This document shows positions 1 through 64,000 of a DNA stretch of 64,000 nucleotides, one piece after another (within the stretch, counting starts at the first letter, position 1; each line of letters opens with the position of its first letter). The DNA lies in the NCBI RefSeq assembly GCF_002214805.1, contig NZ_CP019914.1, positions 2,480,001 through 2,544,000 of the forward strand. Direction: 5' to 3'. This stretch comes from Brachyspira hampsonii (GTDB lineage Bacteria > Spirochaetota > Brachyspiria > Brachyspirales > Brachyspiraceae). The notes under the pieces are model-generated. The model made no database searches. It saw nothing but the letters and a program-made list of their open reading frames with translations, and was not told where the DNA came from. Position numbers and translations under genes: made by a program.

Positions 1-635
1 GATGGCATATATCATTATCTACTTGGTTTAGAGATTATCTTTATATACCTTTAGGCGGAAACAGATGCTCAAAATTAAGAAGAAGTTTTAATATATTAGT
101 AACTTTTCTTGTAAGCGGTTTATGGCATGGAGCTAATTTTACATTTATAGCTTGGGGTGCTATTCATGGTATATGCTATTTAATAGAAGATATTACTTCA
201 AAGTTTAGAAATAATGTTTTAAATAAATTTGGAGTGAAGGTGAAAAGTTTCAGTTTTAAACTTCTTGAAGTGATTATTACATTTATAATAGTAGATTTAG
301 CTTGGATATTTTTTAGGGCAGAAACTATACATGACGCATTTTATTATATAAAGAGAATGTTTACTAAAATAGATTTATGGCGTTTGTTTGACGGCTCTTT
401 ATATAAATTGGGACTAGACAGTTTTGAAATGAATATACTTATAATATCTTTGATAGTGTTATTTTTAGCTGATGTTATTAAGTATATAAAGAAAGAAACT
501 ATTTATGAGTTTTTAAAAAATCAATGCTTGTATTTCAGATGGGCTGTAATATTTTTCTTGTTATTTTTTATAATCATATACGGCAAATATGGTGCAGGCT
601 TTGATCCTAAGCAGTTTATATATTTTCAGTTTTAG
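1..635 (+). CDS. MBOAT family O-acyltransferase, C-terminal part
   Basis: The window opens inside this gene; the frame is open from base 3 to the stop at 633-635, so an in-frame internal GTG near 234 is not the true start. The visible part reads WFRDYLYIPLGGNR, then GLWHGANFTFIAWGAIHG, which is the core of the membrane-bound O-acyltransferase family (AlgI/DltB/PatA type) with the conserved catalytic histidine in WHG. Several hydrophobic segments follow. Family members move acyl groups across the membrane onto cell-surface polysaccharides, normally with an SGNH-type partner, and such a partner lies just downstream at 797. The exact substrate cannot be read from sequence. Confidence 0.9.
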   Translation, partial: WHISLSTWFRDYLYIPLGGNRCSKLRRSFNILVTFLVSGLWHGANFTFIAWGAIHGICYLIEDITSKFRNNVLNKFGVKVKSFSFKLLEVIITFIIVDLAWIFFRAETIHDAFYYIKRMFTKIDLWRLFDGSLYKLGLDSFEMNILIISLIVLFLADVIKYIKKETIYEFLKNQCLYFRWAVIFFLLFFIIIYGKYGAGFDPKQFIYFQF

Positions 636-796
636 GAGGTATTAAACAATATAATAAAAGTTTTATTAACTATGTATATAGAATTTGTTAATTACACTTT
701 TGATATAAAGCTGCGTAAAAATAAGAATATATTTATAAACTAAAAAGTTTCGGTATTTATTTAAGTTAAATATAAAAAATAATAGGCTGTTTATAT

Positions 797-2227
797 ATGA
801 TAAAAAACACATTAAAAATTATTTGCTTTATAGCGGTATTTATTATATTACTCTGGACTTCCAGCAGAGTATTAAGATTTAAAAATGAGAATGGTATATA
901 TCAGGGCGACAGTTTTTATGAACAGAAAACTAACAGCATAGATTTACTTATTCTTGGAAGCAGTCATGTACACTATAATATTAATCCGGCTGCTTTATAT
1001 AATGAGTATGGAATTGCCGCTTATAATTTTACATCTGGAAGCCAGCCTATATGGAGTACATATCATTATTTAATAGAAGCTTTAAAATATCAAAAACCTA
1101 AATTAATAGCATTAGAGTCCTATATTATAGCAGCAAGCAGAACTAATGTCGTAGATTATCAAATAGTAGCAGCTACTTATGCATTAAGATGGTCTCAAAA
1201 TAGAATAAACTCTTTAAAAATTACTGCTGCAGATAGATTTGATGAGTTTATTAACCCAATGTATAGATACCATAACAGATATAAAGATTTAAAAGATGAA
1301 GACTTTATTCCTTATGCTAATAATTATAATCATTATAAATATTTCAAAGGCTATTCTTTTCATAATAAAACATTTCCTGTTAAAGAGCCTAATATAAGAA
1401 ATATAAAAGATACTCTGCCTTTACTTGAAGAGCAGGAAACCTATTACAGAAAAATATTAGAGCTTGCCAAAACTAATAATATACCTATAGTAGTTATAGC
1501 CTCTCCTTTCCCTATGACTGATGATGAGGCTAGACATTTTAATAGGGTAGGTGAGATTGCAAAAGAATATGATGTTCCTTTTATGAATTTTAATCATTAT
1601 TATGATGATTATGATTTGGATTTTTGGACTGATTATAATGATGCTGGGCATTTAAACTATAAGGGAGTAGAAAAATATACTTCATTTTTAGGAAAATATT
1701 TAAAAGATAATTTTGATTTTCCTGACAGAAGAGGAGACAGCAATTATAATACTTGGGAGAAAAATGCTTTATACGAATACAATAGAGTTTATGATATGAA
1801 TCTTAGAGATATAGATAATATTCATAACTATATAACAAAAATAACTAATCTTAATGATTATACTATAGTAATAAATATGTTGGGCAAGTACAATACTAAT
1901 GATAATGTTATAAAAGGGCTTTATTCTAATTTTAATATTACTAATGAAATGTATACTAATAATGTTTCTTATGTTATAGATAAAAATAAATTAGTATTTT
2001 CTTCAATGGGCGAAACTAATTATCTTTATCATAAAGAGCTTAATAAATACAATGATTTAGTAGTTGACAGCGGAAACAGAATAATGATAAGCAGGAGCAA
2101 TTTAAGAAAAACTACCAATGGTGTTAATATAATAGTATATGATAATATAACCTCTGAAGTAGTTGATTTCTTTGGTTTGGATTACACTAATAATAAATTG
2201 ACTGAGACAATAGAAAGAGATTATTAA
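797..2227 (+). CDS. SGNH-hydrolase-like membrane-anchored protein, partner of the MBOAT acyltransferase
   Basis: A 476-residue protein with one N-terminal membrane anchor (about residues 6-22) and the rest probably outside the cytoplasm. LILGSSHVHYNINP (about 51-64) looks like the nucleophile block of DltD/AlgJ/AlgX-type SGNH proteins, with serine in GSSH. NDAGHLNYKG (about 281-290) supplies the Asp-x-x-His end of the triad. Position directly after an MBOAT gene supports a role in O-acylation of a surface glycan. The last 150 residues are Asn/Tyr-rich and unassigned. The 161-base gap upstream holds nothing clear, so cotranscription with the MBOAT gene is plausible but not shown. Confidence 0.75.
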   Translation: MIKNTLKIICFIAVFIILLWTSSRVLRFKNENGIYQGDSFYEQKTNSIDLLILGSSHVHYNINPAALYNEYGIAAYNFTSGSQPIWSTYHYLIEALKYQKPKLIALESYIIAASRTNVVDYQIVAATYALRWSQNRINSLKITAADRFDEFINPMYRYHNRYKDLKDEDFIPYANNYNHYKYFKGYSFHNKTFPVKEPNIRNIKDTLPLLEEQETYYRKILELAKTNNIPIVVIASPFPMTDDEARHFNRVGEIAKEYDVPFMNFNHYYDDYDLDFWTDYNDAGHLNYKGVEKYTSFLGKYLKDNFDFPDRRGDSNYNTWEKNALYEYNRVYDMNLRDIDNIHNYITKITNLNDYTIVINMLGKYNTNDNVIKGLYSNFNITNEMYTNNVSYVIDKNKLVFSSMGETNYLYHKELNKYNDLVVDSGNRIMISRSNLRKTTNGVNIIVYDNITSEVVDFFGLDYTNNKLTETIERDY

Positions 2228-2404
2228 TTTTATAATTAATTAAATAAAGCTTAATATTTAGCAAATTAATTTCTACAAATAAAACATATTTATATTATCG
2301 GTTGCATATTTCCTTTTAATGCCTACTATATATAGTTTACATAATATATTTGCTCTTTATAATCTTAAATAATTAATCAAGAATAAATTTAAGGAGTTTT
2401 TATC

Positions 2405-2974
2405 ATGTTAGTAAGTTTTGAAATAAATATACAACAAAAAAATGACATACCTAAAGATATTGAAGATATTTTTAAAAAAGGAACTAATTTATTAGGTGTA
2501 CGCATGGAATTAATGCTTTATTTAGGAAAACAAGTAGTTCATGGTGTAAATCATGCCTATATATCCAGAAATGAGCCTTCTGTGCTTAATCCTTTACCTT
2601 ATTATGAATTAATAATAATAAATATTAATGAAACAGGAAAAACTTGTATTGTAAGAAGAGAAACTATATTAGAAAGTTCAGCTTCTCCAATAGGAGGAAT
2701 AATATGTTCTAAAGAAGATGAGGCTCCTATAAGAATAATTAATTCTACAGAAGCTAATAATCTGCTTAAATTATTTTCAAAAGGTATGTATAATGTTTTA
2801 GGTCTTGATTATGAAGCTGAGCTTTATTTGGCACATCAAATAGTTCAGGGATGCAATTATTATTATTTGACACAGGCTTCAAATATAGAATCTAAAACAA
2901 AAAGTATTAAATTAGTAGTGATGAATCTATTTATAGATGAAGTTAAAGTTGTAGAAATAAAAGATATATTATAA
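2405..2974 (+). CDS. Small protein with two tandem cystatin-like units
   Basis: A 189-residue protein without signal peptide, preceded by a good ribosome site (AAGGAG at 2390-2395). It is an internal duplication. Unit 1 (about 30-80) contains MLYLGKQVVHGVNHAYI and unit 2 (about 125-180) contains ELYLAHQIVQGCNYYYL. Both carry a Q-[VI]-V-x-G-x-N-[HY] motif followed by a beta-rich stretch (YELIIININ; IKLVVMNLF). This matches the QVVAG-T-NYY inhibitory hairpin of cystatins/stefins in spacing and flanking residues. If the fold is right, the protein could bind papain-like cysteine peptidases, but cytoplasmic location and function are unproven. A strong terminator follows at 2999. Confidence 0.7.
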   Translation: MLVSFEINIQQKNDIPKDIEDIFKKGTNLLGVRMELMLYLGKQVVHGVNHAYISRNEPSVLNPLPYYELIIININETGKTCIVRRETILESSASPIGGIICSKEDEAPIRIINSTEANNLLKLFSKGMYNVLGLDYEAELYLAHQIVQGCNYYYLTQASNIESKTKSIKLVVMNLFIDEVKVVEIKDIL

Positions 2975-2998
2975 TTACCGTACTAACAAATATAATGT

Positions 2999-3041
2999 AA
3001 CTTATACTGTTTAATAAAATTTAGCAGTATAAGTTTTTTTA
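2999..3041 (+). terminator. Rho-independent terminator
   Basis: An 11-bp perfect stem (AACTTATACTG with CAGTATAAGTT, 2999-3009 and 3025-3035) followed by a run of T. It closes the transcript of the cystatin-like gene. Confidence 0.85.
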
Positions 3042-3261
3042 TTATTAATAATTTATTTTTCAATAATCATAATTTTCTTTCAAATAAAATATATAGTATT
3101 GTTAAAAAATACATATGGTAAAATTTTATGTAATTTATTATAATACAAGAAATAAATTATATAAAACTATTTATAATATAAAAATTTATATTTTTTTAAA
3201 TAAAAACACATTTTTCTAATTTTTGTTATTATATAATTAACTTTAATTTAGAGGATAAATA

Positions 3262-4245
3262 ATGATTAAAAATATTTTATTGATATTGACATTATTACTT
3301 GTATCTTGTTCACCAGAAATTGTATCACCTAATAGTAATAATGATAAGGTCCCCACAGAAGAAGAATTAATAACAAAATATGCTATAGATATAAGTCTGA
3401 ACGATGCTGAAATAAGCCAAAAGATAGAAGAGAATCTAAAAGCTTATTATAAAGAGATGGGTTCATATAGATTGATATTTACAGGTGTTCCTAAAGATTA
3501 TACTAAAAGCACAGTAGAATCACTTTCTATTTTAACTGTTAAAGCAGCTGTTAATGTAGGTACTGCTAAAAATATAGATCTGGATATACGAAATATTGAT
3601 TTCCAAAATGAAACTATAAATACTGGTATGTTTTCTGGAGAAACTATTGATGATACTATAAATTTTAATTTTATATTTCCAGAAGATAAGATAAAAACAA
3701 TAGCAAGCATGTCTTTTGATAATTTGTACAATATAAGAGAAATAATATTACCAGATTCTATAACTTCAATAGAAAATGATGCATTTAATAATTGCCAAAA
3801 TATAGAGAAATTAACATTAGGTAATGGTCTTAAAACTATAGGAGATATGGCATTTTTATATAATAATGCATTGAAAGAGGTGGTAATACCAAACTCAGTA
3901 ACATCAATAGGAATGGGAGCATTCAGCGGAGCACCAATAGAAATATTAAAATTATCTTCTTCATTGGAATCAATAGGAGACGCTGCTTTTGACACTATTA
4001 GTATTACAGAACTTACAATACCAGCTTCAGTAAAGTCAATAGGAATGCAAGCATTTGCATTTTCTCAGAAATTAACTACACTTACTTATTTGGGAGCAAA
4101 ACCTAATATATTATCTGTTGGAAGCGATATATTTAAAGGTTGTGATAAACTCACTACTTTAATAGTACCTAATGCTGATAATCCTGATGATGCTTCTTGG
4201 AAAACTTTTTTAGGTGCTAGTTTTACAACTGTAAAAAAGCAGTAA
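3262..4245 (+). CDS. BspA/TpLRR-type leucine-rich repeat lipoprotein
   Basis: A 327-residue lipoprotein: short hydrophobic signal ending in the lipobox LLVSC (Cys about 16), then a roughly 100-residue N-terminal region, then LRR_5-type repeats from about 150 onward (LPDSITSIENDAFNNC, IPNSVTSIGMGAF, IPASVKSIGMQAF). The C-terminal cap contains NADNPDDASWKTFLG. Proteins of this family sit on the outer surface of spirochaetes and oral anaerobes and are linked to adhesion; the ligand here is unknown. A TATAAT box at 3232-3237 lies about 25 bases before the start. It is a paralogue of the next gene and of the gene at 59866-60831, sharing the cap motif. Confidence 0.88.
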   Translation: MIKNILLILTLLLVSCSPEIVSPNSNNDKVPTEEELITKYAIDISLNDAEISQKIEENLKAYYKEMGSYRLIFTGVPKDYTKSTVESLSILTVKAAVNVGTAKNIDLDIRNIDFQNETINTGMFSGETIDDTINFNFIFPEDKIKTIASMSFDNLYNIREIILPDSITSIENDAFNNCQNIEKLTLGNGLKTIGDMAFLYNNALKEVVIPNSVTSIGMGAFSGAPIEILKLSSSLESIGDAAFDTISITELTIPASVKSIGMQAFAFSQKLTTLTYLGAKPNILSVGSDIFKGCDKLTTLIVPNADNPDDASWKTFLGASFTTVKKQ

Positions 4246-4269
4246 CTTATATATTTTTTATAATATCAG

Positions 4270-4311
4270 CTTTTGGCTTTATTTTTTATTTATTAAAGTC
4301 AAAAGTTTTTT
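4270..4311 (+). terminator. Rho-independent terminator
   Basis: A 12-bp stem with one G-T pair (CTTTTGGCTTTA 4270-4281 with TAAAGTCAAAAG 4294-4305), then a T run. It separates the two LRR lipoprotein genes, so each probably has its own promoter. Confidence 0.8.
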
Positions 4312-4377
4312 GTTATGTAAAACTTATTTGTTGATTTTTTGTATTATAATGATATCATAATAGAGTAGGAAATATAT

Positions 4378-5211
4378 ATGATTAAAAAAATTATAATAAC
4401 AATATTTTCATTAATATTATTAACTTCATGTTCTGATTTTAATTCTCCTATAGAAATTCTTGATAAAGAGGTAATGAAATACGGTATTGATGTAGGGCTT
4501 GAGGATTCTGTTATAAGCAGTCAGATAAGAGATAGACTTCAGGAATATTATAAAGATAATGGTTATTATAAACTCATATTTATAGGTGTGCCTAAGCTAG
4601 AATATTCGCAGAAAAATTCTGTATCATGTTTGGTAATAGATGAGGCAGAGAAAATCGGTATCTCTGATATAATTATGGATATAAGAAATATTGAGTTTCA
4701 AAATGCTACTATAAATAGTTCTATGTTTATGGGAAAGCCTTCTCAAAATATAATTCTTAATTTTATATTTCCAGAAAATACTGTAAAAACTATAGAAAGT
4801 TTTGCTTTTAATGGACTTAATAATAATTTAAAAGAAGTAAAAATACCTGATTCTGTTATCACTATAAATGATAATGCATTTGCCTTAAACTATTCATTAG
4901 AAAAATTAACATTGGGAAATAATATTCAAACTATAGAAAAAAATGCATTTCATTATTCTACTGCATTAACTGAATTAACAATACCTGCTTCTGTTAAGGT
5001 TATAAAAAGCGGAGCATTTTCAGGCTCAAGCGGATCTCAATTAACTACTGTTACATATTTAGGAACATCTCCCAATAATATAACTTTTGATGGTAAAATT
5101 TTTTCAAGCACTCAGCTAAAAACTCTAAAAATACCTAATGCCTCAAATCCTGATGATCCAGCTTGGAAAACTTTTTTAGGCGGAACTTTTACTGATATAA
5201 GAAGACAGTAA
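4378..5211 (+). CDS. BspA/TpLRR-type leucine-rich repeat lipoprotein
   Basis: A 277-residue paralogue of the preceding gene. The signal peptide ends in LLTSC (Cys about 19). The N-terminal half resembles its neighbour closely (MKYGIDVGLED... and DIRNIEFQNATINSSMF against the neighbour's DIRNIDFQNETINTGMF), and the LRR section is shorter by about two repeats (IPDSVITINDNAF, IPASVKVIKSGAF). It ends with the same cap (NASNPDDPAWKTFLG). A TATAAT at 4345-4350 sits upstream. It is probably surface exposed and arose by local duplication followed by loss or gain of repeats. Confidence 0.88.
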   Translation: MIKKIIITIFSLILLTSCSDFNSPIEILDKEVMKYGIDVGLEDSVISSQIRDRLQEYYKDNGYYKLIFIGVPKLEYSQKNSVSCLVIDEAEKIGISDIIMDIRNIEFQNATINSSMFMGKPSQNIILNFIFPENTVKTIESFAFNGLNNNLKEVKIPDSVITINDNAFALNYSLEKLTLGNNIQTIEKNAFHYSTALTELTIPASVKVIKSGAFSGSSGSQLTTVTYLGTSPNNITFDGKIFSSTQLKTLKIPNASNPDDPAWKTFLGGTFTDIRRQ

Positions 5212-5403
5212 TATAATAAATAATATACTTGTTTCAAAAACAATTTTATTTATGATTGTGCAGACTAACTCACGAAATACTACATATTTATATACAAAAT
5301 AATAAGTTATATAATATGTAAAACATTTGTTTATAATTTTATACTTAATCTTGCCTATGACTTTTTAAACAAGTATATCATTTTAAACTATTTATTAAAA
5401 AAT

Positions 5404-5448
5404 AAACTCAATATAAAAAGTTTTTTGAAAGCTCTCTATATTGAGTTT
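5404..5448 (-). terminator. Terminator hairpin for the hydroxy-acid oxidase gene
   Basis: A 12-bp perfect inverted repeat (AAACTCAATATA 5404-5415 with TATATTGAGTTT 5437-5448). It lies between convergent genes. On the minus strand it is followed by a T-rich tract, so it mainly serves the gene at 5479. Confidence 0.75.
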
Positions 5449-5478
5449 AAAAAATAAAATTAATCAAAATTAAATAAA

Positions 5479-6492
5479 TTAAAGTCTTACTATATCTCTT
5501 GTTATTTCTTTTAAATTATGAACTCCGCACATAGTCATAGCATCTTCAAGTTCAGCACCTAATTGTTCTGCATAAGATTTAACGCCTTCTTCTCCTCCGC
5601 CGTAAGCTGCTATTACAAAAGTTCTAGCAATAACAACTCCGTCAGCCCCTATAGCAAGTGCTTTTAATATATCAGCCCCGCTTCTTATTCCGCCGTCTAC
5701 TAATATTTTTATTTTTCCTTTAACAGCATCAGCAATTTCTGGTAAAACCTCAGCAGTAGAAGGGCATTGATCAAGTACGCGTCCTCCATGATTGGATACT
5801 ATTATTGCATCAGCTCCAGCCTCAACTGCTTTTTTAGCTCCTTTGACAGTCATTATTCCTTTTACTATGAATGGTATTTTGGCAATCTCTTTTATTTGTT
5901 TTAATTCATCAATAGTTTTGCTTCCTGCTTTCGGAGTAAGATTTTTTAAAAAAGGAAGTCCTGCAGCATCAACATCCATAGCAACAGCAAAGGCATTTGA
6001 GTCTGCAACTAATTTCATTTTTTCTTTTATAACATCAATATTCCAAGGCTTAACAGTAGGTATTCCTACGCCGTTTTGTTTTTTTATCATAGTAGTAGCA
6101 GCAATCATTACATTAGGATTAGTTCCGTCTCCAGTGAAAGCGGCAATACCAGCCTCATGACATGATTTTACTAATATATCATTATATTCTTCTTCTGTAT
6201 ATTTATTGCCATAGTGAAGCTGAACTGCACCTACAGGACCGGCAAATATAGGATATTTGAATTTCTTGCCGAATAGTTCAAAAGAAGTATCAACATCTTC
6301 ATTAGAACATATTGTATCCATATTAAGTCTTATCTCTCTCCATTTGTCATAATTTCTAATGGCTACATCTCCTATTCCTTTGGCACCTGGTCCGGGCATA
6401 CTATTTTTACATACCTTACCATTACATATAATGCAGGCCTTACAGAAACCCATACAGTCTTTGGCATTTTCTATAATTTCTTTATAAGTCAT
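5479..6492 (-). CDS. FMN-dependent alpha-hydroxy-acid oxidizing protein
   Basis: A 337-residue TIM-barrel flavoprotein of the lactate oxidase/glycolate oxidase/FMN dehydrogenase family. The C-terminal half has the hallmarks: KGIMTVKGAKKAVEAGADAI, then VSNHGGRVLDQCPST with the catalytic histidine, then LVDGGIRSGADILKALAIGADGV for FMN phosphate binding. The N-terminus has a cluster of five cysteines (residues 13, 17, 20, 23 and 28), which I know from anaerobe members of this family and which could bind a metal cluster. The substrate is probably a small 2-hydroxy acid such as lactate, but this is not certain. The ribosome site AGGAG sits about 7 bases before the ATG. Transcribed alone. Confidence 0.85.
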   Translation of the reverse strand: MTYKEIIENAKDCMGFCKACIICNGKVCKNSMPGPGAKGIGDVAIRNYDKWREIRLNMDTICSNEDVDTSFELFGKKFKYPIFAGPVGAVQLHYGNKYTEEEYNDILVKSCHEAGIAAFTGDGTNPNVMIAATTMIKKQNGVGIPTVKPWNIDVIKEKMKLVADSNAFAVAMDVDAAGLPFLKNLTPKAGSKTIDELKQIKEIAKIPFIVKGIMTVKGAKKAVEAGADAIIVSNHGGRVLDQCPSTAEVLPEIADAVKGKIKILVDGGIRSGADILKALAIGADGVVIARTFVIAAYGGGEEGVKSYAEQLGAELEDAMTMCGVHNLKEITRDIVRL

Positions 6493-6665
6493 AAATTTAC
6501 TCCTAATAATTAAACTGATAATAATTCCACATCAATAATACTAAATATAAAAAATAAAACAAGCAAATTTATAGTATTAAATTATTTTTATAATATAATA
6601 TTATTAGATTAATAAATATGAAATTGGAAATATGAAAAGTCTTAAAAAACAATATGGGGTGTATC

Positions 6666-8825
6666 ATGAATAATAGTAATAATAGTATTGAAGAATTATT
6701 AAATAAAGCTAAGGAATCATTTGAAAATAAAGACTATGAAAAATCTATTGAATATATTGATAAAGTTATATTTTATAATGGTGATTCTTGTGATCTTTAT
6801 CATAACAGAGGATTATGTAAGTTTTATTTATCTCAATTTGAAGAAGCTATAAATGATTTTAATAAAGTTGTAGAATTAGATAAAAATTATACAGCAAGTT
6901 TTGTATATAACTATATTGGTTTATGTAGATACAATCTAAATGAATTTGATGAAGCTTTAAAATGCTATGAGAAGGCTATAGCGATAAATCCTAATCTCAT
7001 TACCGCCTACCATAACATTGCTTTGATAAAACATTCTATAGGTTTAGATGATGAGGCTTTATACTATTTAAATAAGGCCTTAGAAATAGAGCCTAATAAT
7101 ATTGAAACATATTTAAAAATTTATTTTATAAAATCTGATTTAGGATTACATAGTGAAGCCAATGAATATTTAAATAAAATTATAGAAATGTATCCTGATG
7201 ACATTTATATTTATGACAGAATAGGAAATATAAAAATTGATTCAGGATATATGGAGGAAGCTTTAGAATATTTAAAAAAAGCATTAGAAATAAATCCTAA
7301 CTTTATTGATGCATATTATGATATTGCTTTTGCTTTGCATAAATTAGATTTAAATGATGAGGCTTTGGAATATTTAGAAAAAGCACTTATCATTTATCCT
7401 AATAGTGCAGATACTTATTTTAAAATATTTTTAATTAAAAGAGCTTTAGGTGATTATGGCGGAGCTTTATTTTATTTAGAAAAAATACTTGAAATAAATA
7501 GTAATGATATTGGTATTTACAATGAAATTGCTTTGATAAAAATAGAATTAGAATTATATGATGAGGCTTTATCTTATTTAAATAAGGCTTTAGAAATAAA
7601 TACTAATAATGCCGAAATATATAATAGTATTGGATTAGTATATCATTATAAAAGAAATTATGAAGAAGCTATTAAAAATTTCAATAAAGCATTAGAGTTA
7701 AATACTTCTATGGACATGGCATATTATAATATTGGTTTAGCCTATTATGAAATGCATGATTATGATAAATCTATTGAATATTATAATAAGGCATTGGAGA
7801 TAAATCCTCAATATTCAGCTGCTTATATCAATTTAGGACTTATCGAGCATAATTGCGGAAATTATCAAGAAGCTATTGACTATTATAAAAGAGCATTAGA
7901 AATAAATCCTCATTATAGCTTAGCTTATTATAATATTGCTCTTGCTGAGATAAGTTTAGAAGATTATGATAAGGCTTTGGAAGATTTTAATCGGGCATTG
8001 GAATTGGGCTATGATGAAGCAGATATTTATACTAATATTGGACTTATATATTCAAGAGAAGCTATATATGATAAGGCTATAGAGTATTATAACAAAGTAT
8101 TAGAAATAGAGCCTAATAAACTTAGTACCTATTATAATATTGCTTTTTGTTTATCTAATATGAACAGATATGAAGAGGCTTTACAAATATACGATAAAAT
8201 AATAAAAGAGTATCCTGATAATTTTGATGTTTATTATGAAAGAGGATATACTAAATATAGAGCATTAAAGTACGAAGAAGCTATAAAAGATTTTGATATA
8301 CTGATAAATAAAAATCCTAATCATTTTAATGCTTATTATTGCAGGGGATGTTCTAAAAAGTATTTAAAAAATTATGCTGAAGCTATTTCAGATTTAGACA
8401 AAGCTATAGAATATAATCCAAATAATCCAAATTATTACAGTGAAAAAGCTTCTTGCTATGATTATTTACATCAATATAGAGAAAGTATCGAAAATTATAA
8501 TAAAGCTATTGAGTTAAATAATAATGATTGGTTTTTGTATATTTTAAGGTCTAAAGTAAAATTTCTTTTATCAAAAGAGAGTAATTTAGAAAATAAAACA
8601 GATGAGAAGAAATCATTTTTTGGTAAAATTATATCAAAAATTAATCAATCACAAAAATGTTATAGTGATTTAGAGAAGTCAGCATTAGATGATTTGGAGA
8701 AATCTTATGAGTTAGCTTTAGAAGATGAATTTAATCTTATGGTATTCAAAGATATTATAAAAGAGGAATTTACAGATATAGATTTAGCAGCTGAATTTTG
8801 TAAAGATAAAAATATTTCTTTATAA
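6666..8825 (+). CDS. Large tetratricopeptide repeat protein
   Basis: About 719 residues of nearly uninterrupted 34-residue TPR units (for example AYYNIGLAYYEMHDYDKSIEYYNKALEINP), some 18-19 repeats, then a charged helical tail with SFFGKIISKINQSQKC. No signal peptide or membrane segment is visible, so it is probably a cytoplasmic protein-interaction scaffold. An in-frame ATG lies 12 bases upstream (6654), but the GGGGTG between the two is well placed as a ribosome site for the ATG at 6666. TPR proteins are greatly expanded in Brachyspira; the partner is unknown. Confidence 0.85.
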   Translation: MNNSNNSIEELLNKAKESFENKDYEKSIEYIDKVIFYNGDSCDLYHNRGLCKFYLSQFEEAINDFNKVVELDKNYTASFVYNYIGLCRYNLNEFDEALKCYEKAIAINPNLITAYHNIALIKHSIGLDDEALYYLNKALEIEPNNIETYLKIYFIKSDLGLHSEANEYLNKIIEMYPDDIYIYDRIGNIKIDSGYMEEALEYLKKALEINPNFIDAYYDIAFALHKLDLNDEALEYLEKALIIYPNSADTYFKIFLIKRALGDYGGALFYLEKILEINSNDIGIYNEIALIKIELELYDEALSYLNKALEINTNNAEIYNSIGLVYHYKRNYEEAIKNFNKALELNTSMDMAYYNIGLAYYEMHDYDKSIEYYNKALEINPQYSAAYINLGLIEHNCGNYQEAIDYYKRALEINPHYSLAYYNIALAEISLEDYDKALEDFNRALELGYDEADIYTNIGLIYSREAIYDKAIEYYNKVLEIEPNKLSTYYNIAFCLSNMNRYEEALQIYDKIIKEYPDNFDVYYERGYTKYRALKYEEAIKDFDILINKNPNHFNAYYCRGCSKKYLKNYAEAISDLDKAIEYNPNNPNYYSEKASCYDYLHQYRESIENYNKAIELNNNDWFLYILRSKVKFLLSKESNLENKTDEKKSFFGKIISKINQSQKCYSDLEKSALDDLEKSYELALEDEFNLMVFKDIIKEEFTDIDLAAEFCKDKNISL

Positions 8826-9167
8826 ATTATAATATTAGCAGCTGTTTTATTTTTTGTTTTAATTTTGGAAAAATTGATAAACTTAAAAAGTTTTAGTATA
8901 TACCTAAACAAATATATTTTGTAAATTTCTATATTTTTATAAATGTATTATCAACTTTTTTGCCGCACACGCTCTGCGGACTTTGTCAAAGTTGCTGCCT
9001 ATGGCAACGCAATTGCTAGAACTTTATATTTTAAGAATATGTATCAAATATGGTGTAATACCATAATTTTAGGTTAAAAATGCAGTTGTTTTGGTTCTTT
9101 TATACCAATAAAAGAACTGGGGTATGGGGCAAAGCCCCATATATTAAAAAGAAACTATAAATTTATT
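8826..9167. repeat. Gene-free stretch with interspersed repeat fragments
   Basis: No gene is seen. At 8963-9020 there is a G+C-richer island (GCCGCACACGCTCTGCGG, then GACTTTGTC) resembling a decayed piece of the family A repeats found at 28-45 kb. At 9077-9143 lies a second motif: TTGGTTCTTTTATACCAATAAAAGAAC followed by the hairpin ATGGGGC-AAA-GCCCCAT (9124-9140). The latter is the inverse of the copy at 54090-54165. Confidence 0.6.
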
Positions 9168-9216
9168 TTGACAAAATATAGTTGTTTAGGTGTATATTAT
9201 GATATAATTGTATCAT
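9168..9216 (+). promoter_or_regulatory. Promoter with operator-like palindrome for the TPR gene at 9268
   Basis: A perfect TTGACA (9168-9173) is followed after 19 bases by TATATT (9193-9198), or after 17 bases by TGTATA. Directly downstream is the near-perfect palindrome ATGATATAATTGTATCAT (9199-9216), placed where a repressor would block transcription. The -35 is clear; the -10 choice and the operator role are inference. Confidence 0.5.
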
Positions 9217-9267
9217 ATACAAAATTGTAACTTGTATATTAATAATAAATAGTTATAGGAGTTAAAA

Positions 9268-10326
9268 ATGTCAGCAATGACTAATTTTTTATTTATGCAA
9301 CATGTAAAAGAAGCTAAAAACAAATTAGAAAATTTCAAAATAGAATTAAATAAGTGTGTAGATGAATTTAATTATTTTTTAAATAATATTGATGCAGAAA
9401 ACTATTCCGATTTTGATGATTTTAACGAAAGAGCAAAAACTTTTAATGAAGAATTAAATAAAATAATTTCAGATAAAATATATCTTATAGGCAGTTTCAC
9501 AAATATAGTTGACAATAAGAAAAAAGTTGATATTGATAGTTTAAACATTCTTACTGATTATCATGATTATAATTCTAAAGGTATTTATAAAAGTGCTAAT
9601 GGACAATATTTAGAAGCTATAAAATATTATGATGAAGCCATAAAGTTAAACCCTAATATGGCAGATGCTTATTATAATAAAGGTATTGCCAAAACTAAAC
9701 TTGGATTTTTAAAAGAAGCTATAGAAGAATATAATAAGGCTATAGAATTAAGAGCTGATTATACAGATGCTTATTATAACAGAGGACTTCTTAAAAGCGA
9801 TTTAGGACTTTTAGAAGAAGCTATAAAAGATTTTGACAAAGCTTTATCAATAGATCCTAATTTGTTTGATGCTTATCATAATAAAGGAGTATTAGAAAAT
9901 GAGCTTGGACTTTTTAAAGAAGCAATAAAAGATTTTAACAAAGCTATAAAAATAGCAGATGATGATGCGGTTATTTACAACAACAGAGGTAATTCAAAAT
10001 ATAATTTAGAGCTTTATGAAGAATCTATTAAAGATTATGATAAAGCTATAAAATTAAATCCTAATTATGCTTTTGCCTATAATAATAGGGGAAACGCCAA
10101 AGATAATTTAGGTCTTTATGAAGAGGCTATAAAAGATTTCGACAAGGCTATAAAATTAAATCCTGATTATGCTGATGCTTATAATAATAGAGGCTATTCT
10201 AAAGAAAATTTAGGTCTTTATGAAGAGGCTTTAAAAGATTATAAAAAGGCTTTAAAATTAGATCCTAATAATGAATATGCTAAAGAAAATATAAAATATC
10301 TTAAAGAAGAATATGGTTTGAAATGA
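9268..10326 (+). CDS. Tetratricopeptide repeat protein
   Basis: A 352-residue protein. The first 100 residues are helical and non-TPR (a coiled-coil-like MQHVKEAKNKLENFKIELNKC start), followed by seven to eight TPR units (YYDEAIKLNPNMADAYYNKG, FDKALSIDPNLFDAYHNKG and so on). There is no signal peptide. Good ribosome site ATAGGAG ahead of the ATG. Nearly identical consecutive repeats at 10050-10260 suggest recent repeat expansion. It is probably a cytoplasmic scaffold; a partner is not apparent from context. Confidence 0.85.
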   Translation: MSAMTNFLFMQHVKEAKNKLENFKIELNKCVDEFNYFLNNIDAENYSDFDDFNERAKTFNEELNKIISDKIYLIGSFTNIVDNKKKVDIDSLNILTDYHDYNSKGIYKSANGQYLEAIKYYDEAIKLNPNMADAYYNKGIAKTKLGFLKEAIEEYNKAIELRADYTDAYYNRGLLKSDLGLLEEAIKDFDKALSIDPNLFDAYHNKGVLENELGLFKEAIKDFNKAIKIADDDAVIYNNRGNSKYNLELYEESIKDYDKAIKLNPNYAFAYNNRGNAKDNLGLYEEAIKDFDKAIKLNPDYADAYNNRGYSKENLGLYEEALKDYKKALKLDPNNEYAKENIKYLKEEYGLK

Positions 10327-10460
10327 AGCTGTAATATATTGTTTTTTTTAATTATAAAAATTAACTAGCATTTTAGCACCATAAAAGTATTAATTATATT
10401 TAAAATTCATTTAACATACAGTAAAAGAATTTTATAATATATTTATTTTTTAATTGCACT

Positions 10461-10753
10461 TTAGCGAAGCGTGCCTGCAATCGAAGGAAGTACTGTTAAG
10501 TATGGTGTGCTTTGGGAAAAGTTGATAAAAATAAATAAAGACATTAATTACATACCCCGCCCTTTATATTTATCAATTTAATCTGTTATTTTTATCTTAT
10601 TTATCATTTTAGCTTTAACTGTTATTAATAAACCCCACCCTAGATTTATTTAAATTTATAATATACATAACGCACTTTAAGCGAAATCATTAAATATAGA
10701 TCGATTTGTAATTCTAATTTTAATATATATAAAATTTAATTAACCGTGCGTTT
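10461..10753. repeat. Interspersed palindromic element, family B (copy B1), with a family A-like fragment
   Basis: Fills the 540-base gap between the TPR gene and the MATE gene. At 10461-10500 a fragment (GCGAAGCGTGCCTGCAATCG, then AAGGAAGTAC) resembles the reverse complement of part of family A. From 10553 comes the family B order: CCCCGCCCTTTA block, CCCCACCCTAGATTTATTTA block, then a stem pair ACGCAC (from 10668) and GTGCGT (near 10746-10751). No gene is seen. Confidence 0.65.
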
Positions 10754-10870
10754 AATTAAAAAATAGTATTGAATAGTAAAAATAATTTCTCTTTTTACTA
10801 TTCAATTAATTATTATTTGGTTTATAATATTGCTGTAAATTTAATTAAATAATAGGTGTAAAAAGTATCA

Positions 10871-12232
10871 ATGGCTAATCATATAGGAACAGATCTCACA
10901 GAAGCAAAAGTTGTTCCCACATTATTAAAACTCCTTATTCCGATATTGCTTTCTAATATGCTCAATGTTGTATATAATATAGTAGATAGTATTTGGATAG
11001 GTAATATTATAGGACCGCTTGGACTTTCTGCTGTTGCGGTAAGTTTTCCAATAATGCTTATCATGGGTTCTTTTGCTTTTGGTGTAAATATGGCGAACGG
11101 AGTTATAGTATCGCAATATTATGGAGCTAAAGATTATGATACTGTAAGCCATGTTATAAAAGTATCTACCACTTTGGGAGTTATAATACTTGTTACTGTC
11201 GGAGCTTTAATGCTGATATTTTCAAGAAATATATTGGTAATGATGAAAACTCCTGAAAATGCTATGGATATGGCTTTAATATATTTAAGAATATCTATTT
11301 TGGGTATGCCTTTTGCTTATACTTACTTTTTTATTTCTTCTATATTAAGAGCCGTAGGAGATACTGTAAGACCATTAATATTTTTGATTGTATCATCTAT
11401 AATTAACATAATATTAGATCCTATACTGATAAAAGGTTTTTGGATAATACCGGCAATGGGTCTTCAAGGTGCGGCAATTGCCACTGTTATATCTCAGTTT
11501 ACTTCTGTATTTATAAGTACAACTTATTTAAGAATAAAAAACAGCTTTATAAAAATTAATCCTTTTATATTTACATTCGATTTGAATATGACTAAAAAAA
11601 TACTGAAATTAGGAATACCTATTTCATTCAATCAATTTATAGTAGCATTCGGCTGGCTTGTTATAACTAGGCTTATAAGCAGTTTTGGGGAAGCTGCAAG
11701 TGCAACAGTTGCTATAGTAAATAGGGTAGAATCTCTTTTTATAATGCCTATGGGAGCTTTGGGAAATGCTGTTATGACAATGTCTGCACAGAATATCGGA
11801 GCTAAAAAATTAGAGAGAGTAAAAGAAATTCTAAAAAGCGGAATCATTATAGGAATTATAATTTCTTCTATTATGAGTATATTCTCAATAACTAATCCAT
11901 ACTTACTTATAAGAATGTTTACAAAAGATACTCAAGTTTTTGAATATGCAAGAAGCTATATTTATACTATAATGCCTATATTTATTTTTTATTCTGTGAT
12001 GTTTGTATGTAATGGTGTTATAAACGGAGCAGGAAAAACTATAGTAATAATGGCTTTCACCACTTCAACAACATTAATTTTAAGGACAATTTTAGCTTAT
12101 GCTTTATCGCCTCATTTTGAACTTGTGGGTATATGGCTTTCTATGGGTATATGTTATATAATTAATACTTTCTTTAGTATGTATTATTTAAAATCTAACA
12201 AATGGCAGAAAAATGCAAATATTACAAACTAG
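10871..12232 (+). CDS. MATE family multidrug/drug-metabolite exporter
   Basis: A 453-residue integral membrane protein with about 12 hydrophobic segments in two homologous halves. The signature region near the N-terminus (NIIGPLGLSAVAVSFPIMLI, then GVIVSQYYGAKDYD) and the matching region in the second half (MPMGALGNAVMTMSAQNIGA) are typical of the Na+- or H+-coupled MATE family (NorM/DinF type). It exports cationic or organic compounds; the substrate cannot be read. A TATAAT at 10823-10828 lies upstream; the ribosome site is weak (AGGTG). Confidence 0.9.
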   Translation: MANHIGTDLTEAKVVPTLLKLLIPILLSNMLNVVYNIVDSIWIGNIIGPLGLSAVAVSFPIMLIMGSFAFGVNMANGVIVSQYYGAKDYDTVSHVIKVSTTLGVIILVTVGALMLIFSRNILVMMKTPENAMDMALIYLRISILGMPFAYTYFFISSILRAVGDTVRPLIFLIVSSIINIILDPILIKGFWIIPAMGLQGAAIATVISQFTSVFISTTYLRIKNSFIKINPFIFTFDLNMTKKILKLGIPISFNQFIVAFGWLVITRLISSFGEAASATVAIVNRVESLFIMPMGALGNAVMTMSAQNIGAKKLERVKEILKSGIIIGIIISSIMSIFSITNPYLLIRMFTKDTQVFEYARSYIYTIMPIFIFYSVMFVCNGVINGAGKTIVIMAFTTSTTLILRTILAYALSPHFELVGIWLSMGICYIINTFFSMYYLKSNKWQKNANITN

Positions 12233-12382
12233 TAAATTAAAAAAATATTATGATTTTTTAAAATAATCTAAAAATTTTTGTGTTTTTTTACAAAAAGATG
12301 GCTTTTTTTAATTAAAAAAATATTATAATGACTTATTCATATTTTTTATAAAAAACAAAAAATATTCAAGGAGTTTTTAATT

Positions 12383-13813
12383 ATGGGAGGAACTATAGTA
12401 ATAATTATAGTAGTTGTATATTTGGCAGCTATGCTTCTTATAGGTGTGTACTCTAGTAAGAAAATCAGCAGTAGTAATGATTTTGCATTGGCTGGAAGAA
12501 ATTTAGGACCTGTACTTTTGGCTGGAACTTTAGCTGCTACAAATATTGGAGGCGGTACTTCCTTAGGTTTGGCAGAACAGGCTTATGGTAAATGGGGGCT
12601 TTCTGCTGTTTGGTATGTAATAACAGCTTCTATTGCATATTTAGTTCTTGCTTTTTTGGCTCAGAGATTTAGAAATGCAATGGTTACTACTGTATCAGAA
12701 TATTTTTATAAAAGATACGGAAAGGCTAATGCTTTGGTAACTTCTATAATAATGGGACTTCCTATGATAGGTATAACAGCCGCTCAGATAATAGCTTCAG
12801 CAAGTATTTTGACTGTTATGACAGGCTGGAATTATAAATTATCAGTAGTAATAGTTACAATAGTAGTTACTGCGTATTCATCTATGGGAGGACTTTGGGG
12901 TGTTGCTTTTACTGATTTAATTCAAGGCTCATTAGTATTTATAGGAAGTTTAGTTGCCATACCTTTTGCTTTACATTATGCAGGCGGTTTTGAACATGTG
13001 GCAGCAAATTTAACATCCGCTCAAAAATCTTTTACAGCAGGTATGGGCTGGCCTACTATAATATCTTTAACTATAATGTATATTGCATCATATTCAGTTG
13101 GTCCTGAAATAAGTCAGAGATTTTTTTCTGCTAGGGACTCTAAATCTTTAATGATAGGTTCTTTAGTCGGCGGATTAGTATGTATATTATATTCTTTATT
13201 TCCTGCTTTTTTAGGTTTGATTGCTTCAAGCGTGGTTAAAGACGGACTTATTACTTCTGAACTTCTTACTTCTGAAGGTACAAGATATATTTTGCCTGTT
13301 TTAGCCATTCACACTATGCCTCCTGTTATAGTGGGATTATTGTTTTCTGCCTTAATATCTGCTACTATGTCATCTGCTGACTCCGATATGCTTGCAGTGT
13401 CAGTAATTGCCACAAATGATATATATAAAAAATACATTAATAAAAATGCCACTGATAAACAATTACTTTTTTTAGGAAGAGCATGTATGATTGCAGTTGG
13501 GCTTATATCTATGTTTATAGCTTTTAAGGCTTCAAACTTAATAACAATACTTATGTTCTCATTTAGTTTGAGAGCTGCCGGAGTATTTATTCCGTATTTA
13601 TTTGGGAACTATACAAATAAAAAACTTTCTGCGGCTGCTAGTATGGGATCATTGATAGCCGGAAGTGTTGTTACAATATTTTTCCAATACAATAAAAATA
13701 TCAATTTATTTGGAGTTGACCCTATAATACCTGGTATTGTTGCAAGCTTAATAGTATTTTTAGTTCTCTCTGCTATAATACAGCCTAAACCTGATGCTTC
13801 AAATACAAAATAA
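12383..13813 (+). CDS. Sodium:solute symporter family (SSS) transporter
   Basis: A 476-residue protein with about 13 membrane segments. It opens with the SSS start region (AGRNLGPVLLAGTLAATNIG, then GGTSLGLAEQAYGKWGLSAV) and contains the conserved SATMSSADSDMLAVSVIATN with the downstream DIYKKYI motif. Family members take up sugars, amino acids, nucleosides, pantothenate or organic acids using Na+; the substrate here is unassigned. Strong ribosome site AAGGAG eight bases before the ATG. A terminator follows at 13838. Confidence 0.9.
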   Translation: MGGTIVIIIVVVYLAAMLLIGVYSSKKISSSNDFALAGRNLGPVLLAGTLAATNIGGGTSLGLAEQAYGKWGLSAVWYVITASIAYLVLAFLAQRFRNAMVTTVSEYFYKRYGKANALVTSIIMGLPMIGITAAQIIASASILTVMTGWNYKLSVVIVTIVVTAYSSMGGLWGVAFTDLIQGSLVFIGSLVAIPFALHYAGGFEHVAANLTSAQKSFTAGMGWPTIISLTIMYIASYSVGPEISQRFFSARDSKSLMIGSLVGGLVCILYSLFPAFLGLIASSVVKDGLITSELLTSEGTRYILPVLAIHTMPPVIVGLLFSALISATMSSADSDMLAVSVIATNDIYKKYINKNATDKQLLFLGRACMIAVGLISMFIAFKASNLITILMFSFSLRAAGVFIPYLFGNYTNKKLSAAASMGSLIAGSVVTIFFQYNKNINLFGVDPIIPGIVASLIVFLVLSAIIQPKPDASNTK

Positions 13814-13837
13814 AAACTTGATTAAAATATAATAAAA

Positions 13838-13878
13838 GCAGATAGAATATGTATAAATCTTTTATCTGCCTTTATTTT
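13838..13878 (+). terminator. Terminator after the symporter gene
   Basis: GCAGATA (13838-13844) pairs with TATCTGC (13863-13869), extended by A/T pairs and followed by CTTTATTTTG. It lies between convergent genes. Confidence 0.65.
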
Positions 13879-13929
13879 GTGTGAGATATTTTTATGATAT
13901 ATTTTGAGTTTTGTATTAATTAAAATAAA

Positions 13930-14055
13930 TTATAAAGCAGGTGCATGCTTTCCTTTGTTAGGTCCATTAGGATGTTTGAGGCAATAACCGCTAGTAAGTG
14001 AAGCTATTGAAGAATATTTAGCACCGCAGTATTCGCAGTAAAAGTTTTGAGCCAT
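13930..14055 (-). CDS. Tiny single zinc-finger protein (41 residues)
   Basis: A 41-residue protein starting MAQNFYCEYCGAKYSS and ending GKHAPAL. It contains one C-x2-C-x14-C-x2-H finger (CEYCG...CLKH). It is nearly identical to the first finger and the last four residues of the 84-residue gene at 15212. This fits loss of one finger by recombination between the two identical CLKHPNGPNKGKH segments of the longer form. An AT-rich leader shared with the longer gene lies upstream. The function is unknown; a small nucleic-acid- or protein-binding zinc ribbon is the natural guess. Confidence 0.75.
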   Translation of the reverse strand: MAQNFYCEYCGAKYSSIASLTSGYCLKHPNGPNKGKHAPAL

Positions 14056-14171
14056 AAAAATCCTCATTTAATTTTGTTATGTTTTAATTATAGAATATGT
14101 TTGCGGCAAAAACTGTCATAATTTGAAAAAATTTTATTTTTTGTATAAATATAAAAAGCCATACAAAAATA

Positions 14172-14205
14172 AAAGGCTTCACCTGAAAATACAAGCAAAG
14201 CCTTT
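14172..14205 (-). terminator. Terminator of the lipoprotein gene at 14227
   Basis: AAAGGCTT (14172-14179) pairs with AAGCCTTT (14198-14205); on the minus strand it runs into TTTTATTTTT. A near-copy lies at 15582-15612, part of the same duplication. Confidence 0.7.
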
Positions 14206-14226
14206 AACTAAAAATATGATTGATTA

Positions 14227-14904
14227 TTATTTTTTATTGCAAACTATGTCTATATTTAACATTGATTGATATGAAATAAGCTGTTTTGTAAATCTAACTG
14301 TTACAGAAGAGCCGTCAGGGGCAAACTTAAGAGTACCTACTACTAAATCAAATACTATAGAAAAACTATGATCTGTACCATAACCTGCTACAGTAAAATG
14401 AGTAAGTTTAGGAGCTGTTTCATTGCCAGCATCATGATTTATGGCAACTTTACCATCTTTAACTGATACCCATAAATATACTTTGTCGTTATCGTAATAA
14501 AAAGTTTCTATAGATACATAAGTATTATCGTTATACTCTGCTATTCCTGTTGATTTAGTATATGTAACATTTTGTCCATCAATATTTACAGTTGCATTAT
14601 TTACATCTGAAAATGTTATTGTAAACTCTCTGCCATAAATTTTTATTTTGTAATTAGGATCATTAGCTTCTATGATTTCAGCTTTTGCTCCGCGTGACGA
14701 ATTTTTATATTCGTATATATTACCGTTAATATCTATTTCTACACTATAACTCTTACTACTAGATCCCCATATACCAGCATATTCCATGTTTATAGTTTTG
14801 CTGATTGAAGAACCAGCTCCTGTTGTATCCTTATTAGAACAGCTTATTGATAAGATACCTAGTACAAATAGACTTAGAAAGATTGCTGAAATTTTTTTAC
14901 TCAT
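14227..14904 (-). CDS. Lipoprotein, paralogous family of three (member 1)
   Basis: A 225-residue lipoprotein starting MSKKISAIFLSLFVLG, with lipobox LSISC (Cys about 22). The frame is open 10 codons further upstream, but GGAGC sits 9 bases before the ATG at 14902-14904, and the signal peptide begins there. The mature part is beta-rich and Gly/Thr/Asn-rich (GAGSSISKTINMEYAGIW; YEYKNSSRGAKAEIIEANDP). It is closely similar to the gene at 16090 and in its signal and tail to that at 15638. Function unknown; probably periplasmic or surface anchored. The 307-base upstream stretch carries only the duplicated AT-rich leader. Confidence 0.8.
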   Translation of the reverse strand: MSKKISAIFLSLFVLGILSISCSNKDTTGAGSSISKTINMEYAGIWGSSSKSYSVEIDINGNIYEYKNSSRGAKAEIIEANDPNYKIKIYGREFTITFSDVNNATVNIDGQNVTYTKSTGIAEYNDNTYVSIETFYYDNDKVYLWVSVKDGKVAINHDAGNETAPKLTHFTVAGYGTDHSFSIVFDLVVGTLKFAPDGSSVTVRFTKQLISYQSMLNIDIVCNKK

Positions 14905-15211
14905 AGTAAAGCTCCATTTAATTATAAATATCATTAAAGATATTTATATCCTATTTAATTTAAATATAATACTAAATTAAATTTATTACACTATTAAATT
15001 TATTACACTATATATTATATTAAACAAATAGCAACTATAATATTTAATTTTTTTACAATTTTATGCTATATTTTCGCGTATAAAAGTTTATTGAGTATGG
15101 AATATTTAATACTGTTTCACACTAATTTAGATAAATACTTCACCCTAAAATACAAGCAAAGCCTTTTAATGCTGTTTTATGATTGATTTTTAATTTTTAT
15201 TAATTTATAAA

Positions 15212-15466
15212 TTATAAAGCAGGTGCATGCTTTCCTTTGTTAGGTCCATTAGGATGTTTGAGGCAATAACCATTTACTAATGACTGTAAAGATTTGTTTT
15301 TAGCTCCGCAATACTTACAAAAATATTCAGACTTTTCACCGCCTTCATAAAGTTTATGCTTACCCTTGTTAGGACCATTAGGGTGTTTGAGACAATAACC
15401 GCTAGTAAGTGAAGCTATTGAAGAATATTTAGCACCGCAGTATTCGCAGTAAAAGTTTTGAGCCAT
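15212..15466 (-). CDS. Two-zinc-finger small protein (84 residues)
   Basis: Two tandem fingers of the form C-x2-C-x14-C-x2-H: residues 7-28 (CEYCG...CLKH) and about 50-71 (CKYCG...CLKH), each ended by PNGPNKGKH. The spacer is KLYEGGEKSEYF. The downstream copy at 13930 keeps one finger only. Upstream, CTCC on the plus strand gives GGAG as ribosome site. It lies in the same direction as the lipoproteins and within a duplicated block, so coexpression is possible. Function unknown. Confidence 0.78.
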   Translation of the reverse strand: MAQNFYCEYCGAKYSSIASLTSGYCLKHPNGPNKGKHKLYEGGEKSEYFCKYCGAKNKSLQSLVNGYCLKHPNGPNKGKHAPAL

Positions 15467-15581
15467 AAAAATCCTCCTTTAGTTTTTCTTATGTTTTAAT
15501 TATATATTATATTTGCGGCAAAAACTGTCATAATTTTTAAGAATTTTATTTTTGTATAAAATAAAAAATTGTATAAAAATA

Positions 15582-15612
15582 AAAGGCTTTACCTGAAAAT
15601 ACAGGCAAAGCC
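15582..15612 (-). terminator. Terminator of the lipoprotein pair
   Basis: AAAGGCTTT pairs with AAAGCC-GTTT across a loop reading ACCTGAAAATACAGGC. It is a near-copy of the hairpin at 14172-14205. Confidence 0.6.
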
Positions 15613-15637
15613 GTTTAAATGAAAATATGATTGATTA

Positions 15638-16075
15638 TTATTTTTTATTGCAAACTATATCTGTATTTTCAATACTAGGCATTACTGTATTTTTTGTAAA
15701 GTTTACTGTTACAGAAGAACCATCAGAGGAAAATTGTAAAGTACCCACAACTCCTCCATTGTTTACAGAAAAACTATAATCAGTGCCTGAACCTGTTACA
15801 GGAAAATATCCTTGATATACAGGTTCTGTATTATTATCTTTACTTGGAAATATACCAATTTGACTATCTTGTATTGATACCCACATATATGCATTTTCAT
15901 AACCTTTACCAAACAAATCAATTTTAGATAGGTCAAAACTTTGAGTTGATACATAAATATTACCATTATATTGTTCTATGCCTTTTGGGTCTGTTGTGTC
16001 CTTATTAGAACAGCTTACTGACAAGATTCCTACTAAAAATAGGCTTAGAAAGATTGTTGAAATTTTTTTACTCAT
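15638..16075 (-). CDS. Lipoprotein, paralogous family of three (member 2, short form)
   Basis: A 145-residue lipoprotein with signal MSKKISTIFLSLFLVGI and lipobox LSVSC. Compared with its paralogues it lacks about 80 residues after the lipobox (no YEYKNSSRGAK segment), going straight from SNKDTT to GIEQYNGNIYVS. The C-terminal half (GTLQFSSDGSSVTVNFTKN) matches the others. It lies 14 bases downstream of the gene at 16090, so the two form an operon. The missing block looks like an in-frame deletion between related segments. Confidence 0.78.
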   Translation of the reverse strand: MSKKISTIFLSLFLVGILSVSCSNKDTTDPKGIEQYNGNIYVSTQSFDLSKIDLFGKGYENAYMWVSIQDSQIGIFPSKDNNTEPVYQGYFPVTGSGTDYSFSVNNGGVVGTLQFSSDGSSVTVNFTKNTVMPSIENTDIVCNKK

Positions 16076-16089
16076 AGTAAAATCTCCTT

Positions 16090-16767
16090 TTAATTATTTT
16101 TTATATTACATACAAAATTTTGTCCTACAGCTTCAGGTGCAGGATCATTTCTTGTAAGTGTAACTGTTACAGAATTTCCATCAGTTGAGAATTTTAAAGT
16201 ACCTTCTGTAGAACGATCGTCAGACCAAAAATTATAATCTGTACCATAACCAGCCATTCCAGACATATATCCATAAAAAGTAGGTGGGTTATTAGCATCT
16301 GTATTAGGAGTCATAGCAACCAGACCATTTTCTATAGATATCCACAAATAATTACCTCCCATATTTGCTGATACATATTTATTACCGTTATAATCTTCTA
16401 TGTCTTTTGAAGTTTTAGTATATGTAACTTTTCCATTCTTAGTAGTTACATCTGCACTCTTTGCATCTGATAAAAATGTTATTGTAACCTCATCATCATA
16501 AATTCTTATTTTGTAATTAGGATCATTAGCTTCTATGATTTCACCTTTTGCTCCGCGTGATGAATTTTTATATTCGTATATATTACCGTTCATATCTATT
16601 TCTACATTATCACCAGTACTATTATATTCCCATATACCAGCATATTTTATGTTTATAGTTTTGCTGATTGCAGAACCAGCTCCTGTTGTGTCCTTGTTGG
16701 AGCAGCTTACTGATAACACTCCTACTAAAAATAGGCTTAGAAAGATTGCTGAAATTTTTTTATTCAT
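16090..16767 (-). CDS. Lipoprotein, paralogous family of three (member 3)
   Basis: A 225-residue lipoprotein: MNKKISAIFLSLFLVG signal, lipobox LSVSC, then GAGSAISKTINIKYAGIW and YEYKNSSRGAKGEIIEANDP, almost the same as in the gene at 14227. The C-terminal domain ends in NFVCNIKNN. First gene of a two-gene operon with the short paralogue. Ribosome site AAGGAG precedes the ATG. Function unknown; divergence is concentrated in the middle, as expected for a surface protein under diversifying pressure (inference). Confidence 0.8.
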   Translation of the reverse strand: MNKKISAIFLSLFLVGVLSVSCSNKDTTGAGSAISKTINIKYAGIWEYNSTGDNVEIDMNGNIYEYKNSSRGAKGEIIEANDPNYKIRIYDDEVTITFLSDAKSADVTTKNGKVTYTKTSKDIEDYNGNKYVSANMGGNYLWISIENGLVAMTPNTDANNPPTFYGYMSGMAGYGTDYNFWSDDRSTEGTLKFSTDGNSVTVTLTRNDPAPEAVGQNFVCNIKNN

Positions 16768-16989
16768 AGTAAAACTCCTTTTAATTAGTTTTTATATATA
16801 AATATCTACAAATAGAAATTTATATCTTGTTTAATTTAAATATTTTAAATGTATTATTAAATTTAAATACGGATTTAAATTTAAATATAAATTTATTATA
16901 CTATATATTATTTTAAATAAATTACAAGTATAATATTTGATTTTTTATAATTCTATGCTACATTTGACTTGTAAAAGAGATTATAACTT

Positions 16990-17135
16990 TAATACTATTT
17001 CGTACTAATTTTTATAAACATATTCTCCCCTCAAATACAAGGAATTGAAGCGTTTCGATATTAGTATTGTTTCGTACTATTTTAGAAAAATTATCTCCTT
17101 CCAATAACAAGGCTTTGAAGCGTTTGAAAATCTAT
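16990..17135. repeat. Short tandem copies of a 65-base intergenic motif
   Basis: Two copies (about 16990-17062 and 17064-17130) of a motif built around ACT(A/G)TTTCGTACTA, an AT spacer, CTCC, then AATACAAGG...GAAGCGTTTCGA. A diverged third copy sits at 15108-15168. They belong to the duplicated leader blocks of the lipoprotein genes. Confidence 0.5.
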
Positions 17136-17149
17136 AAATATAATAGAGA

Positions 17150-17470
17150 CTTGGGCGGGTGCTTTATTTTCTAATTTAATTACAAAATAAATTTAGATTG
17201 GAATTTCAAAATAAAATGAAATATTAAAGGGCGGGGAATGTAATAAAAGTTTTAAAATTTAATTAAAATTGCCCACCCTTTATGCTTTTTATATTATTTG
17301 TTATTTCTGTATTACTTTTCTTTTTCATTTTATGCCGTTATTATAATACCCACCCTAGATTTTTTTAAATTTATTGTATGACTTACCGCACGAAAAATAA
17401 AACTAACAATATAAACTAATTTTTAATAAAAATTTTAATAATTTATAAAATTTTATTATCCGTGCGTTAA
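17150..17470. repeat. Interspersed palindromic element, family B (copy B2)
   Basis: Contains both arms: GGGCGGGTG...AAAGGGCGGGGAATG (17153-17240) and GCCCACCCTTTA...CCCACCCTAGATTTTTTTA (from 17270), then the stem pair ACCGCACG (about 17384) and CCGTGCGT (17461-17468) around an AT-rich 70-base loop. Non-coding. Together with the motif above it fills the 717-base gap between 16767 and 17485. Confidence 0.7.
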
Positions 17471-17484
17471 TGTGTTTTTAAAAT

Positions 17485-19881
17485 TTGAATGTATATTTAT
17501 TTGATAAAAATTCTAAAACAAATATATTATACTATAGTAATAAAATTATGGATAAATATATGCATAAATACAAACCAGAGATATTAAAAGAATTATATAC
17601 AATAATACAAGATGAAAATATTTATTTAGGCGATATAGATACAAGCCTTATTACGGATATGAGCGGATTATTTTCTGGAAGTAAAAGAAAGGATTTTTCT
17701 GGAATAGAAACTTGGGATACTTCTAATGTTATAAGTATGAACTCTATGTTTTCTTTTGCATCAAATTTTAATCATAATATAAATAATTGGAATGTATCTA
17801 ATGTTGAAAATATGGGCTATATGTTTAGGGATGCAGCTAAATTCAATCAGCCGCTTAATAATTGGAATGTTCATAAAGTTAAAATTATGAATTATATGTT
17901 TAATGATGCTTTTAGCTTTAATCAGGATATTTCATCTTGGAATGTTGAGAGTGTTAAAGATATGAGTTATATGTTTAGAGGATGCAGCAAATTTAATCAG
18001 CCGCTTAATAGTTGGAATGTATCTAATGTTGAAAATATGTATTGTATGTTTGTACAAGCTTTAGAGTTTAATCAGCCTTTAAATGATTGGGATATATCAA
18101 ATGTGAAAGATACATCATACATGTTTTATCTTGCTTCAAAGTTTAATCAGCCCCTTGATAAATGGAATGTTAATAAAGTAAAAAATATGAGTTATATGTT
18201 TGGCGGCACTTATAATTTTAATCAATACTGTTCTTTAGAAAATTGGGATATTAGTCAAGTTAATTCTATGGAGAATATTTTTCAATTCTGTAATAACTTT
18301 AAAAATTTTAAAAATTTGAAATGGACTTTATATTTACATGTATTAGATGATAATAATTTCGGCAAAGATATTATAAAAGATAATTTAAAAGAAATTTATA
18401 AAATATCATCTGAAAGCAAAAATAAAAAAATAATATCTTTCAAAAAAAGATTAGAAAATATTTATTATGATGAATTAAAAGATTTAGCAGATTGTATAAC
18501 TTTCAAAAGTATAGAAGAAGTAGAAAATTATGCTGAAAATAATTTAAATAAAAAAGATGAAAAGAAAGTTGACTTTATAAAAAAAGCTAATGTATTAATA
18601 AAGGATAAATCAAGAGAAGTTAATATAAAAGTAATAAAATACATATACTTAAAATATTTAGAATTAAAGAAATATATTTATCGTATTATTGAAATTGATT
18701 CTATTATAGATTTAATTGAGAAAGAAAGTTTTTTGAGCTTTGCTTATGATATTTATAAAGAAACAGGTAAAGAAACAGCACAATTAATTTACGGATTATA
18801 TGGAGGATCATTAGAAGAAATATACAAAAAAGACGGAGAATCAAAATTATTTTTTAAGATACTATCTTTAAATAAAGAAAATGAATACACAATTAAAATA
18901 CTATTTAATATATATAATAATGCTAAAAAAATGGCAACGAAAAATAATGCTTTAGATATTTTAATAGAAATTGCTAAAGATAAAAAAATTCCTTTTTACA
19001 ATTTAGAATTGAAATATAATTCAAATATTGGCTTTGACAAAAACAGCGAAAAAATTATTGATGAAAATTATAAATTAATATTAAACAATGATTATTCTGT
19101 AAGTATATTCGATATAAAGATGAATAAAATATTAAAATCAATTCCAAGAAATTTATATAATAATAAAAAAGAAGAAATAAAACATATAAGAGAAGAAGTT
19201 TATAATATGATAAAAAAATTCTCGTATATATTAAATAAATTACTTATTGCAGGTGATAAATACGATTGTAATTTTTTCAAAGAAGTTTTTATAGATAATC
19301 CAATAATGAATAAATTTGACTTATCACTTATATGGAATTTATATGATATAAATAATAATTTTATAACAACATTCAGATATTCAGGAGACGGAAGTTATAC
19401 CAACTCAGATGATGAAGAAGTAAAAATTGATGATAATACCTTTATAAGTTTAGCAAGCCCTATTGAAATGAAAGAAGAAACCATTACAAAATGGAAAAAG
19501 CAATTAGAAGATTATGAATTATCGCAGCCTATAAATCAATTAAGCATAATAAAACTTGATAAAAATAATTTGGAAAATGAAATAAATAAACTTCAGAATA
19601 TTGAAATTGCTTATGGTACTTTTAAAGCATTTGGAATGAGATATGGAATGATGTCTTCATATACAGAGTACAGAACAATCAAAGAATATAATTTAAGTCT
19701 TGATAATGGAGATACTTTTATAATAAAGGGTCAAATTAATGGTGAAGCTGATTATAAAGATAAAGTAAAAATAAATATTGAGTTTAAAAGTGATGAAAAC
19801 AAAGAAGTATCAAGAAGATTTATCTATACTATTCTTATATTTATGATATGGGATTTCAGACTTGCATATATGTTTAATTAA
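17485..19881 (+). CDS. DUF285 repeat protein with DUF4132-like C-terminal domain
   Basis: A 798-residue protein without signal peptide. Residues about 50-285 hold BspA/mycoplasma-type DUF285 repeats of 33 residues (MFRDAAKFNQPLNNWNV, then MNYMF, and so on). The middle (290-600) is Lys/Asn-rich and helical. The end resembles DUF4132: FISLASPIEMKEETITKWKK followed by QLEDYELSQPINQL, then GMRYGMMSSYTEY. DUF285 repeats are usually extracellular; here they lack an export signal and are joined to a domain family usually read as cytoplasmic. The start codon (ATG at 17488, or the upstream TTG) is weakly supported: no clear ribosome site. Function unknown. Confidence 0.72.
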   Translation: MNVYLFDKNSKTNILYYSNKIMDKYMHKYKPEILKELYTIIQDENIYLGDIDTSLITDMSGLFSGSKRKDFSGIETWDTSNVISMNSMFSFASNFNHNINNWNVSNVENMGYMFRDAAKFNQPLNNWNVHKVKIMNYMFNDAFSFNQDISSWNVESVKDMSYMFRGCSKFNQPLNSWNVSNVENMYCMFVQALEFNQPLNDWDISNVKDTSYMFYLASKFNQPLDKWNVNKVKNMSYMFGGTYNFNQYCSLENWDISQVNSMENIFQFCNNFKNFKNLKWTLYLHVLDDNNFGKDIIKDNLKEIYKISSESKNKKIISFKKRLENIYYDELKDLADCITFKSIEEVENYAENNLNKKDEKKVDFIKKANVLIKDKSREVNIKVIKYIYLKYLELKKYIYRIIEIDSIIDLIEKESFLSFAYDIYKETGKETAQLIYGLYGGSLEEIYKKDGESKLFFKILSLNKENEYTIKILFNIYNNAKKMATKNNALDILIEIAKDKKIPFYNLELKYNSNIGFDKNSEKIIDENYKLILNNDYSVSIFDIKMNKILKSIPRNLYNNKKEEIKHIREEVYNMIKKFSYILNKLLIAGDKYDCNFFKEVFIDNPIMNKFDLSLIWNLYDINNNFITTFRYSGDGSYTNSDDEEVKIDDNTFISLASPIEMKEETITKWKKQLEDYELSQPINQLSIIKLDKNNLENEINKLQNIEIAYGTFKAFGMRYGMMSSYTEYRTIKEYNLSLDNGDTFIIKGQINGEADYKDKVKINIEFKSDENKEVSRRFIYTILIFMIWDFRLAYMFN

Positions 19882-20017
19882 TTAAATTTAAAAACTTAAA
19901 TTATTTTTATGCAGATAAAAACTTGTAAAATTCCTGCTTATAGTATAAAATTGAATATCTTTATAAAATAATAAAAATTTTATTTAAGAAAATCTAATTA
20001 ATGGAGCAAAAATTAAG

Positions 20018-22789
20018 ATGGACTATAGTTCTACTATCAATCTGCCTAAAACCGCTTTTCCTATGAAAGCAGGTTTGAAGGAAAAAGAGCCCAAAATAAT
20101 AAAAAAATGGGACGAAGAAAAACTTTACCAACAGCTTAGAGAATTAAGAAAAGGTGCTCCTAAATGTATTTTACATGATGGACCGCCTTATGCGAATGGC
20201 GACATTCATATTGGAACATCATTGAATAAAATTATTAAAGATATTATTGTAAGGTATAAATCTGCTAAAGGTTTTGATTCGCCTTATGTTCCTGGCTGGG
20301 ACTGTCATGGTATGCCTATAGAATTAAAGGTGCAGGAAAGTTTGGGAGATAAATATAAAGAAACTTCTAAATTTATAATGAGAAAAAAATGCCGTGCTTA
20401 TGCTCAGAAATATATTGATATTCAAAGAAAAGAGTTTAAAAGACTTGGCGTTATGGGTGATTGGGAAAATCCTTACCTCACTATGTCGCCTGAATATGAA
20501 TCTGAAATAGTTGAAGTATTTGCTAAACTTGTAGAGAAAGGATATATATATAAAGGACTTAGAACCATTCACTGGTGTATGGACTGTGAAACTGCATTGG
20601 CTGCTGCTGAAATAGAATATGACGATAATCATACTTCTACAAGTGTTTATGTGAGATTTCCAGTATTAAATAAAATCAATGATAAATTAGACGGCAATGT
20701 TGATGTTATGATATGGACTACTACTCCTTGGACACTTCCTTCAAATATGGCTTGTGCTTTCAATAGAGATTTAGATTATGTGGCTGTTGAAATAGACGGA
20801 AGATATGCAATAATGACTAAAAGCCTAGTTGATACTGTTCTTGGCAAAAAAGACATGAAAGCAGAAGGCAGAGATATGATTCCAGTATCTATAGAAGAGA
20901 TTGAAAAACTTGAAATAGCACATCCTTTTATAAAGGATAGAAAGTCTGCTGTTGTATTTGCTGACTATGTTGAGGCTACTGCTGGTACTGGTGTTGTTCA
21001 CACTGCTCCAGGTCATGGTATGGAAGACTATCAGACAGGAGTTAATTATGGACTTGATATATATTGTCCTGTAGATAAAGCTGGCAGATATACAAGCGAG
21101 TTTCCAGAAATGCAGGGCATGAAAGTAAGAGACGCTAACCCTAAAGTAATTGAAATACTTGAAAATAACGGCTCATTATTCTATAAAGAGAAAGTTACAC
21201 ATAGTTATCCTATTTGCTGGAGATGTAAAAATCCTTTGATATTCAGAGCTACTTCTCAGTGGTTTATGGATATGAAACATGACAATATAGACGAAAGAAC
21301 TGTTAAATCTTTAGACAATATTAAATGGTATCCTACTTGGGGACATGACAGAATGAGAAAGATGCTTGAAAATCGTCCGGATTGGTGTTTATCAAGACAG
21401 CGTTCTTGGGGTGTTCCTATACCTGCATTCTACTGTAAAAACTGTGGAAAAACTTTACTTACTGCAGAGTCTACTAAACATTTTGCTGAAATAGTAAAAA
21501 CTAAAGGAATGGATGTATGGTTTGAATTAGAGCCTAAAGACTTACTTCCTGAAGGCACTAAATGCGAATGCGGTTCTTCTGATTTTGGTAAAGAAGAGGA
21601 TATTTTGGATGTTTGGTTTGATTCTGGAGTATCATCTTTTGCGGCACAGAAAACTAATAAAGATTTGGACGGAGTTTTCCCTGTTGATATATATTTGGAG
21701 GGAGGCGATCAATACAGAGGTTGGTTCCAAGCTGCAATTTGGCCTTCTATGGCTATAAGAGGAATTCCGCCATACAAAGAGCTTGTTACACATGGCTGGA
21801 CTTTAGATGAACAAGGCAGAGCTATGCATAAAAGTGCTGGTAATGTTGTTTCACCTTTAGAAGTTATTGACAAATACGGTGCTGATATATTAAGGCTTTG
21901 GTGTATAAGTGAAGACTTCACTCACAATGCACGTGTTGGTGATAACATGATGAAAGCTATTGCCGATAACTACAGAAAAATAAGAAACACTTTCAGATAT
22001 TTGCTTGGAAATATTTCTGATTTTGATTTGTCTAAAGATAAAGTAGAAGTTAAAGATTTGCTTCCTGTAGACAGATATGCATTATCAAGACTTCATAGCT
22101 TTATAAAAGTTGCTGATAAAGCCTGTGAGGGTTATGAGTTTCATTTATTCTATCAAAGACTTATCAATTACTGTGTAGTTGAACTTTCTGCTACTTACTT
22201 TGACATTATAAAAGACAGATTATACTGTGACAGAAAAGATTCTATTTCAAGAAGAAGTGCTCAGACTGTACTTACTGAAATATTAGATGTATTAGTAAAA
22301 CTTATAGCTCCAGTACTTCCTTTCACAACTGATGAGGTTTGGGGATACTACAAAGGAGAAAATGCTTCTTCTGTACATTTGGAATTATATCCTAAAGCTG
22401 ATGATAGTTTGATTGATTTAGAATTAGAACAAGAATGGGCTTCACTTCTTAAAGTACGAGATGATGTATTATTATCGCTTGAAAGAGCTAGAGATAACAA
22501 CACTATAGGTAAATCTTTAGAGGCTTATATAACAATATGCACCAAAGAATCATCTTCAAAAGACTTGCTTACAAAATACCAAAAATATTTAAACGAAGTA
22601 TTCATTGTAAGTAAAGTAACAATTTCTGACAGTAAGGACGATACATTTATAGATGGCGGCGTTTCATTTGTTAAGACAGAGAAAGCAAGCCATGAAAAAT
22701 GTGTTCGCTGCTGGGGACATTATGAGAGTGTAGGCGAAGACAGCGAGCATAAAGAGTTATGTGCTAGATGTGCTGAAGCGGTTAAATAA
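20018..22789 (+). CDS. ileS: Isoleucyl-tRNA synthetase
   Basis: A 923-residue class I aminoacyl-tRNA synthetase that charges tRNA-Ile in the cytoplasm. The HIGH-type motif is in HDGPPYANGDIHIG (about 53-66), the editing domain contains WTTTPWTLPSNMA and GTGVVHTAPGHG, the KMSKS-type loop reads GRAMHKSAGN (about 599-608), and the C-terminal zinc site is CVRCWGHYES with LCARC. Length and domain order are those of bacterial IleS. Ribosome site GGAG about 12 bases upstream. Transcribed alone, closed by a terminator at 22814. Confidence 0.98.
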   Translation: MDYSSTINLPKTAFPMKAGLKEKEPKIIKKWDEEKLYQQLRELRKGAPKCILHDGPPYANGDIHIGTSLNKIIKDIIVRYKSAKGFDSPYVPGWDCHGMPIELKVQESLGDKYKETSKFIMRKKCRAYAQKYIDIQRKEFKRLGVMGDWENPYLTMSPEYESEIVEVFAKLVEKGYIYKGLRTIHWCMDCETALAAAEIEYDDNHTSTSVYVRFPVLNKINDKLDGNVDVMIWTTTPWTLPSNMACAFNRDLDYVAVEIDGRYAIMTKSLVDTVLGKKDMKAEGRDMIPVSIEEIEKLEIAHPFIKDRKSAVVFADYVEATAGTGVVHTAPGHGMEDYQTGVNYGLDIYCPVDKAGRYTSEFPEMQGMKVRDANPKVIEILENNGSLFYKEKVTHSYPICWRCKNPLIFRATSQWFMDMKHDNIDERTVKSLDNIKWYPTWGHDRMRKMLENRPDWCLSRQRSWGVPIPAFYCKNCGKTLLTAESTKHFAEIVKTKGMDVWFELEPKDLLPEGTKCECGSSDFGKEEDILDVWFDSGVSSFAAQKTNKDLDGVFPVDIYLEGGDQYRGWFQAAIWPSMAIRGIPPYKELVTHGWTLDEQGRAMHKSAGNVVSPLEVIDKYGADILRLWCISEDFTHNARVGDNMMKAIADNYRKIRNTFRYLLGNISDFDLSKDKVEVKDLLPVDRYALSRLHSFIKVADKACEGYEFHLFYQRLINYCVVELSATYFDIIKDRLYCDRKDSISRRSAQTVLTEILDVLVKLIAPVLPFTTDEVWGYYKGENASSVHLELYPKADDSLIDLELEQEWASLLKVRDDVLLSLERARDNNTIGKSLEAYITICTKESSSKDLLTKYQKYLNEVFIVSKVTISDSKDDTFIDGGVSFVKTEKASHEKCVRCWGHYESVGEDSEHKELCARCAEAVK

Positions 22790-22813
22790 AAAATAATATA
22801 ATTTTTCAATATT

Positions 22814-22848
22814 AAAAGGGCGGCTATGTTTAATGGCTGTCCTTTTTT
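22814..22848 (+). terminator. Terminator after ileS
   Basis: AAAAGGGCGGC (22814-22824) pairs with GCTGTCCTTTT (22836-22846), complete if G-T pairs are allowed, followed by further T. It marks the left edge of the defence island. Confidence 0.85.
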
Positions 22849-22850
22849 GT

Positions 22851-22878
22851 TTGTTTTTATTTTGTTTTACTGTATAAT
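22851..22878 (+). promoter_or_regulatory. Promoter for the first type IIG gene
   Basis: TTGTTT (22851-22856), 16-base spacer, TATAAT (22873-22878); the ATG follows 28 bases later with TTGGAG as ribosome site. The -10 is perfect, the -35 partial. Confidence 0.55.
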
Positions 22879-22905
22879 AATATCATTACTATTGGAGTAT
22901 TATTT

Positions 22906-25900
22906 ATGAAGTCTGTTACTAAAAATGCAAAAGAATTATTAAAATTAAGAAATTTATTAAACTATGAAATTGATAATGATAAATTAGATTATTTTAAAAG
23001 AGATATTAAATGGTATAGAAATGAAATAAATAATGCTAAAAATAAAGGCGAAACAGAAGAACATTGTAAGGGTATATTGAATAAATTTTTAGTTAATGCC
23101 TTTGGGTATGACAGCAATACAAAAGGTAAAATAGATTTGGTTATAAAGTTTGATGATAATATTAAAACCATTATAGAAACTAAAAATTATAATAATACAT
23201 TAGAGATGATTGATGATAATAATTATAATAATAAAGCATTTTATCAGACTATACTTTATTATTATAAAAGCAGAAAAAATAAAGATAATAAAGATTTTAA
23301 TATTGATAATATTATTATTACTAATTTTGAAAAAGTGTATTTATTTTCTAAATATGATTTTGAAAAACTTATTAATGATAATCAGATAGTGAATTATTTT
23401 AATGAAAATAGTAAAGTAAAAAATGAAACTTTTTATAAGATTTGCGGCGGGTTTTTAGAGAATATTAATCTTGAAGTTATTGGGTATAAGATAGATTTAT
23501 TTAATGATGATGAGGTTCTTATATATAGGTTTTTTAATTCTTATAATATTTGTTCTGTTAAACTTGGAAATGATATTAATTCTATATCGAATACATTTTA
23601 TAAAGAAATAATTTATATGATGGGGCTTGAAGAAGACAAGGAGAGAAAATTACGTTTATCTAATACTGATAATAGTTTAATAAGGCTTACTATGGAGATA
23701 ATTAGAAATAGCAGTGATAAAGCAAATGAAAATGATATATTTGATGAGGCTTTGAAACTTAATATTATATGGGTTAATAGAATATTATTTTTAAAGATAC
23801 TTGAGGCACAGCTTAGAACTTTTAGGAATGATAAGCATTTGGATATATTAAATCCTTTTAAAATTAAAGATTATAATTATTTGTATACATTATTTTTTAA
23901 TGTGCTTGCTAAGCCTAAAAATATGAGATCATCTAATAATGATTATAATTATATACCTTATCTTAACAGTTCATTATTTGAAGAGGGGAAAGATGAGCTG
24001 ATTTTTTCTATAACAAAATTGAATAATGATTCAAAAATGAAAGTAATGTCTGGGAGTATACTTTATAATGATAGGGATTTTAACAGCAGTCAATTAACAT
24101 TTTTGGAGTATATACTTAGATTTTTGAATTGCTATGTATTTAATGCTGATGCTAAGAATGTAGATAAAAATACAATAATAAAATCTTCAGTTTTGGGACT
24201 TGTATTTGAAAGGCTTAACGGTTATAAGGACGGCTCGCATTTTACTCCGCCTGCTATCACTATGTATATGGCTAGATACGGCATAGAAAAAATTATTATT
24301 GAGAAGTTTAATAAATATTTTAAGGATACGCATTTTAATAATATAGAAGAAGTAAAAAATTATGTGAGGGCTAATATACATATTTATAGGGATAATATAA
24401 AAGATATTTTGAATTCTATAAAGATAATAGATCCTGCTTGCGGAAGCGGACACTTTTTGGTTGCTTGTTTGAATGAGCTTATAAGGATAAAGAGCGAGTT
24501 TAGGGTTTTGCATGATAATATAGATATTAATATATCGGAAGATGAGCTTGTTATAAATTATATAGATGGTACGCATTTTAAGTATAATATAGAAAATGAT
24601 AATATTACAGAGAGAAAGCAGGAGATAGAAAAAACATTATTTGAAGCTAAGGAGCATATTATAAGTAATCAGCTTTACGGGGTTGATATAAATCCGAACT
24701 CTGTAAATATATGCCGTTTGAGGTTATGGATAGAATTATTAAAGAGCAGTTATTATACGGATATAAAAAGCGATGAGAGGTTTATTGATTTGGAGATACT
24801 TCCTAATTTGGAGTTTAAGATAATATCTGCTAATAGTTTGATAGAGCTTGATGATAAAGAAGCGAGTTTGATTTCTCTTACTTGGGATAAGAATGAGCTT
24901 ATCAAAAATATGCGGGAGTATTTTAATGCGAGTTATGAGAACAAAAAAGAGATAAGAAAGGAGATTTTAAGGCTTATCAAAGAGTATTCTAATCATAATG
25001 CGAAATTAGAAAATTATAATCCGTTTGACATGCTAAAAAGCTATGATTTTTTTGACAGCGGTTTGATGTTTGGCGTAGATAAATTTGATTTGGTGATAGG
25101 CAATCCGCCTTATGGGGTTAAAATTAGTAAAGATTTAAGAACAATATATGAAAGTTGTCATGGAAAAGTTCCTGATATACAAATTCAATATTGGTTTATG
25201 ATATTAGCTAAAAAAATAGTATCTGAAGATGGTATTATAAGTTATATAATACCTAATTCTATTATGTTTAATGTATTTGCCGAATCTTTTAGAAAAAAAT
25301 TATTAGATGATAAAAATATAGTAGGACTAATTGATTGCTCTAATTTTGATTTATTTGAGCATGCAATTGTGAGAAATGTAATTATAACTATGTCGTTGAA
25401 AGAACATGATAAAATAGAATATATACCTTCTCAAAATATAAATGATGTTAATACATTATTAAAACAAAAATTACAATTATTAGATATAAAAATGTTATAT
25501 GCTTTCATTAGAAATTGGAGCTTAATATATTTGAAACCTAAAGAGAATTTGAATATTGTACAAAAAATAGTTTCAAATAATACAATGGAATTAGAATTTT
25601 ATTATAAAGAATTAATTTCTCAAGGTCTTATTGCTTATGATAAATACAGAGGGCAGTCTGAAGAAACTATAAAAAGTAGAAAGTTTCATTCCTATAAAAA
25701 AATAAATGATGATTATAAAAAATGGTTATATGGTGAAGATGTTACTCCGTATTCTGTTAAATGGAATGGAAAAGAATATTTTAATTATTGTAATGAGGTT
25801 GCTAATCCTCGTAAACCTTTTTTCTTCAACTCTAAAAGAATACTAATAAGAGAGATTACAAATCCAAAAATATATGCAGCATACACAGATGAAGAAATGT

Positions 25901-26250
25901 ATAATGACCCAAGTTTGATTATTATTGTAGAAAATAAGAATAATCCAAAACATTTATTATTTTTATTAGGGTTACTAAACTCTAAATTAATGACATTTTA
26001 TCATTTTAATTCATCACCTAAAGCATCAAAAGGAATTTTTCCAAAACTTTTAATTGATGATATAAAAAAATTACCTATAGTAAAAGCTGATGATAAAATG
26101 ATAGATAGAGTTTATAAATTAGTTCTTGATATAATTGAGTTAAAAAAACAAAATAAAGATATTTCTAAACTTGAAACAGAAATAGATGAAATTTTTTATA
26201 AACTTTATAACTTATCAAATGAAGAAAGAAAAATTATAGAAAAAGACTAA
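22906..26250 (+). CDS. Type IIG restriction-modification enzyme, Eco57I-like (gene 1)
   Basis: A 1114-residue single-chain enzyme expected to both cut and adenine-methylate DNA. The N-terminal nuclease has a PD-(D/E)xK pattern: KGKIDLVIKF (about 72) and IIETKNY (about 88-94). The methyltransferase follows: SAM-binding motif I DPACGSGHFLVA (about 509), the Eco57I-typical YGVDINPNSVNICRLRLW, and catalytic NPPYG at 25102-25113. The remaining 380 residues are target recognition plus a coiled C-terminal end (YNLSNEERKIIEKD). Codon use changes sharply just after NPPY: G+C-richer before, very AT-rich after, suggesting exchange of the specificity part. No simple repeat is seen near its start, unlike gene 2. 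Confidence 0.9.
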   Translation: MKSVTKNAKELLKLRNLLNYEIDNDKLDYFKRDIKWYRNEINNAKNKGETEEHCKGILNKFLVNAFGYDSNTKGKIDLVIKFDDNIKTIIETKNYNNTLEMIDDNNYNNKAFYQTILYYYKSRKNKDNKDFNIDNIIITNFEKVYLFSKYDFEKLINDNQIVNYFNENSKVKNETFYKICGGFLENINLEVIGYKIDLFNDDEVLIYRFFNSYNICSVKLGNDINSISNTFYKEIIYMMGLEEDKERKLRLSNTDNSLIRLTMEIIRNSSDKANENDIFDEALKLNIIWVNRILFLKILEAQLRTFRNDKHLDILNPFKIKDYNYLYTLFFNVLAKPKNMRSSNNDYNYIPYLNSSLFEEGKDELIFSITKLNNDSKMKVMSGSILYNDRDFNSSQLTFLEYILRFLNCYVFNADAKNVDKNTIIKSSVLGLVFERLNGYKDGSHFTPPAITMYMARYGIEKIIIEKFNKYFKDTHFNNIEEVKNYVRANIHIYRDNIKDILNSIKIIDPACGSGHFLVACLNELIRIKSEFRVLHDNIDINISEDELVINYIDGTHFKYNIENDNITERKQEIEKTLFEAKEHIISNQLYGVDINPNSVNICRLRLWIELLKSSYYTDIKSDERFIDLEILPNLEFKIISANSLIELDDKEASLISLTWDKNELIKNMREYFNASYENKKEIRKEILRLIKEYSNHNAKLENYNPFDMLKSYDFFDSGLMFGVDKFDLVIGNPPYGVKISKDLRTIYESCHGKVPDIQIQYWFMILAKKIVSEDGIISYIIPNSIMFNVFAESFRKKLLDDKNIVGLIDCSNFDLFEHAIVRNVIITMSLKEHDKIEYIPSQNINDVNTLLKQKLQLLDIKMLYAFIRNWSLIYLKPKENLNIVQKIVSNNTMELEFYYKELISQGLIAYDKYRGQSEETIKSRKFHSYKKINDDYKKWLYGEDVTPYSVKWNGKEYFNYCNEVANPRKPFFFNSKRILIREITNPKIYAAYTDEEMYNDPSLIIIVENKNNPKHLLFLLGLLNSKLMTFYHFNSSPKASKGIFPKLLIDDIKKLPIVKADDKMIDRVYKLVLDIIELKKQNKDISKLETEIDEIFYKLYNLSNEERKIIEKD

Positions 26251-26389
26251 TATATAAATACAATACTTTAGAAATAATATTCTTTTATATAAATATTATA
26301 GGTGTTTAATTGCTTTTTTATTTTTATTATATATTTTTAGTTGCTTTTTATTTGTAAATATTGTATTATAATAGCTAAAGGAGATAATT

Positions 26390-27112
26390 ATGACATTTAA
26401 ACAAATTGTTTTAGAATCTTTTTTAGATGTTTTAAATAATGATTATAATGAAGCTATAGCTAATTTAGATTTGCCATTTAATAATAGTTCTGCTGATTTG
26501 AAATTTGAATTAGTTTCAAGAAATATTAAAGATAAAATATTACATAATTCTTTAAATATTTATTATTTGCAAACTAAGCAATCTTCAAGAGAACTTTTCT
26601 TATTTTTAGATAAAGATACTAGATTATTATATTCAATTCATAATTACAGAAGTATAAATAAACTTCCTAAATATTCTAAAGCACTTGTAAATAGCTTTAA
26701 CTCAGATATATCATTACAAAAAGAATTTCAATTTGATGTTAATTGTTATGACGAAAATGAAGATATATATGATAAAATAATATCTAAAATATTTATGTAT
26801 GTTGATAAAAATATAATGGATTATATTGATAGATATTCTATAATATCATATTATCTTTACAAAGATCAGTTAAAAGTATTAAGTAACATTATATTAGATA
26901 AAAATTTATTTTTGTATAAAAAAGAAAACTGGTTAGAATTAGAAAATATTAAATTACCCTATTATACCACTACTAATTTTACTACTACTACTACTAATAA
27001 TAATAATAATAATGCCGTTATTAAATTAACTAAGAAATCTATAAATAGAAAAAGAAATAAAAATAATTTAACTCAAAAAGAAAAAGAGAAAAGAGATATA
27101 GAAAATGAATAA
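26390..27112 (+). CDS. DUF5986-like protein paired with an ImmA/IrrE regulator
   Basis: A 240-residue protein with good ribosome site (AAAGGAG) and a TATAAT at 26367-26372. The first 200 residues (YLQTKQSSRELFLFLDKDTR; LPKYSKALVNSFN) look like the family I recall as DUF5986, which commonly sits next to XRE-ImmA/IrrE genes; the assignment is from memory. The C-terminus is low complexity: ACT and AAT triplet repeats at 26968-27012 encode Thr and Asn runs, followed by a basic tail (NRKRNKNN). It overlaps the next gene by 8 bases, so the two are translationally coupled and probably work together, perhaps as a toxin-antitoxin-like or stress-sensing pair. Confidence 0.65.
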   Translation: MTFKQIVLESFLDVLNNDYNEAIANLDLPFNNSSADLKFELVSRNIKDKILHNSLNIYYLQTKQSSRELFLFLDKDTRLLYSIHNYRSINKLPKYSKALVNSFNSDISLQKEFQFDVNCYDENEDIYDKIISKIFMYVDKNIMDYIDRYSIISYYLYKDQLKVLSNIILDKNLFLYKKENWLELENIKLPYYTTTNFTTTTTNNNNNNAVIKLTKKSINRKRNKNNLTQKEKEKRDIENE

Positions 27113-28256
27113 TATTATAGATTATAATAAATTAAAAAATGCAAGATTATATAGAGGTTATACTTCAGAGGATATAGCAAAATATATAGGTATTACTAGA
27201 CAAGCTTTTTCTAAATATGAAAATGAAAATATAAATTTATCTTTAGAAAATGTATTAAAAATTTCTGAAATTCTACGTTTTCCAATTGATTATTTTTTTC
27301 AAAATGAATATAAAAATAATTTAGAAGTAAAAACAACATATTTTAGGTCATTATTAAGTACTAATAAAAGAGAGAGGAACGCTCAAATTGCAAAAATGCA
27401 ATATCTTTCTATATATTATTCTATATTATCTGAATATGTAGAATTTCCTGAATTAAATATATTAGATGATATTACTACTGATGATGTAGAAACTATATCA
27501 TACGATTTAAGGAGTAAATGGGGGTTAGGAAATAAGCCTATTAAAAATATAATACGTATTATAGAAAAAAATGGTATTATAGTTACAAAATATATTACAG
27601 ATACACCTAATATAGATGCTTTTAGTACTTTAATTAAATTAAGTTCCAAAAAATTATATTTTATAGCTATTAATAAACACACAAGTTCAGCTACGAGAAT
27701 TCATTTTGATATAGCTCATGAATTGGGACATATATTATTGGATGAATGGAATGAAGATATAGAAAATATAAGCAGAGAAGAATTTAAAAATAAGGAAAAG
27801 CGTGCAAATGAATTTGCCTCATCTTTTTTATTACCAGCTGATGAATTTAGAAAAGATGTTCTATTATATCCAAATAACTTAGATTATTATAAAGAATTAA
27901 AAAAGAAGTGGAATGTATCAATGTCCGCAATGATATATAGGGCTAGGACATTAGAAATTATAACTCAATATCAATTTCAGAATTTATTTAGGAAAATGAA
28001 TTACAAAAATATATTAAAAGAAGAACCACTTGATGATATTCTAACAACTTCTGAACCTTCTTTATTGAATGATGCTATTGATATTTTATTAGATAATGAT
28101 GTTTTTACCAAACAAGAATTGTTAGATGAATTTAAAAATAATGGTATTTCTATGTACAGAGAAGATATTGAAACAATACTAAATTTACCAGAAAATAAGT
28201 TAAAGCCAGATGATGATGAGAAGCATAAAATTAATTTTGTTAAGTTAAGAAAATAA
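27105..28256 (+). CDS. XRE-family regulator fused to an ImmA/IrrE zinc metallopeptidase
   Basis: A 383-residue protein. An N-terminal helix-turn-helix (about 6-60: TSEDIAKYIGITRQAFSKYE) is joined to a COG2856 peptidase domain with the zinc site HELGHILLDE (about 205-214) and the family motif RANEFASSFLLPADEF. Such proteins bind DNA and cleave or sense a partner regulator, and are frequent in mobile elements, toxin-antitoxin loci and defence islands. The overlap with the preceding gene makes that protein the obvious partner. The C-terminal 80 residues are unassigned. The repeat cluster starts about 55 bases after the stop. Confidence 0.85.
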   Translation: MNNIIDYNKLKNARLYRGYTSEDIAKYIGITRQAFSKYENENINLSLENVLKISEILRFPIDYFFQNEYKNNLEVKTTYFRSLLSTNKRERNAQIAKMQYLSIYYSILSEYVEFPELNILDDITTDDVETISYDLRSKWGLGNKPIKNIIRIIEKNGIIVTKYITDTPNIDAFSTLIKLSSKKLYFIAINKHTSSATRIHFDIAHELGHILLDEWNEDIENISREEFKNKEKRANEFASSFLLPADEFRKDVLLYPNNLDYYKELKKKWNVSMSAMIYRARTLEIITQYQFQNLFRKMNYKNILKEEPLDDILTTSEPSLLNDAIDILLDNDVFTKQELLDEFKNNGISMYREDIETILNLPENKLKPDDDEKHKINFVKLRK

Positions 28257-28309
28257 TTTCATGTTTATGTTATGTATTCATATTAATAAATAAATTATTA
28301 TTTCATTGT

Positions 28310-29165
28310 TTGATGTTGTGTAATCAGCCGCACGTACAGGGGGCGTTTGGTAAGGGAAAGCGATACCGTGCGGGAAGCCCGTATGGCGAATACTGCGGGA
28401 AGCCCCCGACCGTAGGGAGTGCGTAGCTAGGCGAGTAGTTGGGAAAGTCCGATTTTTTTCTAAAAAAGTTATTGTTTGCAGGCTTATTTTGTTAAAAATG
28501 TTTGTTTAATAATAAGGGCGGGTTTGGGTGGGATATATGGAAAATTTAAAAAAAATTATTTTTGGGTTGGTTTTTGTGTTTGGTTTATTTTTTTAGTTAT
28601 TTTCTTTTTTGATGTTGGGTAATCAGCTGCATACCTTCGCCACAGTGGACTTCGTCAGGTACTTCCTTCGGTCGCGTACAGAGGTCTGTCTGTAAGGGTG
28701 AGCGTTGCCGTGCGGGAATGCCCCCGACCGCAGTGAGTGCGTAGCTAGGCGAGTGGTGGGAGAGGTTGGCTAGGTGTGGAAAGTCAACTTTTTTTCTTTG
28801 TCTTAAAAAAAAATTCTCGTTTTCTGGCTTATTTTGTTAAAAATGTTTGTTTAATAATAAGGGCCGGTTAGGGTGGGTTATAATGTAAATTTAAAAAAAA
28901 ATTCTTTTATGGTAATGGTTGGATATTTAGCCGCATGTATAGTTGACTGTCTGTAATTGTAAGCGATACCGTGCGGAATGCCCCTACGGCGAGTAGTCAG
29001 CCGCATACCCTCGCCACAGGCGGACTTCGTCAGGTACTTCCTTTGGTCGCGTACATTTTACTATCCGTAATGGTTTGCGTTACCGTGCGGAATGCCCACA
29101 CGAAGGGTACCCGAAATGAAGTAAGGGTATAGGCTAATACTGCGTAGCTAGGCGAGTAGTTGCAA
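28310..29165 (+). repeat. Family A mosaic hairpin repeats, tandem cluster (four cores)
   Basis: The non-coding gap 28257-29221 is almost entirely repeat. Cores begin with AATCAGCCGCAC at 28322, 28621, about 28925 and 28998; the first three recur at 299 and 304 bases, so the unit including its AT-rich tail is about 300 bp. Each core has an outer stem (for example CCGCACG 28328-28334 with CGTGCGG 28367-28373) followed by one or more small hairpin modules: GTAT-GGCGA-ATAC, CTAC-GGCGA-GTAG, and the longer GACCGTAGGGAGTGCG plus TAGCTAGGCGAGTAGT. The region is visibly richer in G+C than its surroundings and ends about 55 bases before the phase-variable gene. Confidence 0.85.
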
Positions 29166-29221
29166 AATGTGCGGTTTGGGTGTATTGTATGTAAAAATAT
29201 AATTTGGGGGGATTTTATTTT

Positions 29222-32200
29222 ATGGATAAGCACAGCACAGCACAGCACAGCACAGCACAGCACAGCACAGCACAGCACAGCACAGCACAGCACAGCACTT
29301 TAAACTATTCTGGTAATTATGTCAACTCTGATTTTAAAAATCAGTCATACGAAAAAATACTTTCTCTAATTAAAAAATTTAAATCTAATTATTCTCAATA
29401 CACTAATAAAAATTATAATGAAACGGAGACTAGAAGGGATTTTTTGGATCCGTTTTTTGAGGCGTTCGGTTGGGATGTGGCTAACAGGGCGGGTAAGTCT
29501 CAGACTTATAGAGATGTTATTCATGAGGATAAGCTCAAAGTGGGTAAAGAGACAAAGGCTCCTGATTATGCTTTTCGTATTGGCGGAAATAGGGTTTTCT
29601 TTGTGGAGGCGAAAAAGCCCGGGGTTAATCTTAAAGAGGACAGTTTGCCTGCTTTTCAGCTTAGGAGGTATGGTTGGAGTGCCAAGCTGGGGATTAGTTT
29701 TCTTACTGATTTTGAGGAGCTTGCTATTTATGACTGCACTAGAAAGCCTAGCATAAATGATAAGGCTTCTACTGCTAGGATTGAGTATATTCATTTTGAG
29801 GATTATTTAAAAAGGTTTGATTTTCTTTATGAGATACTTAATAAAGAGAGTATTGAGCAGGGTTCGCTTGAGAAATATATTGCGGGGAGTTCAAACAAAA
29901 AAGGTACTGAAAGCGTTGATATTGATTTTTTAAGCACGCTTGATAATTTGCGTACTAAACTTGCTTCTAATATATCTAAATTAAACAAAGATTTGTCTGT
30001 AAGGGATTTGAATTATGCGGTTCAGCAGATTATTGACAGGATTATATTTTTGAGGGCGGCTGAGGACAGAGGCATTGAAGAGTATGGGGATTTGAAAAGG
30101 ACATGCGAGAGTAAGAATGACAATTTTTATAATAATCTTTTGGGGATTTTTAAAAGGGCTGACGGTAAATATAATTCGGGGCTTTTTGATTTTGCCAAAG
30201 ACAGTATAAGCGGTAATATAGAGATTGACAATAAGGTGATAAAGGAGATTATTAATGAGCTTTATTATCCTTTGAGTCCTTATGAGTTTTCTGTGATATC
30301 GGTTGAGATAATGGGGAATGCTTATGAGCAGTTTTTGGGTAAGACTATCACTATAGGGAGGAATCATAGTGCGAAGATAGAATTAAAACCAGAGGTGCGT
30401 AAGGCTGGAGGGGTATATTATACGCCTGAGTATATAGTTGATTATATAGTGGAGAACACGGTTGGTGAGGCTATAAGGGGTAAGAAGCCAGAAGAGATTG
30501 CGAATATAAAAATATTGGATCCTGCCTGCGGCAGCGGAAGTTTTTTGCTTGGGGCGTATAAATATTTACTTAATTATCATATTGAATATTATAATAAGAT
30601 AAAGGACAGGGCGAAGTTTAAGGGGTCGAAAGAAGATGTGATAAAAGAGAATGGGGATTTGACAATTTGGATAAAGAAGCAGATATTACGCAACAATATA
30701 TTTGGGGTGGACATAGACAGCAATGCGGTAGAGGTAACGAAATTATCGCTTCTTATGAAGTGTTTGGAGGGGGAGAGTCCTGCGTCAATACAGAACAATC
30801 AGGATTTATTTAATGAGCGAGCTTTACCGTCATTGGAGGATAATATAAAATCTGGAAATTCTTTAATAAACAGTAATTTTAATAGTGAGGGAGAGCGTTT
30901 ATTTTCATCTGATGAAGATACGCAATATAAAATAAAATGCTTTAGTTGGGATAAAGAATTTTCAAGTGTAATTAAAAAAGGAGGATTTGATATAATTATT
31001 GGAAATCCGCCTTATGTAAAAGAGTATACAGACAGAGAAAGTTTTGAGAATGTAAAAAAAGGAAATTTATCTAAATATTATCAAGGTAAAATGGATTTAT
31101 GGTATTTCTTTGTTTGTTTTGGTTTGGATATTTTAAAAGAAAATGGAAAACTAGGATTTATCGCTCCTAATAATTGGATTACAAATGCAGGGGCGTCTAT
31201 ATTAAGAAATAAAGTTTTAACAGATTCAAAAATTTTAAAATATGTAGACTTTGGAGATTTTAGAGTTTTTCTTGAAGCTGGTATTCAAACAATGGTATTT
31301 ATATTAAATAAAGAAAAAATTAATAAAGATTATGAAATTGATTATTGTAAAATTTTAAATAAAAATATAGATGTTATAGATATAGAAAAATTTTTATTTG
31401 AAAATGAACCGTCAAACGATATAAGTCATATAAAAACCATAATATCAAAAGATAAAATGTTAAATAATTTAATAACATTTATTGATAGTAGTAAAGATAA
31501 AGTATTATCAAAAATAAAAGAAATGGGAAATTATTTTTTAACATCAGAAAATACAGCTCAGGGTATAGTATATCCACAAGATTATTTGAATGAAAAAAAC
31601 AGGTCTATATTAGGTGGAGATTTTAAGGTTGGAGATGGAATTTTTGTTATAAGTGATGAAGAAAAAAATGCATTAAATTTATCTAAAGAAGAATTAGAAT
31701 TAATAAAACCTGTATATACTACAGAACAAATAAAAAGATATTATGCAGACAGTAATAATAAAGAATGGGTAATATATACAGATTCGACTTTTAAAGATAT
31801 AAATAAAATAAAAAAATATCCTAATATAAAAAAACATCTTGATAAATTTAAAAGTGTTATTACTTCAGACAATGCACCTTATGGTTTGCATAGAGCTAGA
31901 AAAGAGAATTTTTTTGTAGGTGAAAAAATAATATCTGTTAGAAAATGTGTTGATAAACCTATTTTTAGTTATGTTGATTTTGATTCTTATGTTTCTGCTA
32001 CATTTTATGTTATAAAGCCAGAGGATATTGATTTGAAATATTTAACGGGTATTTTGAATTCAAAGTTAATAGCTTTTTGGTTAAGGAACAAGGGAAAAAT
32101 GCAAGGGTCTAATTATCAAATTGACAAAGAGCCTCTCTTAAATATTCCAATTTGCAATACTGACAATGAAAGTTTAAAAAACAAGTTAATTAATCATGTT

Positions 32201-32365
32201 AACGAGATGATAGAATGTAATCAAAGGCTTATAAATGAAAAAAATCCTGACAGTATCAATCGCATTAAAAATGATATTGCAGATATTGATTCCTTTATTG
32301 ATAAAACTGTTTATTCTATTTATAATATATCAGAGGAAGAAAGAAAGATTATTGAGGGCGAATAA
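29222..32365 (+). CDS. Phase-variable type IIG restriction-modification enzyme, Eco57I-like (gene 2)
   Basis: A 1047-residue single-chain enzyme. The ATG at 29222 has GGGGGGA as ribosome site; an in-frame TTG 18 bases upstream is less likely. Residues 4-26 are HSTAQ repeats encoded by (CACAG)n. The nuclease domain has APDYAFR and VFFVEAKKPG (PD-x-ExK). The methylase shows motif I DPACGSGSFLLGA, IFGVDIDSNAVEVTKLSL, and IIGNPPYVKEY with NPPY at 31004-31015. The TRD then leads to NISEEERKIIEGE. The 5' part up to about 30850 is G+C-richer than the TRD. With 13 repeat units the frame is open. It lies 69 bases upstream of the Gabija-like pair. Confidence 0.9.
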   Translation: MDKHSTAQHSTAQHSTAQHSTAQHSTLNYSGNYVNSDFKNQSYEKILSLIKKFKSNYSQYTNKNYNETETRRDFLDPFFEAFGWDVANRAGKSQTYRDVIHEDKLKVGKETKAPDYAFRIGGNRVFFVEAKKPGVNLKEDSLPAFQLRRYGWSAKLGISFLTDFEELAIYDCTRKPSINDKASTARIEYIHFEDYLKRFDFLYEILNKESIEQGSLEKYIAGSSNKKGTESVDIDFLSTLDNLRTKLASNISKLNKDLSVRDLNYAVQQIIDRIIFLRAAEDRGIEEYGDLKRTCESKNDNFYNNLLGIFKRADGKYNSGLFDFAKDSISGNIEIDNKVIKEIINELYYPLSPYEFSVISVEIMGNAYEQFLGKTITIGRNHSAKIELKPEVRKAGGVYYTPEYIVDYIVENTVGEAIRGKKPEEIANIKILDPACGSGSFLLGAYKYLLNYHIEYYNKIKDRAKFKGSKEDVIKENGDLTIWIKKQILRNNIFGVDIDSNAVEVTKLSLLMKCLEGESPASIQNNQDLFNERALPSLEDNIKSGNSLINSNFNSEGERLFSSDEDTQYKIKCFSWDKEFSSVIKKGGFDIIIGNPPYVKEYTDRESFENVKKGNLSKYYQGKMDLWYFFVCFGLDILKENGKLGFIAPNNWITNAGASILRNKVLTDSKILKYVDFGDFRVFLEAGIQTMVFILNKEKINKDYEIDYCKILNKNIDVIDIEKFLFENEPSNDISHIKTIISKDKMLNNLITFIDSSKDKVLSKIKEMGNYFLTSENTAQGIVYPQDYLNEKNRSILGGDFKVGDGIFVISDEEKNALNLSKEELELIKPVYTTEQIKRYYADSNNKEWVIYTDSTFKDINKIKKYPNIKKHLDKFKSVITSDNAPYGLHRARKENFFVGEKIISVRKCVDKPIFSYVDFDSYVSATFYVIKPEDIDLKYLTGILNSKLIAFWLRNKGKMQGSNYQIDKEPLLNIPICNTDNESLKNKLINHVNEMIECNQRLINEKNPDSINRIKNDIADIDSFIDKTVYSIYNISEEERKIIEGE
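29229..29298 (+). repeat. (CACAG)13 pentanucleotide tract, frameshift switch
   Basis: Thirteen perfect CACAG units (29231-29295) plus partial units at both ends, starting seven bases after the ATG of gene 2. The tract has no stop in any frame, but the two other frames stop right after it, at TAA 29301-29303 and TAA 29314-29316. Gain or loss of one or two units would therefore switch off the protein; three units would keep it on. Confidence 0.92.
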
Positions 32366-32434
32366 AAGGAACTATAAATTGTGTAATTTTTATAAATAAG
32401 AATTATAATTAGTTATTAATTTTAAGGAAAATAT

Positions 32435-34162
32435 ATGCATATTAAAACAGTGAAAATTCAAAATTTTAAATGTTTTGAGGATTTTGAATTAAATTTAAAT
32501 GAAGATATAAATATAATAGTAGGTAATAATGAAGCTGGAAAATCAACTTTGTTAGAGGCTATATATTTGGCTTTAACAGGTGTTTTAGATGGAAAATATT
32601 TAAAAAATGAAATCAATCCATATATATTTAATAAGAAAGCTGTAAAAAACTATTATTCTAATAAAAGTTCTAATTATAAGGAGTTACCAGAAATTATTAT
32701 AGAATTATATTTTGAAGTTGGAAAAGATGAAGATAATGAATTTAAAGAAATGCGTGGAAACAATAATATGAAATCAGTTGATGAATGTGGTATACAGTTT
32801 AAAATATTATTTAATGAAGACTATCAGGAAGAATATAAAGAGTTTTGTGATTCATATAGTTGCAATAACAATGAATTAGAGGTATTACCTATAGAATTTT
32901 ATAAAATAGAAACTAAATCTTTTGCTAGAGATCATTTAACTCGTAAAAAAATTCCAATTAAATCCGTTTTAATAGATTCATCTATTAATAAATCAAAGAA
33001 TGGCTCTGATATTTATTTATCATATATAATAGAAAAATCTATAAGTAATGAAGAAAAAATACAAATTCTTAATGCCCATAGAGAAATGAAATATACATTT
33101 TCTAATGATAAAAATATAAAAAATATAAATGATAGAATATTTCAAGATAAATATAATATTTCTGAGAAAGAATTAAAATTGTCAGTAGATTTATTACATA
33201 ATGATTGGCAAAATACACTTCTTACATATATTGATGATATACCATTTCAATATATAGGTAAAGGAGAACAATGTTATATAAAAACTAATTTAGCATTATT
33301 AGATAATAAAGCACAAGATGCTAGCTTAATTTTATTAGAAGAACCAGAGAGTCATTTATCACATTCTAAATTAAATAGTTTATTAGACAAGATTAAATAT
33401 AATATAAGTAATGTGTCTAATAAAAATAAACAGATTATTATAACTACACATAGTAGTTTTGTAGCAAATAAAATGTTATTAAAAAATATAATAATGATAA
33501 ATTATGAAAACAGTATTCATTTCACTGATTTAAAAGAAAAGACATTTAATTTTTTTGAAAAAGTTTCTGGATATGATACATTGAGATTAGTATTGTCAAA
33601 GAAAACAGTGTTAGTAGAAGGTGCTAGTGATGAATTAATTTTTCAAAGAGCATATAAAGATAAATATGGAAAACTACCTATAGAAGATGAGATAGATGTA
33701 ATATCTGTTGGAACATCTTTTTTAAGATATTTAGAATTAGCAGAAAAATTAAATAATAAAGTTATAGTAGTTACTGATAATGATGGAAATGTACAACAAT
33801 TAGAGAATAAATATAAAGAATATAAAAATAATAATAATATAAAAATATGTTACGAAAAAAAAGAAAATACTTTTGATGATTTAGATATAAAAATATCTGA
33901 TAATAAAAATAATAAAAATAATAAAAATAATATTAATAATAAAAATAATATTAATAATATTAATACACTAGAACCAAATTTATTAAAATATAACAATATA
34001 GATTTATTTAATAAAATTTTTAAAACAAATTGTAAAAATAATATTTCATTATTAAATTATATGTTAAATAATAAAGTAGAATGTGCTTTAAGAATATTTG
34101 AATACCACGATGCAATAGAATATCCAGAGTATATAAAAGAGGCTGTAAATGAGTGTGAATAA
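32435..34162 (+). CDS. Gabija-like GajA: ATPase fused to TOPRIM nuclease (OLD family, class 2)
   Basis: A 575-residue protein with the GajA domain order and length. An ABC-type ATPase comes first: Walker A GNNEAGKST (30-38), signature-like GKGEQ, Walker B LILLEEPESHLSH (about 298-310), and IIITTHSSFVANK. The TOPRIM domain follows: VLVEGASDELIFQRAY with the catalytic Glu (about 393), and VVTDNDGN with the metal-binding DxD (about 447). GajA proteins nick DNA when nucleotide levels fall during phage infection. A low-complexity N/K/I stretch coded by AAT/AAA repeats (33900-33960) interrupts the TOPRIM region, an unusual insertion. Overlaps the next gene by 14 bases. Confidence 0.82.
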   Translation: MHIKTVKIQNFKCFEDFELNLNEDINIIVGNNEAGKSTLLEAIYLALTGVLDGKYLKNEINPYIFNKKAVKNYYSNKSSNYKELPEIIIELYFEVGKDEDNEFKEMRGNNNMKSVDECGIQFKILFNEDYQEEYKEFCDSYSCNNNELEVLPIEFYKIETKSFARDHLTRKKIPIKSVLIDSSINKSKNGSDIYLSYIIEKSISNEEKIQILNAHREMKYTFSNDKNIKNINDRIFQDKYNISEKELKLSVDLLHNDWQNTLLTYIDDIPFQYIGKGEQCYIKTNLALLDNKAQDASLILLEEPESHLSHSKLNSLLDKIKYNISNVSNKNKQIIITTHSSFVANKMLLKNIIMINYENSIHFTDLKEKTFNFFEKVSGYDTLRLVLSKKTVLVEGASDELIFQRAYKDKYGKLPIEDEIDVISVGTSFLRYLELAEKLNNKVIVVTDNDGNVQQLENKYKEYKNNNNIKICYEKKENTFDDLDIKISDNKNNKNNKNNINNKNNINNINTLEPNLLKYNNIDLFNKIFKTNCKNNISLLNYMLNNKVECALRIFEYHDAIEYPEYIKEAVNECE

Positions 34163-35273
34163 GTTATTTCTTGCTGCAGCAGGTTGTGGAAAGACTACTT
34201 ATATAATAAATGAAGCATTAAAATTAAAAAATCATAATATATTAATTACAACATATACAGATAATAACGAAAGAAGTATAAAAAAAAAGATTCTTGAAAT
34301 AAATGGTACTATACCTAAAAATATAAAAGTTCAAACTTGGTTTTCATTTTTAATTAAGCATGGTGTTAAGCCTTATATTACATGTTTAACTAAAAATATT
34401 AATGATGTTAAAGGACTAATATTTGATCAACATAAACATAATAGTAAAATTGATAGAAGTAAATCAGAATATTATTTTTCTAAAACTAATAAAATATATT
34501 CTGAAAGTCTAGCGGAATTTGTTTTTAACTGCAATTATATTTCTGATAATAAAGTTATTAATAGATTAGAAAATATTTTTGATATTATTTTTATAGATGA
34601 AGTTCAAGATATATCAGGATATGATTTGGAAATTATAAGATTATTATTTAATAGTTCTATAAATGTATATTTAGTTGGTGATTTAAGGCAACGAATATAT
34701 CAAACCAACAATGCTCTAAAAAATTCTACTAAAAAAAATAATTCTAATAAAAATTATAGTATAAATATATATGAATATATTATAAAAAATAAAGGATTAT
34801 TGAATTGTGATATAGATAATACCACATTTAATATATCTTACAGAAATAATAGAGAAATATGTGATTTTGCTTCTAAACTATATAAAGAATTTGGAAAAGT
34901 ATCTTCTCATTCTCAATATTCAGATAGTCATGAAGGAATTTATTTTATTAATGAAAAAGAAGTTAACAAATATTTAGAAATGTATCCAAACAACATTGTA
35001 CAACTAAGATATAGTAAAAAATCTGCCAATAGTTTAGTTAATACAAAATATCCTATAATGAATTTTGGAGCTGTTAAAGGATTAGAATATGATAGGGTTA
35101 TAATTTTTCTTACATCTGGGTTGATGGATATTTTAAAAGATAATGATATTGTAGAATATTCGGATAATAAATCAAAATTATATGTTGCTATTACTAGAGC
35201 TAGACATAGTGTTGTTTTTGTTACAGATGAAGATTTAACAGAATATGGTATAAAGAAATTTAATTTTGTTTGA
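34149..35273 (+). CDS. Gabija-like GajB: UvrD/Rep-type superfamily 1 helicase
   Basis: A 374-residue SF1 helicase core, shorter than typical GajB (nearer 500). Motif I AAAGCGKTTYI (9-19), Ia region LITTYTDNNE, motif II IIFIDEVQDISGYD (about 146-159), motif III YLVGDLRQRIYQ, a YRNNREIC motif, motif V GAVKGLEYDRVII, motif VI LYVAITRARHSVVFV. All catalytic motifs are present, so the short length reflects missing accessory domains, not truncation. Start codon lies inside gajA, so the two are coupled. Its stop TGA is the first TGA of the family A repeat that follows (TTTGATGTTGGGT), meaning the repeat abuts the gene precisely. Confidence 0.82.
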   Translation: MSVNKLFLAAAGCGKTTYIINEALKLKNHNILITTYTDNNERSIKKKILEINGTIPKNIKVQTWFSFLIKHGVKPYITCLTKNINDVKGLIFDQHKHNSKIDRSKSEYYFSKTNKIYSESLAEFVFNCNYISDNKVINRLENIFDIIFIDEVQDISGYDLEIIRLLFNSSINVYLVGDLRQRIYQTNNALKNSTKKNNSNKNYSINIYEYIIKNKGLLNCDIDNTTFNISYRNNREICDFASKLYKEFGKVSSHSQYSDSHEGIYFINEKEVNKYLEMYPNNIVQLRYSKKSANSLVNTKYPIMNFGAVKGLEYDRVIIFLTSGLMDILKDNDIVEYSDNKSKLYVAITRARHSVVFVTDEDLTEYGIKKFNFV

Positions 35274-35353
35274 TGTTGGGTAATCAGCCGCACGTACATT
35301 GTACTATCCGTAAGGGGTTGCGTTGCCGTGCGGGAAGGTGCTACAGCTCGTAG
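35270..35353 (+). repeat. Family A repeat, single core, at the left end of methylase relic 1
   Basis: Begins TTTGATGTTGGGTAATC at the GajB stop, has the stem CCGCACG...CCGTGCGG and ends with the module GGTGCTACAGCTCGTAG (35337-35353: CTAC-AGCTC-GTAG hairpin). The methylase relic starts at the next base. Confidence 0.85.
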
Positions 35354-36638
35354 TTATGTTCAAATTCAAGGTATGGAAAAGGAACTTAAAGAAGGCTACA
35401 AAGAAGCTAATTATAAAAATTATGTTTTAACAGGCGATATTTATCAATTATTTTTTGAAAAAAGTTTAGATGTACTCAAGGTTGGCGGTGTTGTGGGAAT
35501 GATAACTTCTAATAAGTGGATGCAGGCTAATTATGGAGCTATTACAAGAAATTATTTTTATAAAAATGCAAATGTTAATGGCGTTATAGATTTGGGGGCA
35601 GGAAGATTTCAAGGAGCTACGGTAGATACTAGTATAATAATATATTCAAAAAATGACGGTGAAATAAAAATTAATGAACCTAGAGAGTTTAAGGCTTTAA
35701 AATTTTATGATGATTTGTCAGAACTTGAAAATATACAATTTGGAGATGACAAAGTTATTGCCAATCATGATAAAGAATGGCTTATAATGAATAATCTTGA
35801 GAATAGTATTTTTGAAAAAATAAATAAACATAAGCCTTTAAAAGATTGGGACATTCATATTTACAGAGGTGTTTTAACAGGATTTAATGAAGCATTTGTT
35901 ATTGATGAAGAAACTAAAGATAATCTTATAAAAGAAGATGCTAAAAGTGCAGAGTTAATTAAACCTGTATTAAGAGGAAGAGATATAAAAAGATATTATT
36001 CATGTTATACTTCATATTTAATTAATACTCATAATGGTATAAAAGAAAAAAATATACCGCCTATTAATATAAAAGATTATCCAGCTATAAAAAAACATTT
36101 GGATAAATATTATAAGCAATTAGAAAAAAGATTAGATAAAGGTATAACTCCTTATAATTTAAGAAATTGTGCTTATTTATCTAGTTTTACAAATATTAAT
36201 ATAGTTTGGCAACGTATAACTGATAGAAATAAATTTGTAGTTTCAAATGAAGGTGAATATATACTTGATAGTATGGCTTTTATTAATGGATTAAATTCAA
36301 GAGAAAAAGCATATTATATATTGGGGGTTTTGAATAGTAATTTAGTATATTTTTGGATTAAACATAATGTTCATGAATATGGTCATACAGGTTTTAGACT
36401 TTCAAATCAATATGTTGAGATAATACCTATTCCAGAGCCTGACAAGGATACTGAAAATAAATTAGTTAATCTCGTCGACAGTATCATTGACTTAAACAAA
36501 AAATTAGCCTCTGAGAAAAACCCTAACACTATTGAAATGATTAATACGCGTATTCAGGCGGTTGACAAGGCTATTGATAAGATTGTGTATGCTTTGTATG
36601 GGCTTAATGATGAGGAAATAAAGATTATTGAGGGGTAG
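35354..36638 (+). pseudogene. 5'-truncated type IIG methylase (relic 1: TRD half only)
   Basis: An open frame (readable from a GTG at 35328 within the repeat) encoding the C-terminal 420 or so residues of an Eco57I-type enzyme. It begins in the middle of the catalytic motif: the first codons read YVQIQGMEKELKEG where family members read NPPYVRIQG. It then runs through LKVGGVVGMITSNKWMQANYG and the whole TRD to GLNDEEIKIIEG. The nuclease, SAM site and NPP are absent, so it cannot methylate or cut. The frame is otherwise intact, so it could serve as a donor for recombination. Alternatively it is simple debris of a replaced gene. Confidence 0.85.
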
Positions 36639-36948
36639 TTCTTGTAAATAAAGAAAGCAAACTTTTTTCCCTGTTCTTTTTTGGTGTCAAAAAAGAACCA
36701 AAAAAACATTTCTTTTGTGGCACAGGTAAAGCCCGCCTACGGCGAGAAACAAAAAGCATTTACAATATTGAGGTATAACTCTTTATTTCTGGTATTGAGT
36801 TATACTTCTTTTTTTTATTATTAAGTTTGTGGCTAGGGCTGTTAGCCCTTGTTTACATGTATAGGGTTATATATAGTGGGTTGATAATTTAAGGGTTTTG
36901 TTTATAATTTAAACTGCTAATAAAAAAAATATTATTTAAGGAAAATCA
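36639..36948. other. Gene-free stretch with a short interspersed repeat
   Basis: 310 bases with no gene. At 36655-36760 lies a motif with inverted segments (TTCTTTTTTGGTGTC...AAAAAAGAACC, then TTTCTTTTGTGGCACAGG) ending in CCCGCCTACGGCGAGAAA, where CCTACGGCGAG recalls the small hairpin module of family A. The related sequence in opposite orientation is at 39215-39300. Confidence 0.5.
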
Positions 36949-37479
36949 ATGAAAGAATTTGCTATTGTTTTAGCACCTGTTATACTTAATACATTTACTA
37001 CTGCTATATTTACTTTTATTATAACTAGAAAAATAGATAAAAGTAGTAAGCAAAGCAAAATAATTTTTGAAGAATTAGAAAATATAGCTGTGGAATTAAA
37101 TACAATTTTATTGGATATAATGTCTGATAAACATGAAAAAATAGCGGATAATATAAAAAGACTTAATATGCAAATGAATAAAATATATTTATTTGGTAGT
37201 ATTGAAGCAATTAGGATTGTAAGTTATATAAGAAAATTAGAAAATCAACAATATATAATTTCTTTAGTTGCTTTATTGATTTCACAAATTAGATATGATT
37301 TAACTAGTAAAATAATAAATCCTATATATTGGTCTGAAATTAATTTGACAGATTTTAGTAAATATAGAGATGAGCATAATGAATATTTAAAAAAAGTTAT
37401 TAAACATCTAAAACTTAATAAGAAATTTTTAAAAGAAAATACCAACTATGGTGAGGTATTAAATAAAAATGAAAAATAA
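36949..37479 (+). CDS. Small membrane-anchored protein, first gene of an unassigned two-gene module
   Basis: A 176-residue protein with one N-terminal membrane segment (about 3-24: IVLAPVILNTFTTAIFTFII), then a cytoplasmic helical domain (IFEELENIAVELNTILLDIM and later helices). Ribosome site AAGGAA before the ATG. It overlaps the next gene by 11 bases. I do not recognise the family. Its place in the defence island, next to a second membrane protein and flanked by methylase relic and family A repeats, makes an anti-phage or abortive-infection role a reasonable guess without direct evidence. Confidence 0.7.
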   Translation: MKEFAIVLAPVILNTFTTAIFTFIITRKIDKSSKQSKIIFEELENIAVELNTILLDIMSDKHEKIADNIKRLNMQMNKIYLFGSIEAIRIVSYIRKLENQQYIISLVALLISQIRYDLTSKIINPIYWSEINLTDFSKYRDEHNEYLKKVIKHLKLNKKFLKENTNYGEVLNKNEK

Positions 37480-38644
37480 TATAATGTATTTTATTATTTT
37501 ATTAGTTATATCTTGTTTAATATCTATTTTTGTTTCACATATTTTTATATCTAATAGAGAAAAAATTGAACCAATTTCAATAAGTATAAATATTTCTGAT
37601 ACTAATGCAAATCTTATTGAAGAAAGTTTTATTACAAAAACTATAGAAGAAAATATCAATAAATTATATGATAGAAGTATATCAAGTTTAAATACATCAA
37701 TAGTTTTATTTTCTACTTGTTTAGGTATATTTACTGTTTTATTTGGTGTTTTTTATATATCAAAAATTAATGAAATACAAAAAGAGATTAATAATATTAA
37801 AAGTTTACCAGAAGAAGTATTTAAAAAATTTTATAAACAAAAATTTAAAGACGATATAAACAATTTGTTATCTGATGATGTAATAAATAGAAATATAGCA
37901 ATTAAAGGATTAAGCAATAATACAGAAATAACAAAAGATGATTTTAATTTATTAGAAAAATTTCTTTATGTAGAAATTAATTCTAAAAATAATGTGTTTT
38001 ATTATACAAATATTTGGATTATTTTATCAATCTTAGTAGGTTTAGATTTAAATAGAACATTAAAATTAATAATCAAAATTCTAGAAAATACTAATGAACC
38101 ATTTAATAAAATTTCAAATTTTATTCAATTTTTATTTATAGATCCAGATAACATAATTTTAGATAAATATATAAATAAAATTTTTATATCAAATGATAAT
38201 ACTATTTTAGTAAATTATATATTATCATATTGTTATTTATATACACAAATTTCAAAATATTTTGATGTTATTATAGCGAATTCTAATGAGAATACAATAG
38301 TATCATTATTATCACAAATAAATTTATCTATTACAAAAAATGATGCAGAATTATTTTTGAATCTATTATTAAAGAATAGAAAAAATATAGAAAATGAAAG
38401 TAGTATTTTGAGTTCTATATTATCAAATGAAAATATAGATAATATTCAAAAAGCGGAATTAGTATTAATGGTATATTATAAAAATAATGAAAATGAAAAC
38501 TTTTTATATAACTATCTTATTAAGATTATAACTAATACTAGTTACATAAATGAGTTTAAAAATATATATGATTCTAAATATAGAAATAAATTATCTTTGG
38601 AAAGTTTTTTCCAAAAATATTCTAGTTTAAAAATAAAAATGTGA
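37469..38644 (+). CDS. Membrane protein with large helical domain, second gene of the module
   Basis: A 391-residue protein with two membrane segments: about 6-28 (FIILLVISCLISIFVSHIFI) and 74-96 (IVLFSTCLGIFTVLFGVFYI). A 45-residue loop between them contains repeated SI/NI strands. The C-terminal 280 residues are helical and Asn/Leu/Ile-rich, possibly HEAT-like (KGLSNNTEITKDDFNLLEKF). No catalytic motif is visible. Translational overlap with the preceding gene indicates a complex. The family A repeat starts about 18 bases after the stop, again hugging the gene end. Confidence 0.7.
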   Translation: MKNNIMYFIILLVISCLISIFVSHIFISNREKIEPISISINISDTNANLIEESFITKTIEENINKLYDRSISSLNTSIVLFSTCLGIFTVLFGVFYISKINEIQKEINNIKSLPEEVFKKFYKQKFKDDINNLLSDDVINRNIAIKGLSNNTEITKDDFNLLEKFLYVEINSKNNVFYYTNIWIILSILVGLDLNRTLKLIIKILENTNEPFNKISNFIQFLFIDPDNIILDKYINKIFISNDNTILVNYILSYCYLYTQISKYFDVIIANSNENTIVSLLSQINLSITKNDAELFLNLLLKNRKNIENESSILSSILSNENIDNIQKAELVLMVYYKNNENENFLYNYLIKIITNTSYINEFKNIYDSKYRNKLSLESFFQKYSSLKIKM

Positions 38645-38662
38645 TAAATTTTCAATGTATTC

Positions 38663-39770
38663 TTTGATGTTTGGTAATCAGCCGCACGTACAGGTGGCGT
38701 TTGGTAAGGGTGAGCGTTGCCGTGCGGGGGTGGTGCTACAGCTCGTAGGCGGGAATACCCCCGACCGTAGGGAGTGCGTAGCTAGGCGAGTAGCTGGAGT
38801 GTTTCAAATGGCTAGCTTGTATGGGTTGGGAAAGTCCGATTTTTTTCGTTTTTTCTAAAAAAGTTACTGTTTGCAGGCTTGTTTTGTTAAAAATGTTTGT
38901 TTAATAATAAGGGTGGGTTAGGGTGGGTTAAATGGTAAATTTTAAAAAATTATTTATGGGTTAGTTTTAGTTTGGGGTTGGCTTTTTAGTTAGGTTATTT
39001 TTTGTTTGATGTTGGGTAATCAGCCGCACGTACATTTTACTGTCCTTAATATTAAGATATACGGTGTGGGAAGCCCCTACGGCGAGTAGTAGGTAATCAG
39101 CCGTATATTTAAGTAGGTCATTATTTCAGAGTAAAAGGCTTTAGCCTGCGTTCAATATTTAATAAAAATTCGCGTTAGCGTTTTTGGTATGCTACCAGAA
39201 TGTTTGGGTTATCCTACAGTATGTAAATGCTTTTTGCTTCTTTTGTGCCACAAAAGAAATAGTTTTTTGGTACTTTTTTCATAGGAAAAAAGTACAATCT
39301 TTTTCGTATTTTTTCTAAAAAAGTTAGTTTTTTAGGCTTATTTTCTTAAAAATGTTTGTTTAACTATATAGGGTGGGCGGGCGGGTGCAATAGATTGTAA
39401 AGAAAAGTTTACATATTATTTCTGGGTTAGTTTTTGAGTTTGGGTTGGCTTTTTAGTTATTTTCTTTTTTTTGATGTTGGGTAATCAGCCGCACCTACAT
39501 TTTACTGTCCTTAATATTAAGATATACGGTGCGGGAAGCCCCTACGGCGAGTAGTCAGCCGCATACCTAAAGGTACTTCCTTCGGTCGCGTACATTGTAC
39601 TATCCGTAATGGTAAGCGATACCGTGCGGAATGCCCGTATGGCGAATACTCAGCCGCACGTACATTGCACTATCTGTAAGGGTAAGCGATACCGTGCGGA
39701 ATGCCCATATGGCGAATACTGCGGGAAGCCCCCGACCGTAGGGAGTGCGTAGCTAGGCGAGTAGTTGATT
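38663..39770 (+). repeat. Family A mosaic hairpin repeats, second large cluster
   Basis: The gap 38645-39798 has no credible gene. Cores (CAGCCGCAC-type starts) lie near 38678, 39022, 39485, 39555 and 39650. They carry different module sets: the 17-base GGTGCTACAGCTCGTAG at 38732-38748, CTAC-GGCGA-GTAG near 39077 and 39540, GTAT-GGCGA-ATAC near 39635, ATAT-GGCGA-ATAC near 39706, and TAGCTAGGCGAGTAG near 38783 and 39748. Between cores are the shared AT-rich tails (TTGTTAAAAATGTTTGTTTA at 38885 and about 39345). At 39215-39300 a repeat also seen inverted at 36655 is inserted. Confidence 0.82.
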
Positions 39771-39798
39771 TTATATTGAATAACTTTATAATTAAAAT

Positions 39799-40041
39799 AT
39801 GAATAAAAAAGAAATTATTAATAAACTTACAAATAATAATAAAAATATTAAATATTCTTATTTTTGTAATATTGTTGAATCTTTTGGTTTTGTGTGCAAA
39901 AGGCAAAGAGGAAGCCATAAAATATATTCCAAAATAGGGGTTAGTGAGCTAATTAATATACAAAATGTTAATGGTGAGGTAAAACCTTATCAAATTAAGC
40001 AGTTTTTATCTCTTGTTAAAAAATATGGTTTGGAGGAGTAA
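39799..40041 (+). CDS. hicA: HicA-type mRNA interferase toxin
   Basis: An 80-residue protein. The dsRBD-like HicA core is clear: NIVESFGFVCKRQRGSHKIY with the active-site histidine in GSH, then IQNVNGEVKPYQIKQFLSLV and KKYGLEE. HicA cleaves mRNA and is held inactive by HicB, encoded two bases downstream. No strong ribosome site is visible in the short AT leader, which begins right at the end of a family A repeat. Such pairs are common in islands with repeats. Confidence 0.88.
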   Translation: MNKKEIINKLTNNNKNIKYSYFCNIVESFGFVCKRQRGSHKIYSKIGVSELINIQNVNGEVKPYQIKQFLSLVKKYGLEE

Positions 40042-40043
40042 TT

Positions 40044-40220
40044 ATGAACTATAGTATAAAAATTTTTTATAGTGAAGAAGATGAGGGTTATATAGCTTTA
40101 TCTGAAGAATTAGACTCTATTAGTGCTTTTGGTGCAACAGAAGAAGAAGCCTTGAAAGAAATCAAAGATGCGATAGCACTATATTTTGAAGAAAAAAATA
40201 TATCATTAAAAAAGTCATGA
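40044..40220 (+). CDS. hicB: HicB-type antitoxin, short form
   Basis: A 58-residue protein, too short for usual gene calling thresholds: MNYSIKIFYSEEDEGYIALS, then EELDSISAFGATEEEALKEI. This is the partial RNase H-like HicB fold (Y-x-EEDEGY and G-x-T-x-EEAL-x-x-I). It ends NISLKKS without a DNA-binding helix-turn-helix, so it should neutralise HicA but may not autoregulate. The start is set by GGAGG at 40032-40036, inside the end of hicA. The AT-rich leader of the next family A repeat begins directly after its stop. Confidence 0.85.
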   Translation: MNYSIKIFYSEEDEGYIALSEELDSISAFGATEEEALKEIKDAIALYFEEKNISLKKS

Positions 40221-40221
40221 A

Positions 40222-40347
40222 ATTTTGTTTTTGAGTTGTGTGTTTTTTTGGTTATTTTCTTTTTTGATGTTGGGTAATCAGCCGCACTTACAGGGTGCGT
40301 TTGGTAAGGGTAAGCGATACTGTGCGGGAAGGTGCTACAGCTCGTAG
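40222..40347 (+). repeat. Family A repeat, single core, at the left end of methylase relic 2
   Basis: AT-rich leader (GGTTATTTTCTTTTTTGATG), core CAGCCGCACTTACAGG...ACTGTGCGGGAA, then module GGTGCTACAGCTCGTAG (40331-40347). The stem here is CCGCAC with GTGCGG; CCGTGCGG is changed to CTGTGCGG. Methylase sequence starts at the next base, as in the copy at 35270. Confidence 0.85.
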
Positions 40348-41763
40348 GGGAGGATGAGTTTAAAAGCGTTTTTAAAGCGGGCGGTTTCGATGTGGTGATA
40401 GGCAACCCGCCGTATGTAAGAATGCAAACACTTTCAGATACTAATAAAGAAACTGTTAATTATTATAATAATATTTATACAGATTATGTAAAAGGAAATT
40501 ATGATTTATATATTATTTTCTTTTATAAAGCTTTTTCTATGTAAATTAGGATATATTTTACCCCATAAGTTTTTTCAATCAGAAAGTGGAGAAAAAATAA
40601 GAAAATATTTATATAATAATAATGCCATTGATACTATAGTAAATTTTACTACAAATCAAGTTTTTAGCAATGCTACAACATATACTTGTTTACTCTTTTT
40701 ATCTAAGAAAGAAAAAAATAATATTTTATATAAACAATTTAGTTTAAATGATGATTATACAAATTTATCTAATATAGAGTATGATAAATTTGATTACTCT
40801 ATTTTCAATAATAATTCTTGGAATTTTAATAATTTAGATGTTCAATGTATTTTAAATAAGATTTATAATCAAGAATTATTGTTTTCAGAAATAACATATA
40901 AAATATTTAAAGGTTCTTCTACAGGTAATGATAATATTTATTTGTTTGATATTTTAGAAGAAAATCAAAATACTTATATAGTTAAATCTAATATTTCAGA
41001 AGAAAAAGAAGAATTAGAAAAAGATTTATTAGTTCCTTTTCTTTATGGGGAATCTATAAGAAGATATCAGGATTTAAAAGCAGCTAAATATTTATTATTA
41101 CCATATGTAAAAAATAAAGATGATGATAATATGTCATTAATAGATATTAAAGAATTAAAAATAAAATATCCGTTAACATATAGATATCTAAATAAATATA
41201 AATCAGTTTTGTTAACTAGAAAAATCAAAATGAATGATAATGATTATTATAAATATTCGGCTTTAAGAAGTATTAACTATTATGAAAGAAAAAAGATTAT
41301 GATACCAGATATGTTGGTAAGTTTAAGAATTAGTTATGATTTTGAAGGTTGTTTTTATCATGGTCCAAGTATACATAGCATAATATTTAATGAAAAAATT
41401 AATAATATTAACGAAATGTATTTTTACACTATTTTAAATTCAAAGATATTTTGGTTTTTTGTATCAAATACTAGTACCGCTTTGAGGGGTAATGCCTATA
41501 GATTAACTCCTGAATTTATATCTCCTTTTAAGTTTCCTAATTTGGATTTAAACAACAAACAGGACAAGGAAATGCATGACAAGATGGTTGCTTTAGTTGA
41601 TAGTATCATTGCTTTAAACAAAAAATTAGCTTCCGAGAAAAATCCTAACGCCATTACTATGCTTAACAGGCAGATTAATGCCGTTGTCAAGCAGATTGAT
41701 TCTTTAGTCTACAAGTTGTATAATTTGAGCGATGATGAAGTGAGGATCATTGAGGGGGAGTGA
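40348..41763 (+). pseudogene. 5'-truncated, frameshifted type IIG methylase (relic 2)
   Basis: Methylase sequence begins at GEDEFKSVFKAGGFDVVIGN, followed by PPYVRMQTL (NPPY at 40404-40415), so motif I and the nuclease are missing. The first frame ends at TAA after YIIFFYKAFSM (near 40543). The homology continues in another frame at KLGYILPHKFFQSESGEKI, so a short deletion with frameshift lies near 40540. The second frame runs open to LSDDEVRIIEGE and ends exactly one base before the KAP NTPase start. Composition is G+C-richer up to NPPY, AT-rich in the TRD, then richer again in the last 200 bases. Inactive as an enzyme. Confidence 0.85.
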
Positions 41764-43677
41764 ATGGAAAATATAGATAAATATTTTAAAAATATAAAAA
41801 ATACAATAAAAAATTATTTAGCTGAAAAAAATACAGATTATGGGATAATGCTTACAGGTGAATGGGGGTGTGGAAAAACTTATTTTGTAAAAAATCTATT
41901 AAAATTATATAAATATAAAAAACTTTATATTTCTATATCTGGAAAGGAAAATATATTGGAAATAGTAGATGATATATATTTATCAAGTTTAATAAAAAAA
42001 TTTAATTCTAATGATATAAGTCTTAATACTACAAAAACTATATTAAACAATGTTAGTGGTATATTGGTTGATACAATACCGATAGGAAAAGATATAGGAA
42101 AAAATATATTAAATATTCTTAAAGAAATAAATAAGAATATAGATAAATTAAAAAATGTATTTTTAATCATAGATGATGTTGAAAGAATATCAAAAAAAAT
42201 AAATATAGAAGATTTATTATATTCTATTTATGATAATTTTATATCGAATAATGTAAAAGTGTTATTTATTTGTAATGAAGAAGTATTAATTAATAATGAA
42301 GAGTATAATAAAATAAAAGAAAAAATCATAAGACATACTATAAAATTACATAGTATAGATAAAAATAATTTTAAATTATTTTTAGAAACATATATAATAA
42401 AAAATTTAATATATGATAAAGACATAGAAAATTATTATATTAGTAATCATTTTTTTTATGAGCAATGCATACCTAATATTATTAATATATTTATGGAAAT
42501 GGAATGTTATAATATAAGGACTTTTAAAAAATTCTTTGATATGTCAAAATATTTCTTAAATGAAATAAATAGATTTATAGAGAAAGAAGAATATAAATTA
42601 AACAATAATGAAGAATTATTTTTAGAAATATTAAAAAATTTTTCTTTTGTATTAATATCATATGATAAGAATATTAATACAAATATTTTATCAAATTTTG
42701 ATTTAGTAAATAGTGAAGAATTTTCTCAAAAAACAAATGAGGATAAGTCCAAAATTACAGAAAATTTTACAGATATATATTCAAAAATAAGAGAATTAAA
42801 TTTAACATATAATAATTCTATATTTTATTTTTACAGATATTTAAAATGTGGTTTATTAGATTTTGAGCAAATACATTTAATTTATAAAGATAAAATATAT
42901 TTGAATAAAAATGTCTTGAAAGCTTATAATATAGTTAGTCAAGGTTATGAAAGTTATGACATAATAAAAGAAAATATAAATATAATATTTAAAGAAATGA
43001 AAAATGATAAATATAATTTTAGTATAAAATCTTGTTGGAATATATATAAAATTGTTTATATTAGTTACGCTAATCTTTTTGATGATATAAAAAAAGATAG
43101 TTTTAATATTTTGAAAGATACTTTAAAGTATCATTGGAGTATTACAAATATTAAAACTATTTACTATTCAAAAATTGGATATGAGAATAATAATTTCTTT
43201 TTTTATCCAGCTTTTGAAGTAAAAATTAATATAAAAGAATGTGATAGTAATTACAATTTAGAAGAATATGAAAAAGAATTGTTAGATTACTTATACACTG
43301 AAAAAATAAAAGAAATACCAAATGAATTTAATGAAGTATTAGAAAATTTTAAATGCCATAATAAAGATTATTTTGTATCAGATTTTTATTTGAATTCTAA
43401 AATATTATATTTATTATTTATTCCACAAAATTTACAACTTATTCCTATAGATGTATTTTCAGTGAGAATATTATTGGAGTTTTTATATTCAGATATTACG
43501 ATAAGAAATTCTTTTGAGCAATATAAAATTTATGACTATAATGCCCGTAAAGTAAGGGATATGATAAATAATTTGAAACCATTTATAGATAATATAGAAA
43601 CAAAAGATGAATATTTATTAATTAGAATATGTGAATTAAAAGAAAGAATAGAATTCTATAATAATACAGATTATTAG
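41764..43677 (+). CDS. KAP-type P-loop NTPase
   Basis: A 637-residue protein. Walker A is GEWGCGKT (32-39) and Walker B is VFLIIDDVER (about 132-141), as in KAP-family STAND-like P-loop NTPases, several of which work in phage defence. There is no clear membrane segment, unlike classic KAP proteins with inserted helices. The C-terminal 350 residues are Asn/Tyr/Lys-rich, helical and unassigned, and may be a sensor or effector. Its ATG directly follows the TGA of methylase relic 2, and the ribosome site (GAGGGGGAG) lies inside that relic's last codons. So it was once coupled to an active methylase and is now perhaps driven by read-through or an internal promoter. Confidence 0.8.
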   Translation: MENIDKYFKNIKNTIKNYLAEKNTDYGIMLTGEWGCGKTYFVKNLLKLYKYKKLYISISGKENILEIVDDIYLSSLIKKFNSNDISLNTTKTILNNVSGILVDTIPIGKDIGKNILNILKEINKNIDKLKNVFLIIDDVERISKKINIEDLLYSIYDNFISNNVKVLFICNEEVLINNEEYNKIKEKIIRHTIKLHSIDKNNFKLFLETYIIKNLIYDKDIENYYISNHFFYEQCIPNIINIFMEMECYNIRTFKKFFDMSKYFLNEINRFIEKEEYKLNNNEELFLEILKNFSFVLISYDKNINTNILSNFDLVNSEEFSQKTNEDKSKITENFTDIYSKIRELNLTYNNSIFYFYRYLKCGLLDFEQIHLIYKDKIYLNKNVLKAYNIVSQGYESYDIIKENINIIFKEMKNDKYNFSIKSCWNIYKIVYISYANLFDDIKKDSFNILKDTLKYHWSITNIKTIYYSKIGYENNNFFFYPAFEVKINIKECDSNYNLEEYEKELLDYLYTEKIKEIPNEFNEVLENFKCHNKDYFVSDFYLNSKILYLLFIPQNLQLIPIDVFSVRILLEFLYSDITIRNSFEQYKIYDYNARKVRDMINNLKPFIDNIETKDEYLLIRICELKERIEFYNNTDY

Positions 43678-43682
43678 TTGTT

Positions 43683-43912
43683 TAATATTGGATAATAAAC
43701 CGCATACCCTTCTGGTACTTCCTTCGGTCACGTACAGTTGACTGTCTGTAATGGTAAGTGATACCGTGCGGAATGCCCGCACGAAGTGTACCTGCAACGA
43801 AGTAAGGGTATAGGCGAATACTGTGGGAAGGTGCTACAGCTCGTAGGTGGGAAGGTGCCGACCGTAGGTGGCAAGTAGTGTCCGTAGGGTGAAGCTAGGA
43901 GTGTATTATATA
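43683..43912 (+). repeat. Family A mosaic repeat between the KAP gene and the DUF2442 gene
   Basis: Core starts AAACCGCATACCC, contains the TACTTCCTTCGGTCACGTAC segment, the CCGTGCGGAATG closing stem, the module GGTATAGGCGAATAC, the 17-base GGTGCTACAGCTCGTAG (43830-43846) and further degenerate hairpins. It is the fourth exact copy of the 17-mer in the window, here not followed by methylase sequence. Confidence 0.8.
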
Positions 43913-44154
43913 ATCTCGTAGGCGTAGTATAAAGTATTACATGATATATCCAAATCATCATTCCAAGAAATACCGTATCCGCCAGCATCCACTTTTACAA
44001 GATTAAATAAACTGATGTCATTTAAAATTTCAAACTCTTTATGCTCAGAGATTAGTTTTTTCACATCGTAATATCTTACTTCTTCATTTTCAAAGATTAT
44101 TTTTAAGATTAGATTGTCCATAGCTTTAACATTTTTTATTTTGTGGAAAATCAT
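43906..44154 (-). CDS. DUF2442 family protein
   Basis: An 82-residue protein (starts MIFHKIKNVKAMDNLILKII; later VKVDAGGYGISWNDDLDISC), matching the small DUF2442 fold with its conserved GYGI-x-W motif. It usually accompanies DUF4160, encoded two bases upstream here (44157-44411), and the pair is suspected to act as a toxin-antitoxin system. Its 3' end overlaps the family A repeat by a few bases. It is transcribed against the rest of the island. Confidence 0.82.
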   Translation of the reverse strand: MIFHKIKNVKAMDNLILKIIFENEEVRYYDVKKLISEHKEFEILNDISLFNLVKVDAGGYGISWNDDLDISCNTLYYAYEII

Positions 44155-44156
44155 AA

Positions 44157-44411
44157 TTACTCCAAAGGTTCTAATTGTTTAAAGTTTTGTGTATTCCAAA
44201 TATTTAGTAGTTCATCTTGATTATTTTTAGCCCATTCTAATACAAGAGAACATGCTTTATTAGGTAAATCGCCTTCTATCATTTTTAATTCATTTATATC
44301 GATAACTCCAACATATTCTCCATATATAGCATGAAAGTGCGGAGGATTATGTTCTTTTTGCTGAAAGTACATTTTGATGATGATACCATAAAATCTTGAT
44401 ATAACAGGCAT
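44157..44411 (-). CDS. DUF4160 family protein
   Basis: An 84-residue protein (MPVISRFYGIIIKMYFQQKE, then HNPPHFHAIYGEY), the hallmark of DUF4160. In other genomes it is followed, as here, by DUF2442 in one transcription unit. Biochemical function is not established; toxin-antitoxin activity is proposed from gene pairing. The two genes are separated by two bases and flanked by family A repeats on both sides, like a cassette. Confidence 0.85.
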   Translation of the reverse strand: MPVISRFYGIIIKMYFQQKEHNPPHFHAIYGEYVGVIDINELKMIEGDLPNKACSLVLEWAKNNQDELLNIWNTQNFKQLEPLE

Positions 44412-44477
44412 TTTAAGTCCTTATTTTTTTATTAATTCTAACATATGGATTATGTTTTTACAAATATTTTATTTTTG

Positions 44478-44790
44478 TTTGATTTCGTGTAATCAGCTGC
44501 ATACCCTTACCACAGGCGGGCTTCGTCTCGTGTACTTCCTCACTCTGTTCGGTCGCGGGGGCATTTTGTAAGGGTAAGCGATACCGTGCGGAATGCCGTA
44601 TGGCGAATACTCAACCGCATACCCTTACTCCTACTTAGGACTTCGTCAGGTAATTTCCTAGGTCGAATACATTGTACTATCCGTAAAGGTGAGCGTTGCC
44701 GTGAGGAAATATGTTATATATATAGTATGGACAAATACTTAGAAGGCTAGGTGAGTACTTGGAGTGTCTACCCATAACAAATAAAGTGTA
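44478..44790 (+). repeat. Family A mosaic repeats, right edge of the island
   Basis: Within the 390-base gap 44412-44801. Core 1: AATCAGCTGCATACC...ACCGTGCGGAATG with module CCGTATGGCGAATACT. Core 2: CAACCGCATACCC...GCCGTGAGGAAAT with a decayed tail (GGCTAGGTGAGTACTTGG). The second copy has lost stem pairing, consistent with decay at the island's edge. No gene is seen. Confidence 0.78.
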
Positions 44791-44801
44791 TATGCGAATG
44801 C

Positions 44802-45419
44802 TTAAATAATACTCTCTTTTATGTTAGGAAGTAAATTGTAAATAGAAGTTCCTATTGTGCTTTCAAAATATGATTTTATTTCAAATACCTTCTTCCATCT
44901 TAAAGCACTTTGATGAAATGTACCATATCTTAAAGCTACATCTATAAACCTTTTTTCTAAAATACAAAAACCTGTAGGTAAGGCAAGACTATCGCATAGC
45001 TGAATAAGTAAATCATAATCATCATATACAGCATTACTGATGAACTCTTTCATAAAGTTGTAATCATCTTCAGGCATATCGAATTTTCCTATTGCTGTGT
45101 TTATGTCCTTTATCATGAAGGCATGACTTATGCATATTTGAGCCAATTTATCCCAGCCGTATTTAATGCAGTATTTGTAACCATCTATTAAATGCCTCTC
45201 CGCACTTATTCCTGTGTACCTTCCTATGTCATGAAGAAGCCCGAATATGTATGCATTATCTTCATCTAGTTTTTTGTTTGAAGAGTTTTTATTGTAGTGT
45301 GAGGCTATTATTCTTGCAGCTTTAGCAGTGTACCTTGAGTGTTCAGCCCAAGGAGTAGGGTTTGATTTGTATGCTTTGTTTAATTCGCATTCTGCTCTTT
45401 CTAAATCTAATATTTCCAT
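44802..45419 (-). CDS. HD-domain phosphohydrolase-like protein
   Basis: A 205-residue protein with a metal-dependent HD domain: WAEHSRYTAKAARIIASHYN (first His), FGLLHDIGRYTGI (HD pair, about 78-90), AERHLIDGYKY, then ISHAF. The N-terminal WAEHSR is typical of small HD proteins annotated as HDIG or phosphohydrolases acting on nucleotides or related phosphates. The substrate is not known. Ribosome site is weak (AGGAAAT). It marks return to ordinary chromosome beyond the island. Confidence 0.82.
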   Translation of the reverse strand: MEILDLERAECELNKAYKSNPTPWAEHSRYTAKAARIIASHYNKNSSNKKLDEDNAYIFGLLHDIGRYTGISAERHLIDGYKYCIKYGWDKLAQICISHAFMIKDINTAIGKFDMPEDDYNFMKEFISNAVYDDYDLLIQLCDSLALPTGFCILEKRFIDVALRYGTFHQSALRWKKVFEIKSYFESTIGTSIYNLLPNIKESII

Positions 45420-45540
45420 AATTATTTCCTATTTGTTTATATTAATTATAATAATATAAATTTTTTAAAAAATAAATATTATAGGGAACTTTTATCATAT
45501 TTTTTCGTCTAATAAAATAAATAAAAACTAGGGTATCACT

Positions 45541-45804
45541 ATGTTAAAAAAAATTATTTTTGCATTTTCTTCTATAATATCGCTTTTTTTATTGAGTTCA
45601 TGCTCCCCAGCATTTGATAGAATGTTTCATATGGCTCCTCCGCCTCCGCATGCCAGACATTATTTTGATTTTCCTATGATGTTTGGAGGACCTTTTGGTA
45701 TTAACGGAATTCTTAGCATAATAATAAAAATATTAATAATTATTGCATTAGTATTTTTAGTAAAGATTTTGTACAATAAAGATAAAAATAATAAAAAAGA
45801 ATAA
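45541..45804 (+). CDS. Small lipoprotein with C-terminal membrane segment
   Basis: An 87-residue protein: signal peptide MLKKIIFAFSSIISLFLL ending in lipobox LLSSC, a His/Pro-rich middle (FHMAPPPPHARHYFDFPMMF), and a hydrophobic C-terminal segment (about 57-78) ending in a short basic tail. The family is not recognised. A His/Met-rich centre could bind metal ions, which would fit the RND transporter 240 bases downstream, but that link is speculative. Confidence 0.7.
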   Translation: MLKKIIFAFSSIISLFLLSSCSPAFDRMFHMAPPPPHARHYFDFPMMFGGPFGINGILSIIIKILIIIALVFLVKILYNKDKNNKKE

Positions 45805-46045
45805 TTTGTTATTTTGCTGTATATTTATAGCAGTTTATTTTGTAAGAGTGTATATATGACTATTTTATTAGTCTGATACTTATATATTAAGAAATATTTG
45901 TTTTGTTATGCAATTATATCAATGATATCGAATTAAAATATTATTAGTTTAAAAGTTATAAAATTTATAATAAAAACTATTGAATATTTTTTAGAATTTA
46001 ATATCATATTTCCGTAGTATTTTTATGATATAAATTTGTAAAAAA

Positions 46046-49000
46046 ATGAAAAAATTTATTACTTTCATAGTAAATAGACCTACAACAGTATTTGTTACAT
46101 TAGTATCCATGTTCATAATTGGATTTATTAGTATATCAAGACTAAGTATAAATTATCTTCCCAATATGGAAGTTCCGATTATCAGCATAAAAACAACTTA
46201 TGATAATGCCGGAGCGGAAGAGGTGGAAAAGTCTGTTACAAGATTAGTTGAAAATGCGGTATCATCTGTTAATAATGTAAAGACCATTAAATCAAAATCT
46301 AAAGAATCAGAATCTAATGTTGAAATAGAATTTAATTGGGGAACAGATTTGCAGACGGCAGCCGATGATATAAGAGAAGCCATTGATATGATTAGGTCTT
46401 CTTTGCCTGATGATGCGGATAATCCAAATATATCTAAATTTTCAACAGATGCAGAACCAATAATGAATATAGCTTTTTTTGGTACGGATAATTTGGCATC
46501 TCTCTATGATTTAGTTGATAGCCAAATACTCACGAGATTGGAGCAAGTTGAAGGAGTAGCACAAACAGAAATAAGAGGCGGATTAAAAAAGATTATTTCT
46601 GTAGATATAGATGTAAATAGAATTAATGCCTATTCTATAAATATTAATGATATAGTATCAACACTTTCTTTAGAAAATCAGAATGTTGCAGGCGGTGAAA
46701 CTTATGAGGGCATTTATAAATATAATATAAGAACTACAGGAGAGTTTAAAGAAGTAGGAGATATTGAAGATGTTGTCATTGTACTAAAGAATGGTACCTA
46801 TCCTGTAAGGGTAAGGGATATAGCTTATGTTCATGAGGATTATGAAGATGATTCTGAGATTGTTCGTATTAACGGACAAAAAGCTTTAACTATTGCAGTA
46901 ACTAAAGAGTCAGGCGGCAACATTATACAAATAGCAAGAGATGTAGAAAAAAGGCTTAATGATATTATGCTTCCTTCAGGAGTTTATTATAAGATACTTT
47001 TTAATAGTTCCGATACAATAAATAGTTCTATTCATAATGTTTTGAATACTGTGTGGCAGGGAGCTTTATTTGCCGTATTAGTTCTTATGATATATTTATG
47101 GGATATAAGAAGCGTATTTATAATAAGTATCTCAATACCTGTATCTGTAATAACTACTTTTATATTGATGTATTTTTTCAATATTACCATTAATGTAATA
47201 TCTCTTTCCGGTTTAGTGCTTGGTGTTGGAATGATGGTTGATAATTCTATAGTAGTTCTTGAAAATATTTTTTATTACAGTAATTATTTTTCTAAATACA
47301 ATATTAATAAAAATGATAAAAGAATGATAAAAATAAATAATATAAAATCATCTATACTAGGAACTAGTGAAGTGTCTATTGCAATAACAGCTTCTACTTT
47401 AACAAGCGTATGTGTATTTCTTCCATTTTTGTTTGTCAAAGGACAGATGGGGCAGATGTTTAGCGATTTATGTATTACCGTTTCTATATCATTATTAACT
47501 TCTCTTTTTGTGGCTTTAACTATAGTACCGCTTTTAGCATCAAGATTAAATAAACTAAATCCTGATAGTAAATTAAATTTATTATTGATGAAATTAGAAA
47601 CTTTCTTTAATAAAAATCTTCATAATAAGATAGAAAAGTTTTATGTAAGCATTCTTTTAATAGTGATAAAGAATAAAAAGAAATCATTTGCTTTAATATC
47701 TCTTTTATTAAGTTTATCATTGTTTTTATTATTAATGAATATAGGTAAAGAAGGATATCCCGTATCAGATGAGGGTACTATTATATCAAGATTGAGACTT
47801 CCTGTAGGGTCTAGAGTAGAGTTTACAGATATGTTTATTGAAAGAATGGAAAAAGATATAGAAAGTGCTGTTAGCAATAATATGGCATACTATGAAACCA
47901 GAGTGAGAACAGGGAGAAATGAGCATCATGGGGAAGTTAGAGTAAAATTGATAGATAGAGAATATGGAAGAAAATTTGATATTAGTCATTATATAGAGAG
48001 TATAAGAAATAAAGTTAATGGATATCCTGGACGAATAGAGCTTAATTCTGAAAATACTGCTATGGGAAAACCTAAAAATTACAGTGCCATTATTATAGAG
48101 CTTGTAGGAGATGATCTTGACAGGGGATATGATGTAGCAAGTAATGTTATAGCCGCTGTAAATAATGTTGATGGTATTAGAAGTGTTTTAATAAAAGAAG
48201 ATGACTCTAATCATGAACTTATTTTTGATATAGACAGGGATTTAGTATCTAAAATGGGTATCAATATTAATACGATTGCCAATATTATAAGAACTTCATT
48301 CAGCGGTACAACTGCAAGCAAGATGACTTTAGATAATTCTATATATGTTGATACAGATATAATAGTTCGTTTGGAAGATAGAAACAGAGATGATATTTCA
48401 AGCATTCAAAAAATGATGATTCCTACTTCAAATGGTATAGTACCAATATCATCGCTTGTAGACATACATAAATCTACAGGTCCTATAGAGATTAACAGGA
48501 AAAATGATAAAAGAATAATAGAGATAAATGCAAGTGCTTATGGAAGACCAATAAATGAAATTATTACAGATATCAGGAAAGAGCTTAATAAAATATATAT
48601 ACCAAGCGGATTTTCAATAAATTTTTCAGGCGATTATGAGGATATGCAGGAGGCTTTTGTTCAGCTAATCATTTCTATGATAATGGCTTTGGTATTTGTA
48701 TATGCCATAATAGCAGGTCAGTTTGAATCTTATCTTACTCCTTTTGTTATATCTTTGGCAGTTCCATTTGCATTATTCGGGGCTTTAATATTTTTGTACT
48801 TTTCAGGAAATACTTTAAATGTTTACAGCGGAATAGGTATTATAATGCTTGTAGGAATAGTTGTTAACAATGGAATAGTTTTAATAGACTATATGAATAG
48901 GGTTGTAATAGAGAGAAATATAAGTTGGAATAATGCGGCATTGGAGTCATGCAGAAGAAGGTTAAGACCGGTGCTTATGACATCATTAACTACTATATTA

Positions 49001-49171
49001 GGATTATTACCCATGATTTTTGAAATAGGAAGCGGAAGCGAAATGTACAGACCTTTAGCTATAGCTGTTTGCGGAGGGCTTATATTTTCTACTATGTTTA
49101 CTCTTATAATAATACCTTCTGTTTATTCTAGTTTTAGAAATAGATTCAATATAAAGATAAGAAACGATTAA
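46046..49171 (+). CDS. RND family efflux transporter (AcrB/hydrophobe-amphiphile type)
   Basis: A 1041-residue inner-membrane pump with the classic two-fold layout: 12 membrane segments and two large periplasmic loops. It starts FITFIVNRPTTVFVTLVSMF and continues to LSINYLPNMEVP. The proton-relay region reads LVLGVGMMVDNSIVVLENIF, and the second half has MLVGIVVNNGIVLIDYMNRV. Such pumps need a membrane-fusion protein and outer-membrane channel; neither gene is adjacent, so partners must be encoded elsewhere. No clear ribosome site precedes the ATG. Substrate unknown. Confidence 0.92.
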   Translation: MKKFITFIVNRPTTVFVTLVSMFIIGFISISRLSINYLPNMEVPIISIKTTYDNAGAEEVEKSVTRLVENAVSSVNNVKTIKSKSKESESNVEIEFNWGTDLQTAADDIREAIDMIRSSLPDDADNPNISKFSTDAEPIMNIAFFGTDNLASLYDLVDSQILTRLEQVEGVAQTEIRGGLKKIISVDIDVNRINAYSININDIVSTLSLENQNVAGGETYEGIYKYNIRTTGEFKEVGDIEDVVIVLKNGTYPVRVRDIAYVHEDYEDDSEIVRINGQKALTIAVTKESGGNIIQIARDVEKRLNDIMLPSGVYYKILFNSSDTINSSIHNVLNTVWQGALFAVLVLMIYLWDIRSVFIISISIPVSVITTFILMYFFNITINVISLSGLVLGVGMMVDNSIVVLENIFYYSNYFSKYNINKNDKRMIKINNIKSSILGTSEVSIAITASTLTSVCVFLPFLFVKGQMGQMFSDLCITVSISLLTSLFVALTIVPLLASRLNKLNPDSKLNLLLMKLETFFNKNLHNKIEKFYVSILLIVIKNKKKSFALISLLLSLSLFLLLMNIGKEGYPVSDEGTIISRLRLPVGSRVEFTDMFIERMEKDIESAVSNNMAYYETRVRTGRNEHHGEVRVKLIDREYGRKFDISHYIESIRNKVNGYPGRIELNSENTAMGKPKNYSAIIIELVGDDLDRGYDVASNVIAAVNNVDGIRSVLIKEDDSNHELIFDIDRDLVSKMGININTIANIIRTSFSGTTASKMTLDNSIYVDTDIIVRLEDRNRDDISSIQKMMIPTSNGIVPISSLVDIHKSTGPIEINRKNDKRIIEINASAYGRPINEIITDIRKELNKIYIPSGFSINFSGDYEDMQEAFVQLIISMIMALVFVYAIIAGQFESYLTPFVISLAVPFALFGALIFLYFSGNTLNVYSGIGIIMLVGIVVNNGIVLIDYMNRVVIERNISWNNAALESCRRRLRPVLMTSLTTILGLLPMIFEIGSGSEMYRPLAIAVCGGLIFSTMFTLIIIPSVYSSFRNRFNIKIRND

Positions 49172-49195
49172 TTAAAATTCTAAATTTAATAAAAA

Positions 49196-49290
49196 CTTGG
49201 GCGGGTGTGCTTTTAGAGTGCAGGCAATAAAGCTAATTTAAATTTATATTTTTAATTAAAACAATAAATTAAAAAGGGCGGGGATTAGAA
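49196..49290. repeat. Interspersed element family B, one arm only (copy B3)
   Basis: Carries only the arm CTTGGGCGGGTG...AAAAAGGGCGGGGATTAG, without the central stem. It lies between convergent genes. Confidence 0.6.
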
Positions 49291-49295
49291 TAAAG

Positions 49296-50000
49296 TTAAA
49301 ATTCTATATAATTATTTTTGGAATCTATAATTCCTGTTTTTATATCGCAGTTAAAAAATTTTATTAATAACTCAGCAAGTTCATCTCTAGCTTTTATAGC
49401 TTTATCATCATTTGTCCCAATAAAAGCATCTATAGGAAATATTATATTTGAAGAGTTTTCAGTAATTTTTCCATGTTCGCTTTGTCTCCATATCCACCTT
49501 CTAGTTCTCACATCATTAGAAACAGCATACACCAATTCATTATTATCAACTTTTTCTGTTTCGGTTTCTCCAAATGGAAGGAATGTATCATCGCTTACGG
49601 AATATCTAATATAAAAATCTTTATTATTCATAGAATCTAAATCATGTGCTCCCATAGGAAGTTTATATTTAATAGAAACCGCATTAACTAAGTCTACTAC
49701 AGAATTTATTTCCGGCATTCCTTTCTTCTTTGATATTCTTGTAAGTAATGCTTCTATAGAACACATAAATTTATTAGGATTAATATTTAGTTTTTGAAAA
49801 GCATTTCTATAACATTGTATATATTCACTTTCTTTTATCTTTATATTTTCAAATTCTTTTTCAGCATTTGAAATACTTTCTTTAAGCATAGCTGATATAT
49901 CATTTATTTTATTTTTATTATCAATTCCTTTAGCAATTATTACAGCAACACATATATCATTTAAAGTTTCAAATACTTTATTTTCTATAATGAATTTCAT
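49296..50000 (-). CDS. B3/B4 (phenylalanyl-tRNA synthetase beta-like) domain protein
   Basis: A 234-residue stand-alone protein of the B3/B4 family (COG3382). Key segments: YRNAFQKLNINPNKFMCSIE, ALLTRISKKKGMPEINSVVD, LVNAVSIKYKLPMGAHDLDS, and later TRRWIWRQSEHGKIT with FPIDAFIGTN. The B3/B4 fold in tRNA synthetases edits or binds misacylated tRNA; free-standing versions are thought to be trans-editing or RNA-binding enzymes, without an established substrate here. Monocistronic. Confidence 0.85.
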   Translation of the reverse strand: MKFIIENKVFETLNDICVAVIIAKGIDNKNKINDISAMLKESISNAEKEFENIKIKESEYIQCYRNAFQKLNINPNKFMCSIEALLTRISKKKGMPEINSVVDLVNAVSIKYKLPMGAHDLDSMNNKDFYIRYSVSDDTFLPFGETETEKVDNNELVYAVSNDVRTRRWIWRQSEHGKITENSSNIIFPIDAFIGTNDDKAIKARDELAELLIKFFNCDIKTGIIDSKNNYIEF

Positions 50001-50085
50001 TATTAATCCTAATATTTAATGATTATTTAGATTGAGATTATTTTTTATTTTGTTAGAAAGATAATATATGTTATTAATAAAAAGT

Positions 50086-50120
50086 AATTAGTCTAAGCGG
50101 TAAAATAGCTTAAACTAATT
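50086..50120 (-). terminator. Terminator of rpmE
   Basis: AATTAGTCTAAGC (50086-50098) pairs with GCTTAAACTAATT (50108-50120) with one mismatch; on the minus strand it is followed by ACTTTTTATTAA. Confidence 0.75.
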
Positions 50121-50146
50121 ATTTTTTATATAATTTACTTTAGACA

Positions 50147-50350
50147 TTATTTTTTTAAACCATAACGTTTTTTAAATTTATCAACTCTTCCAGCAGTATC
50201 AAGAATTTTTTGTTTTCCTGTAAAGAAAGGGTGGCAGTTATGACAAATATCTACGTGTAAACTTTTTTGTACGGAATGAATTTTGAAATTGGCACCGCAG
50301 GCACAGTTTACATCTGTTTCAAAATATTGTGGATGTATACCTTTTTTCAT
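50147..50350 (-). CDS. rpmE: 50S ribosomal protein L31
   Basis: A 67-residue protein starting [20 protein letters not shown]. It is the zinc-binding form: CACG and CHNC (C-x-C and C-x2-C) supply four cysteines, and [10 protein letters not shown] plus [11 protein letters not shown] are L31 signatures. An in-frame ATG lies five codons upstream, but the GGGAGA between the two is the ribosome site for MKKG, so 50350 is chosen. L31 bridges the ribosomal subunits and serves as a zinc store. Confidence 0.95.
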
Positions 50351-50582
50351 TTTTGCTTCTCCCATTAAAAGTAAAATATTAGTAAGTATATATTATATTA
50401 TAAACTCTTACTTTTTGCAATACTATATAATATAATTTTTTAAAAATTGATGGTATTGTTCATTTTTCTTTATGGAGTTTTTTAATTTAGGGATAAATAA
50501 TAAATTCAATTAAAAATATTTCTATATGAACTCACTTTAAAGTAATTTAAATAATTAATTTCATATTCAATATTTTTTATAA

Positions 50583-50624
50583 AAAAGTGAGAAAATATAA
50601 ATAATTATAATTTTCTCACTTTTT
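50583..50624 (-). terminator. Terminator of the exported-protein gene at 50653
   Basis: AAAAGTGAGAAAA (50583-50595) pairs with TTTTCTCACTTTT (50611-50623), flanked by A and T runs. Confidence 0.8.
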
Positions 50625-50652
50625 ATCATTCTTATAATATAATTGGTGTTTT

Positions 50653-52059
50653 TTAATTATTTACAACTGTATCATAATAATTAACTATATACCAATAATC
50701 TCCCATTCTTCTCAAAACAAAAGTTCTTTTTACAACAGGATCATAAATATCTCCTGTATCAGCATTAAAATATCTATGATAAAGAGTAGTTTCTACTTCA
50801 GCTTTTTGTAAACCATATTCCTGAGTAATAGTTGTTTTATCTATTGTGTAATTTAAAAGTGTATAAGTTACTGCAGGATCATATTCTTTTCTAATCATAT
50901 CAAGTACGGCAGTGTAATGTTCTTTTAACTTAGCATCTTTAGTAGCAATTACATCTCTTTGAAGTTCTGCTATAAATGCATTTCTTACCTGTCTGTCATA
51001 AGCTGAAGTTAAATATTTTTTGAATTCTTCAAAAAGCATTTTTCTATCTTCCGGTAATGAAGTTCTATAGAGAATATCAAATCTTATAGCAAGTTCTCTT
51101 ATATTGCTTGATTTATAAGCCATTTCCAAATTATTTAAGAAATTATTTCCAAAATTAGTTCTTAGCATATCAGCACTTATACTGTCTGAGAATTGAGTTC
51201 TTAGGTAATTTTCAAAACTTAATTCTCTTGCTTTCTGACGAATTCCTGTATCGGTAAAATCCTCTAAATATGCATTGCTGTAATTATTTCTATATGTTTC
51301 ATAATATCTTTGGCTTATGCTTATTATAGAAGGCATATGCATATAGTTGTAATAATTAGTCCAGTCTCTATTTTTCATAGCAAATAAAGTGTTAGATATA
51401 ATGCTTGACGGAGCATAATTGTATAAAACACCCTGATTTTGTGATAGATTATTGTTGTTATTTGTAATATAAACAGGTGCATTGTTTGTTTGTGTTTGAT
51501 ATACTCTAGCAGCTTCCAATAAAAAGTAAGCAGTATCTGCATGCATAGAAAAATTATCACTTATTTCAGGCATAGGATTGAAACTGCATTCTATTCTGTA
51601 TCTTCCTATTTTATCGAAATGGAACCAATTATTTAAATCTATATAATATGAAAAACTTTCTCCTTCATTAAGAGTTACTATTCTATCTTGAGAATTATCT
51701 AATGTTCTTTCATTTTTATATTTCCAAAGTGTATAATTATCTGATGATACTACAGGGTTGTTATAATTATCATAAACAGTAAAGCTATAATTATTAAACG
51801 GATTAACTGAGTTTGTAAAACTTATAGTTCCCTTTTTAGCATATATTTTTATTTCCATAGTTATAGGTTCATTTAATCTATATCTGTTTAAATCAAAATT
51901 CATGCTTATTGTGTAGCTTGAAGGAGAAACTACATTATCATTTGGATAAACTCTCTCTATTTGATCTAACATAATTGTGTCTAAGAAGTTGGCATTTTGA
52001 GCAAATATATTAGAACAGCTAATAATTATAAATAAAAGTAAGAATATTCTATATTTCAT
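50653..52059 (-). CDS. Exported protein of unknown function
   Basis: A 468-residue protein with a signal peptide (MKYRIFLLLFIIISCSNIFA, probable cleavage before QNANF; the ISC could also be read as a lipobox). The N-terminal third (FDLNRYRLNEPITMEIKIYA...IEVSFNP-like) looks like a beta-sandwich. The middle is helical, and the end (YHRYFNADTGDIYDPVVKRT, FVLRRMGDYWYIVNYYDT) resembles small NTF2-like or SnoaL-type folds by eye only. I do not recognise the family. It sits alone, upstream of and divergent from the poly-glutamine ORF. Confidence 0.75.
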   Translation of the reverse strand: MKYRIFLLLFIIISCSNIFAQNANFLDTIMLDQIERVYPNDNVVSPSSYTISMNFDLNRYRLNEPITMEIKIYAKKGTISFTNSVNPFNNYSFTVYDNYNNPVVSSDNYTLWKYKNERTLDNSQDRIVTLNEGESFSYYIDLNNWFHFDKIGRYRIECSFNPMPEISDNFSMHADTAYFLLEAARVYQTQTNNAPVYITNNNNNLSQNQGVLYNYAPSSIISNTLFAMKNRDWTNYYNYMHMPSIISISQRYYETYRNNYSNAYLEDFTDTGIRQKARELSFENYLRTQFSDSISADMLRTNFGNNFLNNLEMAYKSSNIRELAIRFDILYRTSLPEDRKMLFEEFKKYLTSAYDRQVRNAFIAELQRDVIATKDAKLKEHYTAVLDMIRKEYDPAVTYTLLNYTIDKTTITQEYGLQKAEVETTLYHRYFNADTGDIYDPVVKRTFVLRRMGDYWYIVNYYDTVVNN

Positions 52060-52219
52060 ATCTAATTACCTTAAAAAATACTACTATAATAGTTTATCGG
52101 AAAAAAGTAAAAATAACATAAGAAAAATTATATGTATTTGATATTATTATGTTTTAAATAAAAAACAATAGTTTTATTAGCTTTTATTGTAAAAAAATAC
52201 AAATATTATTTAATAAATA

Positions 52220-52247
52220 TTGACAATTTTATTTATTAATTTAATAT
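52220..52247 (+). promoter_or_regulatory. Promoter upstream of the CAACAG tract
   Basis: Perfect TTGACA (52220-52225), 16-base spacer, TAATAT (52242-52247). A TATAAT also overlaps at 52247-52252. It directs transcription through the hexanucleotide tract toward the lipoprotein gene at 52662. Confidence 0.6.
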
Positions 52248-52281
52248 ATAATTAGGTAATTTGGATGGTGGAATAATTACT

Positions 52282-52461
<180 letters not shown>

Positions 52462-52661
52462 ATATAAAAAAAGTCTATACACAATATAATTTTAAATTAT
52501 ATTTATTTTCGCATTGCATAAATAAAAAAATCATCAAATCAAAAAGTCTAATTAATACCTTTTTAATTTCTATTCAAAATACATTTTATATCTTTGATAA
52601 CTTATTAAAGATAAAAAATTTTTAATTGTTATAAATAAAAAATATTTAAGGAGCAACCAAA

Positions 52662-53525
52662 ATGAAAAAAGCGGTTATCAAAATTATTTTATGCCTCACA
52701 GCAGTAATTTTTGCCGTAAGCTGCGGAGGCCCTACAAATCCAGATCAAGGAGAATTTTCTGTTAATATTGACTCTTATGGAAGAAGGGAAGAGAAAACAA
52801 TAGGAACTTCATCAGAAAATACTTCTTTAATAAAAGAAGGAAAAATTACATGTTATCCAGGACAAGAGACTAAAGTTGAGATAAGTAAAGTTACAGTTGT
52901 ATCATTAGGAGTATCATTAGAACCTTCAGATTTTGAATTAACAACTTCTACAGTATCAGAAACAGCAAATGAGATAGGAATAAAATTATCTGCATCAGGA
53001 ATAGAAAAAGTAAGAAAAGCAACAGCTGGACAAGTATCTGAATATATATTCACATTCTTATTCACAAGAACATCAGACAATAAAACAGTTGCAGATGATG
53101 GTAAATTATATGTTGCTAATATAGATATAATAAAACAAACAGATATAGAAACAGCAATGCAAAATGTAGATAATGGCAGTGCAGGAAAAGGAAATCTAGT
53201 TGTAAGTGAAACACCTACATGGGCATTTAGTTTATATGGGTTTACACTAAATAAAACATCAGGATTTACAGCTACAGCTACAAGTTCTTCTGGAAGTGTG
53301 TATGTTAGTAGTGCTGAAAGTGCTATTACATTGCAAACTAAACCAACTGGTTTTTTCTTTACTACTGAAGGAAAAAAAGATACAGAGAAGCAAGCAACAT
53401 TTACAATTAAAGTGAATATAAATAATGGATATATGCTTGATGATGCTGTAAGCTATGCAGCTACAGACGGTTTCAAATTAATTTTAAATCTTGGAAGCAC
53501 AGGCGGAACTTGGAATCAGCTATAA
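52662..53525 (+). CDS. Lipoprotein of unknown function
   Basis: A 287-residue lipoprotein with signal MKKAVIKIILCLTAVIFA and lipobox FAVSC, then GGPTNPDQGEF. The mature part is Thr/Ser-rich and probably beta-structured, with two broadly similar halves (EISKVTVVSLGVSLEPSDFE; TFTIKVNINNGYMLDDAVSY). Strong ribosome site AAGGAGC. It may be cotranscribed with the CAACAG tract 200 bases upstream. Likely surface or periplasmic; no family recognised. Confidence 0.78.
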   Translation: MKKAVIKIILCLTAVIFAVSCGGPTNPDQGEFSVNIDSYGRREEKTIGTSSENTSLIKEGKITCYPGQETKVEISKVTVVSLGVSLEPSDFELTTSTVSETANEIGIKLSASGIEKVRKATAGQVSEYIFTFLFTRTSDNKTVADDGKLYVANIDIIKQTDIETAMQNVDNGSAGKGNLVVSETPTWAFSLYGFTLNKTSGFTATATSSSGSVYVSSAESAITLQTKPTGFFFTTEGKKDTEKQATFTIKVNINNGYMLDDAVSYAATDGFKLILNLGSTGGTWNQL

Positions 53526-53545
53526 ATTAAATCAATCATAATAAT

Positions 53546-53586
53546 AAAAGCCTGTCTTAATAGTTTTATTGGGGCAGGTTTTTTAT
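53546..53586 (+). terminator. Terminator of the lipoprotein gene
   Basis: AAGCCTGTC (53548-53556) pairs with GGGCAGGTT (53572-53580) using G-T pairs, followed by TTTTTT. Confidence 0.7.
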
Positions 53587-53601
53587 CTATAAACTTATTT
53601 T

Positions 53602-53965
53602 ACCACGCGTTGAATCTGCTCTATAAACAAAGCTAGTTAATAATTAAACATTTACTATAAATTTAAATTCTTTCCGCCGCGTGCTTTTAAAAGCTCCCAA
53701 ATTAAAAAAACGCTTGGGTGGGTGTCCTTTCTCTTAACAAAGCTAATAAGGATTAATGAAATGATTATTACAAAGTAAAATTATAAATCTTAAAGGGCGG
53801 GGAATGAGAAAAATTCTAAATTTAAAAAATATTTAACCACGCGTTTAACTTTTTATAAAAACAAAGCTAGTCGGCAATTAGATAATTTTACTATAAATCA
53901 GAATTACGCTCACCGCGTGCTGTTAAAGTTCACAAATGAAAAAAACTTGGGAAATGTTCTTTTTC
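53602..53965. repeat. Interspersed palindromic element family B, double copy (B4)
   Basis: Two stem units, CACGCG 53604-53609 with CGCGTG 53678-53683 and CACGCG 53838-53843 with CGCGTG 53914-53919, each enclosing a conserved ACAAAGCTAGT motif and AT-rich loop. Between them is the arm CTTGGGTGGGTG...AAAGGGCGGGGAATG. The stem sequence differs from other copies (GCACGG type), yet pairing is kept. Confidence 0.72.
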
Positions 53966-54089
53966 TAAATAAACATTAAATATAATCTAAATTATAATTA
54001 CAAATAATATAATAGACCTGTTGCAATTTTGTACATACATATAGTTATATTATTATACAATATATTAAAAATAATATTTATAATTTTAA

Positions 54090-54165
54090 TAATTGGGGCT
54101 TTGCCCCAAACCCCACTTCTTTTGTTGGCACAAAGAAGCAAAAAGACTGCATTTTTATATCTTAT
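54090..54165. repeat. Short hairpin repeat, family C
   Basis: TTGGGGC-TTT-GCCCCAA (54093-54109) followed by CCCCACTTCTTTTGTTGGCA and CAAAGAAGCAAAAAGACTGC. The same element in opposite orientation is at 9077-9143. Confidence 0.6.
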
Positions 54166-54340
54166 TTTGATAAAATCATATTACATTTAAAACAAAAAAC
54201 AATAGATATTAAATTACTGTAAATAAAATTTATAATATATTTTTAATATTAACTGTATAAAAATACAAAATTGCAACATGTCTAATAACAAAATAAATAG
54301 AGCGAAATATAAATAATTTTCTTTTGAATTTTTTTCTAAT

Positions 54341-54537
54341 TCCCGCCCATTATCTTTATTAATTTATTTCTAAAATAAAAATTTAAATTTGTTTTTTTGT
54401 TACTGTAGAAATTATAGCACCCACCCTAGATTTTTTTAAATTTATGATGCATATACCGCACGGTGAACAAAGTAAAAAATATTGTTTTATTTTGAATTCT
54501 AATTTTTATTATATTTTAAATTTAGCTAACCGTGCGT
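54341..54537. repeat. Interspersed palindromic element family B (copy B5)
   Basis: Arm TCCCGCCCATTA...CACCCACCCTAGATTTTTTT (54341-54440), then stem GCACGGT (near 54455) and ACCGTGC (near 54528-54534) around an AT-rich loop. With copies B4 and C it fills the 1-kb gap 53526-54549, in which no gene is seen. Confidence 0.7.
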
Positions 54538-54549
54538 ATGATAAAATTT

Positions 54550-56403
54550 TTATTCTAACTCTTTGTTTATCTTTATCAATGCACGCTCTATTATATAATG
54601 GTTAAAATCAATGCTGTCTTTCATAGCTTCGTATAGCTTGAATGAGCTTATTATAGATTTATGCATAGTTTCATCTTTAAATTCAAAACCTTCTGTTATA
54701 GTTTTTATAGTTTTCTGCATAGTAATTCCTAGAAATTCGTTAACTTTGCTAATATTAAGTATTTTTATATCTGCCTCATCTAGTTTTGAAATAAGTTTGT
54801 CAACTTTTCTGTGTCTTGAAAGCTCATCATTTATTGTATAGCATAAATTAATTGCCTCTTCAGTGTATGGTTTTAATGATATAATGTCTTTATCTATTTT
54901 TACTAAACCATTTTTTAAACTTTCAAGTATTCTATTTTTATCTTCTATGTTTCTGTCATTTCTATCTATTTGTATATTTATATTATCTAATTTATCAATA
55001 AGCTCTTGAAGAGTGATATTCTCCATAGCTTTTATTATAACGCCTCCCTCTGTGGCATTATAAAATTTTATATTACTATTATTTGCACATTGAGCCTCAT
55101 ACCAATTTCTATACATATCAAATCTTGAATCAGTGAATACAGTTTCACCATAAACATTCTTTTCTTCTCTTAAATTACCTGCAACAAGAACTTTATATAT
55201 TCTGCTGTCATAAGAATCAAGCTTTCCTATCTCAGTAAAGAAATTTTCTTCATGGTAGCTTCCTTTTATATGAGTCTGATGATTAGGAAAAGATAGATCA
55301 AGTCCAACCATTATTATAGGATTAGCACCTATTTTTACAGCAAAATCATAAGCGGCAGTGGAAACGCTTCCCCCCATAGTTATGTCGCCTCTTTTTCCTA
55401 AAGGCTTCATAAAGTATTTAGCTAATGGAAATATTGAATCTATAAAGTATATTGAGCCATTAAATGATTCTATAGCCTCATGGTCAACTGATGACTCAGC
55501 TATTAAGACCGTATCTTCAAAATGAATATTTCTGAAATATTTTGAGTTTTTCTTCTGTGGATCAATAGTTATAACAAAATGAGGAGATATGCCATGCGAT
55601 GATAATGGTTTCATTGCCGTATCAACTGCTATTATAATCGCTTTATTTTTCATCTTTTTTAATTTTCTTATATTTTTTTCAAGTGAAGGTCCAGCTGACA
55701 CTATAACTGCAGGTATATTTTTGTATTTATCAAAAAATCTATTAACACCATAATGAGTAGCAATTTCAACAGCATTGGAAGCTATATTATAAGCCCATAG
55801 TTTATCAAATCTTGAAATTGTATTTATATTTATTATTTTTTTATCAACTACAGAAAGAACTTTGCTTTGATAATGCATAGCTTCTTCAGCAAATAATGAA
55901 GCATAAGACCTTGTAACAAAAAACTTCACTTTTTTTGTTGTAGTTATAGATATAAACTTTTCTATATCTTCATCATCATTTCCGCCTATAAAGAAAGTTA
56001 TTTTATCATCTTCAAGTATTTTGTCTAATTTGAAATTATTTATTAAAGTATTAAAAAAATTTATATCAGGTTCAATTACAGCTACAGAAACATTTAATTT
56101 TCTAACGGCATTGATTAAATAACCTCCGCCCATTCCAAATACAAATACTAAATCCAAATCTTCATCATTTTCAATTTCTTTTATTAAAGTATTAGCTTCT
56201 TTTATAGGATCATAAGCACTATGAAGAAGTATTTGTTTGCCGTTTTTTGTTGCTTTGGCAGAAGGTTTCTGTGATTTTGTTTCTATTACCTGTAGAGTTA
56301 TATCCGATTCTTTAGCATTTTCAAGCATATTAATGAAATCATAAGGATATGCTCTGATATTTTTATTTATTGCTTCTAAATTAATTTTTCTAATTTCACT
56401 CAT
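54550..56403 (-). CDS. DUF115 / Maf-like motility accessory (glycosyltransferase-associated) protein
   Basis: A 617-residue cytoplasmic protein. The N-terminal part has VFVFGMGGGYLINAVRKLNV followed by VIEPD, a Rossmann-like start. The central DUF115/MptE-like domain shows PAVIVSAGPSLEKNIRKLKK, then AVDTAMKPLSSHGISPHFVI and GGSVSTAAYDFAVKIGANPI. Family members in flagellated bacteria (Maf proteins) transfer nonulosonic sugars to flagellin, and DUF115 proteins are common in spirochaetes. Role in flagellin glycosylation is therefore likely but not proven. The C-terminal 150 residues are coiled-coil (RNDRNIEDKNRILESLKNGL). Possibly in one unit with other minus-strand genes nearby. Confidence 0.82.
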   Translation of the reverse strand: MSEIRKINLEAINKNIRAYPYDFINMLENAKESDITLQVIETKSQKPSAKATKNGKQILLHSAYDPIKEANTLIKEIENDEDLDLVFVFGMGGGYLINAVRKLNVSVAVIEPDINFFNTLINNFKLDKILEDDKITFFIGGNDDEDIEKFISITTTKKVKFFVTRSYASLFAEEAMHYQSKVLSVVDKKIININTISRFDKLWAYNIASNAVEIATHYGVNRFFDKYKNIPAVIVSAGPSLEKNIRKLKKMKNKAIIIAVDTAMKPLSSHGISPHFVITIDPQKKNSKYFRNIHFEDTVLIAESSVDHEAIESFNGSIYFIDSIFPLAKYFMKPLGKRGDITMGGSVSTAAYDFAVKIGANPIIMVGLDLSFPNHQTHIKGSYHEENFFTEIGKLDSYDSRIYKVLVAGNLREEKNVYGETVFTDSRFDMYRNWYEAQCANNSNIKFYNATEGGVIIKAMENITLQELIDKLDNINIQIDRNDRNIEDKNRILESLKNGLVKIDKDIISLKPYTEEAINLCYTINDELSRHRKVDKLISKLDEADIKILNISKVNEFLGITMQKTIKTITEGFEFKDETMHKSIISSFKLYEAMKDSIDFNHYIIERALIKINKELE

Positions 56404-56492
56404 AATATATTATAATTAAATTTATATTTTTATTATTTTGTTATCGGAGAATTAAAAAAAGAATTTAATAAAATGGTTTTATTTAAATATTT

Positions 56493-57377
56493 TTAAGATT
56501 TTCTTTCTATTATATAGTTTGCTAATTCTATTAAAATATTTTTAGCTTCACTATCTTTATAAGGCTTTAAATATTCAATGGCTTTTTCTGTTACTTTTTT
56601 AGCCTCTTTTTTAGCACCTTCAAGTCCGAACTGCTTAACATAAGTAAGTTTGCCTTCTTTTTCATCTTTACCCACTGTTTTACCTAAAGTTTCATTATCT
56701 GAAATAACATCAAGTATATCGTCCTGTATCTGAAAAGCTAGCCCCACAGCTTCAGCGTATTTTGTTATGTTTTCTATATCATTGTCATTTTCAGATGATA
56801 TTGCCCCAAGTCTTACAGCTCCTCTAATCATAGCACCTGTCTTTTTTGCATGAAGAATTTTAAGCATATCAAAATTAATTTCTTTCTCTTCATAATATAA
56901 ATCTATAAACTGCCCCATAACCATTCCGTTAATTCCAGCAGCATAGCTTAATTCAAATAAAAGTTTTCTTAAAGTGCTGTCTTTAACATCTGCTTTAGAA
57001 AGTAATTGAAAAGCATGAGTTAAAAGCCCATCGCCTACAAGTATGGCATTAGCCTCACCGTATTTAACATGAGTTGTAGGTTTGCCTCTTCTTAAATCAT
57101 CATTGTCCATAGCAGGTAAATCATCATGAACCAAAGAATATGTATGTATAAGCTCTAATGCTACAGCAGGTATTATTGATTTTTTATAATCGCCTTCAAA
57201 AATCTCGCATGCCAAACAAGTAAGTATAGGTCTCAATCTTTTACCGCCAGCATCCAATGGATATTTAAGCATTTCTATAAAACTATTTTCTAATTCTATA
57301 CTGCTTTTATCAAATACATTATCAATAGTTTTATTAATTTCTTCTAATCTTACATTCATATATTCTTTGAGATTCAT
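56493..57377 (-). CDS. ispA: Polyprenyl synthetase (farnesyl/geranylgeranyl diphosphate synthase type)
   Basis: A 294-residue trans-prenyltransferase that condenses IPP with allylic diphosphates. GGKRLRPILTC (44-54) binds IPP; the first Asp-rich motif is DDLPAMD (85-91) followed by RRGKPTTH; the second is FQIQDDILD (about 217-225). Length and the two-residue insertion in the first motif are typical of bacterial short-chain FPP synthases. The product feeds isoprenoid carrier and quinone synthesis. ispA is used as the likely name; geranylgeranyl product cannot be excluded. Confidence 0.9.
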   Translation of the reverse strand: MNLKEYMNVRLEEINKTIDNVFDKSSIELENSFIEMLKYPLDAGGKRLRPILTCLACEIFEGDYKKSIIPAVALELIHTYSLVHDDLPAMDNDDLRRGKPTTHVKYGEANAILVGDGLLTHAFQLLSKADVKDSTLRKLLFELSYAAGINGMVMGQFIDLYYEEKEINFDMLKILHAKKTGAMIRGAVRLGAISSENDNDIENITKYAEAVGLAFQIQDDILDVISDNETLGKTVGKDEKEGKLTYVKQFGLEGAKKEAKKVTEKAIEYLKPYKDSEAKNILIELANYIIERKS

Positions 57378-57533
57378 AATTCAATCCTGTTTTGATGATT
57401 TTATTTGTTATTAGCTATTATTTAAATAGTATATAATAAGAAGTAAAAATGTAAAGAATAAAAAATAATATAGTTTTAGTTTATTAAATTTAGAAATATT
57501 TACTTTTATTATCCTTTTTGTTATAATTTTTAT

Positions 57534-58445
57534 ATGAAAAATATTAACAGAATGAATGATTACTTTGTACGCTATCTTTTAGGCTCTATTGGAAATGAAG
57601 ATATACTTGAAAATATAGTTAATTGCGTTCTTAGGGATTCATGCTTTCAAGAAGTACATAATTTAGAAATAATTAATCCTCATAATCTACCTGAAAATAT
57701 TAATCTTAAAGAATCTGTTCTTGATATTAAAGCAATTACTAAAGACAATAAGAAAATTATTATAGAAATACAATTATCTGGAAATATAGATTTTGTAAAA
57801 AGAATATTTTATTATATATCAAAAAATATTGTTAGTGAATTAAATGAAAATGAATCCTATGATATTATTAGTCAGGTAATAAGTATTAATTTTGTGAATT
57901 TTAATATGGACTTTTATGATGAAGGTAAGGCACACAGATGTTTTAAGCTTATAGATACTGAAAATCATCAGGTATCATTGGATGTGATGCAAATGCATAT
58001 AATAGAAGTACCAAGATTTATAAAAGTTCTTAATAATTCAAATATAGATGATATCAAGAAAAATAAGATATTATCTTGGATAGAGTTTTTTACAGTTAAG
58101 GATTTAAATAAAAAAGTTAAAGAAAAATTAAAGGAGGTCAATGATATTATGCCTAAAGTAATAGATAAATATGAAAGATTTATATCAAGTGAAAAAGAAA
58201 TGGAAGTTTATAATGCTAGAGATGCTTTTTTATATGGACAAACTTTAATGTTAAAGAGGGAGAGAGAGGAAGGAATAAAAGAGGGTATAGAAAAGGGTAT
58301 AGAAAAGGGTATAGAAAAGGGTATAGAAAAGGGTGAAAAAAATAAAGCTTTAAGTATAGCTAAAAGTCTTAAAAAATCTGGTTTAGATATTAAGTTTATC
58401 AGTAATAATACAGGTTTGAGTATAGAGGAAGTAGAAAAGTTATAA
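57534..58445 (+). CDS. Rpn family recombination-promoting nuclease / PD-(D/E)XK protein
   Basis: A 303-residue protein. MNDYFVRYLLGSIGNEDIL, then VLDIKAITKDNKKIIIEIQL gives the PD-(D/E)xK core (D about 64, E-x-Q about 77-79), followed by RIFYYISKNIVSEL and the HIIEVPRF region of Rpn/transposase-31-like proteins. Near the C-terminus a 12-base unit (GGTATAGAAAAG) is repeated four to five times at 58283-58333, giving the Glu-Lys-Gly-Ile run; such EGIEKG repeats are common in this family. Rpn nucleases stimulate RecA-independent recombination or act in phage defence. Alone between housekeeping genes. Confidence 0.85.
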   Translation: MKNINRMNDYFVRYLLGSIGNEDILENIVNCVLRDSCFQEVHNLEIINPHNLPENINLKESVLDIKAITKDNKKIIIEIQLSGNIDFVKRIFYYISKNIVSELNENESYDIISQVISINFVNFNMDFYDEGKAHRCFKLIDTENHQVSLDVMQMHIIEVPRFIKVLNNSNIDDIKKNKILSWIEFFTVKDLNKKVKEKLKEVNDIMPKVIDKYERFISSEKEMEVYNARDAFLYGQTLMLKREREEGIKEGIEKGIEKGIEKGIEKGEKNKALSIAKSLKKSGLDIKFISNNTGLSIEEVEKL

Positions 58446-58515
58446 CAAAAAATTACTAGTATCTATATAGTTATAGAAAATAGTTTTTATAAAATAAAAA
58501 AATTAAGGAAAAAAT

Positions 58516-59769
58516 ATGAAAATATTAGTTATAGGCTCAGGTGCCAGAGAGCATGCCATTTGCAATAATTTGAGTAAAAATGAAAGAGTATCAAAAATAT
58601 ATTGTGCCTTAGGTAATGCTGGAACAGCCAGAGAAGATAAATGCGAAAATGTCAAAATTTCTGCTATAGATGAAATATTAAATTTCGCTAAAAATGAAAG
58701 TATTGATTTAACTATTGTAGGAAGCGAAGAGATGCTTGTATACGGAATAGCTGATAAGTTTGAAGAAAACGGATTAAAAATATTCGGACCTAATAAACAT
58801 GCTGCTATACTTGAAGGCTCCAAAGTTTATGCTAAAAATTTCATGAAAAAGTATGGTGTAAAAACCGCTGAATATGAAACATTTACAGATTATAATAAAG
58901 CAAGTGAGTATTTAAATAAATGCAGTTATCCTATAGTTATAAAGGCTAGCGGACTTGCTTTAGGCAAAGGCGTTCTGATATGCCAAGATAAAAAAGAGGC
59001 TCAAAATGCCTTAGAAGATATAATGGTAAAAAAAATATTTAAAGAAGCTGGAGATGAAATAGTAATAGAAGAGTTTTTGGAAGGTGTTGAAGCATCTATA
59101 CTTTCAGTAACTGACAGCAATGTTATAATACCTTTTATATCTGCTAAAGATCATAAAAAGATAGGTGATAATGATACTGGAAATAATACAGGAGGAATGG
59201 GAGTTATTGCTCCTAATCCTTATTATACAAAAGAGGTAGAGGAGTTATTTATAAAAGATATATTAGAGCCTACACTCAAAGGAATAAAATCTGAAAAGAT
59301 GTCATTTGCAGGCATAATATTTTTTGGTATTATGATAACAAAAAAAGGGGTATACTTACTTGAATATAATGTAAGAATGGGAGACCCTGAAACTCAGGCT
59401 GTACTTCAGCTTTTAGATACTGACTATTTATCTATTATAGAAGCAGCTATGAAAAAAGATTTATCAAATTTAAATATCAAATGGAAAAACAAACATGCAT
59501 GCTGTGTTGTAATGGCATCGGGCGGATATCCAGCAATCTATAACAAAGGATACAAAATAGAAGGCATTGAAAATATAAAAGGCAAATGTTTTATTGCCGG
59601 TGCAAAAATAGATGAAAATAATAATATTGTTACTGACGGCGGACGCGTTCTTAATGTTGTTAATATAGCAGATACTTTAGAAGAGGCTAGAAAGTTAACT
59701 TACGAAGATATTGAAAAAATAGATTTTAAAGATAAATACTATAGAAAAGATATAGGATTAATAAAATAA
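58516..59769 (+). CDS. purD: Phosphoribosylamine-glycine ligase (GAR synthetase)
   Basis: A 417-residue ATP-grasp enzyme for step two of purine synthesis. It opens with MKILVIGSGAREHAI (the PurD signature), then FGPNKHAAILEGSKVYAKNF, the ATP-grasp core VIKASGLALGKGVLI, HKKIGDNDTGNNTGGMGVIA, and NVRMGDPETQAVLQLLDTDY. Length and all motifs fit a complete enzyme. Ribosome site AAGGAA before the ATG. No other pur gene is adjacent. Convergent with the LRR gene, sharing the terminator at 59811. Confidence 0.98.
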   Translation: MKILVIGSGAREHAICNNLSKNERVSKIYCALGNAGTAREDKCENVKISAIDEILNFAKNESIDLTIVGSEEMLVYGIADKFEENGLKIFGPNKHAAILEGSKVYAKNFMKKYGVKTAEYETFTDYNKASEYLNKCSYPIVIKASGLALGKGVLICQDKKEAQNALEDIMVKKIFKEAGDEIVIEEFLEGVEASILSVTDSNVIIPFISAKDHKKIGDNDTGNNTGGMGVIAPNPYYTKEVEELFIKDILEPTLKGIKSEKMSFAGIIFFGIMITKKGVYLLEYNVRMGDPETQAVLQLLDTDYLSIIEAAMKKDLSNLNIKWKNKHACCVVMASGGYPAIYNKGYKIEGIENIKGKCFIAGAKIDENNNIVTDGGRVLNVVNIADTLEEARKLTYEDIEKIDFKDKYYRKDIGLIK

Positions 59770-59810
59770 ATATATTAAAAAATTAAATTTACTAATATAA
59801 TGAATTTCAT

Positions 59811-59860
59811 AATTTTGGGTCTGTATTAAGAAGTATAATACTTAATATAAACCCAAAATT
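59811..59860. terminator. Bidirectional terminator between purD and the LRR gene
   Basis: Nested hairpin: AATTTTGGGT (59811-59820) with ACCCAAAATT (59851-59860), and inner TATTAAG (59824-59830) with CTTAATA (59841-59847). Confidence 0.82.
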
Positions 59861-59865
59861 TTATA

Positions 59866-60831
59866 TTATTCTCTTACAATATTTACAGATGGATCTAAAT
59901 TTAAAGTAGTTCTCCAAGTCTCATCTAAAGCTTTACTGCTTGATGGTATATATATTGTTTTTAAACTGCATCCTATAAATGCATTATTAGCAATAATCAT
60001 TGATGAAGGATCATCATTTAAGAATCTTACACTTTCCAAATTTCTGTCATAATAAAAAGCATTTTTTTCTATTAATTTTACAGATGCAGGTATAGTTATT
60101 GTATTTAATAAATTACAGCTTTCAAACATACTATCAGATATAGTATATAAATTATTAGGTAATTTTATGTATGTTAAATTATCGCAGTCGTGGAATGCTG
60201 ATTTGCCTATAGAAGTTACAGAATCAGGAATTTCTATACTTTCAAATCTGCATAATGAAAATGCTAACTCATCTATAACATTTAATGAATTAGGTAATTT
60301 CAAAGTTTTTAAATCATAACATCCTACAAATCCCCTTCTGCCTATCTTAGTTAATGTATTAGGAAGATTTATATTTGTTAATCCCGGACAATAAAAAGAA
60401 TATTCACCTATCTCTGTTATTGTGTCTGGAAGTATTATTTTTTTTACTGATTTATTAATGGCATTTGCTCCAAATAAATAATCTTGTATTTTATTGTTAG
60501 GAAAATTTACATATTTTAGAGATACTTCAATTTCTATGTTTTCCAAAGAAATATAATTAAGCATTTGAGTAATTGAACTCCAAATATCATATTTTTTAGT
60601 TGATGTTCCTTTAAATATTAATTTATATTTTCCATTATTGTTATTAGCATATCGTACTAATGCTTCTTCCATATTTTGAGTATTGGCCTCATCTATTTCT
60701 AGCCCGTATTCCAAGTATTCTAAATATTCATTATCAGTAGAATTTATATATGATGCTGGGGTAATACTATTTCTGCATGATAAAAGCAGCGGTATTAATA
60801 GTATTATAGTTAATAATATTATTTTTTTCAT
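59866..60831 (-). CDS. BspA/TpLRR-type leucine-rich repeat lipoprotein
   Basis: A 321-residue lipoprotein. The frame is open 12 codons further upstream, but the signal peptide begins at MKKIILLTIILLIPLL, ending in the lipobox LLLSC, so 60831 is chosen. The N-terminal region (YLEYGLEIDEANTQNMEEAL; YKLIFKGTSTKKYD) is related to the genes at 3262 and 4378, as is the LRR part (LPDTITEIGEYSFY, LPNTLTKIGRRGFV, IPDSVTSIGKSAF). There is no clear ribosome site. Probably exported to the outer surface. Confidence 0.86.
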   Translation of the reverse strand: MKKIILLTIILLIPLLLSCRNSITPASYINSTDNEYLEYLEYGLEIDEANTQNMEEALVRYANNNNGKYKLIFKGTSTKKYDIWSSITQMLNYISLENIEIEVSLKYVNFPNNKIQDYLFGANAINKSVKKIILPDTITEIGEYSFYCPGLTNINLPNTLTKIGRRGFVGCYDLKTLKLPNSLNVIDELAFSLCRFESIEIPDSVTSIGKSAFHDCDNLTYIKLPNNLYTISDSMFESCNLLNTITIPASVKLIEKNAFYYDRNLESVRFLNDDPSSMIIANNAFIGCSLKTIYIPSSSKALDETWRTTLNLDPSVNIVRE

Positions 60832-60913
60832 AATAATATTATAACAATTATTTAGAATTATTGTCAATAAAAATATAATTCTTATTAGAAATTTGTTTTT
60901 TACTTATACAGAA

Positions 60914-61232
60914 TCCCGCCCTTTAGGCTTTTTAAATTTATATGTTATTTTTGTATTATATTTCTTTTTTGTTTACAATTGAAATTACAGCACCCACCCT
61001 AAATTTTATTAAAATTTAGGGTGTATTAACCGCACGCAGAACAGTATTATAAATATAAATGAACTAGTAATAAGAATTTAAATTATGTAATAAATTTTGC
61101 TTACCGTGCGTTGAATATATTAAAAAGTTAATTAAAAATTTGGGCGGGCAGTGCAATTTCTAGTTTTGCTATTAATAAAATAATAATTAAAATTTGATAT
61201 TTAAGCAATAAAGAAAAAGGGTGTGGAAATGT
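60914..61232. repeat. Interspersed palindromic element family B, full symmetrical copy (B6)
   Basis: The most complete copy: left arm CCCGCCCTTTA...CACCCACCCTAAATTTT, central stem CGCACG (61031-61036) and CGTGCG (61105-61110) with an AT-rich 68-base loop, right arm TTGGGCGGGCAG...AAAGGGTGTGGAAATG. The arms are inverted relative to each other, so the 320-base element is roughly palindromic. It fills most of the 690-base gap 60832-61522; the remaining AT-rich 290 bases show nothing recognisable. Confidence 0.75.
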
Positions 61233-61522
61233 AATAAAAATTTATTTAATATCAGCGTATCCAATTTTTCATTAATTAGCTGTGAATTTTATATTTATTT
61301 TGTTATCTGTCAATCTATATTTTAGAATTTTACATATTTTTTAAAAAATTATTAATATTAAGATAATTATAATTTGCGAAGAAATGAATTTTTTAATTTA
61401 TATATTTGCATATCTAATTCTTTTATATACTGCAGGCATATTCTATAACTAGAATAAAAAATATATTTTAATTATAAAATTTTAAAATAAATAAAAATAT
61501 ATGAATAACACTATGATATTTT

Positions 61523-62101
61523 TTATCTTCTATCTAAAGCCTTCATTAAATAAGCTATATTTATACCAAGATTTTTTATAGTTTTTATTCCTTCTTCATC
61601 ATTTTTAACATCTTCAATATCTTTACCAAAAGCAAAAGTCCAATAGCTTGATCCTGCTAAAAACATATCCTGAATAATTAAAAAATGATTCATAGCATCA
61701 ATCGCATTCAAAGCACCGCCTCTCCTTGAAGCACAAACAGAAGCCCCAGCCTTATATTTAAATAAGTTTTTATCCCTATGCATATCAGAAATAACGGATG
61801 CCCTCTCTAAAAATGCCTGAAGATTAGAAGAAATATTTGCACTGTAAACAGGAGATGCTAATATGATACCATCAGCATTCTTCATCTTATCAAAATATTC
61901 CTGAAAATTATCATTTCTATGCACACAGTTAGTTTTTTTAGCACAGCCCCAGCATGCTTTACAAGGTTCTATCACTTGTCTTGCTAATTGTATCATTTCA
62001 GTTTCGATTCCTTCCTTGTTAAGCTCTTCAAATATTATATTTATAAGAATAGCAGTATTTCCGTCTTTTCTCGCACTTCCATTAATAGCTAATACTTTCA
62101 T
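61523..62101 (-). CDS. NADPH-dependent FMN reductase / flavodoxin-fold oxidoreductase
   Basis: A 192-residue protein. MKVLAINGSARKDGNTAILI is the FMN phosphate loop of the flavodoxin fold; CKACWGCAKKTNCVHRNDNF is a four-cysteine insert typical of iron-sulfur flavoprotein relatives, and ADGIILASPVYSANISSNLQ the second FMN contact. It may reduce quinones, metals or nitro compounds; the electron partner is unknown. Same strand as the aldo/keto reductase upstream, about 100 bases apart, so coexpression is possible. Confidence 0.87.
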   Translation of the reverse strand: MKVLAINGSARKDGNTAILINIIFEELNKEGIETEMIQLARQVIEPCKACWGCAKKTNCVHRNDNFQEYFDKMKNADGIILASPVYSANISSNLQAFLERASVISDMHRDKNLFKYKAGASVCASRRGGALNAIDAMNHFLIIQDMFLAGSSYWTFAFGKDIEDVKNDEEGIKTIKNLGINIAYLMKALDRR

Positions 62102-62207
62102 TTTATAAAACCTCTTTTATCTATTATTTATCATAATGTTTAAATACTAATCTTATATAAAAATTAATATTTAAACATTATTTTTTAGTTTTTTATTTAT
62201 TATAAAA

Positions 62208-63158
62208 CTATTTCATATTCTCTTCCCATTCTCTTACTGTTTTTATATTAGTATCATCTGCCAATTTTTCTAAATATTTAATTTCATCTTCTTTTAATTG
62301 AATATTTTCAGCCTCTTTTGCTTCTTCAACTTGATGTACTTTTGTAACTCCAATAATAGGTAAAGTTCCTTTAGATATAGCCCAAGCAATGCTAACTTGT
62401 GCGGGGCTTGCATTATATTTTTTACCCACGGTTTTTAATCCTTCAATCAATATTTCCAATTCTTTTAAGTGAGAATTATAAGCCTTATCTCTTGCAGTAT
62501 CTTTTTTGAATGGATTTGTGCTATTATATTTTCCTGTTAATGCTCCTTGTTCTAAAACCATATAAGAAAAAAATATAATTCCCTTATCTTTAGAATATTT
62601 TAATATGCCAGAGTTTTCAGAAAATCTATCTAATAGACTAAAATGATTTTGAATAGCTGATATTTTTAATCCCTCTTTTTCAAGTATATCTTCAGCTTCT
62701 TTAATTTGTTCTATATTGAAGTTTGAAAGTCCAATACTTTTAATTTGTTTATCTTTAGCTATTGGTATTATATAATTTATCCATTTTTCAAAGTCTAATG
62801 GATTATGAATCCAATAAATATCTATTTTGTCAGTATTAAGACGTTTTTTACTTTCATCAAGCATTTCTTGAATAGGATTATCAGATTTTCCAGCTATTTG
62901 AGGAGTAAATTTTGTTGAGATTATAATATCATCTATATTTGTCAAAGTTTTAATAAAATTACCCAATATACGCTCTGAACTACCTTCTCCATAAACTGTC
63001 GCAGTATCCCATAAATTTAGACCTAATGACATTGCTTTATCAAATACAGGTTTTAATTCTTCTTCAAATAAACTATTTCCAAAAACTTGATCTCCCCCTG
63101 CCAAACCTGATCCCCAAGACCAAGCTCCTAATGCTATTTTAGGCATTTTTATTTCCAT
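62208..63158 (-). CDS. Aldo/keto reductase
   Basis: A 316-residue NADPH-dependent TIM-barrel oxidoreductase. Active-site Asp and Tyr are in LWDTATVYGEGSSERILG (about 50-67), Lys in IISTKFTP, His in YWIHNP. NADPH binding follows in IKSIGLSNFNIEQIKEAEDI and the C-terminal IIGVTKVHQVEEAKEA. It reduces aldehydes or ketones; substrate unknown. Ribosome site AAGGAG before the ATG. Confidence 0.92.
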   Translation of the reverse strand: MEIKMPKIALGAWSWGSGLAGGDQVFGNSLFEEELKPVFDKAMSLGLNLWDTATVYGEGSSERILGNFIKTLTNIDDIIISTKFTPQIAGKSDNPIQEMLDESKKRLNTDKIDIYWIHNPLDFEKWINYIIPIAKDKQIKSIGLSNFNIEQIKEAEDILEKEGLKISAIQNHFSLLDRFSENSGILKYSKDKGIIFFSYMVLEQGALTGKYNSTNPFKKDTARDKAYNSHLKELEILIEGLKTVGKKYNASPAQVSIAWAISKGTLPIIGVTKVHQVEEAKEAENIQLKEDEIKYLEKLADDTNIKTVREWEENMK

Positions 63159-63326
63159 AAAATGAACTCCTTTATAGTTATTAAATTATTTTGGATTATA
63201 AATATTTTTTTTATAATATCAAATATTTAATTGTTATATTTAATTATGCTTAATAGGTATGGAAGTGAGATTATTATATTTATTAATTATTGATATTTTG
63301 TTATAAAAGAAAAGAGTTAAAATAAA

Positions 63327-63353
63327 AAAGCCGCCGTAATTAACAGCAGCTTT
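63327..63353 (-). terminator. Terminator of the rpsR unit
   Basis: AAAGCCGC (63327-63334) pairs with GCAGCTTT (63346-63353) with one mismatch; on the minus strand a T run follows. Confidence 0.65.
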
Positions 63354-63378
63354 CATAATTTTTATATTTCAGTAAAAA

Positions 63379-63708
63379 TTAATATCTAGTTTCATAAGGT
63401 AAAAGTGCTATATTTCTAGCTCTTTTAATAGCTTTAGTAACTAATCTTTGATGTTTAGAGCAAGTACCGTTTAAGCGTTTAGGTATAATTTTACCGCTGT
63501 CTTTAACATATCTTTTTAATAATTTGATATCTTTATAATCTAATACATCAATATTATTTTTGCAGAAATAGCAAACTTTTTTCTTAAAGAATTTTTTTCT
63601 TCCATCTTTTTCATTAGCTTCTTTATTAAAATGAGGCTTTCTTTCACCTTTAGCTTTTACCTCTTCTTCGTTATTATTATTTTCTACATTATTATTTTCT
63701 AAATCCAT
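63379..63708 (-). CDS. rpsR: 30S ribosomal protein S18
   Basis: A 109-residue protein. The S18 core is at the C-terminus: CYFCKNNIDVLDYKDIKLLK, then GKIIPKRLNGTCSKHQRLVT and KAIKRARNIALLPYETRY. The first 40 or so residues are an extra Asn/Glu-rich and Lys-rich extension (MDLENNNVENNNNEEEVKAK), longer than in most bacteria. The two cysteines of CYFC and a third further on fit a zinc-binding form. It lies 34 bases downstream of ssb, the classic rpsF-ssb-rpsR order. Ribosome site AGGAG precedes the ATG. Confidence 0.95.
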   Translation of the reverse strand: MDLENNNVENNNNEEEVKAKGERKPHFNKEANEKDGRKKFFKKKVCYFCKNNIDVLDYKDIKLLKRYVKDSGKIIPKRLNGTCSKHQRLVTKAIKRARNIALLPYETRY

Positions 63709-63742
63709 TGTTTTTCTCCTAAAAAAATTATACTCTTAATTA

Positions 63743-64000
63743 TTAAAATGGCACTTCATCATCATCTTCAAAACTGCCTAAATCAACATTTCCGCTAGAA
63801 GCAGAAAGAGAATAGGCTGTATCCATACCGGAAGCAGCATTAGCAGAAGTTCCAAGCATTTGCATAGACTGCATAATGATTCTCACTTTAGATCTTGCAG
63901 TATTAGTATCTTTATCTTGCCATCTTTCCTGTCTTAAAGTACCCATCACAGCAACTTGCTTTCCTTTTGTAAGATATTTGCTTACAGTTTCAGCCATTTT
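63743..64000 (-). CDS. ssb: Single-stranded DNA-binding protein, C-terminal part
   Basis: The gene enters from the right edge; the visible part is the C-terminal 85 residues. It starts KMAETVSKYLTKGKQVAVMG followed by TLRQERWQDKD, which is the last part of the OB fold, then a Ser/Ala/Met linker and the acidic tip SFEDDDEVPF that binds partner proteins. The ATG at 63995-63997 is internal to the fold, so the true start lies beyond the window. SSB coats single-stranded DNA in replication, repair and recombination. Confidence 0.95.
   Translation of the reverse strand, partial: KMAETVSKYLTKGKQVAVMGTLRQERWQDKDTNTARSKVRIIMQSMQMLGTSANAASGMDTAYSLSASSGNVDLGSFEDDDEVPF

Follow-up and report, generated by a model that had tools for sequence, protein, structure and literature searches.

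Does a perfect pentanucleotide array directly behind the start codon of a type IIG restriction-modification gene in the gut spirochaete Brachyspira hampsonii turn the enzyme ON and OFF, and what else at the locus varies with it? Phase-variable restriction genes are already known, and an initial annotation of this DNA had proposed such a switch here. The window analyzed is a stretch of 64,000 nucleotides (contig NZ_CP019914.1, positions 2,480,001 to 2,544,000), and it was compared across a set of 26 Brachyspira genomes, one per species. The window genome, a single contig of 3.19 Mb, is designated G000 and the other genomes are numbered in the same way. As far as sequence comparison allows, the locus very probably combines an ON/OFF switch with a modular exchange of the specificity half and of defence cargo in a hotspot.

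The type IIG gene and its repeat tract

The following features of the 5' part of the gene and its leader are referred to below.

29159..29189, + strand: leader block GTTGCAAAATGTGCGGTTTGGGTGTATTGTA, conserved before 5-mer and 7-mer tracts
29198..29211, + strand: TATAAT (29198-29203) and GGGGGG (29206-29211), read from the sequence and conserved in orthologues
29222..32365, + strand: type IIG restriction-modification gene, 1047 aa in the ON frame (Pfam, PADLOC, predicted structure)
29229..29298, + strand: phase-variation tract, (AGCAC)14.0, equal to 13 CACAG units plus CAC (sequence, Tandem Repeats Finder, in-silico changes, shuffles)
29301..29316, + strand: stops of the two OFF frames (sequence, in-silico changes)
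29561..29614, + strand: PD-(D/E)xK nuclease motif, P114-D115 ... E129-A-K131 (conservation in homologues)
30518..30544, + strand: methylase motif I, DPACGSGSF, residues 433-441 (conservation in homologues)

A single ORF carries the Pfam HSDR_N nuclease, the N6_Mtase/Eco57I methylase and the TaqI_C recognition region, and its residues 42-1043 match the PADLOC REase_MTase_IIG model (E 1e-183). The initial annotation had placed the nuclease and the methylase of a type IIG enzyme in one chain, and the Pfam domains and the PADLOC match bear this out. The single chain and its catalytic motifs, PD-ExK, DPACGSG and NPPY, are those by which a predicted enzyme is assigned to the type IIG class. Residues D115, E129, D433, G437, G439 and N595-Y598 (NPPY) do not vary among the 19-20 homologues compared, which come from spirochaetes, Bacteroidota and other groups, and K131 is conserved in at least 90% of them. 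The predicted structure of the 1047-residue enzyme has a mean pLDDT of 82.5, and Foldseek matched it to CamA, M.BseCI, PglX/BrxX, BpuSI, MmeI and DrdV. Residues 1-34, which contain the repeat-encoded peptide, are predicted to be disordered and the ordered enzyme starts at residue 36; a variable-length N-terminus should therefore be tolerated.

The tract comprises 70 bases, which Tandem Repeats Finder and reading of the sequence describe as 14.0 copies of AGCAC with a 100% match and no indels. Equivalently, 13 CACAG units (29231-29295) are followed by CAC, through 29298. The start codon occupies 29222-29224, behind the GGGGGG stretch; the array sets in within codon 3 (AAG), and codon 4 marks the start of the first complete CACAG. 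A 15-base run of three CACAG units occurs within the window at this tract only, with 11 overlapping matches, and 0.00 were expected from 100 dinucleotide-preserving shuffles of the window. All three frames of the array encode one identical pentapeptide (HSTAQ repeats), and the two off frames end at TAA 29301-29303 (+1) and TAA 29314-29316 (+2). When the unit number was changed in silico, 14 ± 3n units gave proteins of 1047 ± 5n residues: lengths of 8, 11, 14, 17 and 20 units yielded a full protein, and all others tried yielded peptides of 18-39 residues. The earlier claims of 13 perfect CACAG units just after the ATG, of non-coding frames that stop at 29301 and 29314, and of a full protein abolished by any unit change not divisible by three all stand, the last of them in silico. 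A perfect repeat in coding sequence, with a unit length not divisible by three, is the arrangement that characterizes contingency genes.

Upstream of the gene, TATAAT is likely a -10 box and GGGGGG a ribosome-binding stretch, to judge from their sequence; a consensus promoter scan found no site on the + strand in this region. The leader block, with up to 3 mismatches, was found in 10 of the 26 genomes, one copy each, before the type IIG gene or its vestige. Alternative starts are also present, as an in-frame TTG at about codon 82 of the window gene and, in G012, an in-frame TTG upstream that overlaps the G-run; a non-ATG start codon could blunt the switch.

Tract variation among Brachyspira orthologues

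The leader and the pentamer are common to four orthologues, with 14 units in G000, 10 in G017, 8 in G023 and 7 in G012. Read from the ATG, these give 1047 residues (ON), 23 residues (OFF), 955 residues (ON) and 18 residues (OFF), respectively, so that both ON and OFF alleles occur in this between-species comparison and the OFF frames stop early. The unit counts in related genomes, which the initial annotation had put forward as a check, are indeed variable between species and differ by whole-unit steps. The G000 and G017 flanks match fully over the 70 bases that precede the tract and show 4 differences in the 150 positions that follow; the tract has therefore changed far faster than its flanks. 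Between G000 and G023, there are 6 differences in 220 flanking bases. Over the 150 bp downstream, the two comparisons give 3-4 changes.

In two further orthologues, a heptamer occupies the same site, (AGTCAAC)5.9 in G011 (ON) and (AGTCAAC)8.0 in G005 (OFF), and both carry the same leader block. The peptides encoded by the 5-mer and the 7-mer are quite different, which suggests that the slippery property, and not the peptide, is conserved. Taken together, the ON and OFF lengths, the near-identical flanks and the replacement by a 7-mer make an ON/OFF phase-variation switch, as originally proposed, a well-supported reading of these sequences. The tract-bearing orthologues number six, and lengths in draft assemblies could be wrong; the gene tree is too poorly resolved around the tract-bearing rows for counting tract gains or losses.

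Several orthologues have no tract, so the switch is not essential. In G004, a short dead-end ORF still contains 6.9 heptamers, and another start follows downstream of it; only the leader and a vestige survive in G018, G009 and G022; other Brachyspira orthologues are tract-free and begin at a plain ATG (MLSKEEAYKK, MYSKEEVYKK and similar). In all of these, the switch is evidently decaying or bypassed, as judged from the sequences. Of 73 related loci in other genomes, some of them in other genera, those with a tract at the gene's 5' end were all from Brachyspira. The heptamer near a Psychrobacter homologue (L186) was considered as a parallel and rejected, since it lies upstream of the gene and not inside it. 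In G025 (L102 3205-3254, reverse-complement coordinates), a 10-unit AGCAC tract and a degenerate leader block lie upstream of the type IIG gene, and another gene, with a lipoprotein-like start, sits between the tract and the type IIG gene.

The tract and its variation could have other explanations. That the repeat serves to encode a useful flexible N-terminal peptide fits with the identical HSTAQ repeats in all array frames, by which any in-frame length gives a low-complexity tail. However, the 7-mer orthologues encode an unrelated NSQQSTV repeat, other orthologues lack any extension, out-of-frame alleles exist and the residues concerned are predicted to be disordered; we consider a peptide function very improbable and, on the strength of the 7-mer orthologues, reject it. 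Several of the relatives are draft or metagenome assemblies, and the differences in length might be assembly errors and the out-of-frame copies products of ordinary decay. Yet all tracts are perfect and differ by whole units, G000 and G017 are single-contig genomes, and the remainder of the OFF genes is open for about 950-1030 codons with no internal stops. This combination of error and decay is hardly credible as the source of the variation, and the ON/OFF switch is retained as the preferred reading.

Repeats of the same kind were seen elsewhere in the genus. Both (AGTCAAC)n and (AGCAC)n also follow the ATG of short leader ORFs before other Brachyspira genes, at G000:C1 27954-28147 (L109) and 1629784-1629846 (L110) and at loci L112, L113, L116, L118, L133-L135 and L103-L105. 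The genes behind these leaders encode an MFS transporter, a YidC-like protein of about 996 residues, an MBOAT acyltransferase, FkbM/TylF methyltransferases, a glycosyltransferase and a Serpulina_VSP surface protein. At the YidC-like loci, the leader terminates at or slightly beyond the ATG of the following gene in two frames and immediately behind the tract in the remaining one, a pattern that points to phase-variable translational coupling and not to a fusion. Elsewhere in the window (52282-52437), an ATG and 25 CAACAG units form a small poly-Gln ORF upstream of a gene at 52662; as a hexamer, this unit does not shift the frame, and spacing or the leader may be what it affects.

Exchange of the C-terminal half

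Two features define the 3' part of the gene.

30863..32362, + strand: exchangeable C-terminal half, codons 548-1047 (conserved N-half DNA ends at gene nt 1619-1659)
31004-31015, + strand: motif IV NPPY, within the exchangeable half along with the target-recognition region (conservation in homologues)

Block comparison showed that the N-terminal half of the protein is about 88-100% identical over residues 110-500 between most Brachyspira species and that identity is roughly 15-35% beyond residue 600. At the DNA level, the N-half is about 87-97% identical, and this similarity ends in most pairs at gene nt 1619-1659, near codon 549, with a few pairs extending to nt 1740-1800. The breakpoint falls between methylase motifs I and IV and near a low-confidence linker (residues 555-563, pLDDT < 50). 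The C-half of the window type was found among expressed genes in G000, G017, G012 and G016 only. On these comparisons, the type IIG gene is a mosaic in which the half that contains motif IV and the target-recognition region is exchanged between species. The mosaic gene and the modular defence island around it constitute a second layer that was absent from the initial annotation. In G016 (L130 4844-4891), a GC-rich element of the type described below lies inside the type IIG N-half and leaves a tract-free C-terminal ORF.

Defence genes, displaced halves and a hairpin element

The region downstream of the type IIG gene contains the following features.

32435..35273, + strand: Gabija genes GajA (32435-34162; PADLOC E 6e-190) and GajB (34149-35273; PADLOC E 1e-104)
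35286..35354, + strand: GC-rich two-hairpin element directly before displaced half 1 (pattern searches and pairing)
35355..36638, + strand: displaced C-half 1, without an N-half; 89.5% aa identity to the expressed half of G019 (over 35355-36635)
36949..37479, + strand: AbiN-like gene, 176 aa, after displaced half 1 (PADLOC AbiN E 2e-8)
37469..38644, + strand: 391-aa gene overlapping the AbiN-like gene; no Pfam match, weak BrxA match (E 0.005)
40350..41763, + strand: displaced C-half 2, frame broken near 40498-40541; 90-92% aa identity to the G011 expressed half (over 40350-41757)
41764..43677, + strand: KAP-family P-loop NTPase (PDC-S49), directly after the stop of displaced half 2 (Pfam/PADLOC-type scans)
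28326..28373, 28929-28976, 38680-38727, 39487-39534, 39557-39629 and 39652-39699, all + strand: further copies of the GC-rich element (pattern searches)

Gabija lies 70 bp behind the type IIG gene on the same strand, and no terminator-like site was found between them; a promoter-like site ahead of Gabija (32298-32326) would make separate transcription possible. Inside gajA, a 9/18-bp tandem repeat (window 33900-33965) has a unit that is a multiple of three, so its length can change without a change of frame. Upstream of the type IIG gene, PADLOC identified RmrT/RmrA homologues and a second type IIG gene. In other species, one of the genes behind the halves encodes what we take, by eye, to be a RES-domain protein. 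The island is flanked by ileS (20018-22789) on one side and by an HD-domain gene/acrB (44802-49171) on the other, and these flanks recur, at least partly, in several Brachyspira species with different cargo. Searches of plasmids gave no DNA match, those of phages gave distant relatives only (<60% identity), and the tract together with its flank was absent from IMG/VR.

The GC-rich element has CCGCAC...GTGCGG as its outer pairing, plus a small second hairpin, in which paired changes (G-C and C-G, T-A and C-G) are compensatory. It directly precedes displaced halves in the window and in G004, G009, G022, G017, G016 and G024, and a fixed-length pattern placed 33 of 33 copies in the islands on the strand of the type IIG gene. 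All four strict copies found by pattern search in the window genome lie within the island. An element unique to this locus was rejected genus-wide, as dispersed copies occur on both strands in G004, G005, G013, G014, G020 and others. Rfam gave no match in the window, and the element is therefore no listed RNA family. Candidate roles are those of a module boundary, a recombination site or an insertion element.

The islands, searched with all C-halves, contain copies that lack an N-half; these lie downstream in the same orientation. G004 has one displaced half that matches the expressed half of G009 at 98% identity over its first 233 residues and another that is 91% identical to that of G007. 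One displaced half of G022 is 85% identical to the expressed half of G025, and another is about 93-94% identical to the expressed half of G022 itself. G011, which provides the match to displaced half 2 of the window, is a species with the heptamer in the ON state. The compared halves fall into 13 families by core sequence, four of which contain both expressed and displaced members. The dN/dS values are 0.09-0.40 for displaced versus expressed copies and 0.11-0.38 for expressed pairs; this similar range indicates that most divergence of the displaced copies arose under selection for protein function. Halves with unrelated cores are, in most pairs, 93-100% identical over the first ~145 bases and 83-97% over the last ~110-200; in one such pair, identity at the end drops to 69%. 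With up to 3 mismatches allowed, a junction word of 24 bases occurs in 16 of the 26 genomes, at gene junctions and before displaced halves, with three copies each in G009, G004 and G022.

An expressed copy accompanied by partial copies with other recognition parts, as found here, is one mark of silent-cassette systems. The displaced halves might be a working archive of cassettes that recombine within the cell with the expression site and so change target and cargo on top of the ON/OFF switch. The exact match of displaced and expressed halves over 25-29 bp at the junction in G009 and G004, the closely similar pair within G022, the near-identical ends of halves with unrelated cores and the apparent selective constraint on displaced copies all speak for this. 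The window genome, however, contains no exact stretch of at least 18 bp common to the displaced halves and the expressed gene. Half 1 lacks the NPPY region, half 2 has its broken frame, no dedicated recombinase was recognized among the window ORFs scanned near the locus, and, with one genome per species, two arrangements in one strain were not encountered. A ready archive in the window was rejected, since the halves share no such sequence with the expressed gene and are truncated; they look like remnants. We regard a working archive as rather unlikely overall. Within-cell switching is possible where the junction homology appears intact, as in G004, G009 and G022, and it is not evident in the window genome, given the lack of an exact match and the damage to both halves.

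A model for the locus

The preferred reading, a switch with modular exchange, would operate as follows. Replication slippage, to which the variation points, would lengthen or shorten the stretch behind the ATG by 5-bp units; every third length would be in frame, and the others would end translation 18-39 codons in. Since nuclease and methylase share one chain and translation would end early, both activities would presumably be lost together. Over evolutionary time, the constant 5' part (leader, tract, nuclease and motif I) would have been joined to different 3' halves, each with motif IV and target recognition and, as a rule, followed by at least one defence gene. A new C-half would enter at the junction, probably by recombination with DNA of another strain, and presumably change the DNA target, and the old half would stay downstream as an orphan. 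Insertion at the junction would produce the order observed, namely N-half, new half, cargo, element and old half. A gene transfer agent, VSH-1, is present in Brachyspira (PMC6899734), and high recombination has been described in B. pilosicoli (PMC8116685), which makes donors of new halves plausible. More tentatively, the locus may be an expression site for defence modules, in which a phase-variable constant half takes up a specificity half together with a single defence gene or a pair of them (Gabija, KAP-NTPase, AbiN-like and others), and the hairpin element forms the module boundary. If this possibility, which we hold at low confidence, is true, one locus changes the ON/OFF state, the DNA target and the linked defence.

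Comparison with known systems

The predicted enzyme shares the nuclease-methylase-recognition fold of MmeI (5hr4; Foldseek E 8e-20) and BpuSI (3s1s; Foldseek E 3e-21). Its identity to these two enzymes is about 15%. We know of no phase-variation tract in either. Cj0031c of Campylobacter jejuni NCTC11168 is a phase-variable type IIG enzyme that in the ON state methylates and restricts phage (PMC4889913). Like the Brachyspira enzyme, it is a single chain with a simple repeat in its coding sequence and a strain-variable target-recognition region, but its repeat is a poly-G at position 2573 of 3732 bp, whereas the 5-mer or 7-mer of Brachyspira lies right behind the ATG; we found no mention in that report of displaced C-halves with defence genes (PMC4889913). 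The Neisseria genes modB and modD, with 2-28 and 2-15 pentanucleotide units, respectively, and allele units CCCAA/GCCAA/TCCAA, resemble the present locus in having a pentamer tract of allele-dependent sequence and a variable recognition domain. They encode type III methylases with a separate nuclease, however, and their unit length is fixed at 5, where it is 5 or 7 in Brachyspira (PMC4751487).

The pneumococcal tvr/SpnIV type I locus likewise has partial specificity genes beside the expressed copy and direct repeats. Unlike the Brachyspira locus, a type IIG system with no recombinase found and with switching proposed from sequence, it has a type I hsdS, a recombinase (TvrR) and demonstrated excision-reintegration (PMC6265443). 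In Helicobacter pylori, domain movement in type I and type IIG S genes similarly exchanges target recognition by recombination at flanking repeats, but it involves TRD1 and TRD2 of a separate S subunit, in contrast to the whole C-half of a single chain here (PMC3077401). In the open-licence literature, we found no paper that joins Brachyspira with phasevarions and no description of a type IIG gene with this layout. Provisionally, three things appear to be new: the Brachyspira setting, a repeat unit whose length differs at a single locus, and an ON/OFF tract coupled to the exchange of the whole specificity half beside defence genes.

The occurrence of a 5-mer and a 7-mer at one locus constitutes natural evidence for selection on instability and not on the peptide. 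The locus further bears on whether specificity halves travel with defence genes and raises the question of how a single-chain enzyme turns ON without harming its own unmethylated genome. For the organism, it bears on whether Brachyspira populations differ in methylome and in phage resistance.
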